Source: Anaerostipes hominis (ex Lee et al. 2021) (lineage in GTDB: Bacteria > Bacillota > Clostridia > Lachnospirales > Lachnospiraceae). Taken from it: 57,573 bases of DNA. The DNA lies in NCBI RefSeq assembly GCF_002270485.1, contig NZ_NQOG01000018.1:1-57573 (forward strand), read 5' to 3'. The notes beneath the pieces are model-generated. The model did no database searches. It saw only the letters and a list, made by a program, of their open reading frames with translations, and had not been told where the DNA came from. The translations under genes and the position numbers were made by a program. Shown here in pieces: positions 1 through 57,573 of the stretch; position 1 is the first letter of the stretch, and each line of letters starts with the position of its first letter.

Positions 1-49
1 CAAGTTTTACTGCCTGTACTTTGTATTCATGGTCATATTTACGTGCCAC
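1..49 (-). CDS. IS transposase OrfA, N-terminal 16 codons (runs off the window)
   Basis: The frame starts with GTG at 49 and reads VARKYDHEYKVQAVKL. This resembles the opening of IS3/IS2-type OrfA proteins, where a short basic stretch precedes the helix-turn-helix. An AAGGAGG Shine-Dalgarno at 58-64 fixes the start. The rest lies outside the window, so the family is an inference from a short peptide. Confidence 0.55.
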   Translation of the reverse strand, partial: MARKYDHEYKVQAVKL

Positions 50-79
50 TTTGAATACCTCCTTATTCTCTTGGTTTTA

Positions 80-108
80 TTATGAAATCCTTGAGAATAA
101 ACTGTCAA
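80..108 (-). promoter_or_regulatory. Outward promoter of the IS transposase
   Basis: On the minus strand, TTGACA (103-108) and TCATAA (80-85) are separated by 17 bases. They lie inside the IS end, upstream of the AAGGAGG site. Confidence 0.6.
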
Positions 109-127
109 CTTTTTTTATACCACACCA

Positions 128-397
128 TCTTGACATATCCTTGACAATGACCGTTGCCACGTTTCCGGCTTCAATTTCCGCAATCATACGGTTAAAATTT
201 GGTCTGTCAAACGTCACTCCCGATACTCCATCGTCAATGAAGAAAACGGGATTGGAAAAGCCGTTGTCCGCCGCATATTTGGAAAGGACTGCTTTCTGGT
301 TCACAATGCTGTTGCTGTCGCCCTCTAACGTATCTTCCTGCGAAAGACGGGCGTATAATGCTGTTGTCTGTCCGGGCTTATTTGTATTTGCTGTCAT
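128..397 (-). pseudogene. Large serine recombinase of a Tn1549-type element, truncated by IS
   Basis: About 90 N-terminal residues of a large serine recombinase (resolvase catalytic domain) remain. The nucleophile motif YARLSQED is near residue 15, and the fold continues through DDGVSG and VIVKDMSR, the conserved strand and helix of the domain. Immediately after MSR, where family members continue with a glycine/arginine-rich stretch, the frame enters IS sequence and stops at 80. The ATG at 397 is chosen because AGGAGG sits about eight bases upstream. The recombinase, zinc-ribbon and coiled-coil C-terminal domains are absent from this window and may lie beyond the IS. Such enzymes excise and integrate Tn1549/Tn4451-like conjugative elements. 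As it stands the gene cannot make an active recombinase. Confidence 0.85.
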
Positions 398-459
398 GTG
401 TTCATTCCTCCTGTAATGAACGCCCGACAAACAGTAGTGCTGTACTTATTATACATCGC

Positions 460-660
460 CTATCCCTGTTTGTCATTGGGCGTTTTGACGGTTTCCGATT
501 TTATGAGCCGTATCATCTTATCCCGTAGCCGTTCCGAGCCGCCGCAGGAGGTAGACACTTCATAGTATGTGCCGCCGATTTTGTAGCAGACGGTTTCCTC
601 TGTCGGTTTCCTGTTCTGCGGTACAAATTCACTGTCCTTGATTTCAATATCCCATTCCAT
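460..660 (-). CDS. TnpW-like transposon-encoded small protein
   Basis: This 66-residue protein contains the core YKIGGTYYEVSTSCGGSERL followed by DKMIRLIKSE. That is the pattern of the small TnpW-type proteins encoded next to the recombinase in Tn1549-like conjugative elements. No function is established for the family. The start at 660 is preceded by GGAAGGG. The gene reads toward the recombinase fragment 62 bases away, as expected for the end of such an element. Assignment rests on remembered family similarity and on context. Confidence 0.7.
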   Translation of the reverse strand: MEWDIEIKDSEFVPQNRKPTEETVCYKIGGTYYEVSTSCGGSERLRDKMIRLIKSETVKTPNDKQG

Positions 661-1043
661 TCTTTTCCCTTCCCTTCCGTATTTATTAAAGTGAGAAGTT
701 TCGGAGCAAGCATAGGAAAAGGGTACCCTTTTCCGTAAATCTGCCCGTTTTCGCCTGCGTCTTGCGGACAGATTCTGCTTGTTGGGAAGAATCCCAAACC
801 CTCTTGAAAATCCTCTCACTACCTACAACACCGCACAGAGCGAAAATGACGGAGTTTTGAGAGAAATTTTTCAAAAAGTTTTCCTTATGCCCTACTACGG
901 GAAAGTTTGGAAAATGCCAAATGAAAACAAAATTTTTATGAGTTGAAAGAAAATTTTTAATGCGGTAGAGTTTACAAAAGAGGACAGAAAAAGCGAGGAA
1001 AAAAATCTTATCTTCGGGTATGATTTTCACGAGGAGGTTAAAA
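661..1043. other. Non-coding stretch between tnpW-like gene and AraC gene
   Basis: I find no convincing reading frame, terminator or repeat here. The last bases (1031-1037, GAGGAGG) are the ribosome binding site of the next gene. Frames that cross this stretch lack ribosome binding sites and recognisable motifs. Confidence 0.5.
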
Positions 1044-1898
1044 ATGGAGTGGTTGAAAAATTTAAGCAATGCTATAGAGTATATAGAGGAAAATCTTGAT
1101 AAAGAAATTTCTGTAGACACCGCCGCCAGTATCGCGTGTTGCTCAACCTATTACTTTCAACGTATGTTTTCCTATGTTGCGGGTATCTCATTGGCAGAAT
1201 ATATCCGTAAGCGCAGGATGTCACAGGCGGCTTTTGAATTGCAGAGGACAGACAGAAAGGTAATAGATATTGCGCTAAAATATGGGTACAATTCCCCGAC
1301 ATCGTTTAACCGGGCATTTCAAAACGTTCATGGAATTGCACCGGCTGCGGCTAAGAATAATGGAATTACCCTAAATTCATACCCACCCATAAGGTTCTCT
1401 GTAGCAGTTACAGGAGGAGATGCTATGCCATACCACATTGAGGAAAAATGTCCTATGCGTATGATTGGGGTTCGGATGCCTTTAGTTGATGATGTAGAAG
1501 TCAATATGCAGAATATTCCCGGATTCTGGAAACAGACATTATACACAGAGCATTTTAAACAATTATGCAGTTTTCACCAAAATGAACCAAAGGGTATTTT
1601 AGGCGTTACAGCATATCAAGACCCGGACAATATTTTTTACTATATCGCGGTTTCAACGGATACCGCTGTTCCTTATGGAATGGCAGAATTTGAAATCCCG
1701 GCAGCAACATGGGTTGTTTTTGAAAACACCGGACGTTTTAAAGAAAATGTGCAGAGCGTATTCCGGCGTTTTTACTCTGAATGGCTTCCGTTTTCGGGAT
1801 ATGAATATGCAGGGCTTCCCGATATTGAAGTATATCCGATTGTTGCAGAAGCGCCAGTCTGCGGTCATTCGGAAGTATGGATTGCAATAAAGAAGTAG
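1044..1898 (+). CDS. AraC-family regulator with C-terminal GyrI-like ligand domain
   Basis: This protein is 284 residues long. The N-terminal roughly 105 residues form the two AraC helix-turn-helix motifs (IEENLDKEISVDTAASIACC, then VIDIALKYGYNSPTSFNRAF). From about residue 125 the protein resembles the GyrI/effector-binding fold seen in Rob- and BmrR-type regulators. The ATG at 1044 has GAGGAGG seven bases upstream, which excludes an earlier ATG at 1020. The DNA-binding domain is N-terminal, as in Rob/SoxS-like proteins with an added effector domain, so it probably senses a small hydrophobic ligand. The next gene starts 12 bases downstream, so the two are likely co-transcribed, and the regulator probably controls this pair (inference). 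Confidence 0.85.
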   Translation: MEWLKNLSNAIEYIEENLDKEISVDTAASIACCSTYYFQRMFSYVAGISLAEYIRKRRMSQAAFELQRTDRKVIDIALKYGYNSPTSFNRAFQNVHGIAPAAAKNNGITLNSYPPIRFSVAVTGGDAMPYHIEEKCPMRMIGVRMPLVDDVEVNMQNIPGFWKQTLYTEHFKQLCSFHQNEPKGILGVTAYQDPDNIFYYIAVSTDTAVPYGMAEFEIPAATWVVFENTGRFKENVQSVFRRFYSEWLPFSGYEYAGLPDIEVYPIVAEAPVCGHSEVWIAIKK

Positions 1899-1910
1899 AA
1901 GGAGAGAGAA

Positions 1911-2957
1911 ATGTATCATTTAAGGTTAAAGGGCGAACATTACCAAATGGGAGTAAAAAGAGGATTGATTTTTCAAAAAGCAAAAATGGCTTTCCCACTT
2001 CACCTTGACAAGTTTCAGATAGAACATGGAAAAGCAAGTGAAAAAATTCTAAAAGAGTTTTTCCCTGAAGTATGCGAAGAAATACTGGGAATCAGCGATA
2101 CGATGGGAATAGATTATTTACCATTTGCTTCATGGATGCTGTGTATGGGGTGCTGTATGTATAATTTAGAAGAAAACATACCTGTTGAAATCCGTGGATG
2201 CACAGCATTTGCTTTTTCAAAAAATGGCAGAATCATATATGGGCGAAATAATGATTTGCCGCCATATCTGCGCGACGGGAGCAAGAGCGAAATCTATGCT
2301 CCGGCAGACGGAAACCGCTTTAACATTACCACATCTTCGTTTGTCAATGGAGAAGAGGGGCTGAACGAGCATGGGTTAGCTGTTGCCATGACGTTTGTTA
2401 TGACTGGGCTTGAAAAAATACAGGCGGGATTTAACTCGTGTTTTGTTGTTCGGTATTTACTTGAAAAAGCGGACAGCACGGAAGCGGCAATTTCTTTGCT
2501 TATGCCATTACCGATTGCTTCAAACTGTAATATCCTGCTTGCAGATAGAAGCGGCAATATGGTAGTTGTTGAGTGTACTCCTACTGCTAAAAGAATCAGA
2601 AAACCAGAGATGTTTAAAAATGGCAAAATTGTTTGCACAGTAAACAGTTTTACCTCTGATGAAATGAAACAATATGATGATGCGAATGGAAATGATTATG
2701 ATTCTGCAAAACGTTATGGAGTAGTTATGGACAGCTTTTCGCATTGCATTACGGATGATGTCATTGAAACAACCAAACTGCTTTTAAAAGGGGAATATGG
2801 ATTTATGTGTCAGTATGACAATGAGCCGGATTTTGAAACGGTCTGGAGTTCCATATTTGATTTAAGAAGTCTGGTTATTTTCCGGGCAGAGGGTGACCCA
2901 AGAAAGAAAAAATTTATTGCCGATAGCAGACTGCATGATATTGTATCAGAAAAATAA
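1911..2957 (+). CDS. C45-type Ntn-hydrolase (acyltransferase/choloylglycine hydrolase-like)
   Basis: This 348-residue protein resembles the acyl-CoA:6-aminopenicillanate acyltransferase / C45 peptidase group. An N-terminal helical region precedes RGCTAF, whose Cys97 would become the N-terminal nucleophile after self-cleavage. Asn/Asp-rich strands follow (GRNNDLPPY, then NEHGLAVAMTF). Members hydrolyse or transfer acyl groups on linear amides; the substrate cannot be read from sequence. An AAGGAGAG site precedes the ATG. The gene forms a two-gene unit with the AraC regulator, so it is probably induced by that regulator's ligand. It is cargo inside mobile-element remnants. No signal peptide is evident, so it is probably cytoplasmic. 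Confidence 0.75.
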   Translation: MYHLRLKGEHYQMGVKRGLIFQKAKMAFPLHLDKFQIEHGKASEKILKEFFPEVCEEILGISDTMGIDYLPFASWMLCMGCCMYNLEENIPVEIRGCTAFAFSKNGRIIYGRNNDLPPYLRDGSKSEIYAPADGNRFNITTSSFVNGEEGLNEHGLAVAMTFVMTGLEKIQAGFNSCFVVRYLLEKADSTEAAISLLMPLPIASNCNILLADRSGNMVVVECTPTAKRIRKPEMFKNGKIVCTVNSFTSDEMKQYDDANGNDYDSAKRYGVVMDSFSHCITDDVIETTKLLLKGEYGFMCQYDNEPDFETVWSSIFDLRSLVIFRAEGDPRKKKFIADSRLHDIVSEK

Positions 2958-3361
2958 AAAATCTGTTTTCACATACCTGCCACACAATGGTATTGCCATA
3001 AATGGCAAAAGAAAAAAAGCCGTTGTCAGCAGGAGTATTAGTGCGCTTCCATTCTTTTGTGGCAGTATTTGAGAAATCAAAACCGCCATTTCTTTATATC
3101 TCCAATAGGGCTGTGCTATTTCTTACAATGATAGCGGCGGATAGAGGTAACCACTATGAAACATGCACTATATATACAGAATCCCACAATCTTTAAGCTG
3201 TTAAAAAAATCTCGTCCACCGCCGGGGAGTATTTTGCTTATGAATATGAACTGTCAATTCATTTAATATGTTATCATAACTCTATGTTGTATCAGATACC
3301 CATGCAATTTATCCTGCATGGGATTTTTTTGTCCTTTTATATAGGGAGAAAGGTAGGTAAT
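2958..3361 (+). other. Intergenic stretch with hairpins ahead of the sigma-like pseudogene
   Basis: No gene is supported. A short perfect hairpin (TTGCCAT-AA-ATGGCAA, around 2992-3007) follows the hydrolase gene. A stronger terminator-like hairpin lies at 3299-3330. The stretch around 3210-3240 resembles 6510-6550 (both contain a CCACCGCC...GGA.TATT core), which points to related mobile-element sequence. Frames here have no recognisable domain. Confidence 0.45.
3299..3330 (+). terminator. Terminator or attenuator upstream of sigma-like pseudogene
   Basis: CCCATGCA (3299-3306) pairs perfectly with TGCATGGG (3315-3322) across an eight-base loop, and T7 follows after one A. It lies about 30 bases upstream of the sigma-like start, so it could be a leader attenuator. 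Confidence 0.75.
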
Positions 3362-3819
3362 ATGAAATACTCTGAACAATTTATAGAGCATATCTAATAT
3401 GCTTTTAGCGGATTCTGTAAAATTGTCCTGTGCCATGAAGCAATTAACGCTGGCGGGATTTGAAGCGGAAAGAAGCAAAGGAAATATCCCTTAACTATCT
3501 GATGTCGGAAAGATTTTTTGAACCGTCTGCTATGGATAGTTACTTTGAAAAGCTGGACAAGCCGACCGCATTTCTTGTGTTTGGGAAAGAAATTATCGTT
3601 GATAATGAACAGTTAGCGACGGCATTGTCAAGATTACCGAAATTACGGCGTGAAGTCCTGTTGCTTTATTACTTTGTCGGCTATCGTGATGAAGCAATCG
3701 GCAGACTGTACGGGCGTTGCAGAAGCACGATAAACAGCAGGCGAAATATTGCGCTTAAACAGTTACGAAAAGAATGGGAGAAACTGGAACATGAGAAACA
3801 AAAAACTGATACCTTTTGA
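3362..3819 (+). pseudogene. Tn916/Tn1549-type sigma-70-like regulator, frameshifted
   Basis: The start MKYSEQFIEHI is followed by a TAA at codon 12. The same frame then reads YAFSGFCKIVLCHEAINA. One base is missing near 3452 and the sequence resumes in another frame as LKRKEAKEISLNYLMSERFF. The C-terminal half is intact: LPKLRREVLLLYYFVGYRDE followed by RSTINSRRNIALKQLRK is a sigma region 4 helix-turn-helix. Intact members regulate conjugative-transposon genes. One nonsense codon plus one deletion indicates decay and not a sequencing slip. Its 3' end overlaps the HTH_16 gene. Confidence 0.8.
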
Positions 3820-3994
3820 AATAATCGAAAAAGCGGTTGCCGGAGAACCGGAAGCAGTAGACGCAGTATTACGGTATTACACAGGATACATCAAGTATCT
3901 GTCTATGTATAAGGGACATATCAATGACGACACGCAGGACAGGCTAAAGGCAAAACTGGTTGAAGCTATATTGAAATTTCGCTTCGACCGTTAG
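3791..3994 (+). CDS. HTH_16-type conjugative-transposon regulator
   Basis: This 67-residue protein reads IPFEIIEKAVAGEPEAVDAV and ends DRLKAKLVEAILKFRFDR. That is characteristic of the small helix-turn-helix protein (Pfam HTH_16) that overlaps the sigma-like gene in Tn916/Tn1549-like elements. The ATG at 3791 lies inside the 3' end of the sigma-like frame, the usual translational coupling. Excisionase and integrase, which normally follow, are missing, so the element is a remnant. This gene itself shows no damage. Confidence 0.8.
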   Translation: MRNKKLIPFEIIEKAVAGEPEAVDAVLRYYTGYIKYLSMYKGHINDDTQDRLKAKLVEAILKFRFDR

Positions 3995-4368
3995 GAAGTA
4001 GCAAAGACAGGAAAAGCTGTCAAGAGGACGAAATCAGTAAACTGCTTTCGCCCTCAATTTATTATGGGGGTTGTTACGCAATAGGAGTTATTTTGTCCTT
4101 GATTTATGCGGATTTGCGAGTGTTAAAATGACGGGGCAAAGGTTTTATATGTCTGCCCTCAAAAACGGCTTTCTATGGCGTAACAAAAAAGCAGAGAACC
4201 GACCACTAAAGAAAGTGATATATTCTCTGCTTTTGTTTGCACCCTGTCTGTCAGCGTTATGGATAAGTTGTTATAATACTTCCTTATCACTATTAACCCT
4301 TGTATCATGGGGCTTTGCGGGCGCGGTTTTGACCGGGCAAGGGAAATTAACCCCACAAAAACACCGTC
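3995..4368. other. Unassigned stretch with a terminator-like hairpin
   Basis: No gene is recognised. A small hairpin GACAG-GAAAAG-CTGTC lies near 4005. A stronger one has AAAAGCAGAGAA (4187-4198) pairing perfectly with TTCTCTGCTTTT (4223-4234); its ends are A-rich and T-rich, so it could terminate transcription in both directions. A long plus-strand frame (4071-4379) lacks a ribosome binding site and any known domain. Confidence 0.45.
4187..4238. terminator. Bidirectional terminator-like hairpin
   Basis: This is a 12-bp perfect stem with a 24-base loop that contains a second small stem (CACT/AGTG). A-tract and T-tract flanks fit termination on either strand. Confidence 0.55.
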
Positions 4369-4668
4369 CTACCGCGTGACACCCCCCCCATCGGCAAGCA
4401 GACTGTCGAGCTGCCGCCGCCCGGTAGATTTTTCCGTTTCCTCATTTGGGAAAAAGAACTGGTCCACCGACACATCTAAAAAGGTGACAAGCTCATAAAA
4501 GATTTGTAGGCTTGGGTGCTGTCCGCTGTTCTCAATGGACGCGATATAGCGCGGCGCAATGTTCAGTCTGTCCGTTAACTGGTTGCGCGAGATACCCTTT
4601 GCCTTTCGTGCTTCTTTTATGGCTTGCCCGAAAGCCTTAAAATCATACTTCACTTTGTCCTGCTTCAT
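4369..4668 (-). CDS. XRE-family repressor, C-terminus altered
   Basis: This protein of about 99 residues has an N-terminal lambda/Cro-type helix-turn-helix: FGQAIKEARKAKGISRNQLT, then NIAPRYIASIENSGQHPSL. ELVTFLDVSVDQFFFP follows. This is the repressor type found at the regulatory crossroads of Tn916/Tn1549-like elements. The ATG at 4668 is chosen because AGGG lies seven bases upstream; a GTG three codons earlier is possible. The last residues, DGGGVTR, are encoded by a run of eight G on the coding strand. Related repressors usually continue for a further 15-20 residues here, so a slip in the G tract or a junction near 4370 may have shortened the protein. DNA binding should be unaffected. Confidence 0.75.
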   Translation of the reverse strand: MKQDKVKYDFKAFGQAIKEARKAKGISRNQLTDRLNIAPRYIASIENSGQHPSLQIFYELVTFLDVSVDQFFFPNEETEKSTGRRQLDSLLADGGGVTR

Positions 4669-4799
4669 ATTTTTCACCCTACTACATTTTACCGTTCACC
4701 TTTCCTTTTTGAATATGATTACACATATCATAGTGCTGATTAGAATAGAACATGGTATTTGCAGGTAATATGTTGATATTTTGAGGTCAAACATTTATA

Positions 4800-5642
4800 A
4801 TGATACATAGAAAGTTTCGATTAGAGGTGATTAACATTTTAAATATTACCCGTTATGCAATTAAAAATGAATGTCTTATTCCGTGGGTGAAATTTTTTTG
4901 GCACATTGAAGCCGCGAATGCAGACATACACTATAAACTTCTTCCAACGGATTGTATTGATGTTATATTGAATTTGGCTGATGATGTGGTATATGAAACA
5001 GAATGTAATAAAATAATAGCACCCCCTTTTCATATCAATGGACTACGTAGCAAGTACAGTTTTATCCATCAAGAAAAAACCATTAGTATTTTTGGTATAT
5101 CATTTTATCCTCATGGGCTATATCCCTTTGTGCATAAATCACTTAAGGAAGTTCAAAACAAAGTGGTTGATCTAAATGGGCTTTCATACAGTTTAGGAGA
5201 AAAGTTAAAAAAAGCAGTCAGTAATGATACTACTGAAAAAATAATAGCTGAAATCGAAAATACTTTGATTCAGGAGTTATCTATAAAGCAAGATTTTGTG
5301 GATAAAGCACAGCTAATATCAGATTTTATAACAATTAGCGATGATATATCTATCAAATCCTTTTGTTATGAACGGTCAATAAACATAAAAACTTTTGAGA
5401 GAATGTTTTTAAATTATACGGGCTATACTCCGAAAATTTTGCGTCGTATAAAACGTTTCCAGAATACATGTAATCAATTAGTACATCAACATATTAGTTT
5501 AACCGATATTACTTACGATAATAATTTTACTGACCAATCATATTTTATAAAAGAGTTTACACGATTTTCGGGAACAGCACCACGCACCTTTCAGACAGAG
5601 AAAGCTACTGTAAAAGAGAATGTTAAATACAAATACCTATGA
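4800..5642 (+). CDS. AraC-family regulator (DUF6597-like N-terminal domain)
   Basis: This 280-residue protein has an N-terminal region (residues 10-125, with LLPTDCIDVILNLAD and GISFYPHGLYPF) that matches the ligand-binding fold of DUF6597-type AraC regulators. A C-terminal AraC domain begins near residue 175 (SIKSFCYERSINIKTFERMF, then NFTDQSYFIKEFTRFSGTAP). The gene is noticeably AT-rich relative to the core genes, which fits transfer. The ribosome binding site is weak (GAGG about 13 bases upstream of 4800), so the exact start is uncertain. Two small genes follow in the same direction and the unit ends in a strong terminator. The regulator probably controls them, responding to an unknown ligand (inference). 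Confidence 0.8.
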   Translation: MIHRKFRLEVINILNITRYAIKNECLIPWVKFFWHIEAANADIHYKLLPTDCIDVILNLADDVVYETECNKIIAPPFHINGLRSKYSFIHQEKTISIFGISFYPHGLYPFVHKSLKEVQNKVVDLNGLSYSLGEKLKKAVSNDTTEKIIAEIENTLIQELSIKQDFVDKAQLISDFITISDDISIKSFCYERSINIKTFERMFLNYTGYTPKILRRIKRFQNTCNQLVHQHISLTDITYDNNFTDQSYFIKEFTRFSGTAPRTFQTEKATVKENVKYKYL

Positions 5643-5712
5643 CCAGTCGATTTTCTACTATATCTCTTGTTTTATTTCATGTAGACTATGAAAAAAACAG
5701 GAGGTATTTTTT

Positions 5713-6021
5713 ATGTCTATTACAACGGAAATCGTAACAATGAAAGCTTCACAGGAGGTAACAAAAGACAGCTTCATCAGCATTGTGGACTCGCTTGAAA
5801 AGGACTATCATTCAAAGCAACAGGGTTTTATTGACACGGAGCTTCTCTACAACGAAGAAAACAGGGAATGGACTATGATACAGCATTGGGCTTCAATGGA
5901 AGAACTCAAGGCTGCTTCTGATAAAATGTTTCAAGATGAGGGAGCAGCCCCTTTTGTAAAAGCACTTGACGCTGCAAGTGTCAAAATGAGCATATTACCA
6001 CAAATGAAAAAATGGGGATAA
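5713..6021 (+). CDS. ABM-fold (antibiotic biosynthesis monooxygenase-like) protein
   Basis: This 102-residue protein has a ferredoxin-like alpha/beta pattern of the ABM superfamily: ITTEIVTMKAS at the start, a helix with DSFISIVDSLEKDY, the strand GFIDTELLYNEENREWTMIQ, then HWASMEELKAASDKMF. ABM-fold proteins include monooxygenases and stress-response dimers; no catalytic claim can be made. CAGGAGG precedes the ATG. It lies between the AraC gene and the TIGR04076 gene, four bases from the latter, so the two are translationally close and probably form one transcript ending at 6395. Confidence 0.75.
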   Translation: MSITTEIVTMKASQEVTKDSFISIVDSLEKDYHSKQQGFIDTELLYNEENREWTMIQHWASMEELKAASDKMFQDEGAAPFVKALDAASVKMSILPQMKKWG

Positions 6022-6025
6022 AAAA

Positions 6026-6289
6026 GTGAAAAAGTTTGAATATCAAATTGAAAAGGTAACAGGGCATTGTTCATGTGGATATAAGGTAGGGGACGTATTT
6101 CAATGTGAGGGTATGAATACTCCCTGTACTCCATTTTGTGGAGGTGCTTACATGGCTTTGTTTCCTATTCAAGTCGCCCTACACAATGGAGCTACCTTTA
6201 ATTTTGAAGAAAACCCAAAGTCAAAAGGAAATTTGGCTTGTCCTGATAATGGGTATGTTGTTTTCAAAGTTACTCTGATTGAGGACTAG
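6026..6289 (+). CDS. TIGR04076-family cysteine-rich small protein
   Basis: This 87-residue protein has the pattern of TIGR04076: VTGHCSCGYKVGDVFQC, then a central region rich in Cys and Gly, and CPDNGYVVFKVT near the end. The five to six cysteines suggest metal binding or a redox role, but the family is uncharacterised. Translation starts at GTG 6026, four bases after the upstream stop, with GGGG in the overlapping region as ribosome binding site. It ends the AraC cassette just before a strong terminator. Confidence 0.75.
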   Translation: MKKFEYQIEKVTGHCSCGYKVGDVFQCEGMNTPCTPFCGGAYMALFPIQVALHNGATFNFEENPKSKGNLACPDNGYVVFKVTLIED

Positions 6290-6351
6290 TTATTTAAGTG
6301 AAAATTTGAAACGGAATACAACGGAACGCCCAAACAAAATAAAGCGAGCCT

Positions 6352-6395
6352 AACGGCGGTTTTGACATAACAATCAAAGCCGCCGTTTTCTTTTT
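6352..6395 (+). terminator. Terminator of the AraC-ABM-TIGR04076 unit
   Basis: A 14-base arm (6352-6365) pairs with 6374-6387, one G-U pair excepted, across an eight-base loop. A T-rich tail follows. Confidence 0.85.
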
Positions 6396-6635
6396 CAAAA
6401 ATAGGAATATGGAGGGTGTGTTAAAGTCGCCCTTGTTTAAGGATACGGCGGTATCAAGGGGGTATCGCCATGATGCTTTTGTATCGACATAATCCGACAA
6501 CATTTTTATCAGAAAAAGCCCGCCCACCGCCACGGAATATTCCGGCTTCATAGATGATTACACACATCATTATAATACTGTTTATATTTCATTACTCCTT
6601 CTTCTGTTATCTGATATATAGAAACTTATTAGTTT
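6396..6635. other. Non-coding junction region
   Basis: I see no gene. Bases 6510-6570 resemble mobile-element sequence also seen near 3210-3240 and 4710-4735 (shared CCACCGCC...GGA.TATT core and a GATTACACA.ATCAT core). It probably marks an old recombination joint. Confidence 0.4.
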
Positions 6636-7189
6636 GTGGCGGTAATTGGTGATATTAGGGAGTCGAGAAAATTAGGATCAAGAATTACTTTAAGAGATGA
6701 ATTTCAAGGGCTTTTATCACACGGAAAAAATCTTGTAAATATTGTTCAGGAAATAAAAATGAGACTGTATCCTGTAGAAATTCGGTTTGGTATTGGTATA
6801 TAACGACAGAGATAAATACGGATATGGCATTGGGAGCAGATGGACCGGCATATTATTATGCCAGAAATGCAATAAATCTGTTAAAAGAAAACGAAAAGAA
6901 AAATAAGAAAGTGATTTCAGATATATATATTGAAGCCGAAAATAAAAAAGAAGTGATGCTGATAAATACAATTTTTGAATTAATAAAGGTTATTGAACAA
7001 GATTGGACAGAAAAACAAAGAGTTATTATTTGTGATATGATTGAAAATAAAGATACACAGAAAAATATTGCTATACGCAATGGAGTTACACAGCCATCTG
7101 TTAATAAGATGTTATCGAAAGGAAATTATTACGTATATGATAAAGCAGTCAGAAGTACGAGTGAAGTGTTAGGAGAATATATAAGATAA
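6636..7189 (+). pseudogene. SatD-family protein, decayed
   Basis: The frame opens with VAVIGDIRESRKLGSRI, the family start, but without its ATG, and a TAG lies two codons upstream. About 30 residues are then missing before DEFQGLLSHG, an internal deletion. At about 6798 one base is lost after RFGIG, giving a stop at 6801-6803. The next frame resumes at MALGADGPAYYYARNAINLL and runs to a normal end with a C-terminal helix-turn-helix-like part (KNIAIRNGVTQPSVNKMLS). SatD proteins are encoded next to a DUF3307 membrane protein and their role is poorly known. Three independent lesions make this a pseudogene. The sequence is very AT-rich compared with the core genes. Confidence 0.8.
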
Positions 7190-7373
7190 TGAAAGAATTA
7201 TTATGACAATTTTAATTTCGGTAGATCAGTATTCAGCTGTAGGATTAGTTCTTACAGCAAAATCCATTGCTCGTTATGATAAAATATCTAAAGATCAGAT
7301 ATTTGCAGAATACTACTTGCTGGGTACTTTGTTGAGTGCAATATGTTCAATTGTTGTTGCGACTTTGATATAA
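7189..7373 (+). pseudogene. DUF3307 membrane protein remnant
   Basis: The start ATG overlaps the satD stop (TAATG), as expected for this gene pair, but reads only MKELL before a TGA. The 56-codon frame from 7203 keeps only the C-terminus, YSAVGLVLTAKSIARYDKIS and FAEYYLLGTLLSAICSIVVA, a family-typical end with one membrane segment. Most of the gene is deleted. With the satD remnant it documents decay of a two-gene cassette. Confidence 0.7.
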
Positions 7374-7386
7374 GCAAAAGGTATTT

Positions 7387-7416
7387 TTGTTTACCTATGA
7401 TATAGTATGATAAAAT
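7387..7416 (+). promoter_or_regulatory. Promoter of the structured-RNA candidate
   Basis: TTGTTT (7387-7392) and TAAAAT (7411-7416) are separated by 18 bases. The predicted start near 7423 lies directly before the closing stem of the candidate RNA. Confidence 0.5.
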
Positions 7417-7422
7417 TTGGTT

Positions 7423-7580
7423 ATGGAACAACCGTGTTACAGGGTGGTTTGACCTTCATACATTTGATCAGTCATTAGCTATGCATAGAAAAACCACCCT
7501 TGAGAACTTTGGCAAGTAATAGGGTGGATTTTCTGCCTTTATTATTAGGTCAAACCGCTTTGAACGGTTGTTCCTTTTTC
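7423..7580 (+). ncRNA. Candidate structured RNA of about 155 nt (or MITE/orphan leader)
   Basis: The 5' end GGAACAACCG (7425-7434) pairs perfectly with CGGTTGTTCC (7565-7574), followed at once by T5. Inside, GGTTTGACC (7446-7454) pairs with GGTCAAACC (7548-7556). A 14-bp hairpin with one mismatch joins 7487-7500 to 7521-7534. AGGGTGGTTT (7441-7450) is also perfectly complementary to 7491-7500, so two mutually exclusive folds exist. A promoter precedes it and a T-run terminates it. No protein is encoded, and the next gene is on the other strand. It could be a regulatory RNA, a palindromic mobile element, or the leader of a deleted resistance-type gene. Confidence 0.5.
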
Positions 7581-7650
7581 GGCTTAAAATATACCACTAA
7601 TTTGAAAGTTTGTAAAGAATTCATTTTTGATGAAGATGAAACACAATACC

Positions 7651-8244
7651 TTAATTGATCATATAAATCATGTTAGAAATATCTTCAGAAGCCATCTGAA
7701 ACTTCGACTTTTCAATTAGGATGTTTGTCCCTGTCATAATATAGGAGGGCATCAGTCGTATATTTTTATAGTAAATTTCGCTGTGGCGCAGTTTGTATGT
7801 TGAAACAGCAGGAATTGCATTCCTTTTCGTTGTTTTTTTAGCGATCATGTTCATTGCTTTTTTTGCCACATCCCCCATCAGCATGACTACCTGGACATTA
7901 GGAAATAAGGACAGCTCCTTCTCAAGAAAGGGCAGGCTTTCTTCGATCATGCTTCTTTCAACGGAAGTGTGAGATTTTGGTTTCTTTACTGCATTTGTAA
8001 TATAGATCCCCAAGTCCAGCAGCTCTTTTGCTGTTTTCACTGCTATCCCTGCGTTGTGGAAAAGAGAAATAGCGGCAGAAAGATATTCTCCCTCCTGTTT
8101 TCCATAAAAATCGTTATCAGGATCTTGGGGAACGACTTCATTAATAAGTACAGCTTTGATATTCTCCGGGACAACATCAACGTCATTGAAATAAAAATTA
8201 CTGCCCGAAGCATCTATGGTTTGCAAACTTTTTTTTATATTCAT
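7651..8244 (-). CDS. Uracil-DNA glycosylase superfamily protein
   Basis: This 197-residue protein resembles the uracil-DNA glycosylase-like family seen in Clostridia. The region AVLINEVVPQDPDNDFYGKQ takes the place of the GxxPG motif. LGIYITNAVKKPKS is the usual strand after it, VQVVMLMGDVAKKAMNMI is the central helix, and LMPSYIMTGTN lies where the HPS motif of family 4/5 enzymes sits. The canonical catalytic residues are not clearly conserved, so glycosylase activity is unproven. The ATG overlaps the stop of the upstream WYL gene (ATGA), which indicates translational coupling. A role in DNA-base repair or in a WYL-controlled damage response is inferred. Confidence 0.7.
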   Translation of the reverse strand: MNIKKSLQTIDASGSNFYFNDVDVVPENIKAVLINEVVPQDPDNDFYGKQEGEYLSAAISLFHNAGIAVKTAKELLDLGIYITNAVKKPKSHTSVERSMIEESLPFLEKELSLFPNVQVVMLMGDVAKKAMNMIAKKTTKRNAIPAVSTYKLRHSEIYYKNIRLMPSYIMTGTNILIEKSKFQMASEDISNMIYMIN

Positions 8245-9158
8245 AATCCCGCTCCTTTGTGATGGTTTAGAGCTTTTTCACACCGCTCTATGATTTCTTC
8301 TTTTAAGCTTATCGGGTGTACAATTTCAACATTCTCTCCGAAAGATAATAACATTTCGTACAGCCATTCGTTCCGGGGCAGCGACGCCTTTACAACAATC
8401 TGTTTATCGTTTTGTATTATCGCCTCTTCACTGAAAATATCTAAAACTCTATGCCCCATGTTCAGTGGAAAGCGAAGTTCTATTTCGCATAATACTTCCA
8501 TATCCTCAGGCAGCGGCAAAATTCTTGAACTGTCATCAGAAATTTCATCAAACATAATTTCTGTGAGCTCTAGCTTTCTCATTCTTGAGATACGGAATAA
8601 TCTGTAATCTTTTCTTTTGCAGCAAAATCCAAACAAATACCACGACCTGTCTTTATACAATAATTTTATCGGACGGCACCGCCTTTCACTGATATCTCCT
8701 TTGGAGTTATAATAACAAAATATAATTTCCTGTCTTTTTAAAACAGAGGTTTTCAGCAGAGAAAATATTTCGCTTTCTTTTTGAACGCAGGCTCCCCAGC
8801 GAGAAAAATCAATTTCAATCCAGTCTGTATTTGTCTGCTTAAAAAGAGCACGTAATTTTTCTAATGTACTTTCATGATCGGAATACCGGGCAGCGGATAA
8901 GCTTTGCAGACCGATTAAGATATCCTGAATATCAGACTCAGACAGCAAGGCTTTGCTGATTATAAAATCATCATACAGTTTAATACCGCCGTCCCTTCCG
9001 GCAGCGGCATATACTGGGATTCCTGCACTGCTCATTACATCAATATCGCGGTAAATGGTTCTCACAGATACTTCAAACTTTGAGGCCAGTTCAGGTGCAG
9101 TTGCCTGTCCTTTTTCCAACAGATAGTAAATAATTTTGAATAAGCGGCTTTCGTGCAA
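8241..9158 (-). CDS. YafY-type WYL-domain transcriptional regulator
   Basis: This protein is about 305 residues long. The N-terminal winged helix-turn-helix (IIYYLLEKGQATAPELASKF, then SVRTIYRDIDVMSSAGIPV) is of the DeoR/HTH_11 type. A WYL domain lies at about residues 135-225 (IIFCYYNSKGDISERRCRPI, then LYKDRSWYLFGFC). The C-terminal WCX-like part follows. WYL domains bind nucleic acid or nucleotide ligands and often control DNA-damage or defence genes. AAGGAGG at 9167-9173 sits eight bases from a TTG at 9158, whereas a GTG at 9167 overlaps the site itself, so TTG is preferred. It is coupled to the glycosylase-like gene. Two TGACA/TGTCA palindromes upstream are likely its operators. Confidence 0.85.
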   Translation of the reverse strand: MHESRLFKIIYYLLEKGQATAPELASKFEVSVRTIYRDIDVMSSAGIPVYAAAGRDGGIKLYDDFIISKALLSESDIQDILIGLQSLSAARYSDHESTLEKLRALFKQTNTDWIEIDFSRWGACVQKESEIFSLLKTSVLKRQEIIFCYYNSKGDISERRCRPIKLLYKDRSWYLFGFCCKRKDYRLFRISRMRKLELTEIMFDEISDDSSRILPLPEDMEVLCEIELRFPLNMGHRVLDIFSEEAIIQNDKQIVVKASLPRNEWLYEMLLSFGENVEIVHPISLKEEIIERCEKALNHHKGAGL

Positions 9159-9180
9159 TCGTTTCACCTCCTTGTCCCCT

Positions 9181-9257
9181 ATTATATCAGAAAAACCCTG
9201 ACAACGTGTGTCAGGATAAAAATGGATGTTGACAATATCAATGTCAGAGACTATAAT
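9181..9257. promoter_or_regulatory. Divergent promoters with paired TGACA/TGTCA operators
   Basis: The rightward promoter TTGACA (9229-9234), 17 bases, TATAAT (9252-9257) is near-consensus. The leftward -10 TATAAT lies at 9181-9186. Two inverted repeats are visible: CCTGACA-N5-TGTCAGG (9197-9215) and TGACA-N7-TGTCA (9230-9246), the second covering the rightward -35. They are probable binding sites of the WYL regulator. Confidence 0.7.
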
Positions 9258-9639
9258 AAATAAAAATGAGAAATGAAATGAGGTGTCTTGGTGTTACGGG
9301 TTTCTGGAATGAGCATTGCAGAAAAATAAAATATTGATCAGGAAGGACAGGTATGGATATGCCGGTCTGTCTTTTGTCAGCCTGCCTATAACTGCAGTCT
9401 GATCTGATATTTTGCCTTACGAACCCGTTTCATACGCTTTATATAGATGGAAAGAGATGTTGGAACATAGCTGTAATGCTGTGTTTTTTTATTATTTTAA
9501 TTTAGACTTCTTTCGTCAGAAGATCACAGGGAATGTACCGGTTTCCGGGCAATGTATCTGTGATCTTTATTTTATTTCAAGAAAATGTAATTTTGATATT
9601 ATAGGCATAATTCTGTCTTGACTGAGAAAGGAATCTATT
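9258..9639 (+). other. Transcribed region without a recognisable gene
   Basis: The strong rightward promoter at 9229-9257 leads into about 300 bases that encode only very short frames: 23 codons from 9267, or about 14 codons from a TTG/GTG after GAGGTGTC near 9290. A longer frame (9412-9621) has no ribosome binding site or domain. A long hairpin at 9520-9567 with a T-rich tail could end the transcript. A small RNA, a short peptide, or a truncated target gene are all possible. Confidence 0.4.
9520..9575 (+). terminator. Terminator-like hairpin upstream of mutS2-like gene
   Basis: AAGATCACAG (9520-9529) pairs with CTGTGATCTT (9558-9567), with an inner CCGG-TTT-CCGG stem. The sequence TTATTTTATTTC follows. 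Confidence 0.5.
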
Positions 9640-11553
9640 ATGAAAAATGAATCATTAAAGACATTAGGTTATTATCAGATATTAGAGCAGCTCAAAGACT
9701 ATGCATTTTCTGCGGGTGCAAAGGAACGGATCGGCCGGATGCGGCCTTTACTGTCTGAACTGAAACTGAGGAAGTATATAAATGACACATCCCAGGCCAA
9801 AGGAATGGTGGAGGCGTATGGAACACCACCTCTTCCGGCCATGGACCATATGGATGAATATATTAAAAAAGCAGCTGCGGGGGCATTGCTCCTGCCGGAA
9901 GAACTGGAAGAATTGTGTATGTTTTTAAATTCTGTCGGACGGCTGAAGATCTACCTTGGAAAAGGGGAGGATGAAAAAATCAGCCTGGCCTTTTATAATC
10001 AGAATTTAGAATCCCTGGATGACTTGAAAGAAGAGATCAGGCGATGTATCAGGAATGGAAGAGTAGATGACTATGCATCACCGTACCTGAAAGACATCCG
10101 AAAGCAGATTGTTTTGCTCAGTGAGAAAATCGGAGAGAAAGCTGAAAAAGCACTGAAGGCAAATAAAGCTTATATAAGCGATGCATTTGTTGTGAAGAGA
10201 AACGGAAGGTATTGTATTCCTGTACGTAAAAAATGCAGAAATATGGTTTTGGGAAGCGCAGTTGACCAGTCTTCCACCGGTGCCACTATATTTGTGGAGC
10301 CTGCTTCGGTTGCAGGGCTCAGAGAGGAACTGGAACTTTATCAGATTGAGGAGGATTCGGAAGAAAGAAGAATCCTTTACAGCCTGACGAGCCTGGCAGC
10401 CCAGAACGAGGAAGCTTTGAAAGAAGATATTCGCGTGATCGAAAAGCTTGACTTTATATTTGCCAAGGGACGCCTGAGTCTTCACATGGATGCAGTTGAA
10501 CCTGAAATCAATACAGAGCATTATATCAGGCTGAAGAAAGCCAGGCATCCAATGCTGTCAGGAGATACCTGCGTGCCATTAGACTTTGAAATAGGCAGAG
10601 AAAACCGTGGAGTCATCATAACAGGACCAAATACAGGAGGAAAAACGGTTGCAATTAAGACTGTCGCCTTAATGAGCGCGATGGCATGCTCCGGGCTTCA
10701 TGTTCCCTGTGAGCGTGCAGAGATCTGCATGCAAAATGAAATCCTCTGTGATATTGGGGACGGACAGAATATTTCTGATAACCTGTCTACCTTTTCAGCC
10801 CACATCAAGAATGTTCTGGAAATATTAAAAAGAAGTCAGAAAGACAGTCTTGTAATATTGGATGAACTCGGTTCTGGGACCGACCCGGCGGAAGGGATGG
10901 GAATTGCTGTGGCGATCCTTGAAGAATTGAGGAACAGCGGGGCATTATTCCTGGTGACTACTCATTATCCGGAAGTAAAAGAATACGCTGACCGGTATCC
11001 GGAAGTGGTGAATGCAAGAATGGAGTTTGACAGGGAAACTCTGAAGCCCTTGTACCGGCTGAAGGTAGGCGAGGCGGGAGAGAGCTGCGCCCTCTACATT
11101 GCAAAGCGGCTTGGTTTCCCGGGGAAAATGCTCAGTGCTGCAGCCAGAGAGGCGTACGGAGATAAAAGCGAGGCTGTCATAGACAGTTTGCAGCTAACAG
11201 ATACACAGGAGAGACTGCGGAGGGAAAAAGCCCCGTCCATTCAAAAGACAGAGAAGAAAAAGGAAACTAAAATAAGAAAATTTGTTACCGGGGACAGTGT
11301 GACAGTCCTGCCGGAAGGAGAGATCGGGATTGTAGTGAAGCCTGCCGATGAAAACGGTCAGGTGTTGGTACAGATTAAGAAAGAAAAGAAGTTCTGCAGC
11401 CATAAACGCCTGAAACTAAAAGTAGCAGCAACAGAACTATATCCCGAGGACTATGATTTTTCCATTATTTTTGATACAGTAGAAAACAGAAAGGCAAGAC
11501 ATAAAATGGGGAAAGGCTTTCGGGAGGGCCTGGTCATAAAGACAGACGAATAG
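9640..11553 (+). CDS. MutS2-like ATPase lacking the Smr domain
   Basis: This 637-residue protein follows the MutS2 layout: an N-terminal core/clamp region (residues 1-310, with KRNGRYCIPVRKKCRNMVLG and STGATIFVEPASVAGL), then an ABC-type ATPase with Walker A GPNTGGKT (329-336), the DIGDGQNISDNLSTFSAHI signature and Walker B VILDELGSGTDPAEG. A KOW-like segment (VTGDSVTVLPEGEIGIVVKP) is present near 550-570. Typical MutS2 is close to 790 residues and ends in a Smr nuclease domain; here that domain is missing and the last 40 residues are unrelated. MutS2 proteins act on branched DNA or on collided ribosomes, so this paralogue may bind such structures without cutting. Confidence 0.85.
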   Translation: MKNESLKTLGYYQILEQLKDYAFSAGAKERIGRMRPLLSELKLRKYINDTSQAKGMVEAYGTPPLPAMDHMDEYIKKAAAGALLLPEELEELCMFLNSVGRLKIYLGKGEDEKISLAFYNQNLESLDDLKEEIRRCIRNGRVDDYASPYLKDIRKQIVLLSEKIGEKAEKALKANKAYISDAFVVKRNGRYCIPVRKKCRNMVLGSAVDQSSTGATIFVEPASVAGLREELELYQIEEDSEERRILYSLTSLAAQNEEALKEDIRVIEKLDFIFAKGRLSLHMDAVEPEINTEHYIRLKKARHPMLSGDTCVPLDFEIGRENRGVIITGPNTGGKTVAIKTVALMSAMACSGLHVPCERAEICMQNEILCDIGDGQNISDNLSTFSAHIKNVLEILKRSQKDSLVILDELGSGTDPAEGMGIAVAILEELRNSGALFLVTTHYPEVKEYADRYPEVVNARMEFDRETLKPLYRLKVGEAGESCALYIAKRLGFPGKMLSAAAREAYGDKSEAVIDSLQLTDTQERLRREKAPSIQKTEKKKETKIRKFVTGDSVTVLPEGEIGIVVKPADENGQVLVQIKKEKKFCSHKRLKLKVAATELYPEDYDFSIIFDTVENRKARHKMGKGFREGLVIKTDE

Positions 11554-11577
11554 AGAAAAGAACAGGAGGAATTGAGA

Positions 11578-12138
11578 ATGACAGAGAAGGAAAAAGCGGC
11601 TTTGGGAATGCTTTATAATGCAAACTATGATACTGATTTAAAGGAAGAGAGACTTGATTGTCAGGAGCTGTGTGCAGAATATAACCGGCTAATGCCGAAG
11701 GAATTGGAAAAAAGGACAGAACTCATGAAGAGGATTCTGGGAAAAACAGAGGGAGAATTCACAGTGGAGCAGCCGTTTTTTTGTGACTACGGCTATAATA
11801 TTGAAGTTGGTGAGAGGTGTTTTCTGAACTATAACTGTACTATTTTAGACGGAGCCAAAGTTACATTTGGACACGATGTCTTCGTTGCGCCTAATTGTTC
11901 CTTTTATACAGCGGGACACCCCTTTGATATTAAACAGAGAAATGAGGGGCTTGAATACGCTTATCCGATCCATATAGGCAGCAATGTCTGGATCGGAGGA
12001 AATGTGACAGTGCTTCCCGGGGTGTCTGTCGGTGACGGCACGGTTATTGCTGCCGGAAGTGTTGTGACCAAGGATCTGCCCGCCGGGGTGCTGGCGGCCG
12101 GAAATCCATGCAAAATTATTCGGATGCTGTCTGAATAA
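11578..12138 (+). CDS. Maltose/galactoside O-acetyltransferase family protein
   Basis: This 186-residue protein has an N-terminal Mac domain (EKEKAALGMLYNANYDTDL, about residues 3-55) and a left-handed beta-helix of hexapeptide repeats (residues 75-180, ending AAGSVVTKDLPAGVLAAGNP). The catalytic His is in FYTAGHPFD. Such enzymes move an acetyl group from acetyl-CoA to sugars as trimers. The ATG at 11578 is eight bases from AGGAGG. It follows the mutS2-like gene by 24 bases, so it may be on the same transcript. The sugar acceptor cannot be deduced. Confidence 0.9.
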   Translation: MTEKEKAALGMLYNANYDTDLKEERLDCQELCAEYNRLMPKELEKRTELMKRILGKTEGEFTVEQPFFCDYGYNIEVGERCFLNYNCTILDGAKVTFGHDVFVAPNCSFYTAGHPFDIKQRNEGLEYAYPIHIGSNVWIGGNVTVLPGVSVGDGTVIAAGSVVTKDLPAGVLAAGNPCKIIRMLSE

Positions 12139-12162
12139 CAGAAAGGAGAAGCGGCGGGAAAT

Positions 12163-12843
12163 GTGGTGCATATGACAGGCCTTATATTACAGCTGGAATA
12201 CAGTGCAAGGATCCTTCTTGCAGCAGTCTGCGGAGCCTGTATTGGTTATGAGCGGACCAACAGGCTGAAAACAGCAGGTATCAGGACTCATGTAATCGTA
12301 TCATTGGCCGCCGCACTGATGATGATCATCTCCAAGTATGGATTCAGTGACATTCTCGCTGTCCACAACGTAGGACTGGATCCGTCAAGGATTGCGGCAG
12401 GTGTCGTAACCGCCATCGGTTTTCTGGGTGCAGGAATTATCTTTGTGCATAATCAGAGTGTCAGCGGACTGACCACAGCAGCGGGCATCTGGGCTACTGT
12501 AGGAGTCGGTATGTCCGTAGGAGGCGGGCAGTATTTGATCGGGATTTTCAGCACGATCCTTCTGATCATCGTACAGTGGGTCCTGCACAGGGATTTCAAA
12601 TGGATCAGGACGCCTACGGTGGAAGTAATTACCCTGAAGCTGCCCAACGGTCCTGATGCCGTGAAGATGATCCAGGAAACGATCAGGGAGGAATCCATAG
12701 AGATCCTGAACATCTCAGTTCAGAAGATAGGGAATGAGAGCATCAAGGTCAGACTGGATGTGAAACTGACGGACAGCTTTGATATGTACGATGCGATCCA
12801 GCGGCTGCTTGAAAATGAAAATATTGAATCTATTGATATTTGA
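12163..12843 (+). CDS. MgtC/SapB-family membrane protein
   Basis: This protein is about 226 residues long. Four to five membrane helices (residues 10-145) contain the MgtC signatures GACIGYERTNRLKTAGIRTH and AAGVVTAIGFLGAGIIF. A soluble C-terminal ACT-like domain (about 150-226) follows. The acidic and arginine residues of the family signature are present. MgtC proteins modulate ATP synthase or magnesium homeostasis in some bacteria; the role here is unknown. The start is uncertain: GTG at 12163 or 12166, or ATG at 12172, with GGAGA and GGCGGG upstream. It lies 24 bases after the acetyltransferase gene. Confidence 0.85.
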   Translation: MVHMTGLILQLEYSARILLAAVCGACIGYERTNRLKTAGIRTHVIVSLAAALMMIISKYGFSDILAVHNVGLDPSRIAAGVVTAIGFLGAGIIFVHNQSVSGLTTAAGIWATVGVGMSVGGGQYLIGIFSTILLIIVQWVLHRDFKWIRTPTVEVITLKLPNGPDAVKMIQETIREESIEILNISVQKIGNESIKVRLDVKLTDSFDMYDAIQRLLENENIESIDI

Positions 12844-12981
12844 AGGAGAAAGGGCCGGAAAGGGATAAAAAGTCATTTTACAGGAGTATTTATCTGCTGA
12901 TTGTCAGAAATTTATAAGAAATTTGAAGCTTTTTTTTCTATATTGTATGATACCCTAATAGAAAGAAAAGGGGGTGGTTTT

Positions 12982-13515
12982 ATGAGAAACCATAGGAACA
13001 GGAAGCTTCGGGATGGAATATTTAACGGCGTCTTTATTTTTTATCTGGCATTTCTGCTGGAAAATATTCTGTTTAAATATGTACAGCCGTGGCAGCTATT
13101 TCAGCATGGAAGATACTTTTCAAGATCTTTAAATTTAGTTCCGTTTCGGCAAATCATTGGTTCTTCAGGAATCGGTGACCTGAATATTTATGGGAATATC
13201 ATTTTATTTGTCCCGCTGGGAATTTATCTGATGTTCTTTATAAAAAGAAGAAAAGCGGTCAAAAGTCTGCTGGCAGTCTTTGGCATCAGTTTGTTCTTTG
13301 AAGCTTTTCAGTATGCAGCAGCCATCGGAGCCACAGATATTGACGATATTATTTTAAACTGTGCCGGAGGAATTTTGGGAGTTATATGCTATAAAGTTCT
13401 GCTTTTTGTCTGCATGGGAAAGGAAGAGAAGGCAAAGACTGTGATTGCCTGTATTGCGGCCGTGGTCGGAATGATCACCGCAGTTCTTACAGGCTTGCTT
13501 ATTGCCTTTAATTAA
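12982..13515 (+). CDS. VanZ-like family membrane protein
   Basis: This 177-residue protein has four to five predicted membrane helices. The VanZ pattern is visible: SLNLVPFRQIIGSSGIGDLN before the second helix, YGNIILFVPLGIYLMF, then SLFFEAFQYAAAIGATDIDD with the acidic motif at the end of the third helix. VanZ proteins reduce glycopeptide sensitivity in the founding example, but most relatives are uncharacterised and no van genes are near. GGGGGTGG precedes the ATG at 12982. Confidence 0.85.
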   Translation: MRNHRNRKLRDGIFNGVFIFYLAFLLENILFKYVQPWQLFQHGRYFSRSLNLVPFRQIIGSSGIGDLNIYGNIILFVPLGIYLMFFIKRRKAVKSLLAVFGISLFFEAFQYAAAIGATDIDDIILNCAGGILGVICYKVLLFVCMGKEEKAKTVIACIAAVVGMITAVLTGLLIAFN

Positions 13516-13518
13516 GGC

Positions 13519-13547
13519 TTTACAAGATATAAAAGATATTTTATACT
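13519..13547 (+). promoter_or_regulatory. Promoter of the ABC-F leader
   Basis: TTTACA (13519-13524), 17 bases and TATACT (13542-13547), directly after the VanZ-like gene. Confidence 0.7.
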
Positions 13548-13579
13548 CTAAATAAGAAAAAGAAATGAGGTGTGGAAGG

Positions 13580-13600
13580 ATGATGATTATTTCTTGCTAA
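13580..13600 (+). CDS. Putative six-residue leader peptide
   Basis: The frame reads MMIISC then TAA, beginning next to GGAAGG. Its place between a good promoter and an attenuator ahead of an ABC-F gene suggests a stalling peptide. A second frame of 22 codons (13618-13686) overlaps the hairpin but has no ribosome binding site. Confidence 0.4.
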   Translation: MMIISC

Positions 13601-13731
13601 AATTAAAACGGCATAAGATGAGAAGGAGGTTTCCTTCTGGTTTTATGCGCTCTGCAAGAAAGATCATCCGAACTGCTTCTATATAGATTGATATTAGTGT
13701 ACGCTTGGCGTGAGTGATATTTTTGTATGCG

Positions 13732-13766
13732 AACCTGCGGGGAGAGTCTTTCCTGCGGGTTTTTTG
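13732..13766 (+). terminator. Attenuator upstream of the ABC-F gene
   Basis: AACCTGCGGGGA (13732-13743) pairs with TCCTGCGGGTT (13750-13760), including some G-U pairs, and leads into a T-rich run. It ends about 40 bases before the ABC-F start. Confidence 0.7.
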
Positions 13767-13804
13767 TTTTGTTAAAGATCTTATCACGGTCAGGAGGTAC
13801 ATTT

Positions 13805-15286
13805 ATGTCTATGATTCAAATTTCAGATTTAACGTTTTCATATGATACCAGTTTTGATTATATCTTTGAGCATGTCTCATTTCAAATTGATACGGACTGG
13901 AAGCTTGGATTTACGGGAAGAAATGGAAGGGGGAAAACCACATTTTTAAAATTATTGATGGGAGAGTATGAGTATAGGGGCTCTATTGCGGCGAGTGTAA
14001 AATTTGATTATTTTCCGTATCCGGTAAAGGACCCGACGGCGCTCACAGTGGATGTGCTGGAGTCTGTGGACCCGCAATATGAACTTTGGAAGGTCATGAA
14101 AGAGATGTCACAGCTGGGTGTTCCGGATGAAGTCCTGTACCGTCCATTCCAAACGTTATCAAACGGAGAGCAGACGAAAGTGCTGCTGGCTGTTTTGTTT
14201 GGCAAAGAAAACAATTTTCTGCTGATCGATGAGCCTACCAATCACCTGGATGCCGAGGCCAGAAGAAAGGTAGGAGCGTATTTAAACTCCAAGAAAGGAT
14301 TTATTCTTGTATCCCATGACCGGGCGTTTCTGGATGAGTGTACGGATCACGTTTTATCTGTGAACAGAACGGAGATCGAGGTGCAGAAGGGAAATTTTTC
14401 TTCCTGGTATGAAAATAAGCTTCTCAGAGACCAGTATGAACTCTCGGAAAATGAGAAACTGAAAAAGGAGATCGGAAGGCTTTTAAAATCTCAGAGAAGG
14501 ACTGAGGGATGGTCAGATCAGGTGGAAAAGACAAAAAGGGGCACCAGAAACTCCGGCCTTCGTCCGGACAGGGGATTCATCGGCCATAAGGCGGCAAAAA
14601 TGATGAAGCGGTCAAAGGCGGCAGAGACAAGAAAGGAAGATGCAGTCAAAGAGAAATCAAAGCTGTTAAAGAATATCGAGACTTCGGAAGCCTTAAAAAT
14701 ATCTCCTCTGGAACACCATGCGAAACGGCTGGCAGTATTGGAGGATGTGTCAATTTCCTATGGAAGCAAAATTGTAACCGAAAATCTGTCCTTTGACATT
14801 GAGAAAGGGGACAGGATTGCCCTGGTTGGGAAAAATGGCTGCGGAAAATCCAGTGTGCTGAAACTTTTGCTTGGAAAGGCGGTGGATCACGAAGGTTATC
14901 TTTATAAAGCCAATGGTCTGAGAATATCTTATGTGCCCCAGAACACGGACGGATTGAAGGGGGATCTCAGAGAGTATGCATATAACTGCGGTATTGATGA
15001 GAGTCTGTTTAAGACCATCTTGAGAAAGCTGGATTTTTCCAGGATTCAGTTTGAGAAAAAAATAGAGGAATTCAGCGAGGGACAGAAAAAGAAGGTGCTG
15101 ATCGCAGGAAGTCTGTGTGAGCAGGCACATCTGTATTTGTGGGATGAACCCTTGAACTATATTGATGTGTTTTCCAGGATACAGATTGAGGAATTGCTGA
15201 AAAACAGCGGAATAACCCTTTTATTTGTGGAGCATGACCTGGCATTCTGCAATCAGATTAAAACAAAAGAAATTTTAATGCAATAA
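13805..15286 (+). CDS. Lsa-family ABC-F ribosome-protection protein
   Basis: This 493-residue protein has two ABC domains and no membrane segment. Walker A sites are GRNGRGKTT (about residue 39) and GKNGCGKSS (about 343). The signatures are LSNGEQTKV and FSEGQKKKV, and Walker B is LLIDEPTNHLD in the first domain and a diverged YLWDEPLNYID in the second. The linker (about 205-310) is long and basic, as in antibiotic-resistance ABC-F proteins. Length and opening MSMIQISDLTFSYDTSFDYI are typical of the Lsa group, which displaces lincosamides, pleuromutilins and streptogramin A from the ribosome. CAGGAGG fixes ATG 13805. Whether this chromosomal copy confers resistance is not known. Confidence 0.9.
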   Translation: MSMIQISDLTFSYDTSFDYIFEHVSFQIDTDWKLGFTGRNGRGKTTFLKLLMGEYEYRGSIAASVKFDYFPYPVKDPTALTVDVLESVDPQYELWKVMKEMSQLGVPDEVLYRPFQTLSNGEQTKVLLAVLFGKENNFLLIDEPTNHLDAEARRKVGAYLNSKKGFILVSHDRAFLDECTDHVLSVNRTEIEVQKGNFSSWYENKLLRDQYELSENEKLKKEIGRLLKSQRRTEGWSDQVEKTKRGTRNSGLRPDRGFIGHKAAKMMKRSKAAETRKEDAVKEKSKLLKNIETSEALKISPLEHHAKRLAVLEDVSISYGSKIVTENLSFDIEKGDRIALVGKNGCGKSSVLKLLLGKAVDHEGYLYKANGLRISYVPQNTDGLKGDLREYAYNCGIDESLFKTILRKLDFSRIQFEKKIEEFSEGQKKKVLIAGSLCEQAHLYLWDEPLNYIDVFSRIQIEELLKNSGITLLFVEHDLAFCNQIKTKEILMQ

Positions 15287-15302
15287 AACAGTGCTCAGAA
15301 TG

Positions 15303-15349
15303 AAGCCTCCTTCAAATGGAAATAATAATTCCATAAGAGAAGGAGGCTT
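15303..15349 (+). promoter_or_regulatory. Hairpin that sequesters the permease ribosome binding site
   Basis: AAGCCTCCTTC (15303-15313) pairs perfectly with GAAGGAGGCTT (15339-15349). An inner stem ATGGAA/TTCCAT (15316-15321 with 15329-15334) closes the loop. The 3' arm contains the AAGGAGG of the next gene, whose ATG is at 15352. The hairpin can block initiation or, with only four T residues after it, act as a weak terminator of the ABC-F transcript. Confidence 0.75.
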
Positions 15350-15351
15350 TT

Positions 15352-16656
15352 ATGATTCGCTGGATAGAAAAAAAATTTAAATTAAGAGAGCATCATACAG
15401 ATATCAGAACAGAATTCCTGGCAGGTATCACAGTCTTTATTACCATGGCCTATGCCCTGGCTACGGTGCCCAACATGCTGGAAGCCACGGGAGTGGATAA
15501 GCACGTGATGATGACGGTTATGGTACTGCTCATCGCCGCTGCGACACTGGCGATGGCACTTTATACGAACCGGCCCTTTGCCCTGGCACCGGGACTCAGC
15601 AGTGCAGGGATTGTGGCTGCTATGATAAGCGCCGATCACGTACCGGTAAGGATTGCAGGAGGCATTGTTTTCTGGAGTGGTCTGCTGTTTCTCGCCATTA
15701 CATTTTTGGGTCTCAGGGAGGCGATCGTAAGAGCTGTCCCTGCCAGTTTAAAATATGCGGTCAGCGCTGGTATCGGTATTTTCATTGCTCTGATCGGAGC
15801 AAGGGGAGCGGGTATTATTGCGGCGAATGAGGCAAAAAACAGCCTTGTATTTGAAAACCCTGGATCGCCGGAGGTGATTACGGCAGTGTTTGGATTTGTC
15901 ATTCTCCTGATTCTGAGGGCAAAGCGTGTGCCTGGAGATATGGTTCTGTCTATACTGGCGGCTGCCATAGCCGGAATACCGCTGGGAGTGACGAAACTGC
16001 CTGAAAAGATTATTTCCATGCCGGCTTCTGTCGGGGGACAGCTGTTTCAGATTGATATCCTTGGAGCGCTTCAGGTGTTCTATCTTCCGTTTCTTTTAGC
16101 CCTGTTTGTTCCGGATTTCTTTGCCACCGTGGGGACAATCCTTGGGGTTGGTGCACGCGCGGGTTACCTGGATGAGAACGGGAACTTTGACGGCATTGAT
16201 CAGTGTTTCCAGGTAGATGCGGCTGCAACGAGTCTGGGAGCACTGTTTGGAATGCCGGGCATGACCACTTATCTGGAATCTTCTGCGGGTATCGAGTCCG
16301 GGGGAAAGACGGGACTGACCGTAGTGTTTACGAGCATATGCTTTCTGTTTGCACTGTTTTTTGCCCCGGTGGCCCTCATCATACCTTCTGCGGCTACGGC
16401 CCCGGTGCTGGTCTATATCGGCATCAGCATGCTGGAGGCCATGAGCCATATTAAGTATGATGATGTGACGGAGAGTATGCCGTCCTTTATGTGCGTGGTT
16501 TTCACAGTTCTGGCCGGAAATATCGCAAACGGGATCTGCACCGCCATTCTGACGTATCTGGTCATGAAAACGGCGGGAGGGAAAACAAAAGAGATACATC
16601 CGTTCATGTATCTCTTAGGTGCGGTGAGTTTGCTTTACTTTTATACGCTGTTTTGA
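15352..16656 (+). CDS. NCS2-family (AzgA/PbuG-like) purine permease
   Basis: This 434-residue membrane protein has 12-14 helices and the AzgA-branch signatures of NCS2: TDIRTEFLAGITVFITMAYA near the start, LAPGLSSAGIVAAM at 79, a conserved AVPASLKYAVSAGIGIFIAL helix, and GMPGMTTYLESSAGIESGG, which replaces the usual GTSTVTTYIESAAG motif. Members import adenine, guanine or hypoxanthine with protons. No purine riboswitch is visible upstream. Instead the ribosome binding site is inside a perfect hairpin. The next gene converges on it from 16668. Confidence 0.9.
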   Translation: MIRWIEKKFKLREHHTDIRTEFLAGITVFITMAYALATVPNMLEATGVDKHVMMTVMVLLIAAATLAMALYTNRPFALAPGLSSAGIVAAMISADHVPVRIAGGIVFWSGLLFLAITFLGLREAIVRAVPASLKYAVSAGIGIFIALIGARGAGIIAANEAKNSLVFENPGSPEVITAVFGFVILLILRAKRVPGDMVLSILAAAIAGIPLGVTKLPEKIISMPASVGGQLFQIDILGALQVFYLPFLLALFVPDFFATVGTILGVGARAGYLDENGNFDGIDQCFQVDAAATSLGALFGMPGMTTYLESSAGIESGGKTGLTVVFTSICFLFALFFAPVALIIPSAATAPVLVYIGISMLEAMSHIKYDDVTESMPSFMCVVFTVLAGNIANGICTAILTYLVMKTAGGKTKEIHPFMYLLGAVSLLYFYTLF

Positions 16657-16667
16657 CGAAAAATATT

Positions 16668-17297
16668 TTAGCGTTTCCTGCGGAATTCTGTATATGAGTA
16701 TACAAACGGTGTGATGACCATGACCGCCAGGACTGTCAAAAAGACAGGCACCTGAAACGATTCGGGTGCAAGAGCGGTGAGTGTGACTGTCAGTCCTCCC
16801 AGTACCCATATTTTTGCGGCCAGCCGATGCGTCAGAAACCAGTTTTGTTCATCGGCCAGGGTCCATGGGGTTCGTATGCCAATAAAATAATTATGTTTTG
16901 TTTTGGGCAGCAGGTTTCCAAGAAAAATAAATAAGCTGCCCATGCCCAGACAGAAGATCAGGTTGACATCAAAATCAATTTTAAAGGCTGACGCAATCGT
17001 CATGATCTGGACAACGAAGAATACCAGGCCTATGACGAAGGTGTACCGGTGATATTCTTTCTGAAATTTATCATAGTTTTCAGAATTGGGATCTGTACGC
17101 CGCATAAACTGAAAAAGTATGGTGATCAAAAAGATGACAGCCGGAAATATAAAGATCGTAAATTTGGGAGCGTAACGGTCGATGGCTCCATGCGTGTTCC
17201 AATGGGCAGGGATCTGTTCGGGCAGGGAAGAGAATACTGCCAGAGAAAGCAGCAGGGAGACCGCTGTCAGTAAAATACTTGATCTGGATTGTTTCAT
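16668..17297 (-). CDS. SdpI-family membrane protein (immunity-type)
   Basis: This 209-residue protein has six predicted helices. An N-terminal DUF1648 segment (LPEQIPAHWNTHGAIDRYAP) is followed by an SdpI domain with GNLLPKTKHNYFIGIRTPWT and the end LAVMVITPFVYSYTEFRRKR. In Bacillus, SdpI protects against the SdpC cannibalism toxin and also inactivates the autorepressor SdpR. The repressor gene is immediately upstream, separated by the stop codon only. No sdpA, sdpB or sdpC gene is in the window, so the pair may be an orphan immunity or stress-sensing unit. Confidence 0.9.
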   Translation of the reverse strand: MKQSRSSILLTAVSLLLSLAVFSSLPEQIPAHWNTHGAIDRYAPKFTIFIFPAVIFLITILFQFMRRTDPNSENYDKFQKEYHRYTFVIGLVFFVVQIMTIASAFKIDFDVNLIFCLGMGSLFIFLGNLLPKTKHNYFIGIRTPWTLADEQNWFLTHRLAAKIWVLGGLTVTLTALAPESFQVPVFLTVLAVMVITPFVYSYTEFRRKR

Positions 17298-17564
17298 TTA
17301 TATGTCCTCCTTAAAGCTTTGAAACCAGTGAATCACTTCTTCAAATACAGAGAGATTCAATTCATAATAAATATATTTTCCTTGTTTCTTGTCGGTTATG
17401 AGATTTGCCTGTTTTAAAATGTTCAGATGATGGGAAATCGATGCTCCTGTCATATCGAAATGACTGCATATTTCTCCGGCCGGCATGGAACCGTCTTTCA
17501 GCAAGTCTAAAATTTCACGTCTGGTGGAATCCGACAATGCTTTGAATGTTTCCTGAAAACCCAC
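17298..17564 (-). CDS. SdpR-like ArsR-family autorepressor
   Basis: This 88-residue winged helix-turn-helix protein reads FKALSDSTRREILDLLKDGS, then PAGEICSHFDMTGASISHHL, NILKQANLITDKKQGKYIYY. It lacks the metal-binding cysteines of classical ArsR, as SdpR does. GTG at 17564 is chosen because AGGAGG lies four to five bases upstream; the frame extends further but into the ribosome binding site. It is directly followed by the SdpI gene. Two perfect palindromes upstream are its probable operators, giving autorepression relieved by SdpI. Confidence 0.85.
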   Translation of the reverse strand: MGFQETFKALSDSTRREILDLLKDGSMPAGEICSHFDMTGASISHHLNILKQANLITDKKQGKYIYYELNLSVFEEVIHWFQSFKEDI

Positions 17565-17581
17565 AGTTCCTCCTTTCTGAT

Positions 17582-17658
17582 ACATTTAGAAATTTATCTA
17601 AATGTATTATACCATTCTGTTCATACAAAAGCAAGAACATTTAGAAGATTATCTAAAT
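17582..17658 (-). promoter_or_regulatory. SdpR operator pair and promoter
   Basis: ATTTAGA-N6-TCTAAAT occurs at 17584-17603 (extended by ACA/TGT to 17582-17605 around AATTTA) and again at 17639-17658 around AGATTA. Between them the minus-strand promoter TTGCTT (17629-17634), 17 bases, TATAAT (17606-17611) is visible. The second operator lies just upstream of the -35 and the first lies between the -10 and the start codon. Confidence 0.8.
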
Positions 17659-17889
17659 AAATATGAGTTTTTTACCACTATTTTTGTCACGCTTTGAAAT
17701 GCGTTCCTCCAATAGTGATAAAAAACTATGGTTGAATGGTTCCTTTTATTGGTGGAATACCTTTCCGGCAGATGTCATACCCACAGGGTACCCCGTATTT
17801 TATGCCCTTCAGGCTTGGCGCGCTTCGCGCGATAAGGTATGCAATATCATCCAAGATTTTCTCAGCACATTTATGTTAAACTTGGTATT
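17659..17889. other. Intergenic stretch before the AraC gene
   Basis: No gene is supported. A short hairpin GCGCG-CTT-CGCGC lies around 17818-17830. No ribosome binding site is apparent ahead of the next ATG. Confidence 0.4.
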
Positions 17890-18714
17890 ATGAAAGAAAT
17901 AAGAGAAATATTTTATGACGAACAATTAAAGATTGAAGCCTATGGCTTTTACGGACTCAAACAGAAGTTTCCTAATCATTTTCACGATCATTACGTGATC
18001 GGATGCATTGAGAGCGGTATGCGGAAAGTGACTTGCCGGGGAGAAGAATTTCTTATTGAACCAGGAGACCTGCTGTTTTTTAATTACAGGGAGAACCATG
18101 CATGCGAGCAGGTGGGGGATTACCCTCTGAACTGCAGATTTATTAATATCAAGAGAGAAAGGATGAAAGAAATTGCAGAAGAGATCACGGGAAAGTATGA
18201 ATATCCCGAGTTTGAAAGACCGGTGATCCGGAAGTGTTCAAAATCTGAGCTTCTCCGGGAAGTGTACCGGATGGTGGCAGTGGGGAATCAGGAGTTTGAA
18301 AAGGAGGAGTTATTTTATCTTCTCATGGAGCAGCTGCTCTCCGAGTATGCGGTATTTGAACAGAAGAAAGTACAGGTGCCTGACACAGAACGGCTCAATG
18401 CTGTATGCAGTTATATGAAGGGGCATTACAGTGAGAACGTTTCACTGGAACAGCTCTGTAAGATTGCAGGCGTCAGCAGATACAGCCTGATCCGGTATTT
18501 TACAAAGTATAAAAAGATTACACCGTACCAATACCTGGAATCCATCAGGGTAAACCGGGCCAAATTATATTTGGAGGAGGGAACAGAGCCGGCAGAGGCG
18601 GCGGCTCTGACCGGATTCTCAGATCAGAGCCATTTTACAAATTTCTTTAAGCGGCTGTTTGGCCTGACACCGGCACAATATCAGAGAATTTTTACAGAAA
18701 AGAAAGGTTATTAA
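17890..18714 (+). CDS. AraC-family regulator with cupin N-terminus
   Basis: This 274-residue protein has an N-terminal cupin (residues 15-90) with FPNHFHDHYVIGCIESG and FLIEPGDLLFFNYRENHACE. A C-terminal AraC DNA-binding domain begins at about residue 180 (NVSLEQLCKIAGVSRYSLIR, then EAAALTGFSDQSHFTNFFKR). It precedes a DMT transporter gene by two bases; AraC-cupin/EamA pairs like this commonly control the exporter. ATG 17890 is the first Met consistent with the family start, but no clear Shine-Dalgarno is seen, so the start is tentative and could be leaderless. Confidence 0.85.
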   Translation: MKEIREIFYDEQLKIEAYGFYGLKQKFPNHFHDHYVIGCIESGMRKVTCRGEEFLIEPGDLLFFNYRENHACEQVGDYPLNCRFINIKRERMKEIAEEITGKYEYPEFERPVIRKCSKSELLREVYRMVAVGNQEFEKEELFYLLMEQLLSEYAVFEQKKVQVPDTERLNAVCSYMKGHYSENVSLEQLCKIAGVSRYSLIRYFTKYKKITPYQYLESIRVNRAKLYLEEGTEPAEAAALTGFSDQSHFTNFFKRLFGLTPAQYQRIFTEKKGY

Positions 18715-18716
18715 CT

Positions 18717-19634
18717 ATGGAAGACAAAAAATACATACAGGGTCATTTGTTTGCACTGGCTACTATTTTTTTATGGGGCACAACGTTTATCTCCACGAAG
18801 ATTCTGCTCAGGCAGTTTCAGCCGATTGAGATTTTATTTTTCCGTTTCCTTCTGGGCTTCTTGGTGCTGATTCTTATTTATCCAAAGAGGCTGAAGACAG
18901 AAGGCTGGAGGGAAGAAAAATATTTTATGGCAGCCGGCCTGTGCGGGATCACCCTGTACTATTTATTTGAAAATATTGCCCTCACATACACGATGGCTTC
19001 CAATGTGGGGGTTATTATTTCCGTATCGCCGTTTTTTACGGCACTCCTGGCAAGAGTGGTGACGGGAGAAAAGTCTCTTGGAAGACGTTTTTTTCTTGGA
19101 TTTTTGCTGGCCATGTGCGGTATTTGCCTGATCTCTTTCGGCGGCACAGCGCTGCATCTGAGCCCAAAAGGGGATTTTCTGGCAGTGCTTGCAGCCTTCG
19201 TATGGGCGGCTTATTCCATGCTGACAAAAAAAATCGGAAACTTCGGACACAATATCATGCAGTCCACAAGGCGCTGCTTTGCATGGGGACTTTTGTTCAT
19301 GTCTCCGGTTCTGCTGTTTACGGATATTTCCTTGGGGAGGCAGAGATTTGCTGATCCTTTAAATCTTGGGAACCTTCTGTTCCTTGGGATAGGCGCCTCA
19401 GCCATCTGCTTCGTCACCTGGAATACGGCAGTGAAAAGGCTGGGTGCAGTAAAAACTACTGTTTATATCTATATGGTTCCGGTGGTGACCATCATTACAT
19501 CGGTCCTGATCCTTGGTGAAGAACTGACGGTCAGGGCGGCGTGCGGTGCTTTTTTGACGATCGCGGGCCTGTTTTTATCAGTGGAAAAGAAGAAAAAGAG
19601 TGAAAAGTGTGACTTACTCACAGAAGTATTATAG
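18717..19634 (+). CDS. EamA/DMT-family transporter
   Basis: This 305-residue protein has ten predicted helices in two EamA repeats. The first begins LFALATIFLWGTTFISTKIL and carries the inner motif ENIALTYTMASNVGVIISVS. The second begins GDFLAVLAAFVWAAYSMLTK and ends GAVKTTVYIYMVPVVTIITS. EamA proteins export amino acids or other metabolites. It starts two bases after the AraC regulator stop, so the two are co-transcribed. The substrate is unknown. Confidence 0.9.
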   Translation: MEDKKYIQGHLFALATIFLWGTTFISTKILLRQFQPIEILFFRFLLGFLVLILIYPKRLKTEGWREEKYFMAAGLCGITLYYLFENIALTYTMASNVGVIISVSPFFTALLARVVTGEKSLGRRFFLGFLLAMCGICLISFGGTALHLSPKGDFLAVLAAFVWAAYSMLTKKIGNFGHNIMQSTRRCFAWGLLFMSPVLLFTDISLGRQRFADPLNLGNLLFLGIGASAICFVTWNTAVKRLGAVKTTVYIYMVPVVTIITSVLILGEELTVRAACGAFLTIAGLFLSVEKKKKSEKCDLLTEVL

Positions 19635-19691
19635 AAAAGCGATATAATGGACTCAGATAGTTAATGATGATTTAGAAAAGGAGTGACCATT

Positions 19692-20015
19692 ATGTCAGTT
19701 TTAAAAATAACAACAGCAAATTTTGACGAGGAAGTATTAAACGCAAAGGAGCCGGTTCTGATCGATTTTTGGGCAGCCTGGTGCGGGCCGTGCAGGATGA
19801 TGTCTCCGGTTGTGGATGAGATCGCGGAAGAACTTTCCGGAGTGAAGGTCGGAAAGATCAATGTGGATGAGGAACAGGAACTGGCCGTAGGATTCCGTGT
19901 CATGTCCATTCCTACACTTTTGATCTTTAAGAATGGAAAAATAGAAAAGAGCTTTGTGGGAGCAAGGGATAAAAAAGAAATCGTCGATGCTCTGAAAATG
20001 CAGGAGACAGAATAA
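19692..20015 (+). CDS. trxA: Thioredoxin
   Basis: This 107-residue protein is a standard thioredoxin. The active site is WCGPC (Trp30, Cys31, Cys34), the cis-proline motif is MSIPTLLIFK, and DFWAAW precedes the active site. It reduces protein disulfides in the cytoplasm and is itself reduced by thioredoxin reductase, encoded next. The ATG at 19692 is preceded by AAGGAG. A TATAAT-like -10 lies upstream near 19641. Confidence 0.95.
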   Translation: MSVLKITTANFDEEVLNAKEPVLIDFWAAWCGPCRMMSPVVDEIAEELSGVKVGKINVDEEQELAVGFRVMSIPTLLIFKNGKIEKSFVGARDKKEIVDALKMQETE

Positions 20016-20026
20016 GATGCCGAGGG

Positions 20027-20038
20027 AATGTGTTATAA
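20027..20038 (+). promoter_or_regulatory. Extended -10 promoter of trxB
   Basis: TGTGTTATAAT with extended-type TG lies about 45 bases upstream of the trxB start and 15 bases after the trxA stop. No good -35 is seen. Confidence 0.45.
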
Positions 20039-20080
20039 TAAGAAGCAAAGACAGTAAAGTAAAAGAAAGGGGTTTTCCTT

Positions 20081-21016
20081 ATGAAAATTTATGATTTGAT
20101 TATCATCGGCGCAGGACCTGCAGGAATGTCCGCAGCCATTTACGCCAAGAGAGCTATGCTTGAAGTTTTGGTTTTAGAAAAAGAAGCCATGTCAGGAGGA
20201 CAGATCGTACAGACCTATGAAGTCGATAATTATCCCGGACTTCCAAAGATGACGGGAATGGATCTGGGAGACCAGTTCTATAACCATGCATCTGACCTGG
20301 GAGCAGAAGTCAGGACAGGAGAAGTCTCAGAGATCAGGCATGATCAGCCGATCAAAGAGATTGTTTTAAAAAACGGTGAAGTTCTGAAGACCAAAACGGT
20401 TATGCTTGCCACAGGGGCTACTCACAGAAAGCTGGGTGTCCCGGGAGAGGAAGAACTCACCGGTCTGGGAGTTTCTTATTGTGCAACCTGTGACGGAGCG
20501 TTTTTCAGGAACAAAACTGTGGCAGTCGTAGGCGGCGGTGATGTCGCTCTGGAAGATGCATTGTTCCTGAGCAGAATATGTGAGAAAGTATATCTGATTC
20601 ACAGGAGAGATGAATTCAGGGGCGCAAAGATTCTTCGGGATCAGGTGACGAGAAACGACAAAATACAAGTAATCTGGAATACGGTTGTGACGAGAATTGC
20701 CGGAAATGAGAGGGTTGAATCTATTTCCATCAAAGATGTGCATAACGATGTGGATAAGTCGCTGAAAGTCGATGGAATTTTTATCGCCGTAGGCACGGCT
20801 CCGCAGAGCACGCTCTTAAAAGATGAGCTTAAAACGGACGAAAGAGGCTACATTGTAGCCGGGGAAGACGGAGTGACGAATATTCCAGGAATTTTTGTAG
20901 GTGGGGACCAGAGGACCAAAAATCTGCGCCAAGTGGTGACTGCTGCCGCAGATGGGGCAAATTGTGTGGTGTCAGTGGAGAGTTACCTCCAAAAGTTAGA
21001 ATTGCCAGACAATTAA
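20081..21016 (+). CDS. trxB: Thioredoxin reductase
   Basis: This 311-residue flavoprotein has the FAD site IIGAGPAGMSAAIYAKRA at residues 6-23, the redox pair CATC (Cys134 and Cys137) and an NADPH-domain motif VVGGGDVALEDALFLS followed by HRRDEFRGAK, which favours NADPH. The C-terminal FAD motif is GIFVGGDQRTKNLRQVVTAA. It recycles TrxA with electrons from NADPH. AAAGGGG precedes the ATG. The stretch downstream carries DnaA boxes. Confidence 0.95.
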   Translation: MKIYDLIIIGAGPAGMSAAIYAKRAMLEVLVLEKEAMSGGQIVQTYEVDNYPGLPKMTGMDLGDQFYNHASDLGAEVRTGEVSEIRHDQPIKEIVLKNGEVLKTKTVMLATGATHRKLGVPGEEELTGLGVSYCATCDGAFFRNKTVAVVGGGDVALEDALFLSRICEKVYLIHRRDEFRGAKILRDQVTRNDKIQVIWNTVVTRIAGNERVESISIKDVHNDVDKSLKVDGIFIAVGTAPQSTLLKDELKTDERGYIVAGEDGVTNIPGIFVGGDQRTKNLRQVVTAAADGANCVVSVESYLQKLELPDN

Positions 21017-21130
21017 CAAAACAGGCAAAAAACTTAAAAATCAAGTGTAAAAGTCTGTTTTGTCATATTTGTATAAGAGTCGTATTTTCAAGTATCAAAT
21101 CGAAAAATACAGAAAAAAAAACATCACATT

Positions 21131-21201
21131 TTATCCACAGTACAAAATCACGGTTCTCCGCCATAATACAGTTATACACAAAGTTATCCACATTATCCAC
21201 A
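21131..21201 (+). promoter_or_regulatory. Cluster of four DnaA boxes
   Basis: TTATCCACA occurs at 21131-21139, 21184-21192 and 21193-21201. The one-mismatch form TTATACACA lies at 21172-21180. All four are on the same strand, and the last two abut head to tail. The stretch is AT-rich and lies between trxB and hpf. No dnaA, dnaN or recF gene is near, so it is not the usual origin context. Confidence 0.75.
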
Positions 21202-21280
21202 GCCGATTAAGGTCGAATTGTGGAAATGAAATTCGACAAAATGAAACATTTGTTTTGTGTAGATTTTATAAAAAGATTTG

Positions 21281-21309
21281 TTTTCAATGGAAAAGCTATA
21301 TGATATAAT
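21281..21309 (+). promoter_or_regulatory. Promoter of hpf
   Basis: TTTTCA (21281-21286), 17 bases, TATAAT (21304-21309). The hpf start is 34 bases further, preceded by AAAGGAG. Confidence 0.65.
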
Positions 21310-21342
21310 AATTAGTATCAAATAGTAAAGGAGTTGGAAGCC

Positions 21343-21873
21343 ATGAATTTCATTATTAGCGGTAAGAACATCGAAGTAACAGAAGGAATCAGGGCAGCAA
21401 TAGAAGAGAAATTAGGCAGGCTTGACAAGTACCTGGCTGATGACATTGACATCATCGTTACCTTGAGCGTTCAAAAAGAGAGACAAAAGATTGAAGTAAC
21501 AATTCCTATGAAGGGGCACATTATACGTGCAGAACAAGACAGTGCGGATATGTATGTATCCATTGATTTGGTAATTGATATTCTCGAACGTCAGATCAGA
21601 AGATATAAAACCCGTTTGATGAGTAAAAAATATGAAGGTGCAGGACTGAAACAGGAATTCATCGACAAGGACGAGGATGTGGACGATGATGAGATCCGCA
21701 TCATCAGGAGCAAGAAGTTTGCGATCAAGCCGATGGATGTGGAAGAGGCATGTATCCAGATGGATCTTTTGGGACACAATTTCTTCGTATTCCGTAACGC
21801 CGATACTTTTGAAGTAAACGTAGTATATAAAAGAAAGGGCAATACATACGGACTGATCGAACCGGAATTTTAG
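21343..21873 (+). CDS. hpf: Long-form ribosome hibernation promoting factor
   Basis: This 176-residue protein has an N-terminal S30AE domain (residues 1-100: NFIISGKNIEVTEGIRAAIE, then SADMYVSIDLVIDILERQIR) and a C-terminal dimerisation domain (115-176: IRIIRSKKFAIKPMDVEEAC, then FFVFRNADTFEVNVVYKRKG). The two-domain form dimerises 70S ribosomes into inactive 100S particles in stationary phase. ATG 21343 has AAAGGAG upstream. A TTCG-capped terminator follows at 21890. The gene commonly precedes secA in Firmicutes. Confidence 0.95.
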   Translation: MNFIISGKNIEVTEGIRAAIEEKLGRLDKYLADDIDIIVTLSVQKERQKIEVTIPMKGHIIRAEQDSADMYVSIDLVIDILERQIRRYKTRLMSKKYEGAGLKQEFIDKDEDVDDDEIRIIRSKKFAIKPMDVEEACIQMDLLGHNFFVFRNADTFEVNVVYKRKGNTYGLIEPEF

Positions 21874-21889
21874 GAATAAGGATTTTTTC

Positions 21890-21912
21890 AGGAGGCTTCG
21901 GCCTCCTTTTTG
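21890..21912 (+). terminator. hpf terminator
   Basis: AGGAGGC (21890-21896), loop TTCG, GCCTCCT (21901-21907), then T5 in all. Confidence 0.9.
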
Positions 21913-21998
21913 TTTACGGTAAAAATAACGTTGTTTGCGGCATTTCCGTGTATTTTTCCGCAAGAGGGGTATGATGAGCGCTGGGGCTGCCTTTTTTC

Positions 21999-22027
21999 TT
22001 GCCTACATTTTATAGAAGTGTTACAAT
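21999..22027 (+). promoter_or_regulatory. secA promoter
   Basis: TTGCCT (21999-22004), 17 bases, TACAAT (22022-22027), 43 bases ahead of the secA ATG. Confidence 0.6.
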
Positions 22028-22069
22028 ATCATAGATTACATGTGAATTTAATTGTTTGGGAGTAAAACT

Positions 22070-24637
22070 ATGAGTTTGTTAGGAAAAATTTTTGGTTCGC
22101 ACAGTGAAAAAGAACTGAAGCGGATCAGTGGGATTGTGAATAAAATTGAATCTTTTGACGAACCGATGCAGAAATTATCCGATGAGGAACTGAGAAATAA
22201 AACTGCTGAGTTTAAGGAGCGTCTGAGCAACGGAGACACACTGGACGACCTTTTGCCGGAAGCTTATGCGGTTGTCCGGGAAGCGAGTGCCAGGACTATT
22301 GGGCTCAAGCACTATCGGGTCCAGCTGATCGGCGGTATTATCCTTCATCAGGGAAGGATCGCAGAGATGAGGACCGGTGAAGGTAAGACCCTGGTCTCCA
22401 CTCTTCCTGCCTACTTAAACGCCCTGGAAGGGAAGGGCGTGCACATCGTTACGGTGAATGACTACCTGGCAACCCGTGATGCGGAGTGGATGGGAAAGGT
22501 TCACAACTTCTTAGGCGTTACGGTCGGTGTGGTTACCAATGAGATGGAAAACGACGAGCGGCGGGCAGCCTATAACTGTGATATCACATATATCACCAAC
22601 AATGAACTGGGATTTGATTACCTGAGGGACAACATGGTCATCGAAAAAGAAGATCTGGTTCAGCGCGACCTGCACTATGCCATTGTCGATGAGGTCGATT
22701 CTGTACTGATCGATGAGGCCAGAACACCATTGATCATTTCCGGTCAGAGCGGGAAATCCACCGAGCTCTACCGTGCCTGCGATATCCTTGCAAGGCAGAT
22801 GGAGAGGGGAAGCTCCGACGGGGAACTTTCCAAGATGGATATCCTGATGAACGAGGACATTGAAGAAGACGGCGACTTTTTGGTCAATGAAAAGGATAAG
22901 CACGTGCTTCTGACCGCCCAGGGCGTGAAAAAGGTGGAGGAGTTCTTCCATATAGATAACCTTGCCGATCCTGAGAATCTTGCGATCCAGCACAATATTA
23001 TCCTGGCGCTGCGCGCTCATAATCTTATGTTTATTGACAAAGATTATGTAGTGAAGGACGATGAAGTGCTGATCGTCGATGAGTTCACCGGACGTATCAT
23101 GCCGGGCAGACGGTATTCAGACGGACTTCATCAGGCGATCGAGGCGAAAGAAGGCGTGAAGGTTAAGAGAGAGTCCAAGACCCTCGCTACTATCACATTC
23201 CAGAATTTCTTCAATAAATATAATAAGAAATCCGGTATGACCGGTACAGCCGAGACCGAGGAACAGGAATTCCGTGAGATCTACGGCATGGACGTTGTAG
23301 TCATCCCGACCAACAAACCGGTTGTGCGTGTTGACCACGAAGATGCCATCTATAAGACGAAGCAGGAGAAGATGAGGGCGGTTGTTGAGGACATCGCGGC
23401 ATCCCACGCCAAGGGACAGCCAGTGCTCGTAGGTACGATCACCATTGATATGTCCGAGGAACTGAGCCGCATGCTCAAAAAACAGGGGATCAAGCACAAC
23501 GTGCTGAATGCCAAGTTCCATGAAAAGGAGGCGGAGATCATCTCCCATGCAGGCGAGATCGGTGCTGTCACCATCGCTACCAACATGGCGGGCCGTGGTA
23601 CCGATATTGTCCTGGCAGACGGTGTGGCCGCTCTGGGCGGTTTAAAGATCATCGGTACAGAGCGTCATGAATCCAGGCGTATTGACAATCAGCTCCGAGG
23701 ACGTGCCGGACGGCAGGGAGACCCTGGTGAATCTAAGTTTTACCTGTCCCTGGAAGACGATCTGATGAGACTGTTTGGATCTGAGAGGATGATTTCTGTA
23801 TACAACGCCCTCGGCATACCGGAAGGGGAAGAGATCCAGCACAAATCCATCAGCAGGACGATCGAAAAGGCCCAGAAGAAGATCGAGAATAACAACTTCG
23901 GTATCCGTAAAAATCTGCTGGATTATGACAGGGTAAACAACGAACAGAGAGAGATCATGTACAAAGAACGCCGCCGTGTTCTGGATGGGGAAAACATGAA
24001 GGATTCTGTGATTCATATGATGGAGGAAACCATCGCAGACTATGTAAACCAGTGTGCCAGTGAAGATGCGGCACCGGAAGAATGGGATATGGATACACTG
24101 AATGCAGAGCTGCGCCCAATCGTTCCGTTCGGAAAGATCGAACTGACTCAGGAAGAGATTCAGGCAGGGAAACCTGAGATGCTCACAAAGCGTCTTCAGG
24201 ATGAGGCTGCCCGGCTGTATGCCGAGAAGGAAAAGGAATTTGAAGACTATGACCTCCGGGAGATAGAGCGTATCATTCTTCTCAAGGTCATTGACCGCAA
24301 GTGGATGGATCATATCGATGATATGGATCAGCTTCGGGAGGGCATCGGTATGCAGGCATACGGACAGAGAGATCCGGTAGTAGAATACCGCATGGCCGGT
24401 TTTGAGATGTTCAATGTGATGACGAAGGCAATCCAGGAGGAGACCACCGGAGCGCTGTTCCACGTAGAGATTGAACAGAAGGTGGAGAAAGAGCAGGTTG
24501 CCCAGGTGACAAGCACTAATAAAGACGACAGCAGTGTAAAGACTCCGTATAAGAGAAAAGGGGAGAAGATCGGGAGAAATGATCCATGCCCATGCGGAAG
24601 CGGAAAGAAATATAAAAACTGCTGTGGAAGAAATTAA
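22070..24637 (+). CDS. secA: Preprotein translocase ATPase SecA
   Basis: This 855-residue motor drives unfolded preproteins through SecYEG. Walker A MRTGEGKT lies near residue 101, Walker [21 protein letters not shown] near 206-225, the second nucleotide-binding region has [12 protein letters not shown], and the end carries the zinc-binding SEC-C motif [18 protein letters not shown]. The ATG at 22070 is preceded by GGGAGT. It lies 12 bases from prfB, with which it is probably co-transcribed up to the terminator at 25881. Confidence 0.97.
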
Positions 24638-24649
24638 GGAGTTTTTGGA

Positions 24650-25753
24650 GTGATTGAATTAGATCAGTTAAAATATAACCTGAATTCCTACCGGGAGCCA
24701 CTTGAGAAATTAAGCGGTTCTCTTGGCTTGGAAGAAAAGAAAGAGCGGATCGAGCAGCTGGAGCTTGATATGGAAGCTCCGGGATTCTGGGAGGACCTGG
24801 AGGAGTCCCAGAAGGTGGTCAGAGAGGTCAAAGGGCTGAAGGATCAGGTGGTAGGATATGAAGGGCTGAAAGGACAGTTTGAGGATATTGAGACTTTGAT
24901 CGAGATGGCGTCGGAGGAAGAGGACGAAGAACTGGCTGCGGAAACTCAGGAGGCATTTGCGGAGTTTGAGACAGCCTATGAAAGCCTGCGGATTTCTACT
25001 CTCCTGAGCGGGGAATATGACAAGAATAATGCAATCCTGAGCCTTCATGCAGGGGCTGGCGGAACTGAGTCCTGTGACTGGGCCGGTATGCTGTACCGGA
25101 TGTATACCCGTTGGGCCGGGAAAAAAGGATTCGAGACAAGAGTCATTGACTATTTGGACGGGGAAGAGGCAGGAATTAAATCAGTGACGGTAGAAATCAA
25201 AGGTGAAAACGCCTATGGGTATTTAAGGTCCGAGAGAGGCGTTCACCGGCTGGTGAGAATTTCTCCGTTTAACGCGGCGGGAAAGAGGCAGACCTCCTTT
25301 GCATCCTGTGACGTGATGCCGGAGATTGACGAAGACCTGAATGTGGAGATCGCCGATGAAGATATCAGGATCGATACTTACCGGGCCAGCGGCGCGGGAG
25401 GCCAGCATATCAATAAGACGGATTCTGCCATAAGGATCACGCATATCCCGACAGGGATCGTTGTCCAGTGCCAGAATGAACGGTCACAGCATAAGAATAA
25501 AGACCAGGCTATGAAGATGCTCAAGACAAAGCTGTATCTGTTAAAAGAGCAGCAGCATCTGGAAAAGCTGTCTGATATCCGGGGAGACGTGGGAGACAAT
25601 GGATGGGGAAGCCAGATTCGGTCTTATGTCCTGCAGCCGTATACTATGGTGAAAGATCACAGGACAAATAAAGAAAGCGGCAATCCATCCGCTGTCCTGG
25701 ACGGAGATCTGGACGGTTTCATGAACGCATACCTGGCATGGAGCAATGATTAA
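24650..25753 (+). CDS. prfB: Peptide chain release factor 2, in-frame (no programmed frameshift)
   Basis: This 367-residue class I release factor recognises UGA and UAA. The catalytic GGQ is in SGAGGQHINKTD at about residue 249. A recognition-loop region SPFNAAGKRQTSFAS takes the place of the SPF motif at about 204. Many bacteria interrupt prfB after about 25 codons with a UGA and a +1 slip; here the corresponding stretch GSLGLEEKKERIEQLELDME is read straight through, with CTT GGC TTG and no stop. GTG 24650 has AAGGAG eight bases upstream, overlapping the secA stop. Autoregulation by frameshifting is therefore absent. Confidence 0.95.
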   Translation: MIELDQLKYNLNSYREPLEKLSGSLGLEEKKERIEQLELDMEAPGFWEDLEESQKVVREVKGLKDQVVGYEGLKGQFEDIETLIEMASEEEDEELAAETQEAFAEFETAYESLRISTLLSGEYDKNNAILSLHAGAGGTESCDWAGMLYRMYTRWAGKKGFETRVIDYLDGEEAGIKSVTVEIKGENAYGYLRSERGVHRLVRISPFNAAGKRQTSFASCDVMPEIDEDLNVEIADEDIRIDTYRASGAGGQHINKTDSAIRITHIPTGIVVQCQNERSQHKNKDQAMKMLKTKLYLLKEQQHLEKLSDIRGDVGDNGWGSQIRSYVLQPYTMVKDHRTNKESGNPSAVLDGDLDGFMNAYLAWSND

Positions 25754-25880
25754 GAAGACGCTGCGGTATACGGCCGGACAATAACTGCCGGCAAAATACA
25801 TTTCTCTGTCCGCGGCCGCGCTGCTGTGTATTATATGGCTGATGTTAAAATGTCTGAAGAAATAGAGTAAGAGATTTGCA

Positions 25881-25916
25881 GGACATACAATCTGCATGGT
25901 TGTATGTCCGTTTTTT
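25881..25916 (+). terminator. secA-prfB terminator
   Basis: GGACATACAA (25881-25890) pairs with TTGTATGTCC (25900-25909), followed by G and T6. Confidence 0.92.
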
Positions 25917-25926
25917 ATTTAAACAG

Positions 25927-25955
25927 TTGCTTAATTTATAAAAATATGATAGTAT
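25927..25955 (+). promoter_or_regulatory. Promoter of the aspartate/threonine operon
   Basis: TTGCTT (25927-25932), 17 bases, TAGTAT (25950-25955). A small hairpin CGTCTG/CAGACG lies in the leader between about 25956 and 25986. Confidence 0.55.
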
Positions 25956-26000
25956 CGTCTGGAAAAACAAATGTGTTCAGCAGACGCACAGAGGTGGACT

Positions 26001-26444
26001 ATGTTAGAAGATTCAAAGTATTATGTCATTAAAAAGAAAGCAGTTCCGGAGGTTCTATTAAAAGTACTGGAAGTGCAGAAGCTTCTGGATGCAGAACAGG
26101 CCAAGTCCATTCAGGAGGCCACAGAAACTGTGGGGATCAGCCGGAGTTCTTATTATAAGTACAAAGATGATATTTTTCCTTTTCACGCGAGCAAAAAGGG
26201 ACGAAATATCACGTTTGTGATCGAGGTGGAAGACCAGCCGGGAGTTATGGCGACAGTGCTTCAGGTATTTGCAAACTACAAGGCCAATATCCTGACGATC
26301 CATCAGAGTATTCCGATCAACGGAAAAGGAGTGCTCACAGTCAGCGTGGATATTGTTGATATGGAGACCGATGTTTCTGCCATGATCGAGAGCGTAGAAA
26401 AGCTTGACAACATTACATATGTAAAAATAATTGCAAAGGAGTAA
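26001..26444 (+). CDS. ACT-domain regulatory protein (UPF0735/PheB type)
   Basis: This 147-residue protein has a short N-terminal helix-turn-helix-like region (QEATETVGISRSSYYKYKDD, residues 33-52) and a C-terminal ACT domain (66-145: ITFVIEVEDQPGVMATVLQV). ACT domains bind amino acids. It starts the hom-PGM-lysC operon and is five bases from hom, so it may sense threonine or another aspartate-family product, though no target has been shown for the family. ATG 26001 follows GAGGTGG. Confidence 0.85.
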   Translation: MLEDSKYYVIKKKAVPEVLLKVLEVQKLLDAEQAKSIQEATETVGISRSSYYKYKDDIFPFHASKKGRNITFVIEVEDQPGVMATVLQVFANYKANILTIHQSIPINGKGVLTVSVDIVDMETDVSAMIESVEKLDNITYVKIIAKE

Positions 26445-26449
26445 AACAG

Positions 26450-27664
26450 ATGATAAACATTGCGGTATTGGGATATGGAACCATTGGATCAGGAGTCGTG
26501 GAGGTAATCGAGACAAATCACGAGAGCATCAACCATAAGATCGGGGAGCCGATCCGGGTAAAATATGTTTTGGACAAGAGGGATTTATCCGACACACCGG
26601 TGGCGTCAAAGGCAGTCACAGACTATGATATTATTTTAAATGACGACGAAGTGAGCATCGTTGTGGAAGTCTTAGGCGGAGTGGAGCCGGCATACACGTT
26701 TGCAAAACAGGCATTGGAGCACGGGAAGAGTGTTGCCACTTCCAATAAGGAATTGGTGGCTGAAAAGGGTGCGGAACTACTGGCCATGGCAAAGTCCAAG
26801 AATCTAAATTTCCTGTTTGAGGCGAGTGTGGGAGGCGGAATTCCGATCATCCGTCCGTTAAACCAGTCTCTGACAGCCGATGAGATCAATGAAATAACAG
26901 GCATACTGAACGGAACTACAAACTATATCTTAACAAGGATGGCCGATGAAGGGGCTGACTTCGATGAGGTGTTAAAGGACGCTCAGGACAAAGGATATGC
27001 GGAACTTCATCCGGAAGCGGATGTGGAGGGATATGATGCGTGCAGAAAGATTGCGATCCTGACTTCACTGGCATTCGGCATGCAGGTAGATTATGAGGAT
27101 GTACATACCGAAGGCATCACAAAGATCACAGAAACCGACATGAAATATGCAAAAGCCCTGAATAAGAGCATTAAGCTTTTAGGAACAAGCAAAAAAATCG
27201 GAGACAATGTATATGCCATGGTATGCCCGATGATGATTGGCAGAGATCATCCGCTGATCGGCGTCAACGATGTGTTCAACGGCATTTTTGTAAACGGAAA
27301 TGTCATCGGCGACGTGATGTTTTACGGAGCGGGGGCAGGAAAGCTTCCGACAGCCAGCGCGGTTGTGGCAGACGTGATCGATGCGGCAAAGCATAAAGAG
27401 AGAAATATCATGCAGATCTGGAGTGAAAAGAAGCTTCATCTCGCAGATATCGGCGATTTTGAACATAAATTCTTTGTGCGTCTTCCGAAAGACTGCGACA
27501 GAGAAAAAGTAAAAGAAGTTTTTGGCGATGTAGAAGAAGTTTCAGCAGAAGGGGTGACAGATGAATTTGCATTTGTTACACTGACAATGAAAGAAAAAGA
27601 CTATCAGGATAAGATCAAAGCGTTTAATTCCGTTTTGGGCATGATTCGTATGAATGTTAAATAG
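26450..27664 (+). CDS. hom: Homoserine dehydrogenase
   Basis: This 404-residue protein reduces aspartate semialdehyde to homoserine. The NAD(P) Rossmann motif GYGTIGSGVVEV is at residues 8-19. The conserved catalytic-domain stretch GILNGTTNYILTRMADEGAD is at about 151-170, followed by AELHPEADVEGYDACRKIAI with the substrate-binding Glu/Asp. A C-terminal ACT-like segment (about 330-404) suggests feedback control by threonine. It sits between the ACT regulator and a PGM-like gene. Confidence 0.95.
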   Translation: MINIAVLGYGTIGSGVVEVIETNHESINHKIGEPIRVKYVLDKRDLSDTPVASKAVTDYDIILNDDEVSIVVEVLGGVEPAYTFAKQALEHGKSVATSNKELVAEKGAELLAMAKSKNLNFLFEASVGGGIPIIRPLNQSLTADEINEITGILNGTTNYILTRMADEGADFDEVLKDAQDKGYAELHPEADVEGYDACRKIAILTSLAFGMQVDYEDVHTEGITKITETDMKYAKALNKSIKLLGTSKKIGDNVYAMVCPMMIGRDHPLIGVNDVFNGIFVNGNVIGDVMFYGAGAGKLPTASAVVADVIDAAKHKERNIMQIWSEKKLHLADIGDFEHKFFVRLPKDCDREKVKEVFGDVEEVSAEGVTDEFAFVTLTMKEKDYQDKIKAFNSVLGMIRMNVK

Positions 27665-27681
27665 ATTTGGAGGACTAGTTT

Positions 27682-28881
27682 ATGAAGTATATTGTTGTGT
27701 TGGGAGACGGAATGGCCGATGAACCGATCGGTGAGCTGGGCGGCAGAACACCGCTTCAGGCGGCCAGGACTCCGGTCATGGATACCATGGCAAAGGTATC
27801 GGAACAGGGAATTGCTTACACGGTGCCAAAGAACCTTCCGGCTGGAAGTGACGTGGCAAACCTTGCTATGCTCGGCTATGACCCGCAGAAGTATTATTCC
27901 GGGAGATCGCCTCTTGAGGCGCTTTCCATCGGTGTGGATATGAAGGATACTGACATTGCTCTGCGCTGCAACATTGTCACCTTATCAGAAGATGAGACCT
28001 ATGAGGAAAAAACTATCATCGATCACAGCTCCGGGGAGATCACAACAGAAGAGGCAAGGGTTCTGATCGATGCGGTGAAAAAGGAATTAGAGACAGATGA
28101 GTTTCAGTATTATCCGGGAGTCAGCTACCGCCATCTTACGATCTGGGATCACGGAGAGACGGTGGAACTGACGCCACCCCATGATATATTAGGAAAGCGG
28201 ATCGGGGAGTATCTTCCTGAGGAGACAAAGCTCCGGGAGATGATGGAGAAGAGTTTTGATATTTTAGACCGGCATCCAATCAACGAAAAACGCAGGGAGA
28301 TGGGATTGAATCCGGCGAACAGCATTTGGTTCTGGGGTGCGGGCACCCGTCCTGCGCTGGATGATTTTGAGGAAAAAACAGGAAAGAAGGGTGCTATGGT
28401 ATCCGCTGTGGATCTGCTGAAAGGCATCGCGGTCGGTACGCACATGCTGAATTTAGATGTGGAAGGAGCCACAGGCGGACTCGATACCAACTATAAAGGA
28501 AAAGCAATGGCAGCCGTGGATTCTCTGACGAAAGACGGGGCGGATGTGGTTTATATTCATGTGGAAGCTCCCGACGAGATGGGGCACCAGGGAAGTGTGG
28601 AAAATAAAGTGAAGGCCATTGAATTTCTCGATAACCAGGTGATCCGTGTCGTCGCAGAGGAGCTGAAGAAGCGCGGAGAAGATTTCCGTATGCTCATCGG
28701 GCCGGACCATCCGACACCCATTTCGATCCGGACCCATTCCAAAGACCCGATTCCGTTTATGATCTATGACAGCACGAAGGAAATGAAGGGACAGAAGGAA
28801 TACAGCGAAGAGGCAGCAAAAAGTACAGGACTCGTCCTGGAACACGGACATGATCTGATGGGCCGGCTATTACAAAAATAA
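27682..28881 (+). CDS. Phosphoglycerate-mutase-like protein, putative homoserine kinase (TIGR02535 type)
   Basis: This 399-residue member of the alkaline-phosphatase/ApgM superfamily opens VLGDGMADEPIGELGGRTPL, with Asp at the metal site, and has SDVANLAMLGYDP with Ser as the phosphorylated residue, YIHVEAPDEMGHQG and GPDHPTPISIRTHSKDP with metal-binding Asp/His. By sequence it would be called 2,3-bisphosphoglycerate-independent phosphoglycerate mutase. Proteins of this kind encoded between hom and lysC have been proposed to act as homoserine kinase. No GHMP-type thrB is in the window. The kinase role is a context inference. AGGA precedes the ATG by about 11 bases. Confidence 0.8.
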   Translation: MKYIVVLGDGMADEPIGELGGRTPLQAARTPVMDTMAKVSEQGIAYTVPKNLPAGSDVANLAMLGYDPQKYYSGRSPLEALSIGVDMKDTDIALRCNIVTLSEDETYEEKTIIDHSSGEITTEEARVLIDAVKKELETDEFQYYPGVSYRHLTIWDHGETVELTPPHDILGKRIGEYLPEETKLREMMEKSFDILDRHPINEKRREMGLNPANSIWFWGAGTRPALDDFEEKTGKKGAMVSAVDLLKGIAVGTHMLNLDVEGATGGLDTNYKGKAMAAVDSLTKDGADVVYIHVEAPDEMGHQGSVENKVKAIEFLDNQVIRVVAEELKKRGEDFRMLIGPDHPTPISIRTHSKDPIPFMIYDSTKEMKGQKEYSEEAAKSTGLVLEHGHDLMGRLLQK

Positions 28882-28903
28882 GAGAAAATTTTAGGAGGCA
28901 GCA

Positions 28904-30106
28904 ATGTTAATTGTTAAAAAATTCGGAGGTACATCCGTAGGAAATAAAGAGAGGATTTTAAATGTGGCAAAACGCTGCATTGAAGAATACCAGAAAGGAA
29001 ATGACGTGGTTGTTGTCTTGTCTGCAATGGGCAAGATGACAGATGAACTGATCGCGATGGCGAAGGATATTAATCCAAATCCGCCGAAGCGGGAGATGGA
29101 TATGCTTCTGACTACAGGAGAGCAGACATCCGTTGCCATGATGGCGATGGCGATGCACTCCATGGGGATTCCGGCTGTTTCCCTGAATGCATTCCAGGTA
29201 GCCATGCACACGAGCCACGCTTACAGCAACGCCAGGATCAAGAGAATCGATACGGACCGCATTTTTAACGAGCTGGAACAGAGAAAAATCGTCATCGTGA
29301 CAGGATTCCAGGGTGTGGACCGTTACGACAACTATACGACTTTGGGCCGCGGCGGCTCAGACACTACTGCCGTTGCCTTGGCTGCGGCCCTGAATGCGGA
29401 TGCCTGCGAGATCTATACGGATGTAGACGGTGTTTACACCGCAGATCCAAGAAAAGTCACTACGGCGAAGAAACTCCAGGAGATCACCTACGATGAGATG
29501 CTGGAGATGGCCACACTCGGTGCGGGAGTTCTCCATAACCGTTCTGTGGAACTCGCCAAAAAGCACGGAGTACAGCTGGTTGTCCGTTCCAGCCTGACGA
29601 AAGAAGAGGGAACGGTTGTCAAAGAGAGGATCATGATGCCTCAGGCAGAGATCAGCGGTGTTGCCGGAGACGATGATGCGGCACGGATCTCTGTGACGGG
29701 ACTCGAGGATGAGCCGGGAGTAGCATTCCGCCTGTTCAATATCCTTGCAAAGAAGAATATCAATATCGACATCATACTCCAGTCCGTAGGACAGAACGCA
29801 AAGAAAGATATTTCTTTTACGGTGAAAGAAGACGATGCGGATCTGGCAGTCAAAACGATCAAAGAGCATCTGCCGCTGGGGTCCTATGCGGATGTGGATG
29901 CTACCACCGACGTGGCCAAAGTATCCATCATTGGAAGCGGACTGATCGGACACTCTGGAATGGCTGCCCGCATGTTTGAGGCACTGTATGAGGTTGGAGT
30001 CAATATCCGGATGATCTCAACATCTGAGATCCGTGTGACGGTTATCGTGGACCGGGCTGATATGGTGAAGGCTATGAATGCGGCACACGAAGCATTTGAA
30101 TTATAA
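28904..30106 (+). CDS. lysC: Aspartate kinase
   Basis: This 400-residue enzyme phosphorylates aspartate in the first step of the lysine, threonine and methionine branch. It opens IVKKFGGTSVGNKERI, with TTGEQTSVAMMAMAMHSMGI and TLGRGGSDTTAVALAAALNA for aspartate and ATP binding. Two ACT domains occupy about residues 262-400 (VTGLEDEPGVAFRLFNILAK and IIGSGLIGHSGMAARMFEAL), the usual site of lysine or threonine feedback. AGGAGG precedes the ATG. A strong terminator at 30122 ends the operon. Confidence 0.95.
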   Translation: MLIVKKFGGTSVGNKERILNVAKRCIEEYQKGNDVVVVLSAMGKMTDELIAMAKDINPNPPKREMDMLLTTGEQTSVAMMAMAMHSMGIPAVSLNAFQVAMHTSHAYSNARIKRIDTDRIFNELEQRKIVIVTGFQGVDRYDNYTTLGRGGSDTTAVALAAALNADACEIYTDVDGVYTADPRKVTTAKKLQEITYDEMLEMATLGAGVLHNRSVELAKKHGVQLVVRSSLTKEEGTVVKERIMMPQAEISGVAGDDDAARISVTGLEDEPGVAFRLFNILAKKNINIDIILQSVGQNAKKDISFTVKEDDADLAVKTIKEHLPLGSYADVDATTDVAKVSIIGSGLIGHSGMAARMFEALYEVGVNIRMISTSEIRVTVIVDRADMVKAMNAAHEAFEL

Positions 30107-30121
30107 CAGAAGGTGAAAGGG

Positions 30122-30152
30122 AACACCGCCTGCAGTCCGGGCGGTGTTTTTT
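30122..30152 (+). terminator. Terminator of the ACT-hom-PGM-lysC operon
   Basis: AACACCGCC (30122-30130) pairs with GGCGGTGTT (30140-30148), followed by T4. Confidence 0.9.
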
Positions 30153-30176
30153 GACCCGGAAGGAAAGGAGATCGGG

Positions 30177-30656
30177 ATGAAGAGAACAGATTATTTATCA
30201 TGGGATCAGTATTTCATGGGGGTTGCGCTTCTTTCTGCCCAGAGGAGCAAGGATGACCACACGCAGGTCGGGGCATGTCTTGTCAATGACCAGAATAAAA
30301 TATTATCCGTGGGCTACAACGGGATGCCGACCGGCTGCCATGACGATGACATGCCGTGGGAGCGGGAGGGAGAACCTCTCGATACAAAATACTTTTATGT
30401 CTGTCATGCAGAACTCAATGCCATTTTAAATTACGGGGGAGGCTCTCTCTATGGAGCGAGAGTCTACGTAACTTTATTTCCGTGCAATGAGTGTGCCAAG
30501 GCCATCATTCAGAGCGGAATGAAGGAAGTGATTTATATGCAGGACAAGTACGCCGATGACGACATGACGGTTGCGTCCAAGAGGATGTTTGATATGGCCG
30601 GTGTGAAGTACCGGAAATTTGAACCAAAAGACCAGACAATAGAACTGCACTTATAA
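30177..30656 (+). CDS. Deoxycytidylate deaminase
   Basis: This 159-residue zinc enzyme converts dCMP to dUMP. The zinc site is formed by CHAELNAIL and [28 protein letters not shown] and the acidic [11 protein letters not shown] insert are typical of the ComEB/dCMP deaminase branch. ATG 30177 is chosen because AAAGGAG lies just upstream; a longer frame begins inside the preceding terminator. The tex gene begins 12 bases after. Confidence 0.9.
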
Positions 30657-30668
30657 GGAAATGGAAAA

Positions 30669-32810
30669 ATGGATATCATCAATATTTTAAAAGACGAGCT
30701 GGGAATCAAAAGAGCACAGGCGGAGACGGCAGTCAAGCTGATTGACGAAGGAAATACGATACCGTTCATTGCTCGCTACCGAAAAGAGATGACCGGCTCT
30801 TTGGACGACGAGACACTCAGGAACCTGGACGAGAGACTGAAATATTTAAGAAATCTTCAGGACAGAAAGGATGCGGTTTTAAAGAGCATTGAGGAGCAGG
30901 GAAAGCTGAGTGAGGAGCTGAAAAAGCAGATTGAGGAGGCGGTGACCTTAGTCACTGTGGAGGACCTGTACCGGCCGTATAAGCAGAAGAAGCGGACCAG
31001 AGCTATGATCGCAAGAGAAAAGGGACTAAAACCTCTGGCTGATCTGATCTTTTTACAGGCTTCTGACGATCCTGCCAGAGAGGCTGAAAAGTTTATTGAT
31101 CCGGAAAAAGGAACAGAGACACCGGAAGATGCCCTCCAGGGAGCCAAAGATATTCTCGCGGAGATGATCTCGGATGATGCCAAATACCGTGAATGGATCA
31201 GAAGATCCTATAAAGAACATGGAAGGATTTTGTCCGCTGCTAAAAAGCATGGAAAGAAATCTGTCTATGAGATGTACTATGACTTTGAAGAACCGGTAAA
31301 AAAAGCCGCCGGATACAGAATATTGGCTATGAACCGCGGGGAGAAAGAAGGGTTCCTTTCTGTAAAGATCGAGCCTGACAATGAAAAGATCGCGGCTTAT
31401 TTGGTCAGAAATGTGGTGAAGAAGCAGAAGCATCCCACTACAAAATATTTGCTGGAAGCGATCGAGGACAGTTATAAGAGGCTGATCGCACCTTCCATCG
31501 AAAGGGAGATCAGAAATGAATTGACGGAACAGGCAGAGACGGAGGCTATCAAGCTTTTCGGCAAAAATCTGGAGCAGCTCCTCATGCAGCCGCCCATCGC
31601 GGGACAGGTCGTCCTCGGATGGGACCCTGCGTTCCGAACGGGATGTAAATTGGCTGTGGTGGATTCGACAGGAAAAGTCCTGGACACGGTGGTGATCTAT
31701 CCGACGGCGCCTCAGAACAAAGTGGAAGAGGCCAAAAAGACAGTAAAAAACCTGATCAAAAAATATGGGATTACGCTGATCTCGATAGGTAACGGGACTG
31801 CCTCCAGGGAATCAGAACAGATTGTAGTGGAACTTTTAAAAGAGATAAAAGAACCGGTACAGTATGTGATAACCAATGAAGCCGGTGCTTCGGTCTATTC
31901 TGCGAGCAAACTGGCGACGGAGGAATTTCCGAACTTCGATGTGGGTCAGAGAAGCGCAGCCTCCATTGCGAGAAGGGTTCAGGACCCGCTCTCGGAACTG
32001 GTAAAGATCGAGCCGAAAGCGATCGGTGTGGGACAATACCAGCATGATATGAACCAGAAACAGCTCTCCGGAGCTCTGGCAGGAGTCGTGGAGTCAACCG
32101 TCAACAAGGTGGGCGTGGATTTGAATACGGCATCTGCTTCGCTGCTGGAATATGTGTCTGGTGTTTCCAGGACGGTGGCAAAAAATATTGTTTCTTACCG
32201 GGAGGAAAACGGGAAATTTACCAGCAGGAGAGAACTTTTAAAAGTTGCCAAGCTGGGACCGAAAGCCTATGAGCAGTGCGCGGGCTTTCTGAGGATTTCG
32301 GGAGGAAAGAATCCGCTGGATGCCACCGGAGTGCATCCTGAGACTTATAAAGAAACTGACCAGCTGTTACAGAGGCTGGGATACTCGGTAAAAGAGCTTT
32401 CCAGCCAGGGATTTCAGGACATAGGGAAAAAGATTACGGATTATCGGAAACTTTCCGGGGAATTGGGAGTGGGAGAGATCACACTCCGGGATATTGTGAA
32501 AGAACTGGAGAAGCCGGGGCGTGATCCGAGAGAGGATATGCCGAAACCGATTTTAAGGACGGACGTCATGGAGATGGAGGACCTGAAGGAAGGGATGAAG
32601 CTGAAAGGCACTGTGAGAAATGTCATCGACTTCGGAGCCTTTGTGGACATCGGAGTCCATCAGGACGGGCTGGTGCACATCTCCCAGATGGCCGACCATT
32701 TTGTGAAACATCCTCTGGAAGTGGTCAGCGTGGGCGATGTGGTGGAAGTGACCGTACTGAGTGTGGATCAGGAGAAGAAGAGAATACAGCTTTCCATGCG
32801 AGAGTCTTAA
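30669..32810 (+). CDS. tex: Tex-family S1 RNA-binding protein
   Basis: This 713-residue protein has the Tex/Spt6 layout: N-terminal helical region (residues 1-190), YqgF/RuvC-like domain with LGWDPAFRTGCKLAVVDSTG (about 315-440), helix-hairpin-helix (VGVDLNTASASLLEYVSGVS, about 477-496) and a C-terminal S1 domain (KLKGTVRNVIDFGAFVDIGV, from about 643). Tex binds nucleic acids and influences transcription and stress survival. The stop is one base from the stop of the convergent SDR gene. Confidence 0.95.
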   Translation: MDIINILKDELGIKRAQAETAVKLIDEGNTIPFIARYRKEMTGSLDDETLRNLDERLKYLRNLQDRKDAVLKSIEEQGKLSEELKKQIEEAVTLVTVEDLYRPYKQKKRTRAMIAREKGLKPLADLIFLQASDDPAREAEKFIDPEKGTETPEDALQGAKDILAEMISDDAKYREWIRRSYKEHGRILSAAKKHGKKSVYEMYYDFEEPVKKAAGYRILAMNRGEKEGFLSVKIEPDNEKIAAYLVRNVVKKQKHPTTKYLLEAIEDSYKRLIAPSIEREIRNELTEQAETEAIKLFGKNLEQLLMQPPIAGQVVLGWDPAFRTGCKLAVVDSTGKVLDTVVIYPTAPQNKVEEAKKTVKNLIKKYGITLISIGNGTASRESEQIVVELLKEIKEPVQYVITNEAGASVYSASKLATEEFPNFDVGQRSAASIARRVQDPLSELVKIEPKAIGVGQYQHDMNQKQLSGALAGVVESTVNKVGVDLNTASASLLEYVSGVSRTVAKNIVSYREENGKFTSRRELLKVAKLGPKAYEQCAGFLRISGGKNPLDATGVHPETYKETDQLLQRLGYSVKELSSQGFQDIGKKITDYRKLSGELGVGEITLRDIVKELEKPGRDPREDMPKPILRTDVMEMEDLKEGMKLKGTVRNVIDFGAFVDIGVHQDGLVHISQMADHFVKHPLEVVSVGDVVEVTVLSVDQEKKRIQLSMRES

Positions 32811-32811
32811 T

Positions 32812-33534
32812 TTACCAGCCTCCGGAGAAGGTGATGACCTCTCCCGTCAGATACCGGGGTGCGGTGCAGGTATGATAGATCATTTCTGCGGCTTCCCTGG
32901 GATCGGCAATCCGGTCTGCCGGTATCTCCTGCCGGATCATGTCTTTTTCTTCTTCGGTGAATCCGGAGTTCATTTCTGTGTCGATCATGCCGAACGCCAC
33001 TGCGTTCACGGAGATATTGCTGGGTGCAACCTCCTTGGCCAGGGCTTTCGTAAACGTGTTGACGGCGCCTTTGGCGGCAGAGTACAGCACCTCACAGGAG
33101 GCGCCTGTGTCACCCCACACGGAAGATACGTTGAGGATCGTACCGGATTGCCGGCGGATCATATGAGGGAGGACACTTTTGCAGGAGGCAAACATTGGCA
33201 TCACATTGGTGTGGAATATTTCCTGCCAGTCTTTTTCGGTGGTATCAGTAAACAGGCCCACTCTGGAAATTCCTGCATTGTTTACAAGGCAGTCCAGTTT
33301 TCCAAAATGAGAGATTGTCTCCCGGATCATCCGGTCTACGAAAGAGGAACTGGATATATCACCTGTAAAAGAAAGGCATTGGACGCCGAACCTTTTGATG
33401 TTTTGTTCTAGGGATGCGAGGCATTCGGGATGACGGTAACCGTGGATTGCCACATTCCAGCCGTTTTGGGCAAAGACCAGAGCTGTTTCTCTGCCGATGC
33501 CTCTGGAACTGCCTGTGATGAGTACTGTATTCAT
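32812..33534 (-). CDS. SDR-family oxidoreductase (FabG-like)
   Basis: This 240-residue protein has the short-chain dehydrogenase motifs TGSSRGIGRE (cofactor loop, 7-16), NNAG, Ser of NVSSVWG, and YSAAK (catalytic Tyr and Lys), then VNAVAFGMIDTEM. The missing Asp/Arg rules for cofactor choice are ambiguous; the Tyr-Arg-His after the second strand (HGYRHPE) suggests NADPH. ATG 33534 is preceded by AGGAGGAG; an upstream continuation of the frame runs into the divergent promoter and is rejected. It is likely a ketoacyl or ketone reductase of unknown substrate, with a separate promoter facing the LytR_C gene. Confidence 0.85.
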   Translation of the reverse strand: MNTVLITGSSRGIGRETALVFAQNGWNVAIHGYRHPECLASLEQNIKRFGVQCLSFTGDISSSSFVDRMIRETISHFGKLDCLVNNAGISRVGLFTDTTEKDWQEIFHTNVMPMFASCKSVLPHMIRRQSGTILNVSSVWGDTGASCEVLYSAAKGAVNTFTKALAKEVAPSNISVNAVAFGMIDTEMNSGFTEEEKDMIRQEIPADRIADPREAAEMIYHTCTAPRYLTGEVITFSGGW

Positions 33535-33570
33535 AGCTTCTCCTCCTGGATTTAAGAAAACTTTAAGGAG

Positions 33571-33618
33571 AGTATAGCATATAGTTTTGTTGAAATAAAT
33601 CGATTTATTTGGTATACT
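33571..33618. promoter_or_regulatory. Divergent promoters sharing an 18-bp palindrome
   Basis: The rightward promoter TTGAAA (33590-33595), 17 bases, TATACT (33613-33618) is clear. The leftward -10 TATACT is at 33571-33576, with a poor -35. AAATAAAT-CG-ATTTATTT (33593-33610) is a perfect palindrome overlapping the rightward -35 and the upstream side of the leftward promoter. It is a candidate operator of unknown repressor. Confidence 0.65.
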
Positions 33619-33649
33619 GAACGGAGTTTCAAGGGAAGGAGCATGAGAA

Positions 33650-34915
33650 ATGGCCAGAAGAGCAAGGAGAAAAGCAGGAGCCGGGGCGATCATCCTGCGC
33701 ATATTGGTAGTCATCGTATTATCAGCTGCGGTAGGTATCGGTTCTTTTGCAGGGAGTAAAGCATTTTTTCTGAATAGATTTAAAAAAGACAAAAAAGATA
33801 AAATAGCGGAGGCGTTAAAGGCAGAGAGCCAGGAAAGGGTGGATATCTCTCTGATCAGAGTAAAAGATGCCTTATCGATCCGCATCTATCATAACAAGGA
33901 TAAACAGATGGTTTTTGTACCGATCAGAAAGGACACCATACTGACTCTGGACAACGACGGAGTCAAAGCCATGGGCGGAGACACGAAGACAGCGACTGTC
34001 GAGCAGCTGGCAGAGAAGGCCAAAGACATCAAAGTCATCAAGGCACAGGTGGAAAAGACTCTGGGAATTACCATTGGCAGCTATGAGAGCTTGTCACAGA
34101 AGAACTTCACAAAGGCAGTGAACAATGCCGGAGAAGTAGAACTGGATCTCGAAAAAGAAGTGGCTTACAAAGACCAGAACAAGATGCTGGTCCATATTCC
34201 TGCGGGGAATAACACGATTAATGGGAACCAGGCACTGGGAATGATCCTTGACAGCAGCCAGTTCAGCGACGAGAATGAGCACATCGCTCTGGTCGGGGAA
34301 CTGACGGTTAAAATAGCGCAGAGTATCAACAAGAAGTCATTAAACGACTATAAAAAGTTTGCGAAAGATTATTATGGTAGCTATGCAAAGAGCAATGTGT
34401 CATATGACAGCATCAAAGACAATCTGAGCAGGATGCATGAGGTCAGCGCCAAGGACGTTACCTATCTGATCCTTACCGGTACCGACGAAGGGGAAAGCTT
34501 TAAGCTGGATACAAAGAAAACGAAAGAGATGTTTGATGAGCTTCTCTCAGAAAACGGGGGAGTTCCGAAATCATCCGGTTCAGAAAAAACAACAAAAAAG
34601 GAAACAACAACAACGACGGAAAAGAAAGAAGAGACAGAAGTATCTTCAAAGGGAATCTCTATTGAGATCCAGAACTCCACAAGGATCAGCGGTCTTGCCG
34701 GAAGCTGGAAAGACAAGCTTTCGGGAGACGGATTCACGATTGGAAGCATCAAGACGAACCGACAGGGAACTCTGACCGACACAAAGATCATAGTTGCGAA
34801 AAAGGGTATGGGCGAAGACCTGAAAAAGTATTTCAAAAATCCAATCATTGAGGTCGGAAGTGTTGACAGCGGTGCACAGATCTGCATCATCCTTGGAACC
34901 AACGATGATATTTAG
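33650..34915 (+). CDS. LCP-like protein with C-terminal LytR_C domain
   Basis: This 421-residue protein has a basic N-terminus and one membrane helix (about residues 12-33: IILRILVVIVLSAAVGIGSF), so most of it should be outside the membrane. Residues 55-270 resemble the LytR-CpsA-Psr fold (SLIRVKDALSIRIYHN, then NFTKAVNNAGEVELDLEKEV), but the arginine-rich catalytic residues are not obvious. A Thr/Lys/Glu-rich linker (about 305-340) leads to a LytR_C domain (342-421: ISIEIQNSTRISGLAGSWKD). A role in attaching or managing cell-wall polymers is inferred. Confidence 0.8.
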   Translation: MARRARRKAGAGAIILRILVVIVLSAAVGIGSFAGSKAFFLNRFKKDKKDKIAEALKAESQERVDISLIRVKDALSIRIYHNKDKQMVFVPIRKDTILTLDNDGVKAMGGDTKTATVEQLAEKAKDIKVIKAQVEKTLGITIGSYESLSQKNFTKAVNNAGEVELDLEKEVAYKDQNKMLVHIPAGNNTINGNQALGMILDSSQFSDENEHIALVGELTVKIAQSINKKSLNDYKKFAKDYYGSYAKSNVSYDSIKDNLSRMHEVSAKDVTYLILTGTDEGESFKLDTKKTKEMFDELLSENGGVPKSSGSEKTTKKETTTTTEKKEETEVSSKGISIEIQNSTRISGLAGSWKDKLSGDGFTIGSIKTNRQGTLTDTKIIVAKKGMGEDLKKYFKNPIIEVGSVDSGAQICIILGTNDDI

Positions 34916-34986
34916 CAGGGCAGAATAAAGGGTTTAAAAGAGGCCATACTAACATTAACGATGATGTTTATGTTAGGAGGCGTCCG

Positions 34987-35820
34987 GTGAAACGAAAAGA
35001 AGCATTTAGTATTATTATCGGAACATTTTGCATGGCGGCAGCTACCAATACAGTATTCCAGCCGTTCGGGATCGTCACAGGCGGTTTCGGCGGCCTTGGG
35101 ATCATCTTTGACAAGCTGTGGGGCATCCCTCTGTGGATGACGAACGTTACGCTGAATGTTCCTCTTTTTATATTTGCATTCCGCTATAAGACAAGAAAAT
35201 TTATGCTGAGAACTATATGCAGCGATATTATGCTGACCGTCTTTTTAGGCGTGCTGCCCAGATTCTCATTTTTTCCGAAAGATTTTTATGTCAATCTGAT
35301 TCTGGGGGCCATCCTGATGGGGATCGGACTGGGGCTGGTGATGAAAGAAAGGACGTCCACGGGGGGAACGGATCTGTTGGCGTTTTTGCTGCACGTTGTA
35401 TTTCCGCATATGAGCATTCCCATGCTTCTTGGTATGCTGGACGGCGCGATCGTACTGTTCGGCGCTTTTATTTTCGGAGTCGAGAAAACAAGTTTTGCGC
35501 TTCTTGTCATATATGGGATCACGAAGATCACAGACAGTGTGATCGAAGGCTTCCAGGTTTCCAAGCTGGTGTTTGTGATCAGCCGGCATCAGGAACAGAT
35601 ATCGGAACAGATTTTGTTCCACATGGGCCGCGGAGTGACCAAGCTTTCTTCTATGGGAGCCTATACCGGGCAGAGTAAAGAGACTCTGATGTGCATCGTA
35701 TCAAAGAAGGAAGTGCCTGTGTTAAAGAAAATCGTCATGGAAACAGACCCGAAAGCATTTGTGATTATATCTGACACAAGAGAGACAATAGGGGAGGGGT
35801 TTGTGGATTATACACAATAA
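34987..35820 (+). CDS. YitT-family membrane protein (DUF161 plus DUF2179)
   Basis: This 277-residue protein has five to six N-terminal helices (residues 1-180: FCMAAATNTVFQPFGIVTGG is the family signature), then a cytoplasmic DUF2179 domain (about 195-277: VFVISRHQEQISEQILFHMG, then VTKLSSMGAYTGQSKETLMC). The function is unknown. GTG 34987 lies nine bases after AGGAGG. No terminator is clear; a T-rich tract follows near 35845. Confidence 0.9.
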   Translation: MKRKEAFSIIIGTFCMAAATNTVFQPFGIVTGGFGGLGIIFDKLWGIPLWMTNVTLNVPLFIFAFRYKTRKFMLRTICSDIMLTVFLGVLPRFSFFPKDFYVNLILGAILMGIGLGLVMKERTSTGGTDLLAFLLHVVFPHMSIPMLLGMLDGAIVLFGAFIFGVEKTSFALLVIYGITKITDSVIEGFQVSKLVFVISRHQEQISEQILFHMGRGVTKLSSMGAYTGQSKETLMCIVSKKEVPVLKKIVMETDPKAFVIISDTRETIGEGFVDYTQ

Positions 35821-35910
35821 AATAAAAAAGTTACTATCTTTCTCTTTTTTTTTTGTATATTTTGCTATATAGTATTAGAAAAGGTCGGTAATAAGAAAGG
35901 GCGTGTAAAT

Positions 35911-36996
35911 ATGATTTCAAATCAAATCCTGCAGGAGACATTAGATGGAATCCACAGTATTTCCAACGTGGATCTGTATGTGATAGATTTAAACGGAAAG
36001 ATTCTGGCGAAAACAAAGGAGACGGAGGCAGAGGACGAAGACACACTGAAGGGCTTCATCAATTCCGTGGCCGAGAGCCAGGTTGTGGGCGGCAAGCAGT
36101 ATTTTAAAATCTTTGACGACAAACGTCTGGAGTATGTGCTTTTAGCTGACGGAGAGAGTGAGAGCATGTATATGGTGGCAAAGATGGCGGTATTTCAGAT
36201 TGAAAGCCTGCTTGTCGCCTATAAAGAGAGGTTTGACAAGGATAATTTTATAAAAAATCTTCTTCTCGATAATCTTCTCCTGGTGGATATTTATAACCGG
36301 GCCAAGAAGCTGAATATCGATATTGAGGCCACAAGAGTTGCCTATCTGATCGAAGCTGCCTACGGCAAAGATCAAAATCTGGTGGAGACAGTGAAGCAGC
36401 TGGAGAATACTACAGATGATGACTTTATTGCCGCTGTCGATGAAAAAAGCATCGTTTTGGTGAAGGAAGTCTGTGTAAATGCTCAGTCAAAGCAATTTGT
36501 CAAGACGGCTGAGAAGCTTTTGAAAAACCTGAAAAGTGTCGGGATCAATGACGCAAGAATTGCTGTCGGGACCATAGCCAAGGGGATCAAGGATGTGTCC
36601 CGGTCTTACAAAGAGGCACAGATCGCTCTTGAGGTAGATAAGATTTTTTATGAAAACAAAGAGGTGGTAGCCTATGACCAGCTGGGCATCGGAAGGCTGA
36701 TCTATCAGCTGCCCCTGCCGCTATGCAAAATGTTCATAAAAGAGGTGTTTGGGGATTATTCTCCGGAGGAGATCGACGATGAGACATTGGCAACGATCTA
36801 TAAGTTTTTTGAGAACAATCTGAATGTTTCCGAAACGTCCAGGCAGTTGTATATACATAGAAATACTCTTGTGTACCGCCTGGATAAAATACAGAAAAGC
36901 ACAAACCTGGACCTGAGGAATTTTGAGGATGCCATTGCTTTTAAAATTGCTCTGATGGTCGTACAGTATATGAAGCATATGAATACACTTGGATAA
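35911..36996 (+). CDS. CdaR/PucR-type helix-turn-helix regulator
   Basis: This 361-residue protein has an N-terminal sugar-diacid-recognition-like sensor (residues 1-130: MISNQILQETLDGIHSISNV), a central GGDEF-like/CdaR linker (about 150-280) and a C-terminal HTH_30 (FFENNLNVSETSRQLYIHRN, then TLVYRLDKIQKSTNLDLRNF). It lies just upstream of ftsE with a 24-base gap and probably contributes to the same transcript. Such regulators are found upstream of ftsEX in several Lachnospiraceae. Its ligand is not known. Confidence 0.85.
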   Translation: MISNQILQETLDGIHSISNVDLYVIDLNGKILAKTKETEAEDEDTLKGFINSVAESQVVGGKQYFKIFDDKRLEYVLLADGESESMYMVAKMAVFQIESLLVAYKERFDKDNFIKNLLLDNLLLVDIYNRAKKLNIDIEATRVAYLIEAAYGKDQNLVETVKQLENTTDDDFIAAVDEKSIVLVKEVCVNAQSKQFVKTAEKLLKNLKSVGINDARIAVGTIAKGIKDVSRSYKEAQIALEVDKIFYENKEVVAYDQLGIGRLIYQLPLPLCKMFIKEVFGDYSPEEIDDETLATIYKFFENNLNVSETSRQLYIHRNTLVYRLDKIQKSTNLDLRNFEDAIAFKIALMVVQYMKHMNTLG

Positions 36997-37020
36997 GCGT
37001 GTGAGAGGGGAGTTATTTCT

Positions 37021-37701
37021 ATGATTACACTGCAGAATGTGACGAAGGAGTACCAAAAAGGCAGCATAGGGCTGTACAACGTATCACTGGAGGTAAATAA
37101 AGGGGAATTTGCCTTCATAGTGGGTAAGAGCGGGTCTGGCAAGACGACACTGATCAAGCTGCTGCTAAAAGAACTGGAAGCGACCTCCGGGGACATCGTC
37201 GTCAACGGTTATCACTACCAGAAGATGAAGCGGCGGCAGATCCCGTATCTCAGGAGACAGATCGGCGTTGTTTTTCAGGATTTCCGGCTGCTTAGGGACC
37301 GGAGTATCTATGAGAATGTGGCGTTTGCACAGCAGGTGATCGAGGTGCCTAAAAGAGCCATGAAGCGGCAGGTGCAGAACGTCCTTGAGTTGGTGGGGCT
37401 GGGGAACAGGCTCAGGGCCCTGCCGGACGAATTATCCGGAGGCGAGCAGCAGAGGGTCGCCATTGCCAGAGCTTTGGTCAATCACCCGGCGCTTTTGCTG
37501 GCGGATGAACCTACGGGGAATCTGGACCCGCAGAATGCACAGGAAATTATGGATCTTCTGGTGGAAATCCAGAAGAGAGGAACGACGGTGATTGTCGTAA
37601 CTCATAATAAAGAAATTGTAAACCAGATGGGAAAACGGGTAATCGCCTTGAATGAGGGAGCAATCCATCACGATGAGAAAGGCGGTACATATGATATTTA
37701 G
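37021..37701 (+). CDS. ftsE: Cell-division ATP-binding protein FtsE
   Basis: This 226-residue ABC ATPase has Walker A VGKSGSGKTTL (37-47), the signature DELSGGEQQRVAIARA and Walker B LLLADEPTGNLDP. The start VTKEYQKGSIGLYNVSLEVN is typical of FtsE. It powers FtsX to switch on the external peptidoglycan hydrolase encoded two genes later. ATG 37021 has GAGGGGAG upstream. The 3' end overlaps ftsX by 11 bases. Confidence 0.95.
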   Translation: MITLQNVTKEYQKGSIGLYNVSLEVNKGEFAFIVGKSGSGKTTLIKLLLKELEATSGDIVVNGYHYQKMKRRQIPYLRRQIGVVFQDFRLLRDRSIYENVAFAQQVIEVPKRAMKRQVQNVLELVGLGNRLRALPDELSGGEQQRVAIARALVNHPALLLADEPTGNLDPQNAQEIMDLLVEIQKRGTTVIVVTHNKEIVNQMGKRVIALNEGAIHHDEKGGTYDI

Positions 37702-38599
37702 ACGGCTGGCCTATGGATTTAAAGAAGGGCTGAAAAACATTTTCAGAAACAAAATATTTTCTTTGGCAACGGTAGGGACGATCATGGCCTGTATTTTCCT
37801 TCTGGGAGTGACATTTTCCGTGCTCCTCAATGTAAGGGCTACGGTAAAACAGGCAGAAGATTCAGTGACCATTTCCGTATTCTTCGATGAAAAGCTGCCG
37901 GAGGGCGGGAAGGATGCCATCGGAAAGAAAATCAAATCTTACAAAGAAGTCCAGTCTGTCCGGTATGTATCGGCGGAAGAAGCGTGGGCAAAGTATAAAA
38001 AAGAAGTATTCAAGAATAATGAAGATCTTCTGGAGGGATTTGAGGGCAAGAACCCGTTAAATGAATCGGACTCCTATGAAGTCATGCTAAAAGACGTAAA
38101 GTATCACGGAAAAATGGTCAAGCAGTTTAAAGGCCTGGACGGAGTCAGAAAAGTAGAGTATGCGAAAGGAGCAGCAGAGGGTATTTCCAAAGCAAATCTC
38201 CTCGGAGCCTATGTAGCAGGGGCTATTATCCTGATTCTTTTGCTTGTGTCGGTCTTCCTCGTGAGCAACACCGTCTCTATCGGTATTGCGGTGAGAAAAG
38301 AAGAGATCGCCATTATGAGACTGATCGGTGCCACCAACCGGTTTATCAGGGCTCCATTTATTGTGGAGGGAGCCGTCATCGGGATCGTCGGCTCCCTGAT
38401 CCCGATGGGCGTCATTTATATAGGATATAAGGTGATTGTCAACTATATTATAGACAAATTTCATGTGCTGACTAATTTTATGGAGTTTGTTCCCGTAAAT
38501 CAGATCATGATTTATCTGATTCCCGCGTCTCTGTTGGTGGGGCTTGGCATCGGCTGTCTCGGAAGCAGCTTTACGATTCGCAAATACCTTAGAGTGTAG
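37691..38599 (+). CDS. ftsX: Cell-division membrane protein FtsX
   Basis: This 302-residue protein has one N-terminal helix (NIFRNKIFSLATVGTIMACI), an extracellular domain (about residues 55-165, AEDSVTISVFFDEKLP) and three C-terminal helices (from LLGAYVAGAIILILLLVSVF). This is the classic FtsX topology. ATG 37691 has AAAGGCGG upstream and overlaps the end of ftsE; earlier in-frame ATGs lack a site. FtsX transmits ATP-driven changes to the M23 protein downstream. Confidence 0.95.
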   Translation: MIFRRLAYGFKEGLKNIFRNKIFSLATVGTIMACIFLLGVTFSVLLNVRATVKQAEDSVTISVFFDEKLPEGGKDAIGKKIKSYKEVQSVRYVSAEEAWAKYKKEVFKNNEDLLEGFEGKNPLNESDSYEVMLKDVKYHGKMVKQFKGLDGVRKVEYAKGAAEGISKANLLGAYVAGAIILILLLVSVFLVSNTVSIGIAVRKEEIAIMRLIGATNRFIRAPFIVEGAVIGIVGSLIPMGVIYIGYKVIVNYIIDKFHVLTNFMEFVPVNQIMIYLIPASLLVGLGIGCLGSSFTIRKYLRV

Positions 38600-38609
38600 G
38601 AGGATTCCT

Positions 38610-39764
38610 ATGAAGAGAAAATATTTTGGTGTAATAGCATTTTTTTTGGCCGTATGTCTTTGTTTTGGGAGTATGCCGGGATTGGCAGTGAAGGCTGACA
38701 GCAAGACAGAAGACTTGAAGAATAAGGCAAAGAAAAAAGAAGAGGAAAACAAGGAGCTGGAAAAGAAGGTTTCCGGGATGGAAAAGGAAATCGAGGCCAT
38801 GGATCAAAAGATCGAGAAGGCTTCCGATAAAGCGGACAAGCTGGAAAAAAAGCTGAACGAAACGAAGAAGCAGGTGAGTGATACAAAAGAAAAGCTCAGT
38901 GAGGCAAAGGCATCTAAAGAGAAGCAATATAAGATTATGAGCAAACGGATAAAGTATCTCTACGAAAACGGGAACACAGGTTATATTGACGTCATCGTAC
39001 AGGCGAAATCTTTCAATGAGTTTCTGACAAGGCTTGACTATGTATCAAAGATCTCTAATTATGACAACAACATGTTTCACAAGCTCAGAAAGACTCAGGA
39101 CAAGATTGCTTTAGCTTCAAAAAAGCTGGAAGAAAGCTACAAGGAGATTAAAACTGTGACGAATGAGGCGAAGGCTGAAGAGGCCAAGATCGTCAGCCTG
39201 GCCGACAGTAAGAAATCGAAGCTGATACAGTTCCAGCAGAAGATTGCTTCCAACAAGGATCTGATGCGGAAGTATCAGGACCGCATAGATTACTACGATA
39301 CTGCCGCAAACAAGCCGTCCGGAGGAAACGCAGGGAACAGTCCTTCGTCCGGAAGTTCCAAACCCGGGGGCAGTTCTTCTTCACTGACATGGCCGGTCCC
39401 GTCCTGCCATACAGTCACTTCACCGTTTGGGAACCGGACACATCCGGTCCAGGGGGGAACGAAATTCCATGAAGGCATTGATATCGGAGCGCCAAAGGGT
39501 TCCACGGTAGTAGCAGCGGGAAGCGGCACTGTGGAAGTGGCAGGATACAGCCCGTATAACGGAAACTGGGTGAAGATCGACCACGGAAACGGATTGGAAA
39601 CGCTGTATCTGCATAATTCTTCTCTGAAAGTCTCAGCCGGACAGAGGGTCAGCAGGGGGCAGAAGATCGCATCATCCGGCTCCACCGGCATGTCCACCGG
39701 GCCGCATCTTCACTTTGCAGTAAAGAAAAACGGCAGCTATGTGAATCCGATGAATTATATGTGA
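38610..39764 (+). CDS. EnvC-like M23 peptidase with coiled coil
   Basis: This 384-residue secreted protein has a signal peptide (residues 1-30, FFLAVCLCFGSMPGLAVKA), a long coiled coil (33-230, Lys/Glu heptads) that would contact FtsX, a Gly/Ser/Pro linker (about 236-265) and a C-terminal M23 domain. Zinc ligands are visible in FHEGIDIGAPKGSTV and GPHLHFAVKK. It should cleave peptidoglycan crosslinks at division. ATG 38610 has AGGAGG upstream. A terminator follows at 39780. In related genomes an S41 peptidase gene is next; here it is 5 kb away. Confidence 0.93.
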   Translation: MKRKYFGVIAFFLAVCLCFGSMPGLAVKADSKTEDLKNKAKKKEEENKELEKKVSGMEKEIEAMDQKIEKASDKADKLEKKLNETKKQVSDTKEKLSEAKASKEKQYKIMSKRIKYLYENGNTGYIDVIVQAKSFNEFLTRLDYVSKISNYDNNMFHKLRKTQDKIALASKKLEESYKEIKTVTNEAKAEEAKIVSLADSKKSKLIQFQQKIASNKDLMRKYQDRIDYYDTAANKPSGGNAGNSPSSGSSKPGGSSSSLTWPVPSCHTVTSPFGNRTHPVQGGTKFHEGIDIGAPKGSTVVAAGSGTVEVAGYSPYNGNWVKIDHGNGLETLYLHNSSLKVSAGQRVSRGQKIASSGSTGMSTGPHLHFAVKKNGSYVNPMNYM

Positions 39765-39779
39765 CAGGAACTGTGGAAT

Positions 39780-39812
39780 CAGGGGTATGAAAAAAAGTCA
39801 TACCCCTGTTCT
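39780..39812 (+). terminator. Terminator of ftsE-ftsX-M23
   Basis: CAGGGGTATGA (39780-39790) pairs perfectly with TCATACCCCTG (39798-39808), followed by TTCTTTT. Confidence 0.9.
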
Positions 39813-39876
39813 TTTAATATATGAAAATTTCATAGTATAATTGATTTAAATGGATATCATGGGAAAGGAGTGGAGT

Positions 39877-40764
39877 ATGAATTTAAAACAGCTGACTTAT
39901 TTTGTCGCACTGGCAAAGAATCAAAATTTTACCACTGCCGCAAATGAATTGTTCATATGCCAGTCGGCGCTGAGCAAGACGATAAAAGCCATGGAAGAGG
40001 ATTTGGATGTACAGCTTGTTGACCGGACTGCAAAGCGTTTTTGCCTGACGCCGGAGGGCAGGATGCTCTACCAGGAAGGCAGGGACGCGCTGGAGAACAT
40101 CAATAACCAGATGGAGCATTTAAGAGACTGTATCAATGCAAAGAACGGAGAAATTTCGGTGGGGATACCTCCAGTGATCAGTACCATTTATTTTGCGTCT
40201 ATTATCCATGGGTTCCGGAAAGCCTATCCGGGAATCCGTCTTGTTATTGCGGAAGAGGGAGCAAATACTGTGAAAGAGAAGGTTCAGTCCGGAGAGATTG
40301 ACATTGGTGTAGTCATACTTCCTTTTGCCTCGGACGATTTTCATATCCTTCCTGTATTTAAGTCGGATAATGTGCTGACGGTCAGCACGGATCATCCTCT
40401 CGCAGGCCGTGAGAAAGCAGCCTTCCGGGAATTGAGAAATGAAGAGTTCATCTCGCTTGACAAGACGTTTATGCTCCACAGCCGGACCAGGGAGCTGTGC
40501 CATATGTCGGGTTTTGAACCGAACATCGTCATGGAGAGCTCCCAATGGGACTTCATAGCCGAGATGGTTTCACTGAACCAGGGAGTGGCCATCCTTCCGC
40601 GGCCGATTTTATCCCGTTTTAATTCAGATAAAATAAAAATTCTTACACTGACAGAACCGGAGTTTCCATGGGATATAGCATTGATTATAAGAAAGGACAA
40701 ATACGTTTCAAATCCTATCAGACATTTTCAGACGTATGTAAAAAAACACGGGAATATTAAATAA
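39877..40764 (+). CDS. LysR-family regulator of the hydratase/CoA-transferase operon
   Basis: This 295-residue protein opens with a LysR winged helix-turn-helix (LKQLTYFVALAKNQNFTTAA, NELFICQSALSKTIKAMEED), followed by the substrate-binding type 2 periplasmic-fold domain (about residues 90-290, GEISVGIPPVIS). The closest style is the CidR/YwbI subgroup for organic acids, but this is not certain. ATG 39877 is preceded by AAAGGAG. A separate terminator (40775) splits it from the following operon, which has its own promoter. It probably activates that operon when its hydroxy or short-chain acid is present. Confidence 0.88.
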   Translation: MNLKQLTYFVALAKNQNFTTAANELFICQSALSKTIKAMEEDLDVQLVDRTAKRFCLTPEGRMLYQEGRDALENINNQMEHLRDCINAKNGEISVGIPPVISTIYFASIIHGFRKAYPGIRLVIAEEGANTVKEKVQSGEIDIGVVILPFASDDFHILPVFKSDNVLTVSTDHPLAGREKAAFRELRNEEFISLDKTFMLHSRTRELCHMSGFEPNIVMESSQWDFIAEMVSLNQGVAILPRPILSRFNSDKIKILTLTEPEFPWDIALIIRKDKYVSNPIRHFQTYVKKHGNIK

Positions 40765-40774
40765 AGAAATTGCA

Positions 40775-40818
40775 AAGAACTAAACCTGAGATAGAATACA
40801 GGCTTAGTTCTTTTTTTT
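40775..40818 (+). terminator. Terminator of the LysR gene
   Basis: AAGAACTAA (40775-40783) pairs with TTAGTTCTT (40804-40812), with an inner CCTG/CAGG stem and T6 following. Confidence 0.9.
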
Positions 40819-40844
40819 CATGCCGTCTATGAATTTTATATATT

Positions 40845-40873
40845 TTACTGTGAGAATCAACCAAATATATAAT
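40845..40873 (+). promoter_or_regulatory. Promoter of the maoC-CoA-transferase-gntP operon
   Basis: TTACTG (40845-40850), 17 bases, TATAAT (40868-40873). The start codon of the first gene is 61 bases further. The poor -35 fits a LysR-activated promoter; a TATA-N8-TATA repeat is seen near 40879-40894. Confidence 0.6.
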
Positions 40874-40933
40874 GGATTTATAGAAGTAATTATACAAGAT
40901 AATCAATGAATTGCATCAGGGAAGGAGTAATCA

Positions 40934-41374
40934 ATGGGAAATTGTTCATTAAAAGTCGGAGATGGATGTTCTTTTTGTAAACAAATTAGCAATGAGGATG
41001 TCCTGGCATTTGCAGAGGTGACGGGGGATAAAAATCCGCTGCATCTGGATGATGACTATGCGAAAGGTACGGTATTTAAAGAAAGGATAGCACACGGGAT
41101 GATCAGTGCCGGAGTCATCTCGGCGGCCATTGCCATGAAGCTTCCGGGACCCGGTACCACATATCTGGGCCAGTCGCTGAAGTTTACGGGACCTGTGAAG
41201 ATCGGAGACACAGTCACAGCCAATTTGAGGGTAAAGGAATTAAAAGAAAAACCCAAGTTTACGATCGCCACGATCGCCACTACTTGTGTCAACCAGGAAG
41301 GCAAGGTTGTCGTGGAAGGGGAAGCAACCGTTATCCCACCGGAGCATAAGGAGGATACAGCATGTCAAAATTAA
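40934..41374 (+). CDS. MaoC/PhaJ-type (R)-specific enoyl-CoA hydratase
   Basis: This 146-residue hot-dog-fold protein has the hydratase-2 motif AFAEVTGDKNPLHLDDDYA with the Asp32/His37 catalytic dyad, then AHGMISAGVISAAIA. Hydratase-2 enzymes of this size interconvert (R)-3-hydroxyacyl-CoA and trans-2-enoyl-CoA. GGAAGGAG precedes the ATG. Its 3' end overlaps the CoA-transferase start by 13 bases. Within the operon it most likely dehydrates an (R)-3-hydroxyacyl-CoA made by the transferase, for example 3-hydroxybutyryl-CoA to crotonyl-CoA. Confidence 0.85.
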   Translation: MGNCSLKVGDGCSFCKQISNEDVLAFAEVTGDKNPLHLDDDYAKGTVFKERIAHGMISAGVISAAIAMKLPGPGTTYLGQSLKFTGPVKIGDTVTANLRVKELKEKPKFTIATIATTCVNQEGKVVVEGEATVIPPEHKEDTACQN

Positions 41375-42930
41375 GCAGTGCAGAAGAGGCGGTAAAACAG
41401 ATCAAAGACGGCGACACGGTAGCGTTCAACGGATTTGCCTTTGGGTTCGGTTTCGCTGAAGAAATAGCAAAGGCTTTGGGAAAACGCTACGAGGAGGAGG
41501 GACATCCAAAAGATTTGACGCTCCTGTTTGGATCAGGCTGCGGAGACGGAGGAGCCCTCAAAGAAGATTTCGGCCTGGACCATCTGGCGAAAGAAGGAAT
41601 GGTCAAACGGATCATTGCCGGGCATGTGGGACTGGCAAAGAAGCTGAGCAGAATGATCAATGAGAATAAGATCGCGGCTTATAATTTTCCGCAGGGTGTC
41701 GTTGCACATTTATTCAGGGCCATTGCAGGGGGCAAGCCCGGGGTGCTGACTCAGGTGGGATTAAAGACATTTGCAGATCCAAGAGTGGAAGGCGGACGGA
41801 TGAACCAGGCTGCCCGGAGCGAGAGCTTTGTGGAGGTTATGGAGGCAGCAGGGAGAGAATATCTTTTGTACCGTTCCATTCCTGTGGACGCTGCCATTAT
41901 CCGCGGGACGGTGGGAGACGAGAAAGGCAATATGACGGTCGAGGAAGAAGGGGTGCTTTTGGAAACACTCCATATCGCTGAGGCAGCTAAAAATTCCGGA
42001 GGGATCGTGATCGGTCAGGTAAAAGAGGTGGCAAAAGAGGGGACTTTGGACCCAAGAGATGTATATGTCCCGGGAATCATGGTAGATACATTGGTAAAGG
42101 CCAAACCGGAAAATCATCGGATGACTTGTATATTAGACTATGATGCTTCTTTTACGGGGGAAGTGAAAGTGCCGTCTGACAGCATTGCGCCTATGGAAAT
42201 GGGAATACGGAAGGTCATCGCAAAGCGGTGTGCGAAAGAGATTCAGCTGGATACTACGATCAATCTGGGGATCGGAGTGCCGGAGGGTGTCGCTTCCGTC
42301 GCCCTGGAAGCAGGGATTGCAGACCGTCTGACAATGACCATCGAGGCCGGGGCGATCGGAGGAGTGCCTCAGGGAGGACACAGCCTCGGAGCCGCAGCCA
42401 ATGTAGAAGTACTGATCGGCCAGCCCAATCTGTTTGACTTCTATGACGGCGGCGGGCTTGACCTGACCTGCCTCGGGCTTGCACAGGCAGATGCCAAAGG
42501 AAATATTAATGTAAGCAAGTTTAACGGCAGGATGGTTGGCTGCGGAGGATTCGTAAACATTTCACAGAATACGAAAAACGTCATTTTCTGCGGTACATTT
42601 ACGGCCGGAAAGTCGCTGATCGAAGTAAAAGACCGGGGACTTCAGATCGTACAGGACGGAGAGTTTACCAAGTTTGTGGACCAGGTGGAGCAGATCACCT
42701 TCAGTGGAGAGTATGGTGTGCAGACAGGACAGAATGTGCTGTATGTGACGGAACGGGCGGTGTTCAGACTGACGGAAGGCGGCCTGGAATTGATTGAGAT
42801 AGCACCTGGAATAGATCTCGAAAAGCACATTTTAGACAAGATGGATTTCAAACCTTTGATTTCCCGAAATCTAAAAGAGATGGATGCAGATATTTTTGAC
42901 AACACCCCATTAAAGATCGGAGGCAGATAG
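41362..42930 (+). CDS. Propionate-CoA-transferase-like family I CoA-transferase
   Basis: This 522-residue protein has both halves of a type I CoA-transferase in one chain, the size and order of Clostridium propionicum propionate CoA-transferase. The first half contains DGDTVAFNGFAFGFGFAEEI and GKPGVLTQVGLKTFADPRVE. The second half contains NLGIGVPEGVASVALEAGI and the catalytic Glu328 in TIEAGAIGGVPQGG. The reaction moves CoA from acetyl-CoA or another acyl-CoA to a carboxylic acid through a glutamyl-CoA thioester. AAGGAGG precedes the ATG. It sits between the hydratase and the permease. Substrates in the family include lactate, propionate and 3-hydroxybutyrate; which applies here is inferred from the hydratase. 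Confidence 0.85.
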   Translation: MSKLSSAEEAVKQIKDGDTVAFNGFAFGFGFAEEIAKALGKRYEEEGHPKDLTLLFGSGCGDGGALKEDFGLDHLAKEGMVKRIIAGHVGLAKKLSRMINENKIAAYNFPQGVVAHLFRAIAGGKPGVLTQVGLKTFADPRVEGGRMNQAARSESFVEVMEAAGREYLLYRSIPVDAAIIRGTVGDEKGNMTVEEEGVLLETLHIAEAAKNSGGIVIGQVKEVAKEGTLDPRDVYVPGIMVDTLVKAKPENHRMTCILDYDASFTGEVKVPSDSIAPMEMGIRKVIAKRCAKEIQLDTTINLGIGVPEGVASVALEAGIADRLTMTIEAGAIGGVPQGGHSLGAAANVEVLIGQPNLFDFYDGGGLDLTCLGLAQADAKGNINVSKFNGRMVGCGGFVNISQNTKNVIFCGTFTAGKSLIEVKDRGLQIVQDGEFTKFVDQVEQITFSGEYGVQTGQNVLYVTERAVFRLTEGGLELIEIAPGIDLEKHILDKMDFKPLISRNLKEMDADIFDNTPLKIGGR

Positions 42931-42931
42931 T

Positions 42932-44248
42932 ATGGTTGGAATTGTTTTAGGGCTCGCATTGCTTGTGTTCCTGGCGTACAAGGGATATTCAATTATCTGG
43001 GTAGCTCCGGTATCCGCCATGGTTGTGGCGCTGACCGGGGGACTTTCTCTGCTGCCTGCATACACAGACACTTATATGCAGGGGCTTGTGGACTTTGCCA
43101 AATCCTGGTTCCCAATGTTCCTTTTGGGAGCAATTTTCGGAAAGGCAATGGAAGTTACGGGGGCAGCCCATTCTGTGGCGAAAAAATTATCCTCAATGAT
43201 CGGAGCACAGAGGGCAATCCTGGCTGTTATTATCAGCTGTGGTATTTTGGTCTACGGTGGCATTTCACTGTTTGTAGTTGTGTTTGCCATTTATCCGATT
43301 GCCGTATCCTTATTTCGGGAGGCCGACCTTCCGAGAAGGCTGATCCCAGGCTGCATTGCCTGCGGCGCATTCACATTTTCCATGACCGCATTTCCTGGGA
43401 ATCCCCAGCTGAATAATATTATTCCCACAAAGTATTTCGGAACCAACGCAATGTCAGGACCTATCATGGGAATCGCAGGGGGACTTGTCATGCTCGTGGG
43501 AGGATATCTGTGGCTGTCTTACCGCGCAAAGAAAATGACTGCCGCGGGAGAGCACTTTGATGAACCTGACAATATAAAGGAGAGTACTTCAGAGGATCTG
43601 CCCAATCCACTGCTGTCGGTCGTGCCATTGCTGATCGTCGTCGCATCGCTGAATATCCTGCCAATGTGGATAGCGTTTCCGGAAGATAAGAAGTCCACTT
43701 ACGCTATCATCATCGCCCTGCTTTTGGGGATCGCCGCATCTATCCTGTTAAATCTTCGAAATTTGAAGGATATCATCGGCGCTGTCAGTGAAGGTGCCAA
43801 CGGATCTGTCATGGCGATTATGAACACATCTGCAGCCGTGGGATTCGGAGCAGTGGTAAAGGCTGCTCCCGGGTTTGCCGTACTTACAAAGGCTGTCCTG
43901 GGCATCAAAGCAAGCCCTCTGATTTCGGAGGCGCTGGCTGTAACACTTCTGGCAGGAGCTACCGGATCTTCCTCCGGAGGCATGGGCATCGCGCTGGAAG
44001 CATTGGGGCCGAAATATATGGAAATGGCTGCATCTTTGAACATTGATCCAGGCGCTTTCCACCGTGTCGCTTCCATCGCATCCGGGGGACTGGATTCTCT
44101 GCCCCACTGCGGAGCTGTCATCACGCTGCTGGCCGTAGCAGGAATGACACATAAAAAATCTTATGCAGATATCGGCATGGTTACTTGTGTGATTCCCATT
44201 GTGGCAACCATTGTTGTTGTGGCGATGGGGATGATGGGCATAGTTTGA
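42932..44248 (+). CDS. GntP-family organic-acid permease
   Basis: This 438-residue membrane protein has 12 or more helices. The GntP features are visible: GKAMEVTGAAHSVAKKLSSM after an early helix, GGISLFVVVFAIYPIAVSLF, RRLIPGCIACGAFTFSMTAF and GATGSSSGGMGIALEALGPK. Members carry gluconate or 3-hydroxybutyrate-type acids in symport. It starts one base after the CoA-transferase stop. With the CoA-transferase and hydratase next to it, a hydroxy-acid substrate such as 3-hydroxybutyrate is favoured over gluconate. Confidence 0.88.
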   Translation: MVGIVLGLALLVFLAYKGYSIIWVAPVSAMVVALTGGLSLLPAYTDTYMQGLVDFAKSWFPMFLLGAIFGKAMEVTGAAHSVAKKLSSMIGAQRAILAVIISCGILVYGGISLFVVVFAIYPIAVSLFREADLPRRLIPGCIACGAFTFSMTAFPGNPQLNNIIPTKYFGTNAMSGPIMGIAGGLVMLVGGYLWLSYRAKKMTAAGEHFDEPDNIKESTSEDLPNPLLSVVPLLIVVASLNILPMWIAFPEDKKSTYAIIIALLLGIAASILLNLRNLKDIIGAVSEGANGSVMAIMNTSAAVGFGAVVKAAPGFAVLTKAVLGIKASPLISEALAVTLLAGATGSSSGGMGIALEALGPKYMEMAASLNIDPGAFHRVASIASGGLDSLPHCGAVITLLAVAGMTHKKSYADIGMVTCVIPIVATIVVVAMGMMGIV

Positions 44249-44309
44249 CATTTTGTACGTGATTTCCGTTCGGCTCTTAGAATGCCTCACTCCAATCATG
44301 TACAAAATG
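44249..44309 (+). repeat. Inverted repeat after gntP-like gene
   Basis: CATTTTGTACGTGATT (44249-44264) and AATCATGTACAAAATG (44294-44309) pair with one G-T step across 29 bases. No T-run follows, so it may be a weak terminator, an RNA-processing site or a regulator's binding site. Confidence 0.55.
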
Positions 44310-44445
44310 GACGTAATATCTGCCGGATAAGTATTTCTTTAGCAAAAGAAGCTATGCAACGATACTTTATTTGCCCACATTGTCCGTTTGCATCATGTTA
44401 TAGTTTCCATAGAGTATGAAAATTATGAAGTAAGGAGGGTATAAC

Positions 44446-44622
44446 ATGAATTTTTGGCAGAACGAAGTTGTGACGGATGCGGGTATCGCGCTGCAGTCCA
44501 GAATAATCAACGGTCATACATTGAAAATTGTAAGGGCTGTTACAGGGGCCGGTACTGTCCCGCCTGTAAATCTGAGGCAGCAGACAGAAGTAACGTCCCC
44601 GAAGCAGGCAATCATGGAATAA
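44446..44622 (+). pseudogene. N-terminal fragment of a phage tail/baseplate protein
   Basis: This 58-residue frame opens with MNFWQNEVVTDAGIALQSRI and continues with LKIVRAVTGAGTVPPVNLRQ. It resembles the N-terminus of phage tail-fibre or baseplate-associated proteins of Firmicutes phages. A good AAGGAGGG site precedes ATG 44446. The frame stops after GIMS-like residues and a terminator at 44653 follows. No other phage gene is present. It is either a leftover of a prophage or a small captured gene; the phage label rests on remembered similarity. Confidence 0.55.
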
Positions 44623-44652
44623 AAATTAAAGTAAATGCAGAGTTTAAGAAAG

Positions 44653-44679
44653 CCATGATGAAAAATCATGGTTTTTCTT
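44653..44679 (+). terminator. Terminator of the phage-like fragment
   Basis: CCATGAT (44653-44659) pairs with ATCATGG (44665-44671), followed by T5 and CTTTT. Confidence 0.85.
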
Positions 44680-44826
44680 TTGAGAAAATTAGCCGGATAC
44701 GGCGGTTAAGTTTATATATTGCTAATTAGTTGAGGGTTGTAGCGGCTTTTTCTCAGTGTTATAATGGAACACATATTTGGAGGATGCTCTTTATTTATAA
44801 AGAGATATCCGGACGTGGAGGTCGAT

Positions 44827-45981
44827 ATGAAAAAACAATTCTCAAAAATCCTGATCGCAATTCTTCTTGTGATCTCTCTCGGAGAGGGATTCCTTTTATA
44901 CAGGACGTATTCGGTATCGGGGGAAAATGTGGAGATAGCAAATAAACTTCAGCGCCTTAAAAAGACCGTGGATCAATATTATACCGGCGATGTGGATCAG
45001 GAGCAGCTGGAAAATTACGCTTATAAAGGATATCTGGCAGGTCTGGGAGACCCATATTCCACTTATTATTCAGAGAGTGAATTTAAAGAACTGATGGAAG
45101 CGACGAACGGTGTATTTTCAGGTGTAGGAATTTATCTTTCCCAGGATACTGTCACAGGTGAGATAAAGGTGATCAGGGTCATCAAGGGAGGTCCAAGTGA
45201 TGGAAGAGGAATCAAGGCCGGAGACGTTCTGATCAAGGTGGACGGCAAATCTGTTGGTGACAAGGATTTGGATAAAGTCGTAGCAGAAGTAAAAGGAGAA
45301 GAAGGCACTAAGGTAAAACTTTCTTTTCTGCGCGGAAAAGAGAAGAAAGCAAAAAACTACACAATTACGAGAAAAAAAGTTGTGACTCAGACCGTTGAGA
45401 CAAAAATGCTTGATAACAGTATTGGCTATTTGTCTATCTCTGAATTTGATGAAGTGACCGTTGGCCAATTTAAGAAAGGTATAAAACAGCTGCAGAACAA
45501 AGGAATGAAGGCTTTGATTCTGGATGTTCGGAATAATCCGGGCGGACTGGTGGATTCCGTTGTGGATATCTGCGACGAACTGCTTGGTGAAGGCAGGATT
45601 GTGTCTATAAAGGATAAACAGGGCAAGGAAAAGGTATACCGTTCAGATGCAGAGCAGTCGGTAAAGGTTCCGGTCTGTGTCCTTGTGAACGGAGAGAGCG
45701 CCAGCGCTTCTGAAATCTTGTCAGGAGCTGTCAAAGATCATAAAAGGGGAACCTTAGTAGGTGAAAAGACCTTCGGAAAAGGGATTGTGCAGGGATTCTT
45801 TAAATTGGGAGACGGTTCCTATGCCAAATTAACCTATGCGTCATATTATACGCCTTCAGGAGCCAATATCCATAAGAAGGGGATAAAACCTAATATAAAC
45901 ATAAAAGATGACACCAAGACAAAAGTGGATGAGCAGCTTTTAAAAGCACAGCAGCTTTTAAAGAAGAAGCTGAAGAAATAA
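44827..45981 (+). CDS. S41 carboxy-terminal processing peptidase (CtpA/CtpB-like)
   Basis: This 384-residue protein has an N-terminal membrane anchor or signal (residues 5-25, FSKILIAILLVISLGEGFLL), a PDZ domain (about 85-175: GVGIYLSQDTVTGEIKVIRV, GIKAGDVLIKVDG) and an S41 protease domain with RNNPGGLVDSVVDICDELLG, the serine motif NGESASASEIL and the lysine motif GEKTFGKGIVQG. Such enzymes are exported serine-lysine proteases. In related genomes the gene follows ftsE, ftsX and the M23 gene directly and may process cell-wall regulators. GGAGG precedes ATG 44827. Confidence 0.93.
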   Translation: MKKQFSKILIAILLVISLGEGFLLYRTYSVSGENVEIANKLQRLKKTVDQYYTGDVDQEQLENYAYKGYLAGLGDPYSTYYSESEFKELMEATNGVFSGVGIYLSQDTVTGEIKVIRVIKGGPSDGRGIKAGDVLIKVDGKSVGDKDLDKVVAEVKGEEGTKVKLSFLRGKEKKAKNYTITRKKVVTQTVETKMLDNSIGYLSISEFDEVTVGQFKKGIKQLQNKGMKALILDVRNNPGGLVDSVVDICDELLGEGRIVSIKDKQGKEKVYRSDAEQSVKVPVCVLVNGESASASEILSGAVKDHKRGTLVGEKTFGKGIVQGFFKLGDGSYAKLTYASYYTPSGANIHKKGIKPNINIKDDTKTKVDEQLLKAQQLLKKKLKK

Positions 45982-46013
45982 AATTTTACAGGAGCCGGAA
46001 AAGCAACGAAAGC

Positions 46014-46109
46014 ATGAGAGCGAAAAAGGATGGATTTACCTTAGTGGAACTGATTGTGATTTTGCTGATCCCTTCACTGACAGGGTATAGACAAAGTTTT
46101 CTGTCATAG
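46014..46109 (+). pseudogene. Truncated prepilin-like fragment
   Basis: A 31-residue frame reads MRAKKDGFTLVELIVILLIP then stops at 46107. GFTLVELIVIL is the type IV prepilin/pseudopilin signal, with cleavage after Gly and a Glu at position 5 of the mature form. The rest of the protein is gone. No pilus genes are near. Confidence 0.65.
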
Positions 46110-46157
46110 CGGCGAATAACGTGTTGTTCGACTTCATCGGTTATAAACGGAAATAAT

Positions 46158-46598
46158 ATGGCAGCAGTGATCCATCCGGATGATATAGTGGTGAGGAAAG
46201 AGAACCTGCAGGAACAGCTGAAATGCGGCAACACGATCCACAATGAGAACAGGCTGATCCGAAAAGACGGTGAGATCGTATGGATTTCGATCCAGGCGCA
46301 GCTGTTCACGGAAGAGGATGGGGAACATCATTTTTACTGTGTATTTGTTGATATTACGGAAGAAAAGCTTTTGCAGGACAGAGTCAGGGAATTGCACGAG
46401 AAGGAGCTGACTTATTTTGCCGATATGTCATTGAACGGAGGCAGCATCAGATCCGGTCTACGGCGACAAAATCAGAGAAGAAATGAGACGGAGCAGAAGA
46501 TGCAGGAGATCCGCGGTCTGATTTTATATACGGTGGTGAAGAATATTCACATTTTAAAGTACAGAACAAACATTCGAATTTGTTCTGTACTTTTTTAG
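46158..46598 (+). pseudogene. PAS-domain protein fragment
   Basis: Residues 1-95 read as the C-terminal half of a PAS domain: VIHPDDIVVRKENLQEQLKC, RLIRKDGEIVWISIQAQLF, FYCVFVDITEEKLLQDRVRE. The remainder ([20 protein letters not shown]...) has no recognised domain and runs into a terminator. There is no ribosome binding site at the ATG. It looks like the remnant of a sensor such as a PAS-GGDEF protein whose catalytic part is deleted. Confidence 0.6.
46556..46596 (+). terminator. Strong terminator upstream of uvrB
   Basis: A perfect 15-bp stem joins 46556-46570 and 46579-46593 across an eight-base loop. It ends in six T in all. Confidence 0.93.
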
Positions 46599-46606
46599 TG
46601 GGGTCT

Positions 46607-46614
46607 GATATAAT
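46607..46614 (+). promoter_or_regulatory. Extended -10 promoter of uvrB
   Basis: TGATATAAT (TG at 46606-46607, TATAAT at 46609-46614) lies right after the terminator. A -35 is weak. No clear LexA box was recognised in the following 90 bases. Confidence 0.5.
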
Positions 46615-46708
46615 CAAGGCTGATACACAGAGTATGATATTTCAGAGAATGGGAATCATAATTATGGGAATTTCTATCCCGTTTTACGATATACGGAGGT
46701 GTATATTT

Positions 46709-48694
46709 ATGGATCATTTTGAATTGGTATCTGAATTTGAGCCTACTGGGGATCAGCCGGAAGCGATTAAACAGCTGGTTTCTGGATTTAAGCAGGGGAA
46801 TCAGTTTGAAACGCTATTAGGGGTTACAGGGTCAGGCAAAACGTTTACAATGGCAAATGTCATTCAAGAATTAAATAAACCTACATTGATCATTGCCCAT
46901 AACAAGACCCTGGCAGCACAGCTTTACAGTGAATTTAAAGCATTTTTTCCGCATAATGCCGTGGAATATTTTGTTTCCTACTATGATTATTATCAGCCGG
47001 AGGCCTATGTACCGTCCACAGATACCTATATTGAAAAAGACTCTTCCGTCAACGATGAGATCGATAAACTGAGGCACAGCGCCACAGCCGCCCTCATAGA
47101 GAGGAAGGATGTGATCGTGGTATCCAGTGTTTCCTGCATTTACGGGATAGGAAGCAAGGAAAATTACTCTGAGATGATGATTTCCTTAAGACCCGGTATG
47201 CAGAAGGACAGGGATCAGGTTATCGATGAACTGATCAATATCCAGTATGTCCGAAACGAACTGGATTTTAAACGGGGAACCTTCCGGGTGAAAGGTGATG
47301 TCCTGGAGATCCTTCCGGTCTCTACATTTGAGGAGGCTGTCCGGGTAGAGTTTTTCGGAGATGAGATTGACAGGATCGTGGAATTTGATGTTCTCACCGG
47401 AGAAGTCAAGAGAAGCATTAACTTTCTCGCCATATTTCCGGCATCCCACTATGTAGTTCCGCAGGAACAGATAGAGCAGGCGATTGTTAATATCAAACAG
47501 GAGCTGGCCGAGAGGGTAAAGTATTTTCAGGAAAATGACCAGCTGATCGAGGCACAGAGGATTGCGGAACGAACGAATTTTGATATTGAGATGCTGAGGG
47601 AGACCGGGTTCTGTTCCGGTATTGAGAACTATTCCAGGCATCTGACCGGGGGTAAACCAGGGGAACCGCCGAGTACGCTGATCGATTTCTTTGGGGATGA
47701 TTTTCTGGTGATCGTGGACGAGTCCCATATCACAGTGCCCCAGATCGGGGGTATGTATTCCGGAGACCAGTCCAGGAAGTCTACCCTGGTGGATTTCGGA
47801 TTCCGTCTGCCATCGGCAAAGGATAACCGCCCGCTGGAATTCAGCGAATTTGAGAGTAAGATCGATCAGATGCTGTTTGTTTCCGCAACGCCGAACAAGT
47901 ATGAAGCAGAGCATGAACTTCTCCGGGCAGAACAGATCATACGCCCGACCGGACTTTTAGATCCGCCGATTGATGTGCGTCCGGTAAAAGGACAGATTGA
48001 CGACCTTTTATCTGAAGTGCATAAAGAGACAGAGCAGGGACATAAGGTTCTGGTTACCACCCTTACAAAGCGGATGGCGGAGGAGCTGACCGATTACATG
48101 AGGGAGGTTGGAATCCGGGTTAAATACCTGCATTCTGATATTGATACCCTTGAGCGAACAGAGATCGTCAGGGATTTGAGGATGGACGTATTTGATGTGC
48201 TTGTCGGCATCAACCTGCTGAGAGAAGGTCTGGATATTCCGGAGATCACGCTTGTCGCGATCCTGGATGCAGATAAAGAAGGCTTTTTAAGATCAGAGAC
48301 TTCTCTGGTGCAGACAGTGGGTCGTGCGGCCCGAAACAGTGAAGGACATGTTATCATGTACGCCGACAATATGACAGATTCCATGGAAGCCGCCATCAGT
48401 GAGACAAACCGGAGACGAGCGATTCAGGATCAGTACAATAAAGAGCATGGCGTCACACCGCAGACGATTCAGAAGGATATACGTGATCTGATCAAGATTT
48501 CTGAGGAGGAAGAAGCAGAGCAGACCAATGAAAAGGATATTGAGTCTATGAACAAGAAAGAACTGAAGGAAAATATTGAACGGCTCACCAAGAAGATGAA
48601 CAGGGCGGCGGCAGAGCTGAATTTTGAGGAGGCCGCAACGCTGCGGGATGAACTGAAAGAATATAAGATTGCTTACAGAGATTATGATAAGTAA
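46709..48694 (+). CDS. uvrB: UvrABC excinuclease subunit B
   Basis: This 661-residue nucleotide-excision repair helicase-like protein has Walker A GVTGSGKT (38-45), the damage-loading beta-hairpin region [20 protein letters not shown], the [18 protein letters not shown] motif, and motif VI in [21 protein letters not shown] motif ([20 protein letters not shown]) is at the C-terminus. ATG 46709 is chosen because GGAGG lies nine bases upstream; a longer frame runs back into the terminator. uvrA follows with a nine-base gap. Confidence 0.97.
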
Positions 48695-48703
48695 GGAGAT
48701 ACT

Positions 48704-51526
48704 ATGAAGAAGGATGTTATTCGGATCAGAGGAGCGAAAGAACATAATTTGAAAAATGTAGATTTAGTAATACCCAGAAACGAGTTCGTTGTTCTCACAG
48801 GACTGAGCGGTTCCGGGAAATCGTCCCTGGCATTCGATACAATTTATGCGGAAGGGCAGAGAAGATACATGGAGTCTTTGTCCTCCTATGCAAGACAGTT
48901 TCTCGGACAGATGGAAAAGCCGGATGTAGACAGTATTGAAGGTCTGTCCCCCGCTATTTCCATCGACCAGAAATCCACCAACCGAAATCCCAGATCCACA
49001 GTAGGTACGGTGACAGAAATTTACGACTACTTCCGTCTGCTGTACGCCAGGATCGGGATTCCGCACTGCCCTAAGTGTGGGAAACCGATCAGCAGGCAGA
49101 CTGTAGACCAGATGGCAGACCGGATCATGGAGTTTAAAGAGGGAACAAAGTTCCAGCTTCTGGCGCCGATTGTCCGCGGAAGGAAGGGAAGGCATGAAAA
49201 GATTTTCTCAAATGCCAGGAGAAGCGGCTATGTCCGTGTCAGGGTGGACGGAAACATTTATGATCTGGAGGAAGAGATCACACTGGACAAAAATAAAAAA
49301 CACAACATTGAGATCGTTGTGGACCGGCTGGCAGTGCGTCCGGGGATTGAAAAGAGACTTACAGATTCTATTGAGACGACTCTGGACCTGGCGGATGGAT
49401 TGATGACTGTGGACATCATCGGGGGAGAACCGATGAATTTCAGCCAGAGTTTCTCCTGTCCCGACTGTGATATCAGCATTGACGAGATCGAGCCGAGGAG
49501 CTTTTCTTTCAACAATCCGTTCGGAGCCTGCCCGGTCTGTCACGGTCTCGGATATAAGATGGAGTTTGATGTGGATCTTATGATTCCCGATCCGAAACTG
49601 AGCATTGCGGAAGGTGCAATCCAGGTGATGGGCTGGCAGTCCTGCACAGACAAGAAGAGTTACACTCGGGCGATCCTCGACGCTCTTGCAAAAGAATATA
49701 AATTCGACCTGAACACACCTTTTAAAGACTATCCGAAAAAGATCAGAGATGTGATTCTCTACGGAACAAATGGAAAAGAAGTGAAGGTTCATTATACCGG
49801 GCAGAGGGGACAGGGTGTCTATGATGTCTCCTTTGAAGGTCTGATCAGAAATGTAGGCCGGAGATACCGGGAATCCTCTGAATCTATGAAGGCGGAGTAC
49901 GAAAATTACATGACAGTTACCCCATGTGAGGAGTGTCACGGACAGAGACTGAAGGCAGAGTCGCTGGCTGTGACTGTGGCCGGAAAAAATATTGCGGAAA
50001 TGTGTGATATGTCTGTGGGAGAAATTTCTGCCTTTTTGGACGAGATGGAACTGACAGACCGCCAGCAGTTTATCGGAAGCCAGATTCTAAAGGAAATTAA
50101 GGCCAGAGTTGGGTTCCTCAACAATGTGGGGCTTGAATACCTGACACTCTCCAGGGCAACCGGCACACTTTCCGGGGGAGAAGCCCAGAGGATACGTCTT
50201 GCAACCCAGATCGGATCGGGTCTTGTGGGTGTGGCATATATTTTGGATGAACCGAGCATCGGTCTGCACCAGAGAGATAATGACAAGCTGATCAATGCCC
50301 TGAAAAATTTAAAAGATCTGGGAAATACCCTGCTGGTCGTGGAACACGATGAGGATACGATGCTGGCGGCGGACCATATTGTGGACGTAGGACCCGGAGC
50401 CGGAGAGTACGGCGGTGAGATCGTAGCCCAGGGAACTGCCCAGCAGATAATGAAGAATAAAAAGTCCATCACCGGTGCATATTTGAGCGGAAGGATTAAG
50501 ATCCCGGTTCCAGAGGAGCGCAGAAAGCCTACCGGCTGGATGAAGGTGATTGGTGCCAGAGAAAATAACCTTAAAAATATTGATGTAGATATCCCTCTTG
50601 GGGTCTTTACCTGTGTGACCGGTGTGTCCGGTTCCGGGAAGAGCTCTCTGATCAATCAGATTGTTTATAAGAGACTGGCGAAAGAGCTGAACCGTGCAAA
50701 AATCAAGGCGGGGAAACACACAGACATCGAAGGTTTTGACCAGCTGGATAAGATCATAGATATTGACCAGTCTCCGATCGGACGGACGCCGAGATCAAAT
50801 CCGGCGACTTACACGGGTGTATTTGATCAGATCAGAGATTTATTTGCCATGACAAAGGACGCAAGGAGCCGTGGATACAATAAAGGAAGGTTCAGTTTCA
50901 ATAAAAAGGGGGGAAGATGTGAGGCATGTGCCGGGGACGGTATCATTAAGATCGAGATGCATTTCCTTCCGGATGTTTATGTTCCCTGTGAAGTGTGTCA
51001 GGGAAAGAGATACAACAGGGAAACACTGGAAGTTCTCTACAAAGGAAAGAGCATTTATGACGTCCTGAACATGACGGTTGAGGAAGCCTGTGAATTCTTT
51101 TCGAATATTCCGAGCATCAGCCGGAAGATGGAGACGCTGAGAGACGTGGGTCTTTCCTATATCCGCCTGGGGCAGCCTTCCACCCAGCTTTCAGGCGGAG
51201 AAGCCCAGAGAATCAAACTGGCTACGGAACTGAGCAAACGGAGTACAGGAAAGACAATCTATATTCTGGATGAACCGACCACAGGACTTCACTTTGCAGA
51301 CGTCCATAAGCTGGTAGATATCCTGGGCAAGCTGACGAAAGGCGGCAATACGGTTATTGTCATCGAACACAATCTGGAGGTCATAAAAACCGCCGATTAT
51401 ATTATTGACATTGGACCGGAAGGCGGCAGCAATGGAGGAACTGTCGTTGCTCAGGGGACTCCTGAGGAGATATGTAATGCAAAACAGTCTTATACTGGAA
51501 AATATCTTAAGAAATACCTGGATTAA
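48704..51526 (+). CDS. uvrA: UvrABC excinuclease subunit A
   Basis: This 940-residue damage-recognition ATPase has two ABC modules. Walker A motifs are [10 protein letters not shown] (about 31-40) and [10 protein letters not shown] (about 638). The signatures are [19 protein letters not shown] and [19 protein letters not shown]. Zinc fingers include [23 protein letters not shown] and [12 protein letters not shown] with CEVCQGKRY. It loads UvrB at lesions. AAGGAG precedes the ATG. The terminator at 51532 follows the stop. Confidence 0.97.
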
Positions 51527-51531
51527 TAATA

Positions 51532-51568
51532 AACTGCCGGACATGCGGTGAGCATGCCGGCAGTTTTT
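51532..51568. terminator. uvrA terminator (partly bidirectional)
   Basis: AACTGCCGG (51532-51540) pairs with CCGGCAGTT (51557-51565), with an inner CATGC/GCATG stem and T5 in all. The A-rich left flank could serve the convergent spoVT gene too. Confidence 0.88.
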
Positions 51569-51588
51569 GCACGGCGGTTTCGGTGCGA

Positions 51589-52131
51589 TTAATCTTCCAT
51601 TTGTTTTCCCAGGAAAGAAGCACCTATTTTTGCGATGGTCAGATCCTGTTCATTCATTTTGTTTTCATTGGAAAGTATACAGACCAGTCCAATAGCATCT
51701 CCTTCGGCAATAATAGTAGCCACAGCCTGATTTGTAAACTCATCAGGGAAATCGGAGATGATTGGAACAAAATTCTGATCTCCTTTGACTGCACTGAACT
51801 GTCCGCGGTCAATGATGATCTGTTCTGCCTGCTCATGCAGGAGCTTTCCGGACAGCTTTTTTCCATTTGGACCTGCCGCTGCGATAACAGAATCCTGATC
51901 GCAGATACAAATTGTATGAGGAAGGGTGGCAGCTATGGACTCAGCATACTGTTTTGCTATCTGCCCCATTTCCCCGATCGGAGAATATTTTTTAAGAATG
52001 ATACTTCCGTCATGTTCTGTAAATATCTCCAAAGGATCACTTTCTCTGATATGCATTGTCTTGCGGATTTCTTTCGGAATTACGATCCTTCCCAAATCGT
52101 CAATACGTCGTACTATTCCTGTTGCTCTCAT
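51589..52131 (-). CDS. spoVT: Stage V sporulation protein T
   Basis: This 180-residue regulator has an N-terminal AbrB-type swapped-hairpin DNA-binding domain (MRATGIVRRIDDLGRIVIPK, then EIRKTMHIRESDPLEIF) and a C-terminal GAF-like domain (about 60-178: YAESIAATLPHTICICDQDS). SpoVT tunes forespore genes late in sporulation, and it shows that the organism belongs to a spore-forming lineage. The true start is ATG 52131, preceded by GAGAGGAG; a longer frame extends upstream but lacks a site. Confidence 0.93.
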   Translation of the reverse strand: MRATGIVRRIDDLGRIVIPKEIRKTMHIRESDPLEIFTEHDGSIILKKYSPIGEMGQIAKQYAESIAATLPHTICICDQDSVIAAAGPNGKKLSGKLLHEQAEQIIIDRGQFSAVKGDQNFVPIISDFPDEFTNQAVATIIAEGDAIGLVCILSNENKMNEQDLTIAKIGASFLGKQMED

Positions 52132-52288
52132 GTGTTTACGTCTCCTCTCACAAACATATATTTTCCCATGTGGATATTGTTTGCATCGGGAGAAAAAATA
52201 TACCAAAACTCTTTTTACTATGATATAATTAAAAACTAGAGCGAGATGAAAAGCATAAATTCAATGATAAAAGATAAAGGAGTAAGAG

Positions 52289-52798
52289 ATGAATTTTAAT
52301 ATTAGATTAACCGCAAAAGATCTGTATCAGTTCTCTATGACCCATGCGTATAATGGACAGTCGGGAATTTTTACAGCCATCTGTGTTCTGGTCGGAATTA
52401 TGATGGTATTCCGCGGCACAGCGGCCGGAGGCGGAATGTATTATGCAATGCTTGGAGTATTAATGATCGCACTTTTCACGATCGTCACACCGCTTACTTT
52501 ATATATGAAGGCAAAGAAACAGGCTGCAGGGAATCCAATGTATCAAAATGAAACGGAATATGATCTTCAGGAAGACGGAGTTCATGTGACAATGGGAGAT
52601 CAAACGGGAGTCATTCCTTGGAATCAGATCGTTAAGATCAGACACAGCAGAGGAATGTATATTTTATATACAGGAAAACAAAGTGCATTTATTTATCCTG
52701 ATGTAGCGCTTGGAGAACAGAAAAACGAAATCATGAATTATATTTACCAGCATGTACCGGCCAGTACAAAGCTTCCAAAGTATGCAAAGAGGTCTTAG
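52289..52798 (+). CDS. YcxB-like membrane protein
   Basis: This 169-residue protein has two helices (residues 27-45 and 52-72) and a C-terminal soluble beta-rich domain (about 88-160: YDLQEDGVHVTMGDQTGVIP, then KIRHSRGMYILYTGKQSAFI) that resembles the YcxB-like domain (PF14317). The function is unknown. AAGGAG precedes the ATG. It ends one base before tsaE, so it is on the same transcript as the t6A genes. Confidence 0.8.
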   Translation: MNFNIRLTAKDLYQFSMTHAYNGQSGIFTAICVLVGIMMVFRGTAAGGGMYYAMLGVLMIALFTIVTPLTLYMKAKKQAAGNPMYQNETEYDLQEDGVHVTMGDQTGVIPWNQIVKIRHSRGMYILYTGKQSAFIYPDVALGEQKNEIMNYIYQHVPASTKLPKYAKRS

Positions 52799-52799
52799 T

Positions 52800-53222
52800 A
52801 TGACAGAAAGCTTAAGTTATGGGGATACATTTCGTACAGGCTTTCTGCTGGGAGAAAAGGCCGAACCTGGAGATGTGTACTGTCTCTGCGGAGATTTAGG
52901 AGTAGGCAAGACAGTCTTTACCCAGGGATTTGCAAAGGGTCTCGGAATAGAGGAACCCGTGCAGAGTCCTACTTTTACGATCGTGCAGGAGTATGAAGAA
53001 GGACGTCTGCCTTTTTACCATTTCGATGTCTACCGCATCGGGGACGTTGAGGAGATGGACGAAATCGGGTATGAAGATTATATTTACGGGCAGGGAGTTT
53101 CCCTGATCGAGTGGGCCAACTTGATTGGGGAGATCCTGCCTGAGCATTATACGAAGATTACGATTTCCAAAAACCTGGAACGGGGATTTGATTACCGGGA
53201 AATCAAGATTGAGGAGATATAG
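52800..53222 (+). CDS. tsaE: tRNA t6A biosynthesis ATPase TsaE
   Basis: This 140-residue P-loop protein has GDLGVGKTVFTQGFAKGLGI (residues 31-50), then SPTFTIVQEYEEGRLPFYHF with the HFDVYR motif, and the end LIEWANLI. TsaE hydrolyses ATP to reset the TsaB-TsaD complex that makes t6A37 in ANN-decoding tRNAs. ATG 52800 follows the upstream stop by one base, with AGAGG before it. It is adjacent to tsaB. Confidence 0.95.
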   Translation: MTESLSYGDTFRTGFLLGEKAEPGDVYCLCGDLGVGKTVFTQGFAKGLGIEEPVQSPTFTIVQEYEEGRLPFYHFDVYRIGDVEEMDEIGYEDYIYGQGVSLIEWANLIGEILPEHYTKITISKNLERGFDYREIKIEEI

Positions 53223-53942
53223 ATGAAGATTTTAGCATTGGATAGTTCAGGGCTTGTAGCATCGGCTGCTTACCTTGTGGACGGCGTAATGGTCGCTGAA
53301 TATACGGTCAACGATAAACTGACTCATTCACAGACACTGCTTCCCATGCTGGATGTGATGAGAAAACAGGTGGGATTTGAACTGGCTGAACTGGATGCCA
53401 TTGCAGCAGCCATGGGTCCGGGTTCGTTTACCGGGCTTCGGATCGGGGCAGCCACAGTGAAAGGGCTCGGTCTGGCTCTTGACAAGCCGGTCATTCCGGT
53501 CCCGTCCGTGGACGGTCTGGCTTTTCAGCTGTACGGAGCACATGGAATCATCTGTCCCATTATGGATGCCAGAAGGAATCAGGTTTATACCGGATTTTAC
53601 CGTTTTGAGCATGGAAAGTTTACTGTGATAAAAGAACAATGCGCCCAGAGTATGCAGGATACGCTGGATCAGCTGACGGATTTTGAGGATACGGTAATTT
53701 TTCTGGGGGATGGGGTTCCTGTCCATAAGGAAGCGATCTCAAAGCAGATGGGTGATAAGGCTTTTTTTGCTCCTGATTTTGCAGGACGGCAGAGAGCCGG
53801 TGCTGTAGGAGCGCTGGCCGGCATCTATTACCAACAGGGAAAGTTTGTCACGGCAGATGATTTTGAGCCTGAATATTTACGGAAATCCCAAGCAGAAAGG
53901 GAAAGAGAAGAACGACTGAAACATGAAGAAACCAATATTTGA
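53223..53942 (+). CDS. tsaB: tRNA t6A biosynthesis protein TsaB
   Basis: This 239-residue ASKHA-fold protein starts with ILALDSSGLVASAAYLVDGV and has LTHSQTLLPMLDVM, AAAMGPGSFTGLRIGAATVK and CPIMDARRNQVYTGFYRFE. It binds TsaD and supports threonylcarbamoyl transfer. It starts directly after the tsaE stop. Its last 20 bases overlap the acetyltransferase gene. Confidence 0.95.
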   Translation: MKILALDSSGLVASAAYLVDGVMVAEYTVNDKLTHSQTLLPMLDVMRKQVGFELAELDAIAAAMGPGSFTGLRIGAATVKGLGLALDKPVIPVPSVDGLAFQLYGAHGIICPIMDARRNQVYTGFYRFEHGKFTVIKEQCAQSMQDTLDQLTDFEDTVIFLGDGVPVHKEAISKQMGDKAFFAPDFAGRQRAGAVGALAGIYYQQGKFVTADDFEPEYLRKSQAEREREERLKHEETNI

Positions 53943-54627
53943 GGTAAGAGAAAAAGATCTTGCAATGATTGCTGAACTGGAAAAGCAGTGTTTTTCAGAT
54001 CCATGGTCTCTCCGCACGCTCGAGGATGCCTTCAGACAAAAGGATTACTTTATATATGTGTGGCGTGATATGAAACGCGTCAGCGGTTATGTCATAGGCC
54101 GGCTGGCGGCAGACGAGGGAGAACTGCTCAGAGTCGGTGTCCTGCCTTTCATACGGAATTTCGGTATCGGAGCACGGCTGGTTCGTGTTTTGCAGGAGGA
54201 GCTCGCAAAAAGATTTGTCTCCGCCGTTTATCTGGAGGTGAGAGAATCCAACAAACCGGCGATCCGCATGTATAAAAAGCAGGGATTTATTGTTCAGGGC
54301 CGAAGACCCAAATATTACCGGAATCCGATGGAAGACGCTGTTTTAATGCGCTGGGACGTGCCGGCCCAGTCATTACCAGTAGTATCGGAAGAAGAACCTT
54401 CTTATAATGAGACCTATAAGGAGGAGAATGAGATGAAGTGCAACTTATGTGGTCGAACAATCAAAGAGAAGGAAGATTTTTTTAAAGGTGAGAAGGAGTG
54501 GGGATATTTTTCAGGCAAAGATCTGGAATGCCATGAATTTTTCCTTTGCGAACACTGTTATGATGAACTGGTAAAAAAATTTAAAATACCGGTTTCTGTG
54601 AAAGAAAAGAAAGAAGTCTTGACTTAG
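53923..54627 (+). CDS. rimI: RimI-like N-acetyltransferase with in-frame zinc-ribbon C-terminus
   Basis: This 234-residue reading frame has an N-terminal GNAT domain of the RimI type (residues 1-148: LAMIAELEKQCFSDPWSLRT, then GELLRVGVLPFIRNFGIGAR, VYLEVRESNKPAIRMYKKQG). A linker follows (about 149-170), then a zinc-ribbon-like tail with CNLCGRTIK and CEHCYDELVKKF. RimI acetylates ribosomal protein S18 and relatives. Related genomes often encode the zinc-ribbon part separately. A perfect AAGGAGG with an eight-base spacer precedes an in-frame ATG at 54433, so a separate protein may also be made. It lies within the t6A gene cluster. Confidence 0.88.
   Translation: MKKPIFEVREKDLAMIAELEKQCFSDPWSLRTLEDAFRQKDYFIYVWRDMKRVSGYVIGRLAADEGELLRVGVLPFIRNFGIGARLVRVLQEELAKRFVSAVYLEVRESNKPAIRMYKKQGFIVQGRRPKYYRNPMEDAVLMRWDVPAQSLPVVSEEEPSYNETYKEENEMKCNLCGRTIKEKEDFFKGEKEWGYFSGKDLECHEFFLCEHCYDELVKKFKIPVSVKEKKEVLT
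54433..54627 (+). CDS. Possible separately translated zinc-ribbon protein
   Basis: The 64 residues begin MKCNLCGRTIKEKEDFF and contain two CxxC pairs (CNLC, CEHC) and FLCEHCYDELVKKFKIPV. AAGGAGG (54418-54424) with an eight-base gap precedes the ATG and is in frame with RimI. It may be an ancestral separate gene whose upstream stop codon was lost, or both products may be made. No function is recognised. Confidence 0.5.
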   Translation: MKCNLCGRTIKEKEDFFKGEKEWGYFSGKDLECHEFFLCEHCYDELVKKFKIPVSVKEKKEVLT

Positions 54628-54641
54628 AAAAAGGATGAAAA

Positions 54642-55553
54642 ATGTTAGATGTATGTTTATTAGGTACCGGAGGCATGATGCCTCTTCCATATCGGAAATT
54701 GACGGCATGCATGACCAGATTCAATGGTCATGATGTGCTGATCGACTGCGGCGAAGGGACACAGGTGGCGATCAAAGAACGGGGGTGGAGTGTGAAGCCT
54801 CTGGATGCTATCTGTTTTACACATTTTCACGCAGATCATATCAGCGGGCTTCCGGGCCTTTTGCTGACTCTTGGAAATGCCGAGCGGACAGAGCCGTTAT
54901 TGATCATCGGGCCGAAAGGCGTGGAGCGGGTCGTACAGTCTCTGAGGGTCATTGCTCCGGATCTGCCATTTGAGATCGAATTTCTGGAACTGTCCGGGAA
55001 ACAGCAGATAATCCCTATGGACGGATATCAGATCGAGGCGTTCCGTGTACAGCATAACATTATGTGCTACGGATATAATATGATTATACCGAGAGCCGGA
55101 AAATTCGATCCGGAAAAGGCAAGACAGAACGACATCCCGATGAAGTACTGGAGCCGTCTTCAGAAAGGTGAGACGATAGAAGCCGATGGACGTGTCTTAA
55201 CCAGTGATATGATTCTCGGTGAAGCCAGAAAAGGGATCAAACTGACCTATTGTACGGACACAAGGCCTGTTCCTTTCATAGCAGAAAATGCCCGTGGTGC
55301 AGATCTGTTTATCTGTGAGGGCATGTATGGAGAAGAAGGCAAAGAGAAAAAGGCAAAAGAATATAAACATATGACATTTTATGAAGCTGCAAGGCTTGCG
55401 AAACAGGCAGATGTGGGTCAGCTTTGGCTGACCCATTACAGCCCGTCTTTGGTAAGACCAGAGGAATTTATGGGGAAGGTCAGAGAGATCTTTCCGAGAT
55501 CCAAGGCCGGAAAGGACGGAAAAACGGTTACTTTGGATTTTTGTGAGGAATAG
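54642..55553 (+). CDS. rnz: Ribonuclease Z
   Basis: This 303-residue metallo-beta-lactamase-fold nuclease matures tRNA 3' ends. It opens [20 protein letters not shown], with the metal-binding motif [20 protein letters not shown], and has the exosite-type insert [20 protein letters not shown] near residues 167-187. Later metal ligands are in TYCTDTRP and KHMTF and the end has [10 protein letters not shown]. It starts 14 bases after the RimI/zinc-ribbon frame and lies between rimI and tsaD. Confidence 0.93.
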
Positions 55554-55563
55554 GGAGCAGACA

Positions 55564-56586
55564 ATGGATAAAAATATTAAAATACTGGCAATTGAATCTT
55601 CCTGCGATGAGACTGCCGCGGCAGTAGTGGAGAACGGGAGAAGTGTTAAATCCAATATTATTTCATCACAGATAGAACTACATAAGCTGTACGGAGGAGT
55701 CGTACCTGAGATCGCATCGAGAAAGCATATCGAAAAGATTAACTATGTGATCAGAGAGGCATTGAACGAAGCGGATGAGACCCTGGATTCAATCGATGCA
55801 GTGGCAGTTACCTATGGTCCGGGACTCGTAGGAGCTTTGCTTGTGGGAGTTGCGGAGGCAAAGGCGATTGCTTTTGCGAAAGATAAACCCCTGGTAGGAG
55901 TTCATCACATCGAAGGACATATTTGTGCCAATTATATAGAACACCACGAGCTGGAACCTCCGTTTTTATGTCTTGTTGTATCCGGCGGACATACTCATCT
56001 GGTGGATGTAAAGGATTATGGAGTCTATGAAATCATCGGGCGTACGAGGGACGATGCTGCCGGAGAAGCATTCGACAAGGTAGCCAGATGCATCGGTCTC
56101 GGTTATCCGGGAGGTCCAAAGATCGAAGCTCTGGCCAGAGAAGGAAATAAGGAAGCAATCAAATTTCCAAGGGCAAAAGTGGACGGTGCGCCGAATGACT
56201 TCAGTTTCAGCGGACTGAAGTCCTCTGTACTAAATTATCTAAATAAGTGTGAGATGAAGGGGGAAGAAGTGAACCGGGCAGATGTGGCGGCATCTTTTCA
56301 GGAAGCTGTTGTGGATGTACTCAGTACCCATGGCGTAGAAGCGGCAAAGAATCTTGGATACCGGAAACTTGCGATTGCCGGAGGAGTCGCTTCCAACGGA
56401 GCTTTCAGGGAGAAGATTCAAGCCAGATGCCGAGAAGCAGGAATTGAATTTTATCACCCATCACCCATATTATGTACGGACAATGCGGCAATGATCGGAG
56501 CCGCAGGGTATTATGAATATATGAACGGAGCCAGAAGCGGCTGGGATCTGAATGCGGTTCCGGGATTGAAGATCGGCCAGAGATAA
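55564..56586 (+). CDS. tsaD: tRNA t6A37 threonylcarbamoyltransferase TsaD
   Basis: This 340-residue ASKHA protein opens [20 protein letters not shown]. It has the iron-binding HHIEGH (about residue 114), [40 protein letters not shown] and [20 protein letters not shown], with the last ligand Asp in [13 protein letters not shown]. It carries out the transfer of threonylcarbamoyl to A37 with TsaB and TsaE. ATG 55564 is chosen with GGGAGC upstream. ispD follows 16 bases later. Confidence 0.96.
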
Positions 56587-56602
56587 ACAATTAGGAGATG
56601 CC

Positions 56603-57388
56603 ATGAAGGAGAAAATCGTAGCCATAGTACTTGGCGCGGGAGAAGGAAAACGCATGGGGAGCGGGATTCCCAAACAGTATATGATTATTAAGTCAAGACC
56701 TCTGATCTACTATGCCCTGAAAGCCTTTGAACACAGTCCAGTGGATGAAGTCATATTAGTAACCGGAGAGGATGAGATCGACTATTGTCAGAAATATATT
56801 GTAGGCAAGTATAAGTTTGAAAAGGTGAGCAGAATCGTAGCCGGCGGTCGGGAACGGTACGAGTCTGTCTATCTTGGGCTGAGAAGCATTGAGGAGGCAG
56901 ACTATGTTCTGATTCACGACGGAGCGAGGCCGATGCTGAATGCCGATATTATACGAAAATGTATTATCAATGTGCGCAGGCATAAAGCTTGTGTGGTTGG
57001 CATCCCTTCAAAAGATACGATCAAGGTTGTGGACAATGACACTTATGCGGTTTCGACGCCTCCGAGAAGAAAGCTTTGGCAGGTCCAGACTCCTCAATGT
57101 TTTGATTTTGATCTGATCTATGATGCCTATCAAAAGCTGATGGACAGCGGAGATACTACCGCAACCGATGACGGTATGGTGCTTGAAAATTATGGAGACC
57201 AGAGAGTTAAAGTAAAGCTCATTGAAGGAAGTTATGACAATATTAAGGTGACAACTCCCGAGGATGTGAGGATCGCAGGAAGTCTTGTGAAGGCCAGAAA
57301 GCTGTTCCGGTTCCTGCACAATGTACATGATAAGATTATTTATCTGCAGATGAAGATACTGCAGAAGCGGTTTTTTACGAAGAAATAG
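56603..57388 (+). CDS. ispD: 2-C-methyl-D-erythritol 4-phosphate cytidylyltransferase
   Basis: This 261-residue enzyme of the MEP isoprenoid pathway is a CTP:sugar-phosphate-type nucleotidyltransferase. It opens AIVLGAGEGKRMGSGIPKQY (with the glycine-rich loop and Lys), followed by VAGGRERYESVYLGL, LIHDGARPML, QTPQCFDFD and the substrate Lys in KVTTPED. It is about 25-30 residues longer at the C-terminus than typical IspD (SLVKARKLFRFLHNVHDKII...), an added tail. AGGAG precedes the ATG. A terminator follows at 57448. Confidence 0.93.
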   Translation: MKEKIVAIVLGAGEGKRMGSGIPKQYMIIKSRPLIYYALKAFEHSPVDEVILVTGEDEIDYCQKYIVGKYKFEKVSRIVAGGRERYESVYLGLRSIEEADYVLIHDGARPMLNADIIRKCIINVRRHKACVVGIPSKDTIKVVDNDTYAVSTPPRRKLWQVQTPQCFDFDLIYDAYQKLMDSGDTTATDDGMVLENYGDQRVKVKLIEGSYDNIKVTTPEDVRIAGSLVKARKLFRFLHNVHDKIIYLQMKILQKRFFTKK

Positions 57389-57447
57389 GAAGAATGTACC
57401 AGGGGTAGTGCAGTGCATTGTTTGGCAAATGGAAAAATGTTATAGAT

Positions 57448-57486
57448 GGGGCTGTCGCACTAAGTGATTAGTGCGCAGCTCCTTTT
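57448..57486 (+). terminator. Terminator of the t6A-ispD operon
   Basis: GGGGCTG-T-CGCACTAA (57448-57463) pairs with TTAGTGCG-CAGCTCC (57468-57482). A GTGA loop and T4 complete it. One bulged T is present in the left arm. Confidence 0.85.
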
Positions 57487-57492
57487 CTATGC

Positions 57493-57530
57493 AAAAAATA
57501 ACTGCCAGACCTCGAAAGAATCCGGCAGTT
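57493..57530 (-). terminator. Leftward terminator at the right edge
   Basis: AACTGCC (57500-57506) pairs with GGCAGTT (57524-57530). On the minus strand a T6 run follows (57493-57498). This implies a leftward gene beyond the right end of the window. Confidence 0.7.
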
Positions 57531-57573
57531 GGTGTAAAATATTAGTATGCTAACACTTAATAAATTACAAAAA

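Follow-up and report, generated by a model that had tools for sequence, protein, structure and literature searches.

In the 3-hydroxybutyrate operon of Bacillus, which we take to be that of the B. subtilis genes yxjC and scoAB together with a dehydrogenase gene, the free acid would be oxidized first, after which a two-subunit enzyme would activate the acetoacetate. The operon studied here, which lies in a stretch of 57,573 nucleotides from Anaerostipes hominis (the window), shares with it a CoA-transferase and a permease, the latter about 42% identical to its counterpart in B. velezensis, but contains neither a 3-hydroxybutyrate dehydrogenase nor a two-subunit CoA-transferase; here a single-chain enzyme would instead attach CoA directly to the acid, which would then be dehydrated. 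A 2:2:1 fermentation of 3-hydroxybutyrate is reported for Ilyobacter polytropus and I. delafieldii (PMC10096456, PMC3035301), with the same net reaction as predicted here, 2 3-hydroxybutyrate to butyrate + 2 acetate. These species are fusobacteria, compared here by net reaction; a longer cluster of similar make-up is present on a plasmid from a different fusobacterium. Two further loci (L084 and L116), by inference the inositol-to-propionate locus of Anaerostipes (OxcT, EcdH, AcaD), place a paralogous CoA-transferase beside a GntP-type permease, but they have a crotonase in place of the MaoC protein, a permease only 34–36% identical to that of the window and no LysR match within 7 kb. Among the literature matches listed, which came mostly from outside the subscription journals, we found no description of an operon such as the present one in Anaerostipes. 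We consider it likely to be an inducible operon for (R)-3-hydroxybutyrate utilization, of which we infer the substrate, stereochemistry, direction and inducer.

Gene layout and the two enzymes

By combining a list of open reading frames with domain profile searches, we identified four genes on the plus strand, encoding a LysR protein, a hydratase, a CoA-transferase and a permease. They are those named in the original prediction, at the positions and with the residues (Glu328 and Asp32/His37) that it gave:

39814..39841, plus strand: candidate promoter of the LysR gene, TTAATA-16-TATAAT (consensus match only)
39877..40764, plus strand: LysR-family regulator (frame opens at 39850; LysR domains)
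40774..40813, plus strand: intrinsic terminator of the LysR gene (−14.7 kcal/mol, z −4.6; T run next)
40817..40848, plus strand: operator-like dyad and −35 region, TTCAT-N7-ATGAA-N9-TTTTAC (recurs in other lineages)
40844..40873, plus strand: candidate operon promoter, TTTACT-18-TATAAT (consensus match only)
40934..41374, plus strand: PhaJ/MaoC-type enoyl-CoA hydratase, 146 aa (Asp32/His37; MaoC_dehydratas domain)
41362..42930, plus strand: single-chain CoA-transferase of the Pct/YdiF/FadX type, 522 aa (Glu328; CoA_trans domain)
42932..44248, plus strand: GntP-type permease, 438 aa, relative of the Bacillus 3-hydroxybutyrate-operon permease (GntP_permease domain and gene context)
44249..44309, plus strand: hairpin 3′ of the operon with a 16-bp stem and no T tract (−24.4 kcal/mol, z −5.2)

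The first 13 nt of the CoA-transferase gene are shared with the end of the hydratase gene, and a single nucleotide separates the CoA-transferase stop from the permease start. Because the same gene set is found at other loci, both in identical and in altered order, the grouping is more than chance.

The MaoC_dehydratas domain of the hydratase scores 81 bits (cut-off 27), and the protein resembles the solved structures 5cpg and 1iq6 of the (R)-specific PhaJ/MaoC hydratases, including the Asp/His pair of this class. It probably differs from PhaJ in not supplying a polymer, since a profile search of the window genome gave no PhaC_N match. The same result would suit an outward operation, in which hydration of crotonyl-CoA gives (R)-3-hydroxybutyryl-CoA, acetate accepts its CoA and the freed (R)-3-hydroxybutyrate leaves the cell, as no polymer would be formed to store the ester and the enzyme steps are reversible. 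We nevertheless regard this direction as improbable, because relatives of the permease are paired with a dehydrogenase and CoA-transferase A/B, or with a reductase and thiolase, like a catabolic set, and because export would forgo the butyrate steps, which conserve energy. A weak resemblance of the hydratase to RipB/Ich prompted us to consider itaconate use, which was rejected: the RipB/Ich equivalog scored 31.8 against a cut-off of 340 bits, and no citramalyl-CoA lyase is among the operon genes.

The CoA-transferase has a CoA_trans domain (108.7 bits; cut-off 23) and is one chain of about 520 aa that spans both halves, as in single-chain family I enzymes, with residues 5–514 aligning to E. 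coli YdiF (2ahu; 422 bits). Glu328 occupies what we take, from this alignment, to be the position of the active-site glutamate. The single chain and this glutamate are common to Pct, YdiF and FadX; the comparison was made with E. coli YdiF, and the enzyme stays below the FadX equivalog (NF052271; 410.6 vs. a cut-off of 750 bits). Lactate use through the acrylate pathway was rejected, as domain profiles placed no 2-hydroxyacyl-CoA dehydratase among the operon genes.

The pocket bears on whether the substrate might instead be another short 3-hydroxy acid (3-hydroxypropionate, 3-hydroxyvalerate or a branched acid) that follows the same route, with 3-hydroxybutyrate as a side substrate. Ser63, Ile66 and Val133, read from the hydratase sequence, stand at positions that we take to form the short-chain pocket of Aeromonas PhaJ, which speaks against such an acid, as do the recurrent partner genes of the permease, which fit C4 models (the TIGR01963 dehydrogenase, and the Hbd and core-type Bcd of the same genus). 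In its favor, the paralogous CoA-transferase and permease of the window genome (C12; 50% and 36% identical) appear to belong to the inositol-to-propionate locus, which acts on C3 acids, one relative of the permease (L154) has a non-C4 context, and CoA-transferases are reported to be broad in specificity (PMC8355322). On balance we consider another acid unlikely and retain (R)-3-hydroxybutyrate as the probable substrate. In favor of this substrate, Pct-type enzymes are reported to permit P(3HB) formation from added 3-hydroxybutyrate in E. coli (PMC10992027). Against it, the But of A. caccae is itself reported to act on 3-hydroxybutyrate (PMC10992027), so that the CoA-transferase of the operon may be meant for something else.

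Gene neighborhoods of the permease relatives

The permease scores 32.7 bits with GntP_permease (PF02447), a modest excess over the gathering cut-off of 22.5 that marks it as a remote member of the family. Gluconate uptake by a GntP gluconate:H+ symporter was rejected (TIGR00791; 24.8 vs. 292.75).

A survey of the gene set, suggested in the original prediction, showed that it recurs elsewhere and that relatives of the permease adjoin enzymes expected for the use of 3-hydroxybutyrate. In other Bacillota, 33 of the 41 relatives more than 40% identical, a count that takes in a second permease copy of L122, adjoin a single-chain CoA-transferase or a 3-hydroxybutyrate dehydrogenase, against one of 15 relatives of 30–39% identity. 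That one (L147, 36%) has a CoA-transferase and a crotonase, and neither partner accompanies eight permeases of family f39 (36–39%) or six others (30–38%). The association thus fades below 40% identity, as expected of a substrate-specific group of permeases; likewise, no partner genes were present at four loci whose GntP relatives are very distant (23–26% identical). The 41 comprise 34 full-length relatives of at least 42% identity, from which rows of the window genome, piecewise matches, fragments and rows below 42% were omitted, and seven rows above 40% from split or cut matches; 20 omitted rows were later annotated, and some contig-end fragments lie outside all counts. Within the 34, 28 have a partner (21 a CoA-transferase, 7 a dehydrogenase), and 18 of the 21 also have a FabG-like reductase or a MaoC protein within 7 kb; neither partner type is near 6 of the 34 or 8 of the 41. 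L211 and L212 have a 3-hydroxybutyrate dehydrogenase together with CoA-transferase A/B, L223 a dehydrogenase match at 43% (labeled from tblastn alone), L225 a CoA-transferase, and L224, on a short contig, a reductase and a thiolase; no partner gene was found at L210.

Gene labels are best tblastn matches to a reference set assembled from window genes and annotated plasmid entries. They distinguish three kinds of partner: a TIGR01963-type 3-hydroxybutyrate dehydrogenase; a CoA-transferase with a FabG-like reductase and a thiolase; and a CoA-transferase with MaoC and acyl-CoA dehydrogenase/Etf. All five dehydrogenases scanned (four of the seven in the set of 34 and one from a plasmid) passed TIGR01963. 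Six of the 12 reductases in the same set were scanned with NCBIfam. The L164 enzyme was relabeled from dehydrogenase to reductase because it scored 212.7 bits against a TIGR01963 cut-off of 307.05; it falls under TIGR01830 (266.1 vs. 297.75) and exceeds the broader FabG model NF009466.

Four of nine plasmid loci, picked from the 30 matches listed, fit 3-hydroxybutyrate use and five do not. They include loci of Bacillus velezensis (permease, CoA-transferase A/B and 3-hydroxybutyrate dehydrogenase), Rossellomorea (permease and 3-hydroxybutyrate dehydrogenase) and Fusobacteria ZRK30 (CoA-transferase, crotonase, permease, MaoC, acyl-CoA dehydrogenase and EtfBA). In the tree, none of the six rows of the window permease's own clade has a dehydrogenase partner, and the link from this clade to the dehydrogenase-bearing one has a support of 91/97, below the tree's star. 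The permease relative at L154 (56–58%) adjoins genes resembling tartronate-semialdehyde reductase and 3-hydroxyacyl-CoA dehydrogenase, which indicates that the subfamily handles more than a single substrate.

The LysR gene and its operator-like element

The LysR gene starts at the ATG at 39877, which has a purine-rich ribosome site just 5′ and agrees with the start of its L118 relative; among NCBIfam models it matches CidR best (288 bits, under the cut-off of 415). As had been proposed, the gene is followed by a terminator of its own, and a conserved operator-like element speaks for control of the operon by the LysR protein. TTCAT-N7-ATGAA-N9-TTTTAC lies upstream of the operon in three lineages and, with two changes, in a fourth; it was not found upstream in L123, L117 or L118 when at most one mismatch was allowed. 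The dyad was picked from the window, L005 and L008, and matches in L122 and L138, which belong to one genus (g374), came afterwards. Across 398 genomes there were 11 exact matches, against one for a reversed-pattern control, although N9-TTTTAC had been added after viewing the window, L005, L008, L122 and L138, so that the search is not independent for those loci. Four of the 11 lie at cassettes of the window's kind; the other seven have no cassette genes within 1.5 kb, and one of them matches the dehydrogenase reference at 30%.

At ten loci with a linked LysR gene, hydratase, CoA-transferase and permease genes are all present, in variable order, these same genes having been the queries by which the loci were found. 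This constancy bears on whether the operon instead scavenges crotonate or a mixture of short acids, the hydratase being incidental. Crotonate would require just the permease and the CoA-transferase; the hydratase would be superfluous for it and yet is there in all ten, and we give this reading very little credence.

Predicted route and the pathway of the host genome

For (R)-3-hydroxybutyrate, the sequence of import, CoA transfer and dehydration originally predicted is supported by the gene context of the permease relatives, the (R) stereochemistry being putative. Acting at the dyad that precedes the promoter, the LysR protein would switch on the operon; the permease would import the acid, the CoA-transferase would activate it with CoA from acetyl-CoA or butyryl-CoA, and the hydratase would convert (R)-3-hydroxybutyryl-CoA to crotonyl-CoA. 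Part of the crotonyl-CoA would be reduced to butyrate by Bcd/Etf and But, regaining CoA, and the rest oxidized to acetyl-CoA by crotonase, (S)-Hbd and thiolase, so that two 3-hydroxybutyrate would yield one butyrate and two acetate. As the three genes by themselves depend on reducing power from elsewhere, growth on the acid would also need crotonase, Hbd and thiolase. The (R)-hydratase and crotonase would jointly act as an epimerase, opening the (S)-specific pathway to the (R)-acid.

This small, regulated gene set of a gut butyrate producer thus probably imports 3-hydroxybutyrate and feeds it into the butyrate pathway. That the LysR cassette lets some gut Anaerostipes ferment host or dietary (R)-3-hydroxybutyrate to butyrate and acetate, its PhaJ-type hydratase pairing with the core crotonase to epimerize 3-hydroxybutyryl-CoA, we rate at about even chances. 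If true, a gut butyrate producer would convert a ketone body into butyrate, and ketosis, ketone supplements and polyhydroxybutyrate feeds would be tied to gut butyrate supply. The proposal makes a testable claim on the joining of (R)- and (S)-3-hydroxyacyl-CoA pools in butyrate producers, and the gene set and operator-like sequence could be used to find 3-hydroxybutyrate fermenters in metagenomes.

Entry of crotonyl-CoA into the butyrate pathway agrees with the window genome, which has the core (S)-type butyrate operon thl-crt-hbd-bcd-etfBA and, as terminal CoA-transferase, But, the set needed for 3-hydroxybutyrate fermentation via crotonyl-CoA. Among 32 cassette genomes, an expected split between MaoC-type cassettes with Hbd and reductase-type cassettes without it was not seen: 31 have an Hbd match, 27 of them over the cut-off and with both cassette types represented, while G528 has none and the reductase-type G562 only a marginal one. 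Two congeners have a variant cassette beside hbd, in one case seen with bcd-etfBA. At L118, in the same genus, permease and MaoC genes adjoin CoA-transferase-Hbd-Bcd-EtfBA, and its Hbd and Bcd are 81% and 90% identical to the core enzymes of the window genome.

The cassette and the pathway it would feed

The cassette consists of a regulatory gene and three genes downstream of it.

Cassette genes of the window (ORF listing)
39877-40764, + strand: LysR regulator gene
40934-41374, + strand: MaoC/PhaJ-type hydratase gene
41362-42930, + strand: single-chain CoA-transferase gene
42932-44248, + strand: GntP-type permease gene

The last three overlap or almost touch, resembling a translationally coupled operon, to which a promoter-like TTTACT-18-TATAAT matching the consensus belongs. 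Pfam and PDB comparisons matched the gene names of the original prediction, the residues it had claimed (Glu328 in the CoA-transferase, Asp32 and His37 in the hydratase) were found in the sequences, and the terminator assigned to the LysR gene was located at the end of that gene. Directly 3' of the permease gene lies a strong hairpin (44249-44309; 16-bp stem, long loop, no T run), which may be a terminator, a processing site or something else.

The functions proposed for the cassette are based throughout on homology and context. CoA transfer to 3-hydroxybutyrate (3HB), followed by dehydration, would give crotonyl-CoA, whose reduction alone would use up reducing power; half of the acid could be oxidised through crotonase, (S)-Hbd and thiolase, so that two 3HB would yield one butyrate and two acetate. 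Hbd and crotonase are (S)-specific, and a PhaJ-type hydratase would be needed precisely because the core pathway has this specificity. The net reaction predicted for the Anaerostipes cassette plus core pathway is the same as that of the Ilyobacter fermentation, in which, according to excerpts of two papers, two 3HB give butyrate and two acetate (PMC10096456, PMC3035301). Excerpts of a third describe P(3HB) made in E. coli from added 3HB with Pct-type enzymes, given which the CoA transfer step is chemically plausible, and also report action of the A. caccae butyryl-CoA transferase on 3HB (PMC10992027); the operon CoA-transferase may therefore not be the sole activator of 3HB.

The draft window genome (3.33 Mb) carries on contig 9 a core butyrate operon (thiolase, crotonase, Hbd, acyl-CoA dehydrogenase, EtfB, EtfA) and also But, the terminal butyryl-CoA:acetate CoA-transferase (933.9 bits, cut-off 674.8), which an excerpt of PMC12888040 reports for every Anaerostipes genome. 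The core Hbd and thiolase score above their model cut-offs; the crotonase and acyl-CoA dehydrogenase are named from best-matching models only, with scores below the cut-offs. PhaC_N has no match in this genome. On contig 54, locus L193 (6154-10254) encodes a MaoC domain within a 239-aa ORF. Beside it is a 492-aa ORF that looks by eye like a 4-hydroxybutyryl-CoA dehydratase, with no NCBIfam hit within the limit applied. A second CoA-transferase of the butyryl-CoA:acetate type, which at about 309 bits scores under the cut-off, is encoded there too.

A link between cassette and butyrate genes is visible within the same genus. At locus L118 of G306, CoA-transferase, Hbd, acyl-CoA dehydrogenase, EtfB and EtfA genes form a run, and the permease and MaoC genes are oriented divergently to it. 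The Hbd (394.5 bits, cut-off 408) and the acyl-CoA dehydrogenase, whose best model is that of the core enzyme, share 81% and 90% identity with the core Hbd and Bcd of the window genome, respectively. In genome G307, the contig ends inside Hbd.

Paralogues of the window genes (CoA-transferase 50%, permease 36% identical) lie on contig 12 and appear, from position and gene content, to be those of the inositol-to-propionate locus described in excerpts of PMC8355322. In this stretch (166000-184000), which is probably that locus, the paralogous CoA-transferase, a crotonase and a GntP-type permease adjoin genes for Etf and an acyl-CoA dehydrogenase. The dehydrogenase gene lies on the opposite strand, whereas the published locus is termed a putative operon. 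The inositol-to-propionate reading leaves the role of the permease unexplained. Because only two of nine CoA-transferases reached high abundance on inositol or rhamnose in those excerpts (PMC8355322), the orthologue of the window operon was probably not prominent on either.

Partner genes and the candidate substrate

Permease relatives were found in 56 of 398 genomes of the phylum (Bacillota). The context set comprised 34 full-length permease places (at least 42% identity) in wider stretches, and partner genes were sought within 7 kb of the permease using reference partner sequences. The surveyed gene association stood at 28 of the 34 places, where either partner was present (both at none), and failed at the six with neither within 7 kb (L139, L143, L146, L154, L156, on a short contig, and L165). 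A single-chain CoA-transferase was near 21, of which 18 also had a FabG-like reductase (nine), MaoC (seven) or both (two); a 3-hydroxybutyrate dehydrogenase was near seven, three of them with CoA-transferase A/B. TIGR01963 was passed by every dehydrogenase scanned, five in all (one from a plasmid, the others belonging to the seven), and TIGR01830 by five of six reductases; the exception is the one at L164.

When permease rows left out of the first set were added, either partner accompanied 33 of 41 relatives above 40% identity versus one of 15 at 30-39%, eight of these rows being of family f39; four very remote relatives had no partners. The association therefore belongs to the closer relatives of the permease, not to GntP proteins at large. 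The eight f39 GntP-type permeases (L206-L209, L213-L216; 36-39% identical to the window permease) have neither CoA-transferase nor 3-hydroxybutyrate dehydrogenase nearby. Clear partner cases occur in plasmid records of Bacillus velezensis, Rossellomorea, a fusobacterium and Cetobacterium; in five plasmid records read, the permease context did not fit. Outside the cassette, the window holds no partner gene; the one exception is a short-chain dehydrogenase match of 28%, consistent with an EF-P modification reductase. The ORF at 32812-33885 is elongation factor P 5-aminopentanone reductase-like (NF047420, 249.6 bits, cut-off 238) and, as listed, has about 117 additional N-terminal residues.

Partner sets vary, from dehydrogenase to reductase plus thiolase to hydratase plus acyl-CoA dehydrogenase/Etf. 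The (R) form is the substrate of TIGR01963 and FabG/PhaB-type enzymes, and (R)-3-hydroxybutyrate, whether free or as its CoA ester, is one compound that would suit all of these sets. In the permease tree, each of the six rows of the window clade has MaoC, CoA-transferase and LysR; the sister group of this clade (support 91/97) comprises ten rows, four with dehydrogenase, four with reductase-thiolase and two with no partner found. The strongest results against this simple reading are the permease loci that do not fit, L154 above all, and the failure of an expected contrast: MaoC-type cassettes did not segregate with a genomic Hbd, nor reductase-type cassettes with its absence. At L154 (786-6619), a permease 56-58% identical has as neighbours genes resembling those of tartronate-semialdehyde reductase and 3-hydroxyacyl-CoA dehydrogenase as well as, judged by eye, sugar-kinase-like genes and genes with a SIS domain; its substrate is likely another hydroxy acid. 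Among the matches listed in a literature search, a description of this operon was not found.

Regulation and spread of the cassette

The CoA-transferase is more than 60% identical only in the window genome and G162 among 299 genomes of the family, and the permease occurs at 95-100% identity in three of 11 Anaerostipes genomes and as a variant of 46% identity in two of 11. The same four genes recur in a goat-rectum Lachnospiraceae MAG (L005) and in a Clostridiales MAG (L008), in the latter with LysR divergent. In G303, the two genes flanking the cassette adjoin with less than 30 bp between them, resembling an empty site; in seven further congeners, the upstream flanking gene has no match at that place or the contig begins there. 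Given this distribution and the site in G303, the cassette is accessory.

Ten loci include a LysR match no more than 7 kb away (the window, L005, L008, L114, L115, L117, L118, L122, L123 and L138). An operator-like dyad plus -35 region, TTCAT-N7-ATGAA-N9-TTTTAC (window 40817-40848), stands in exact form between LysR and operon in the window, its close relatives L114 and L115, L005, L138 and one L122 copy, and also precedes the second L122 copy. The exact element thus spans three lineages, Anaerostipes, the goat MAG and genus g374 (L122 and L138); that of L008 has two changes. The window genome has a single exact copy, and a search of 398 genomes gave 11, four of these at such cassettes. Upstream at L117, L118 and L123, the dyad is absent with up to one mismatch allowed. 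This candidate operator supports putative control of the operon by LysR. A second exact TTCAT-N7-ATGAA in the window (5676-5692) has no following TTTTAC. At L122 (genome G684, 7479-16398), the permease, CoA-transferase and MaoC genes form two tandem copies, each with the element, and the linked LysR gene is single.
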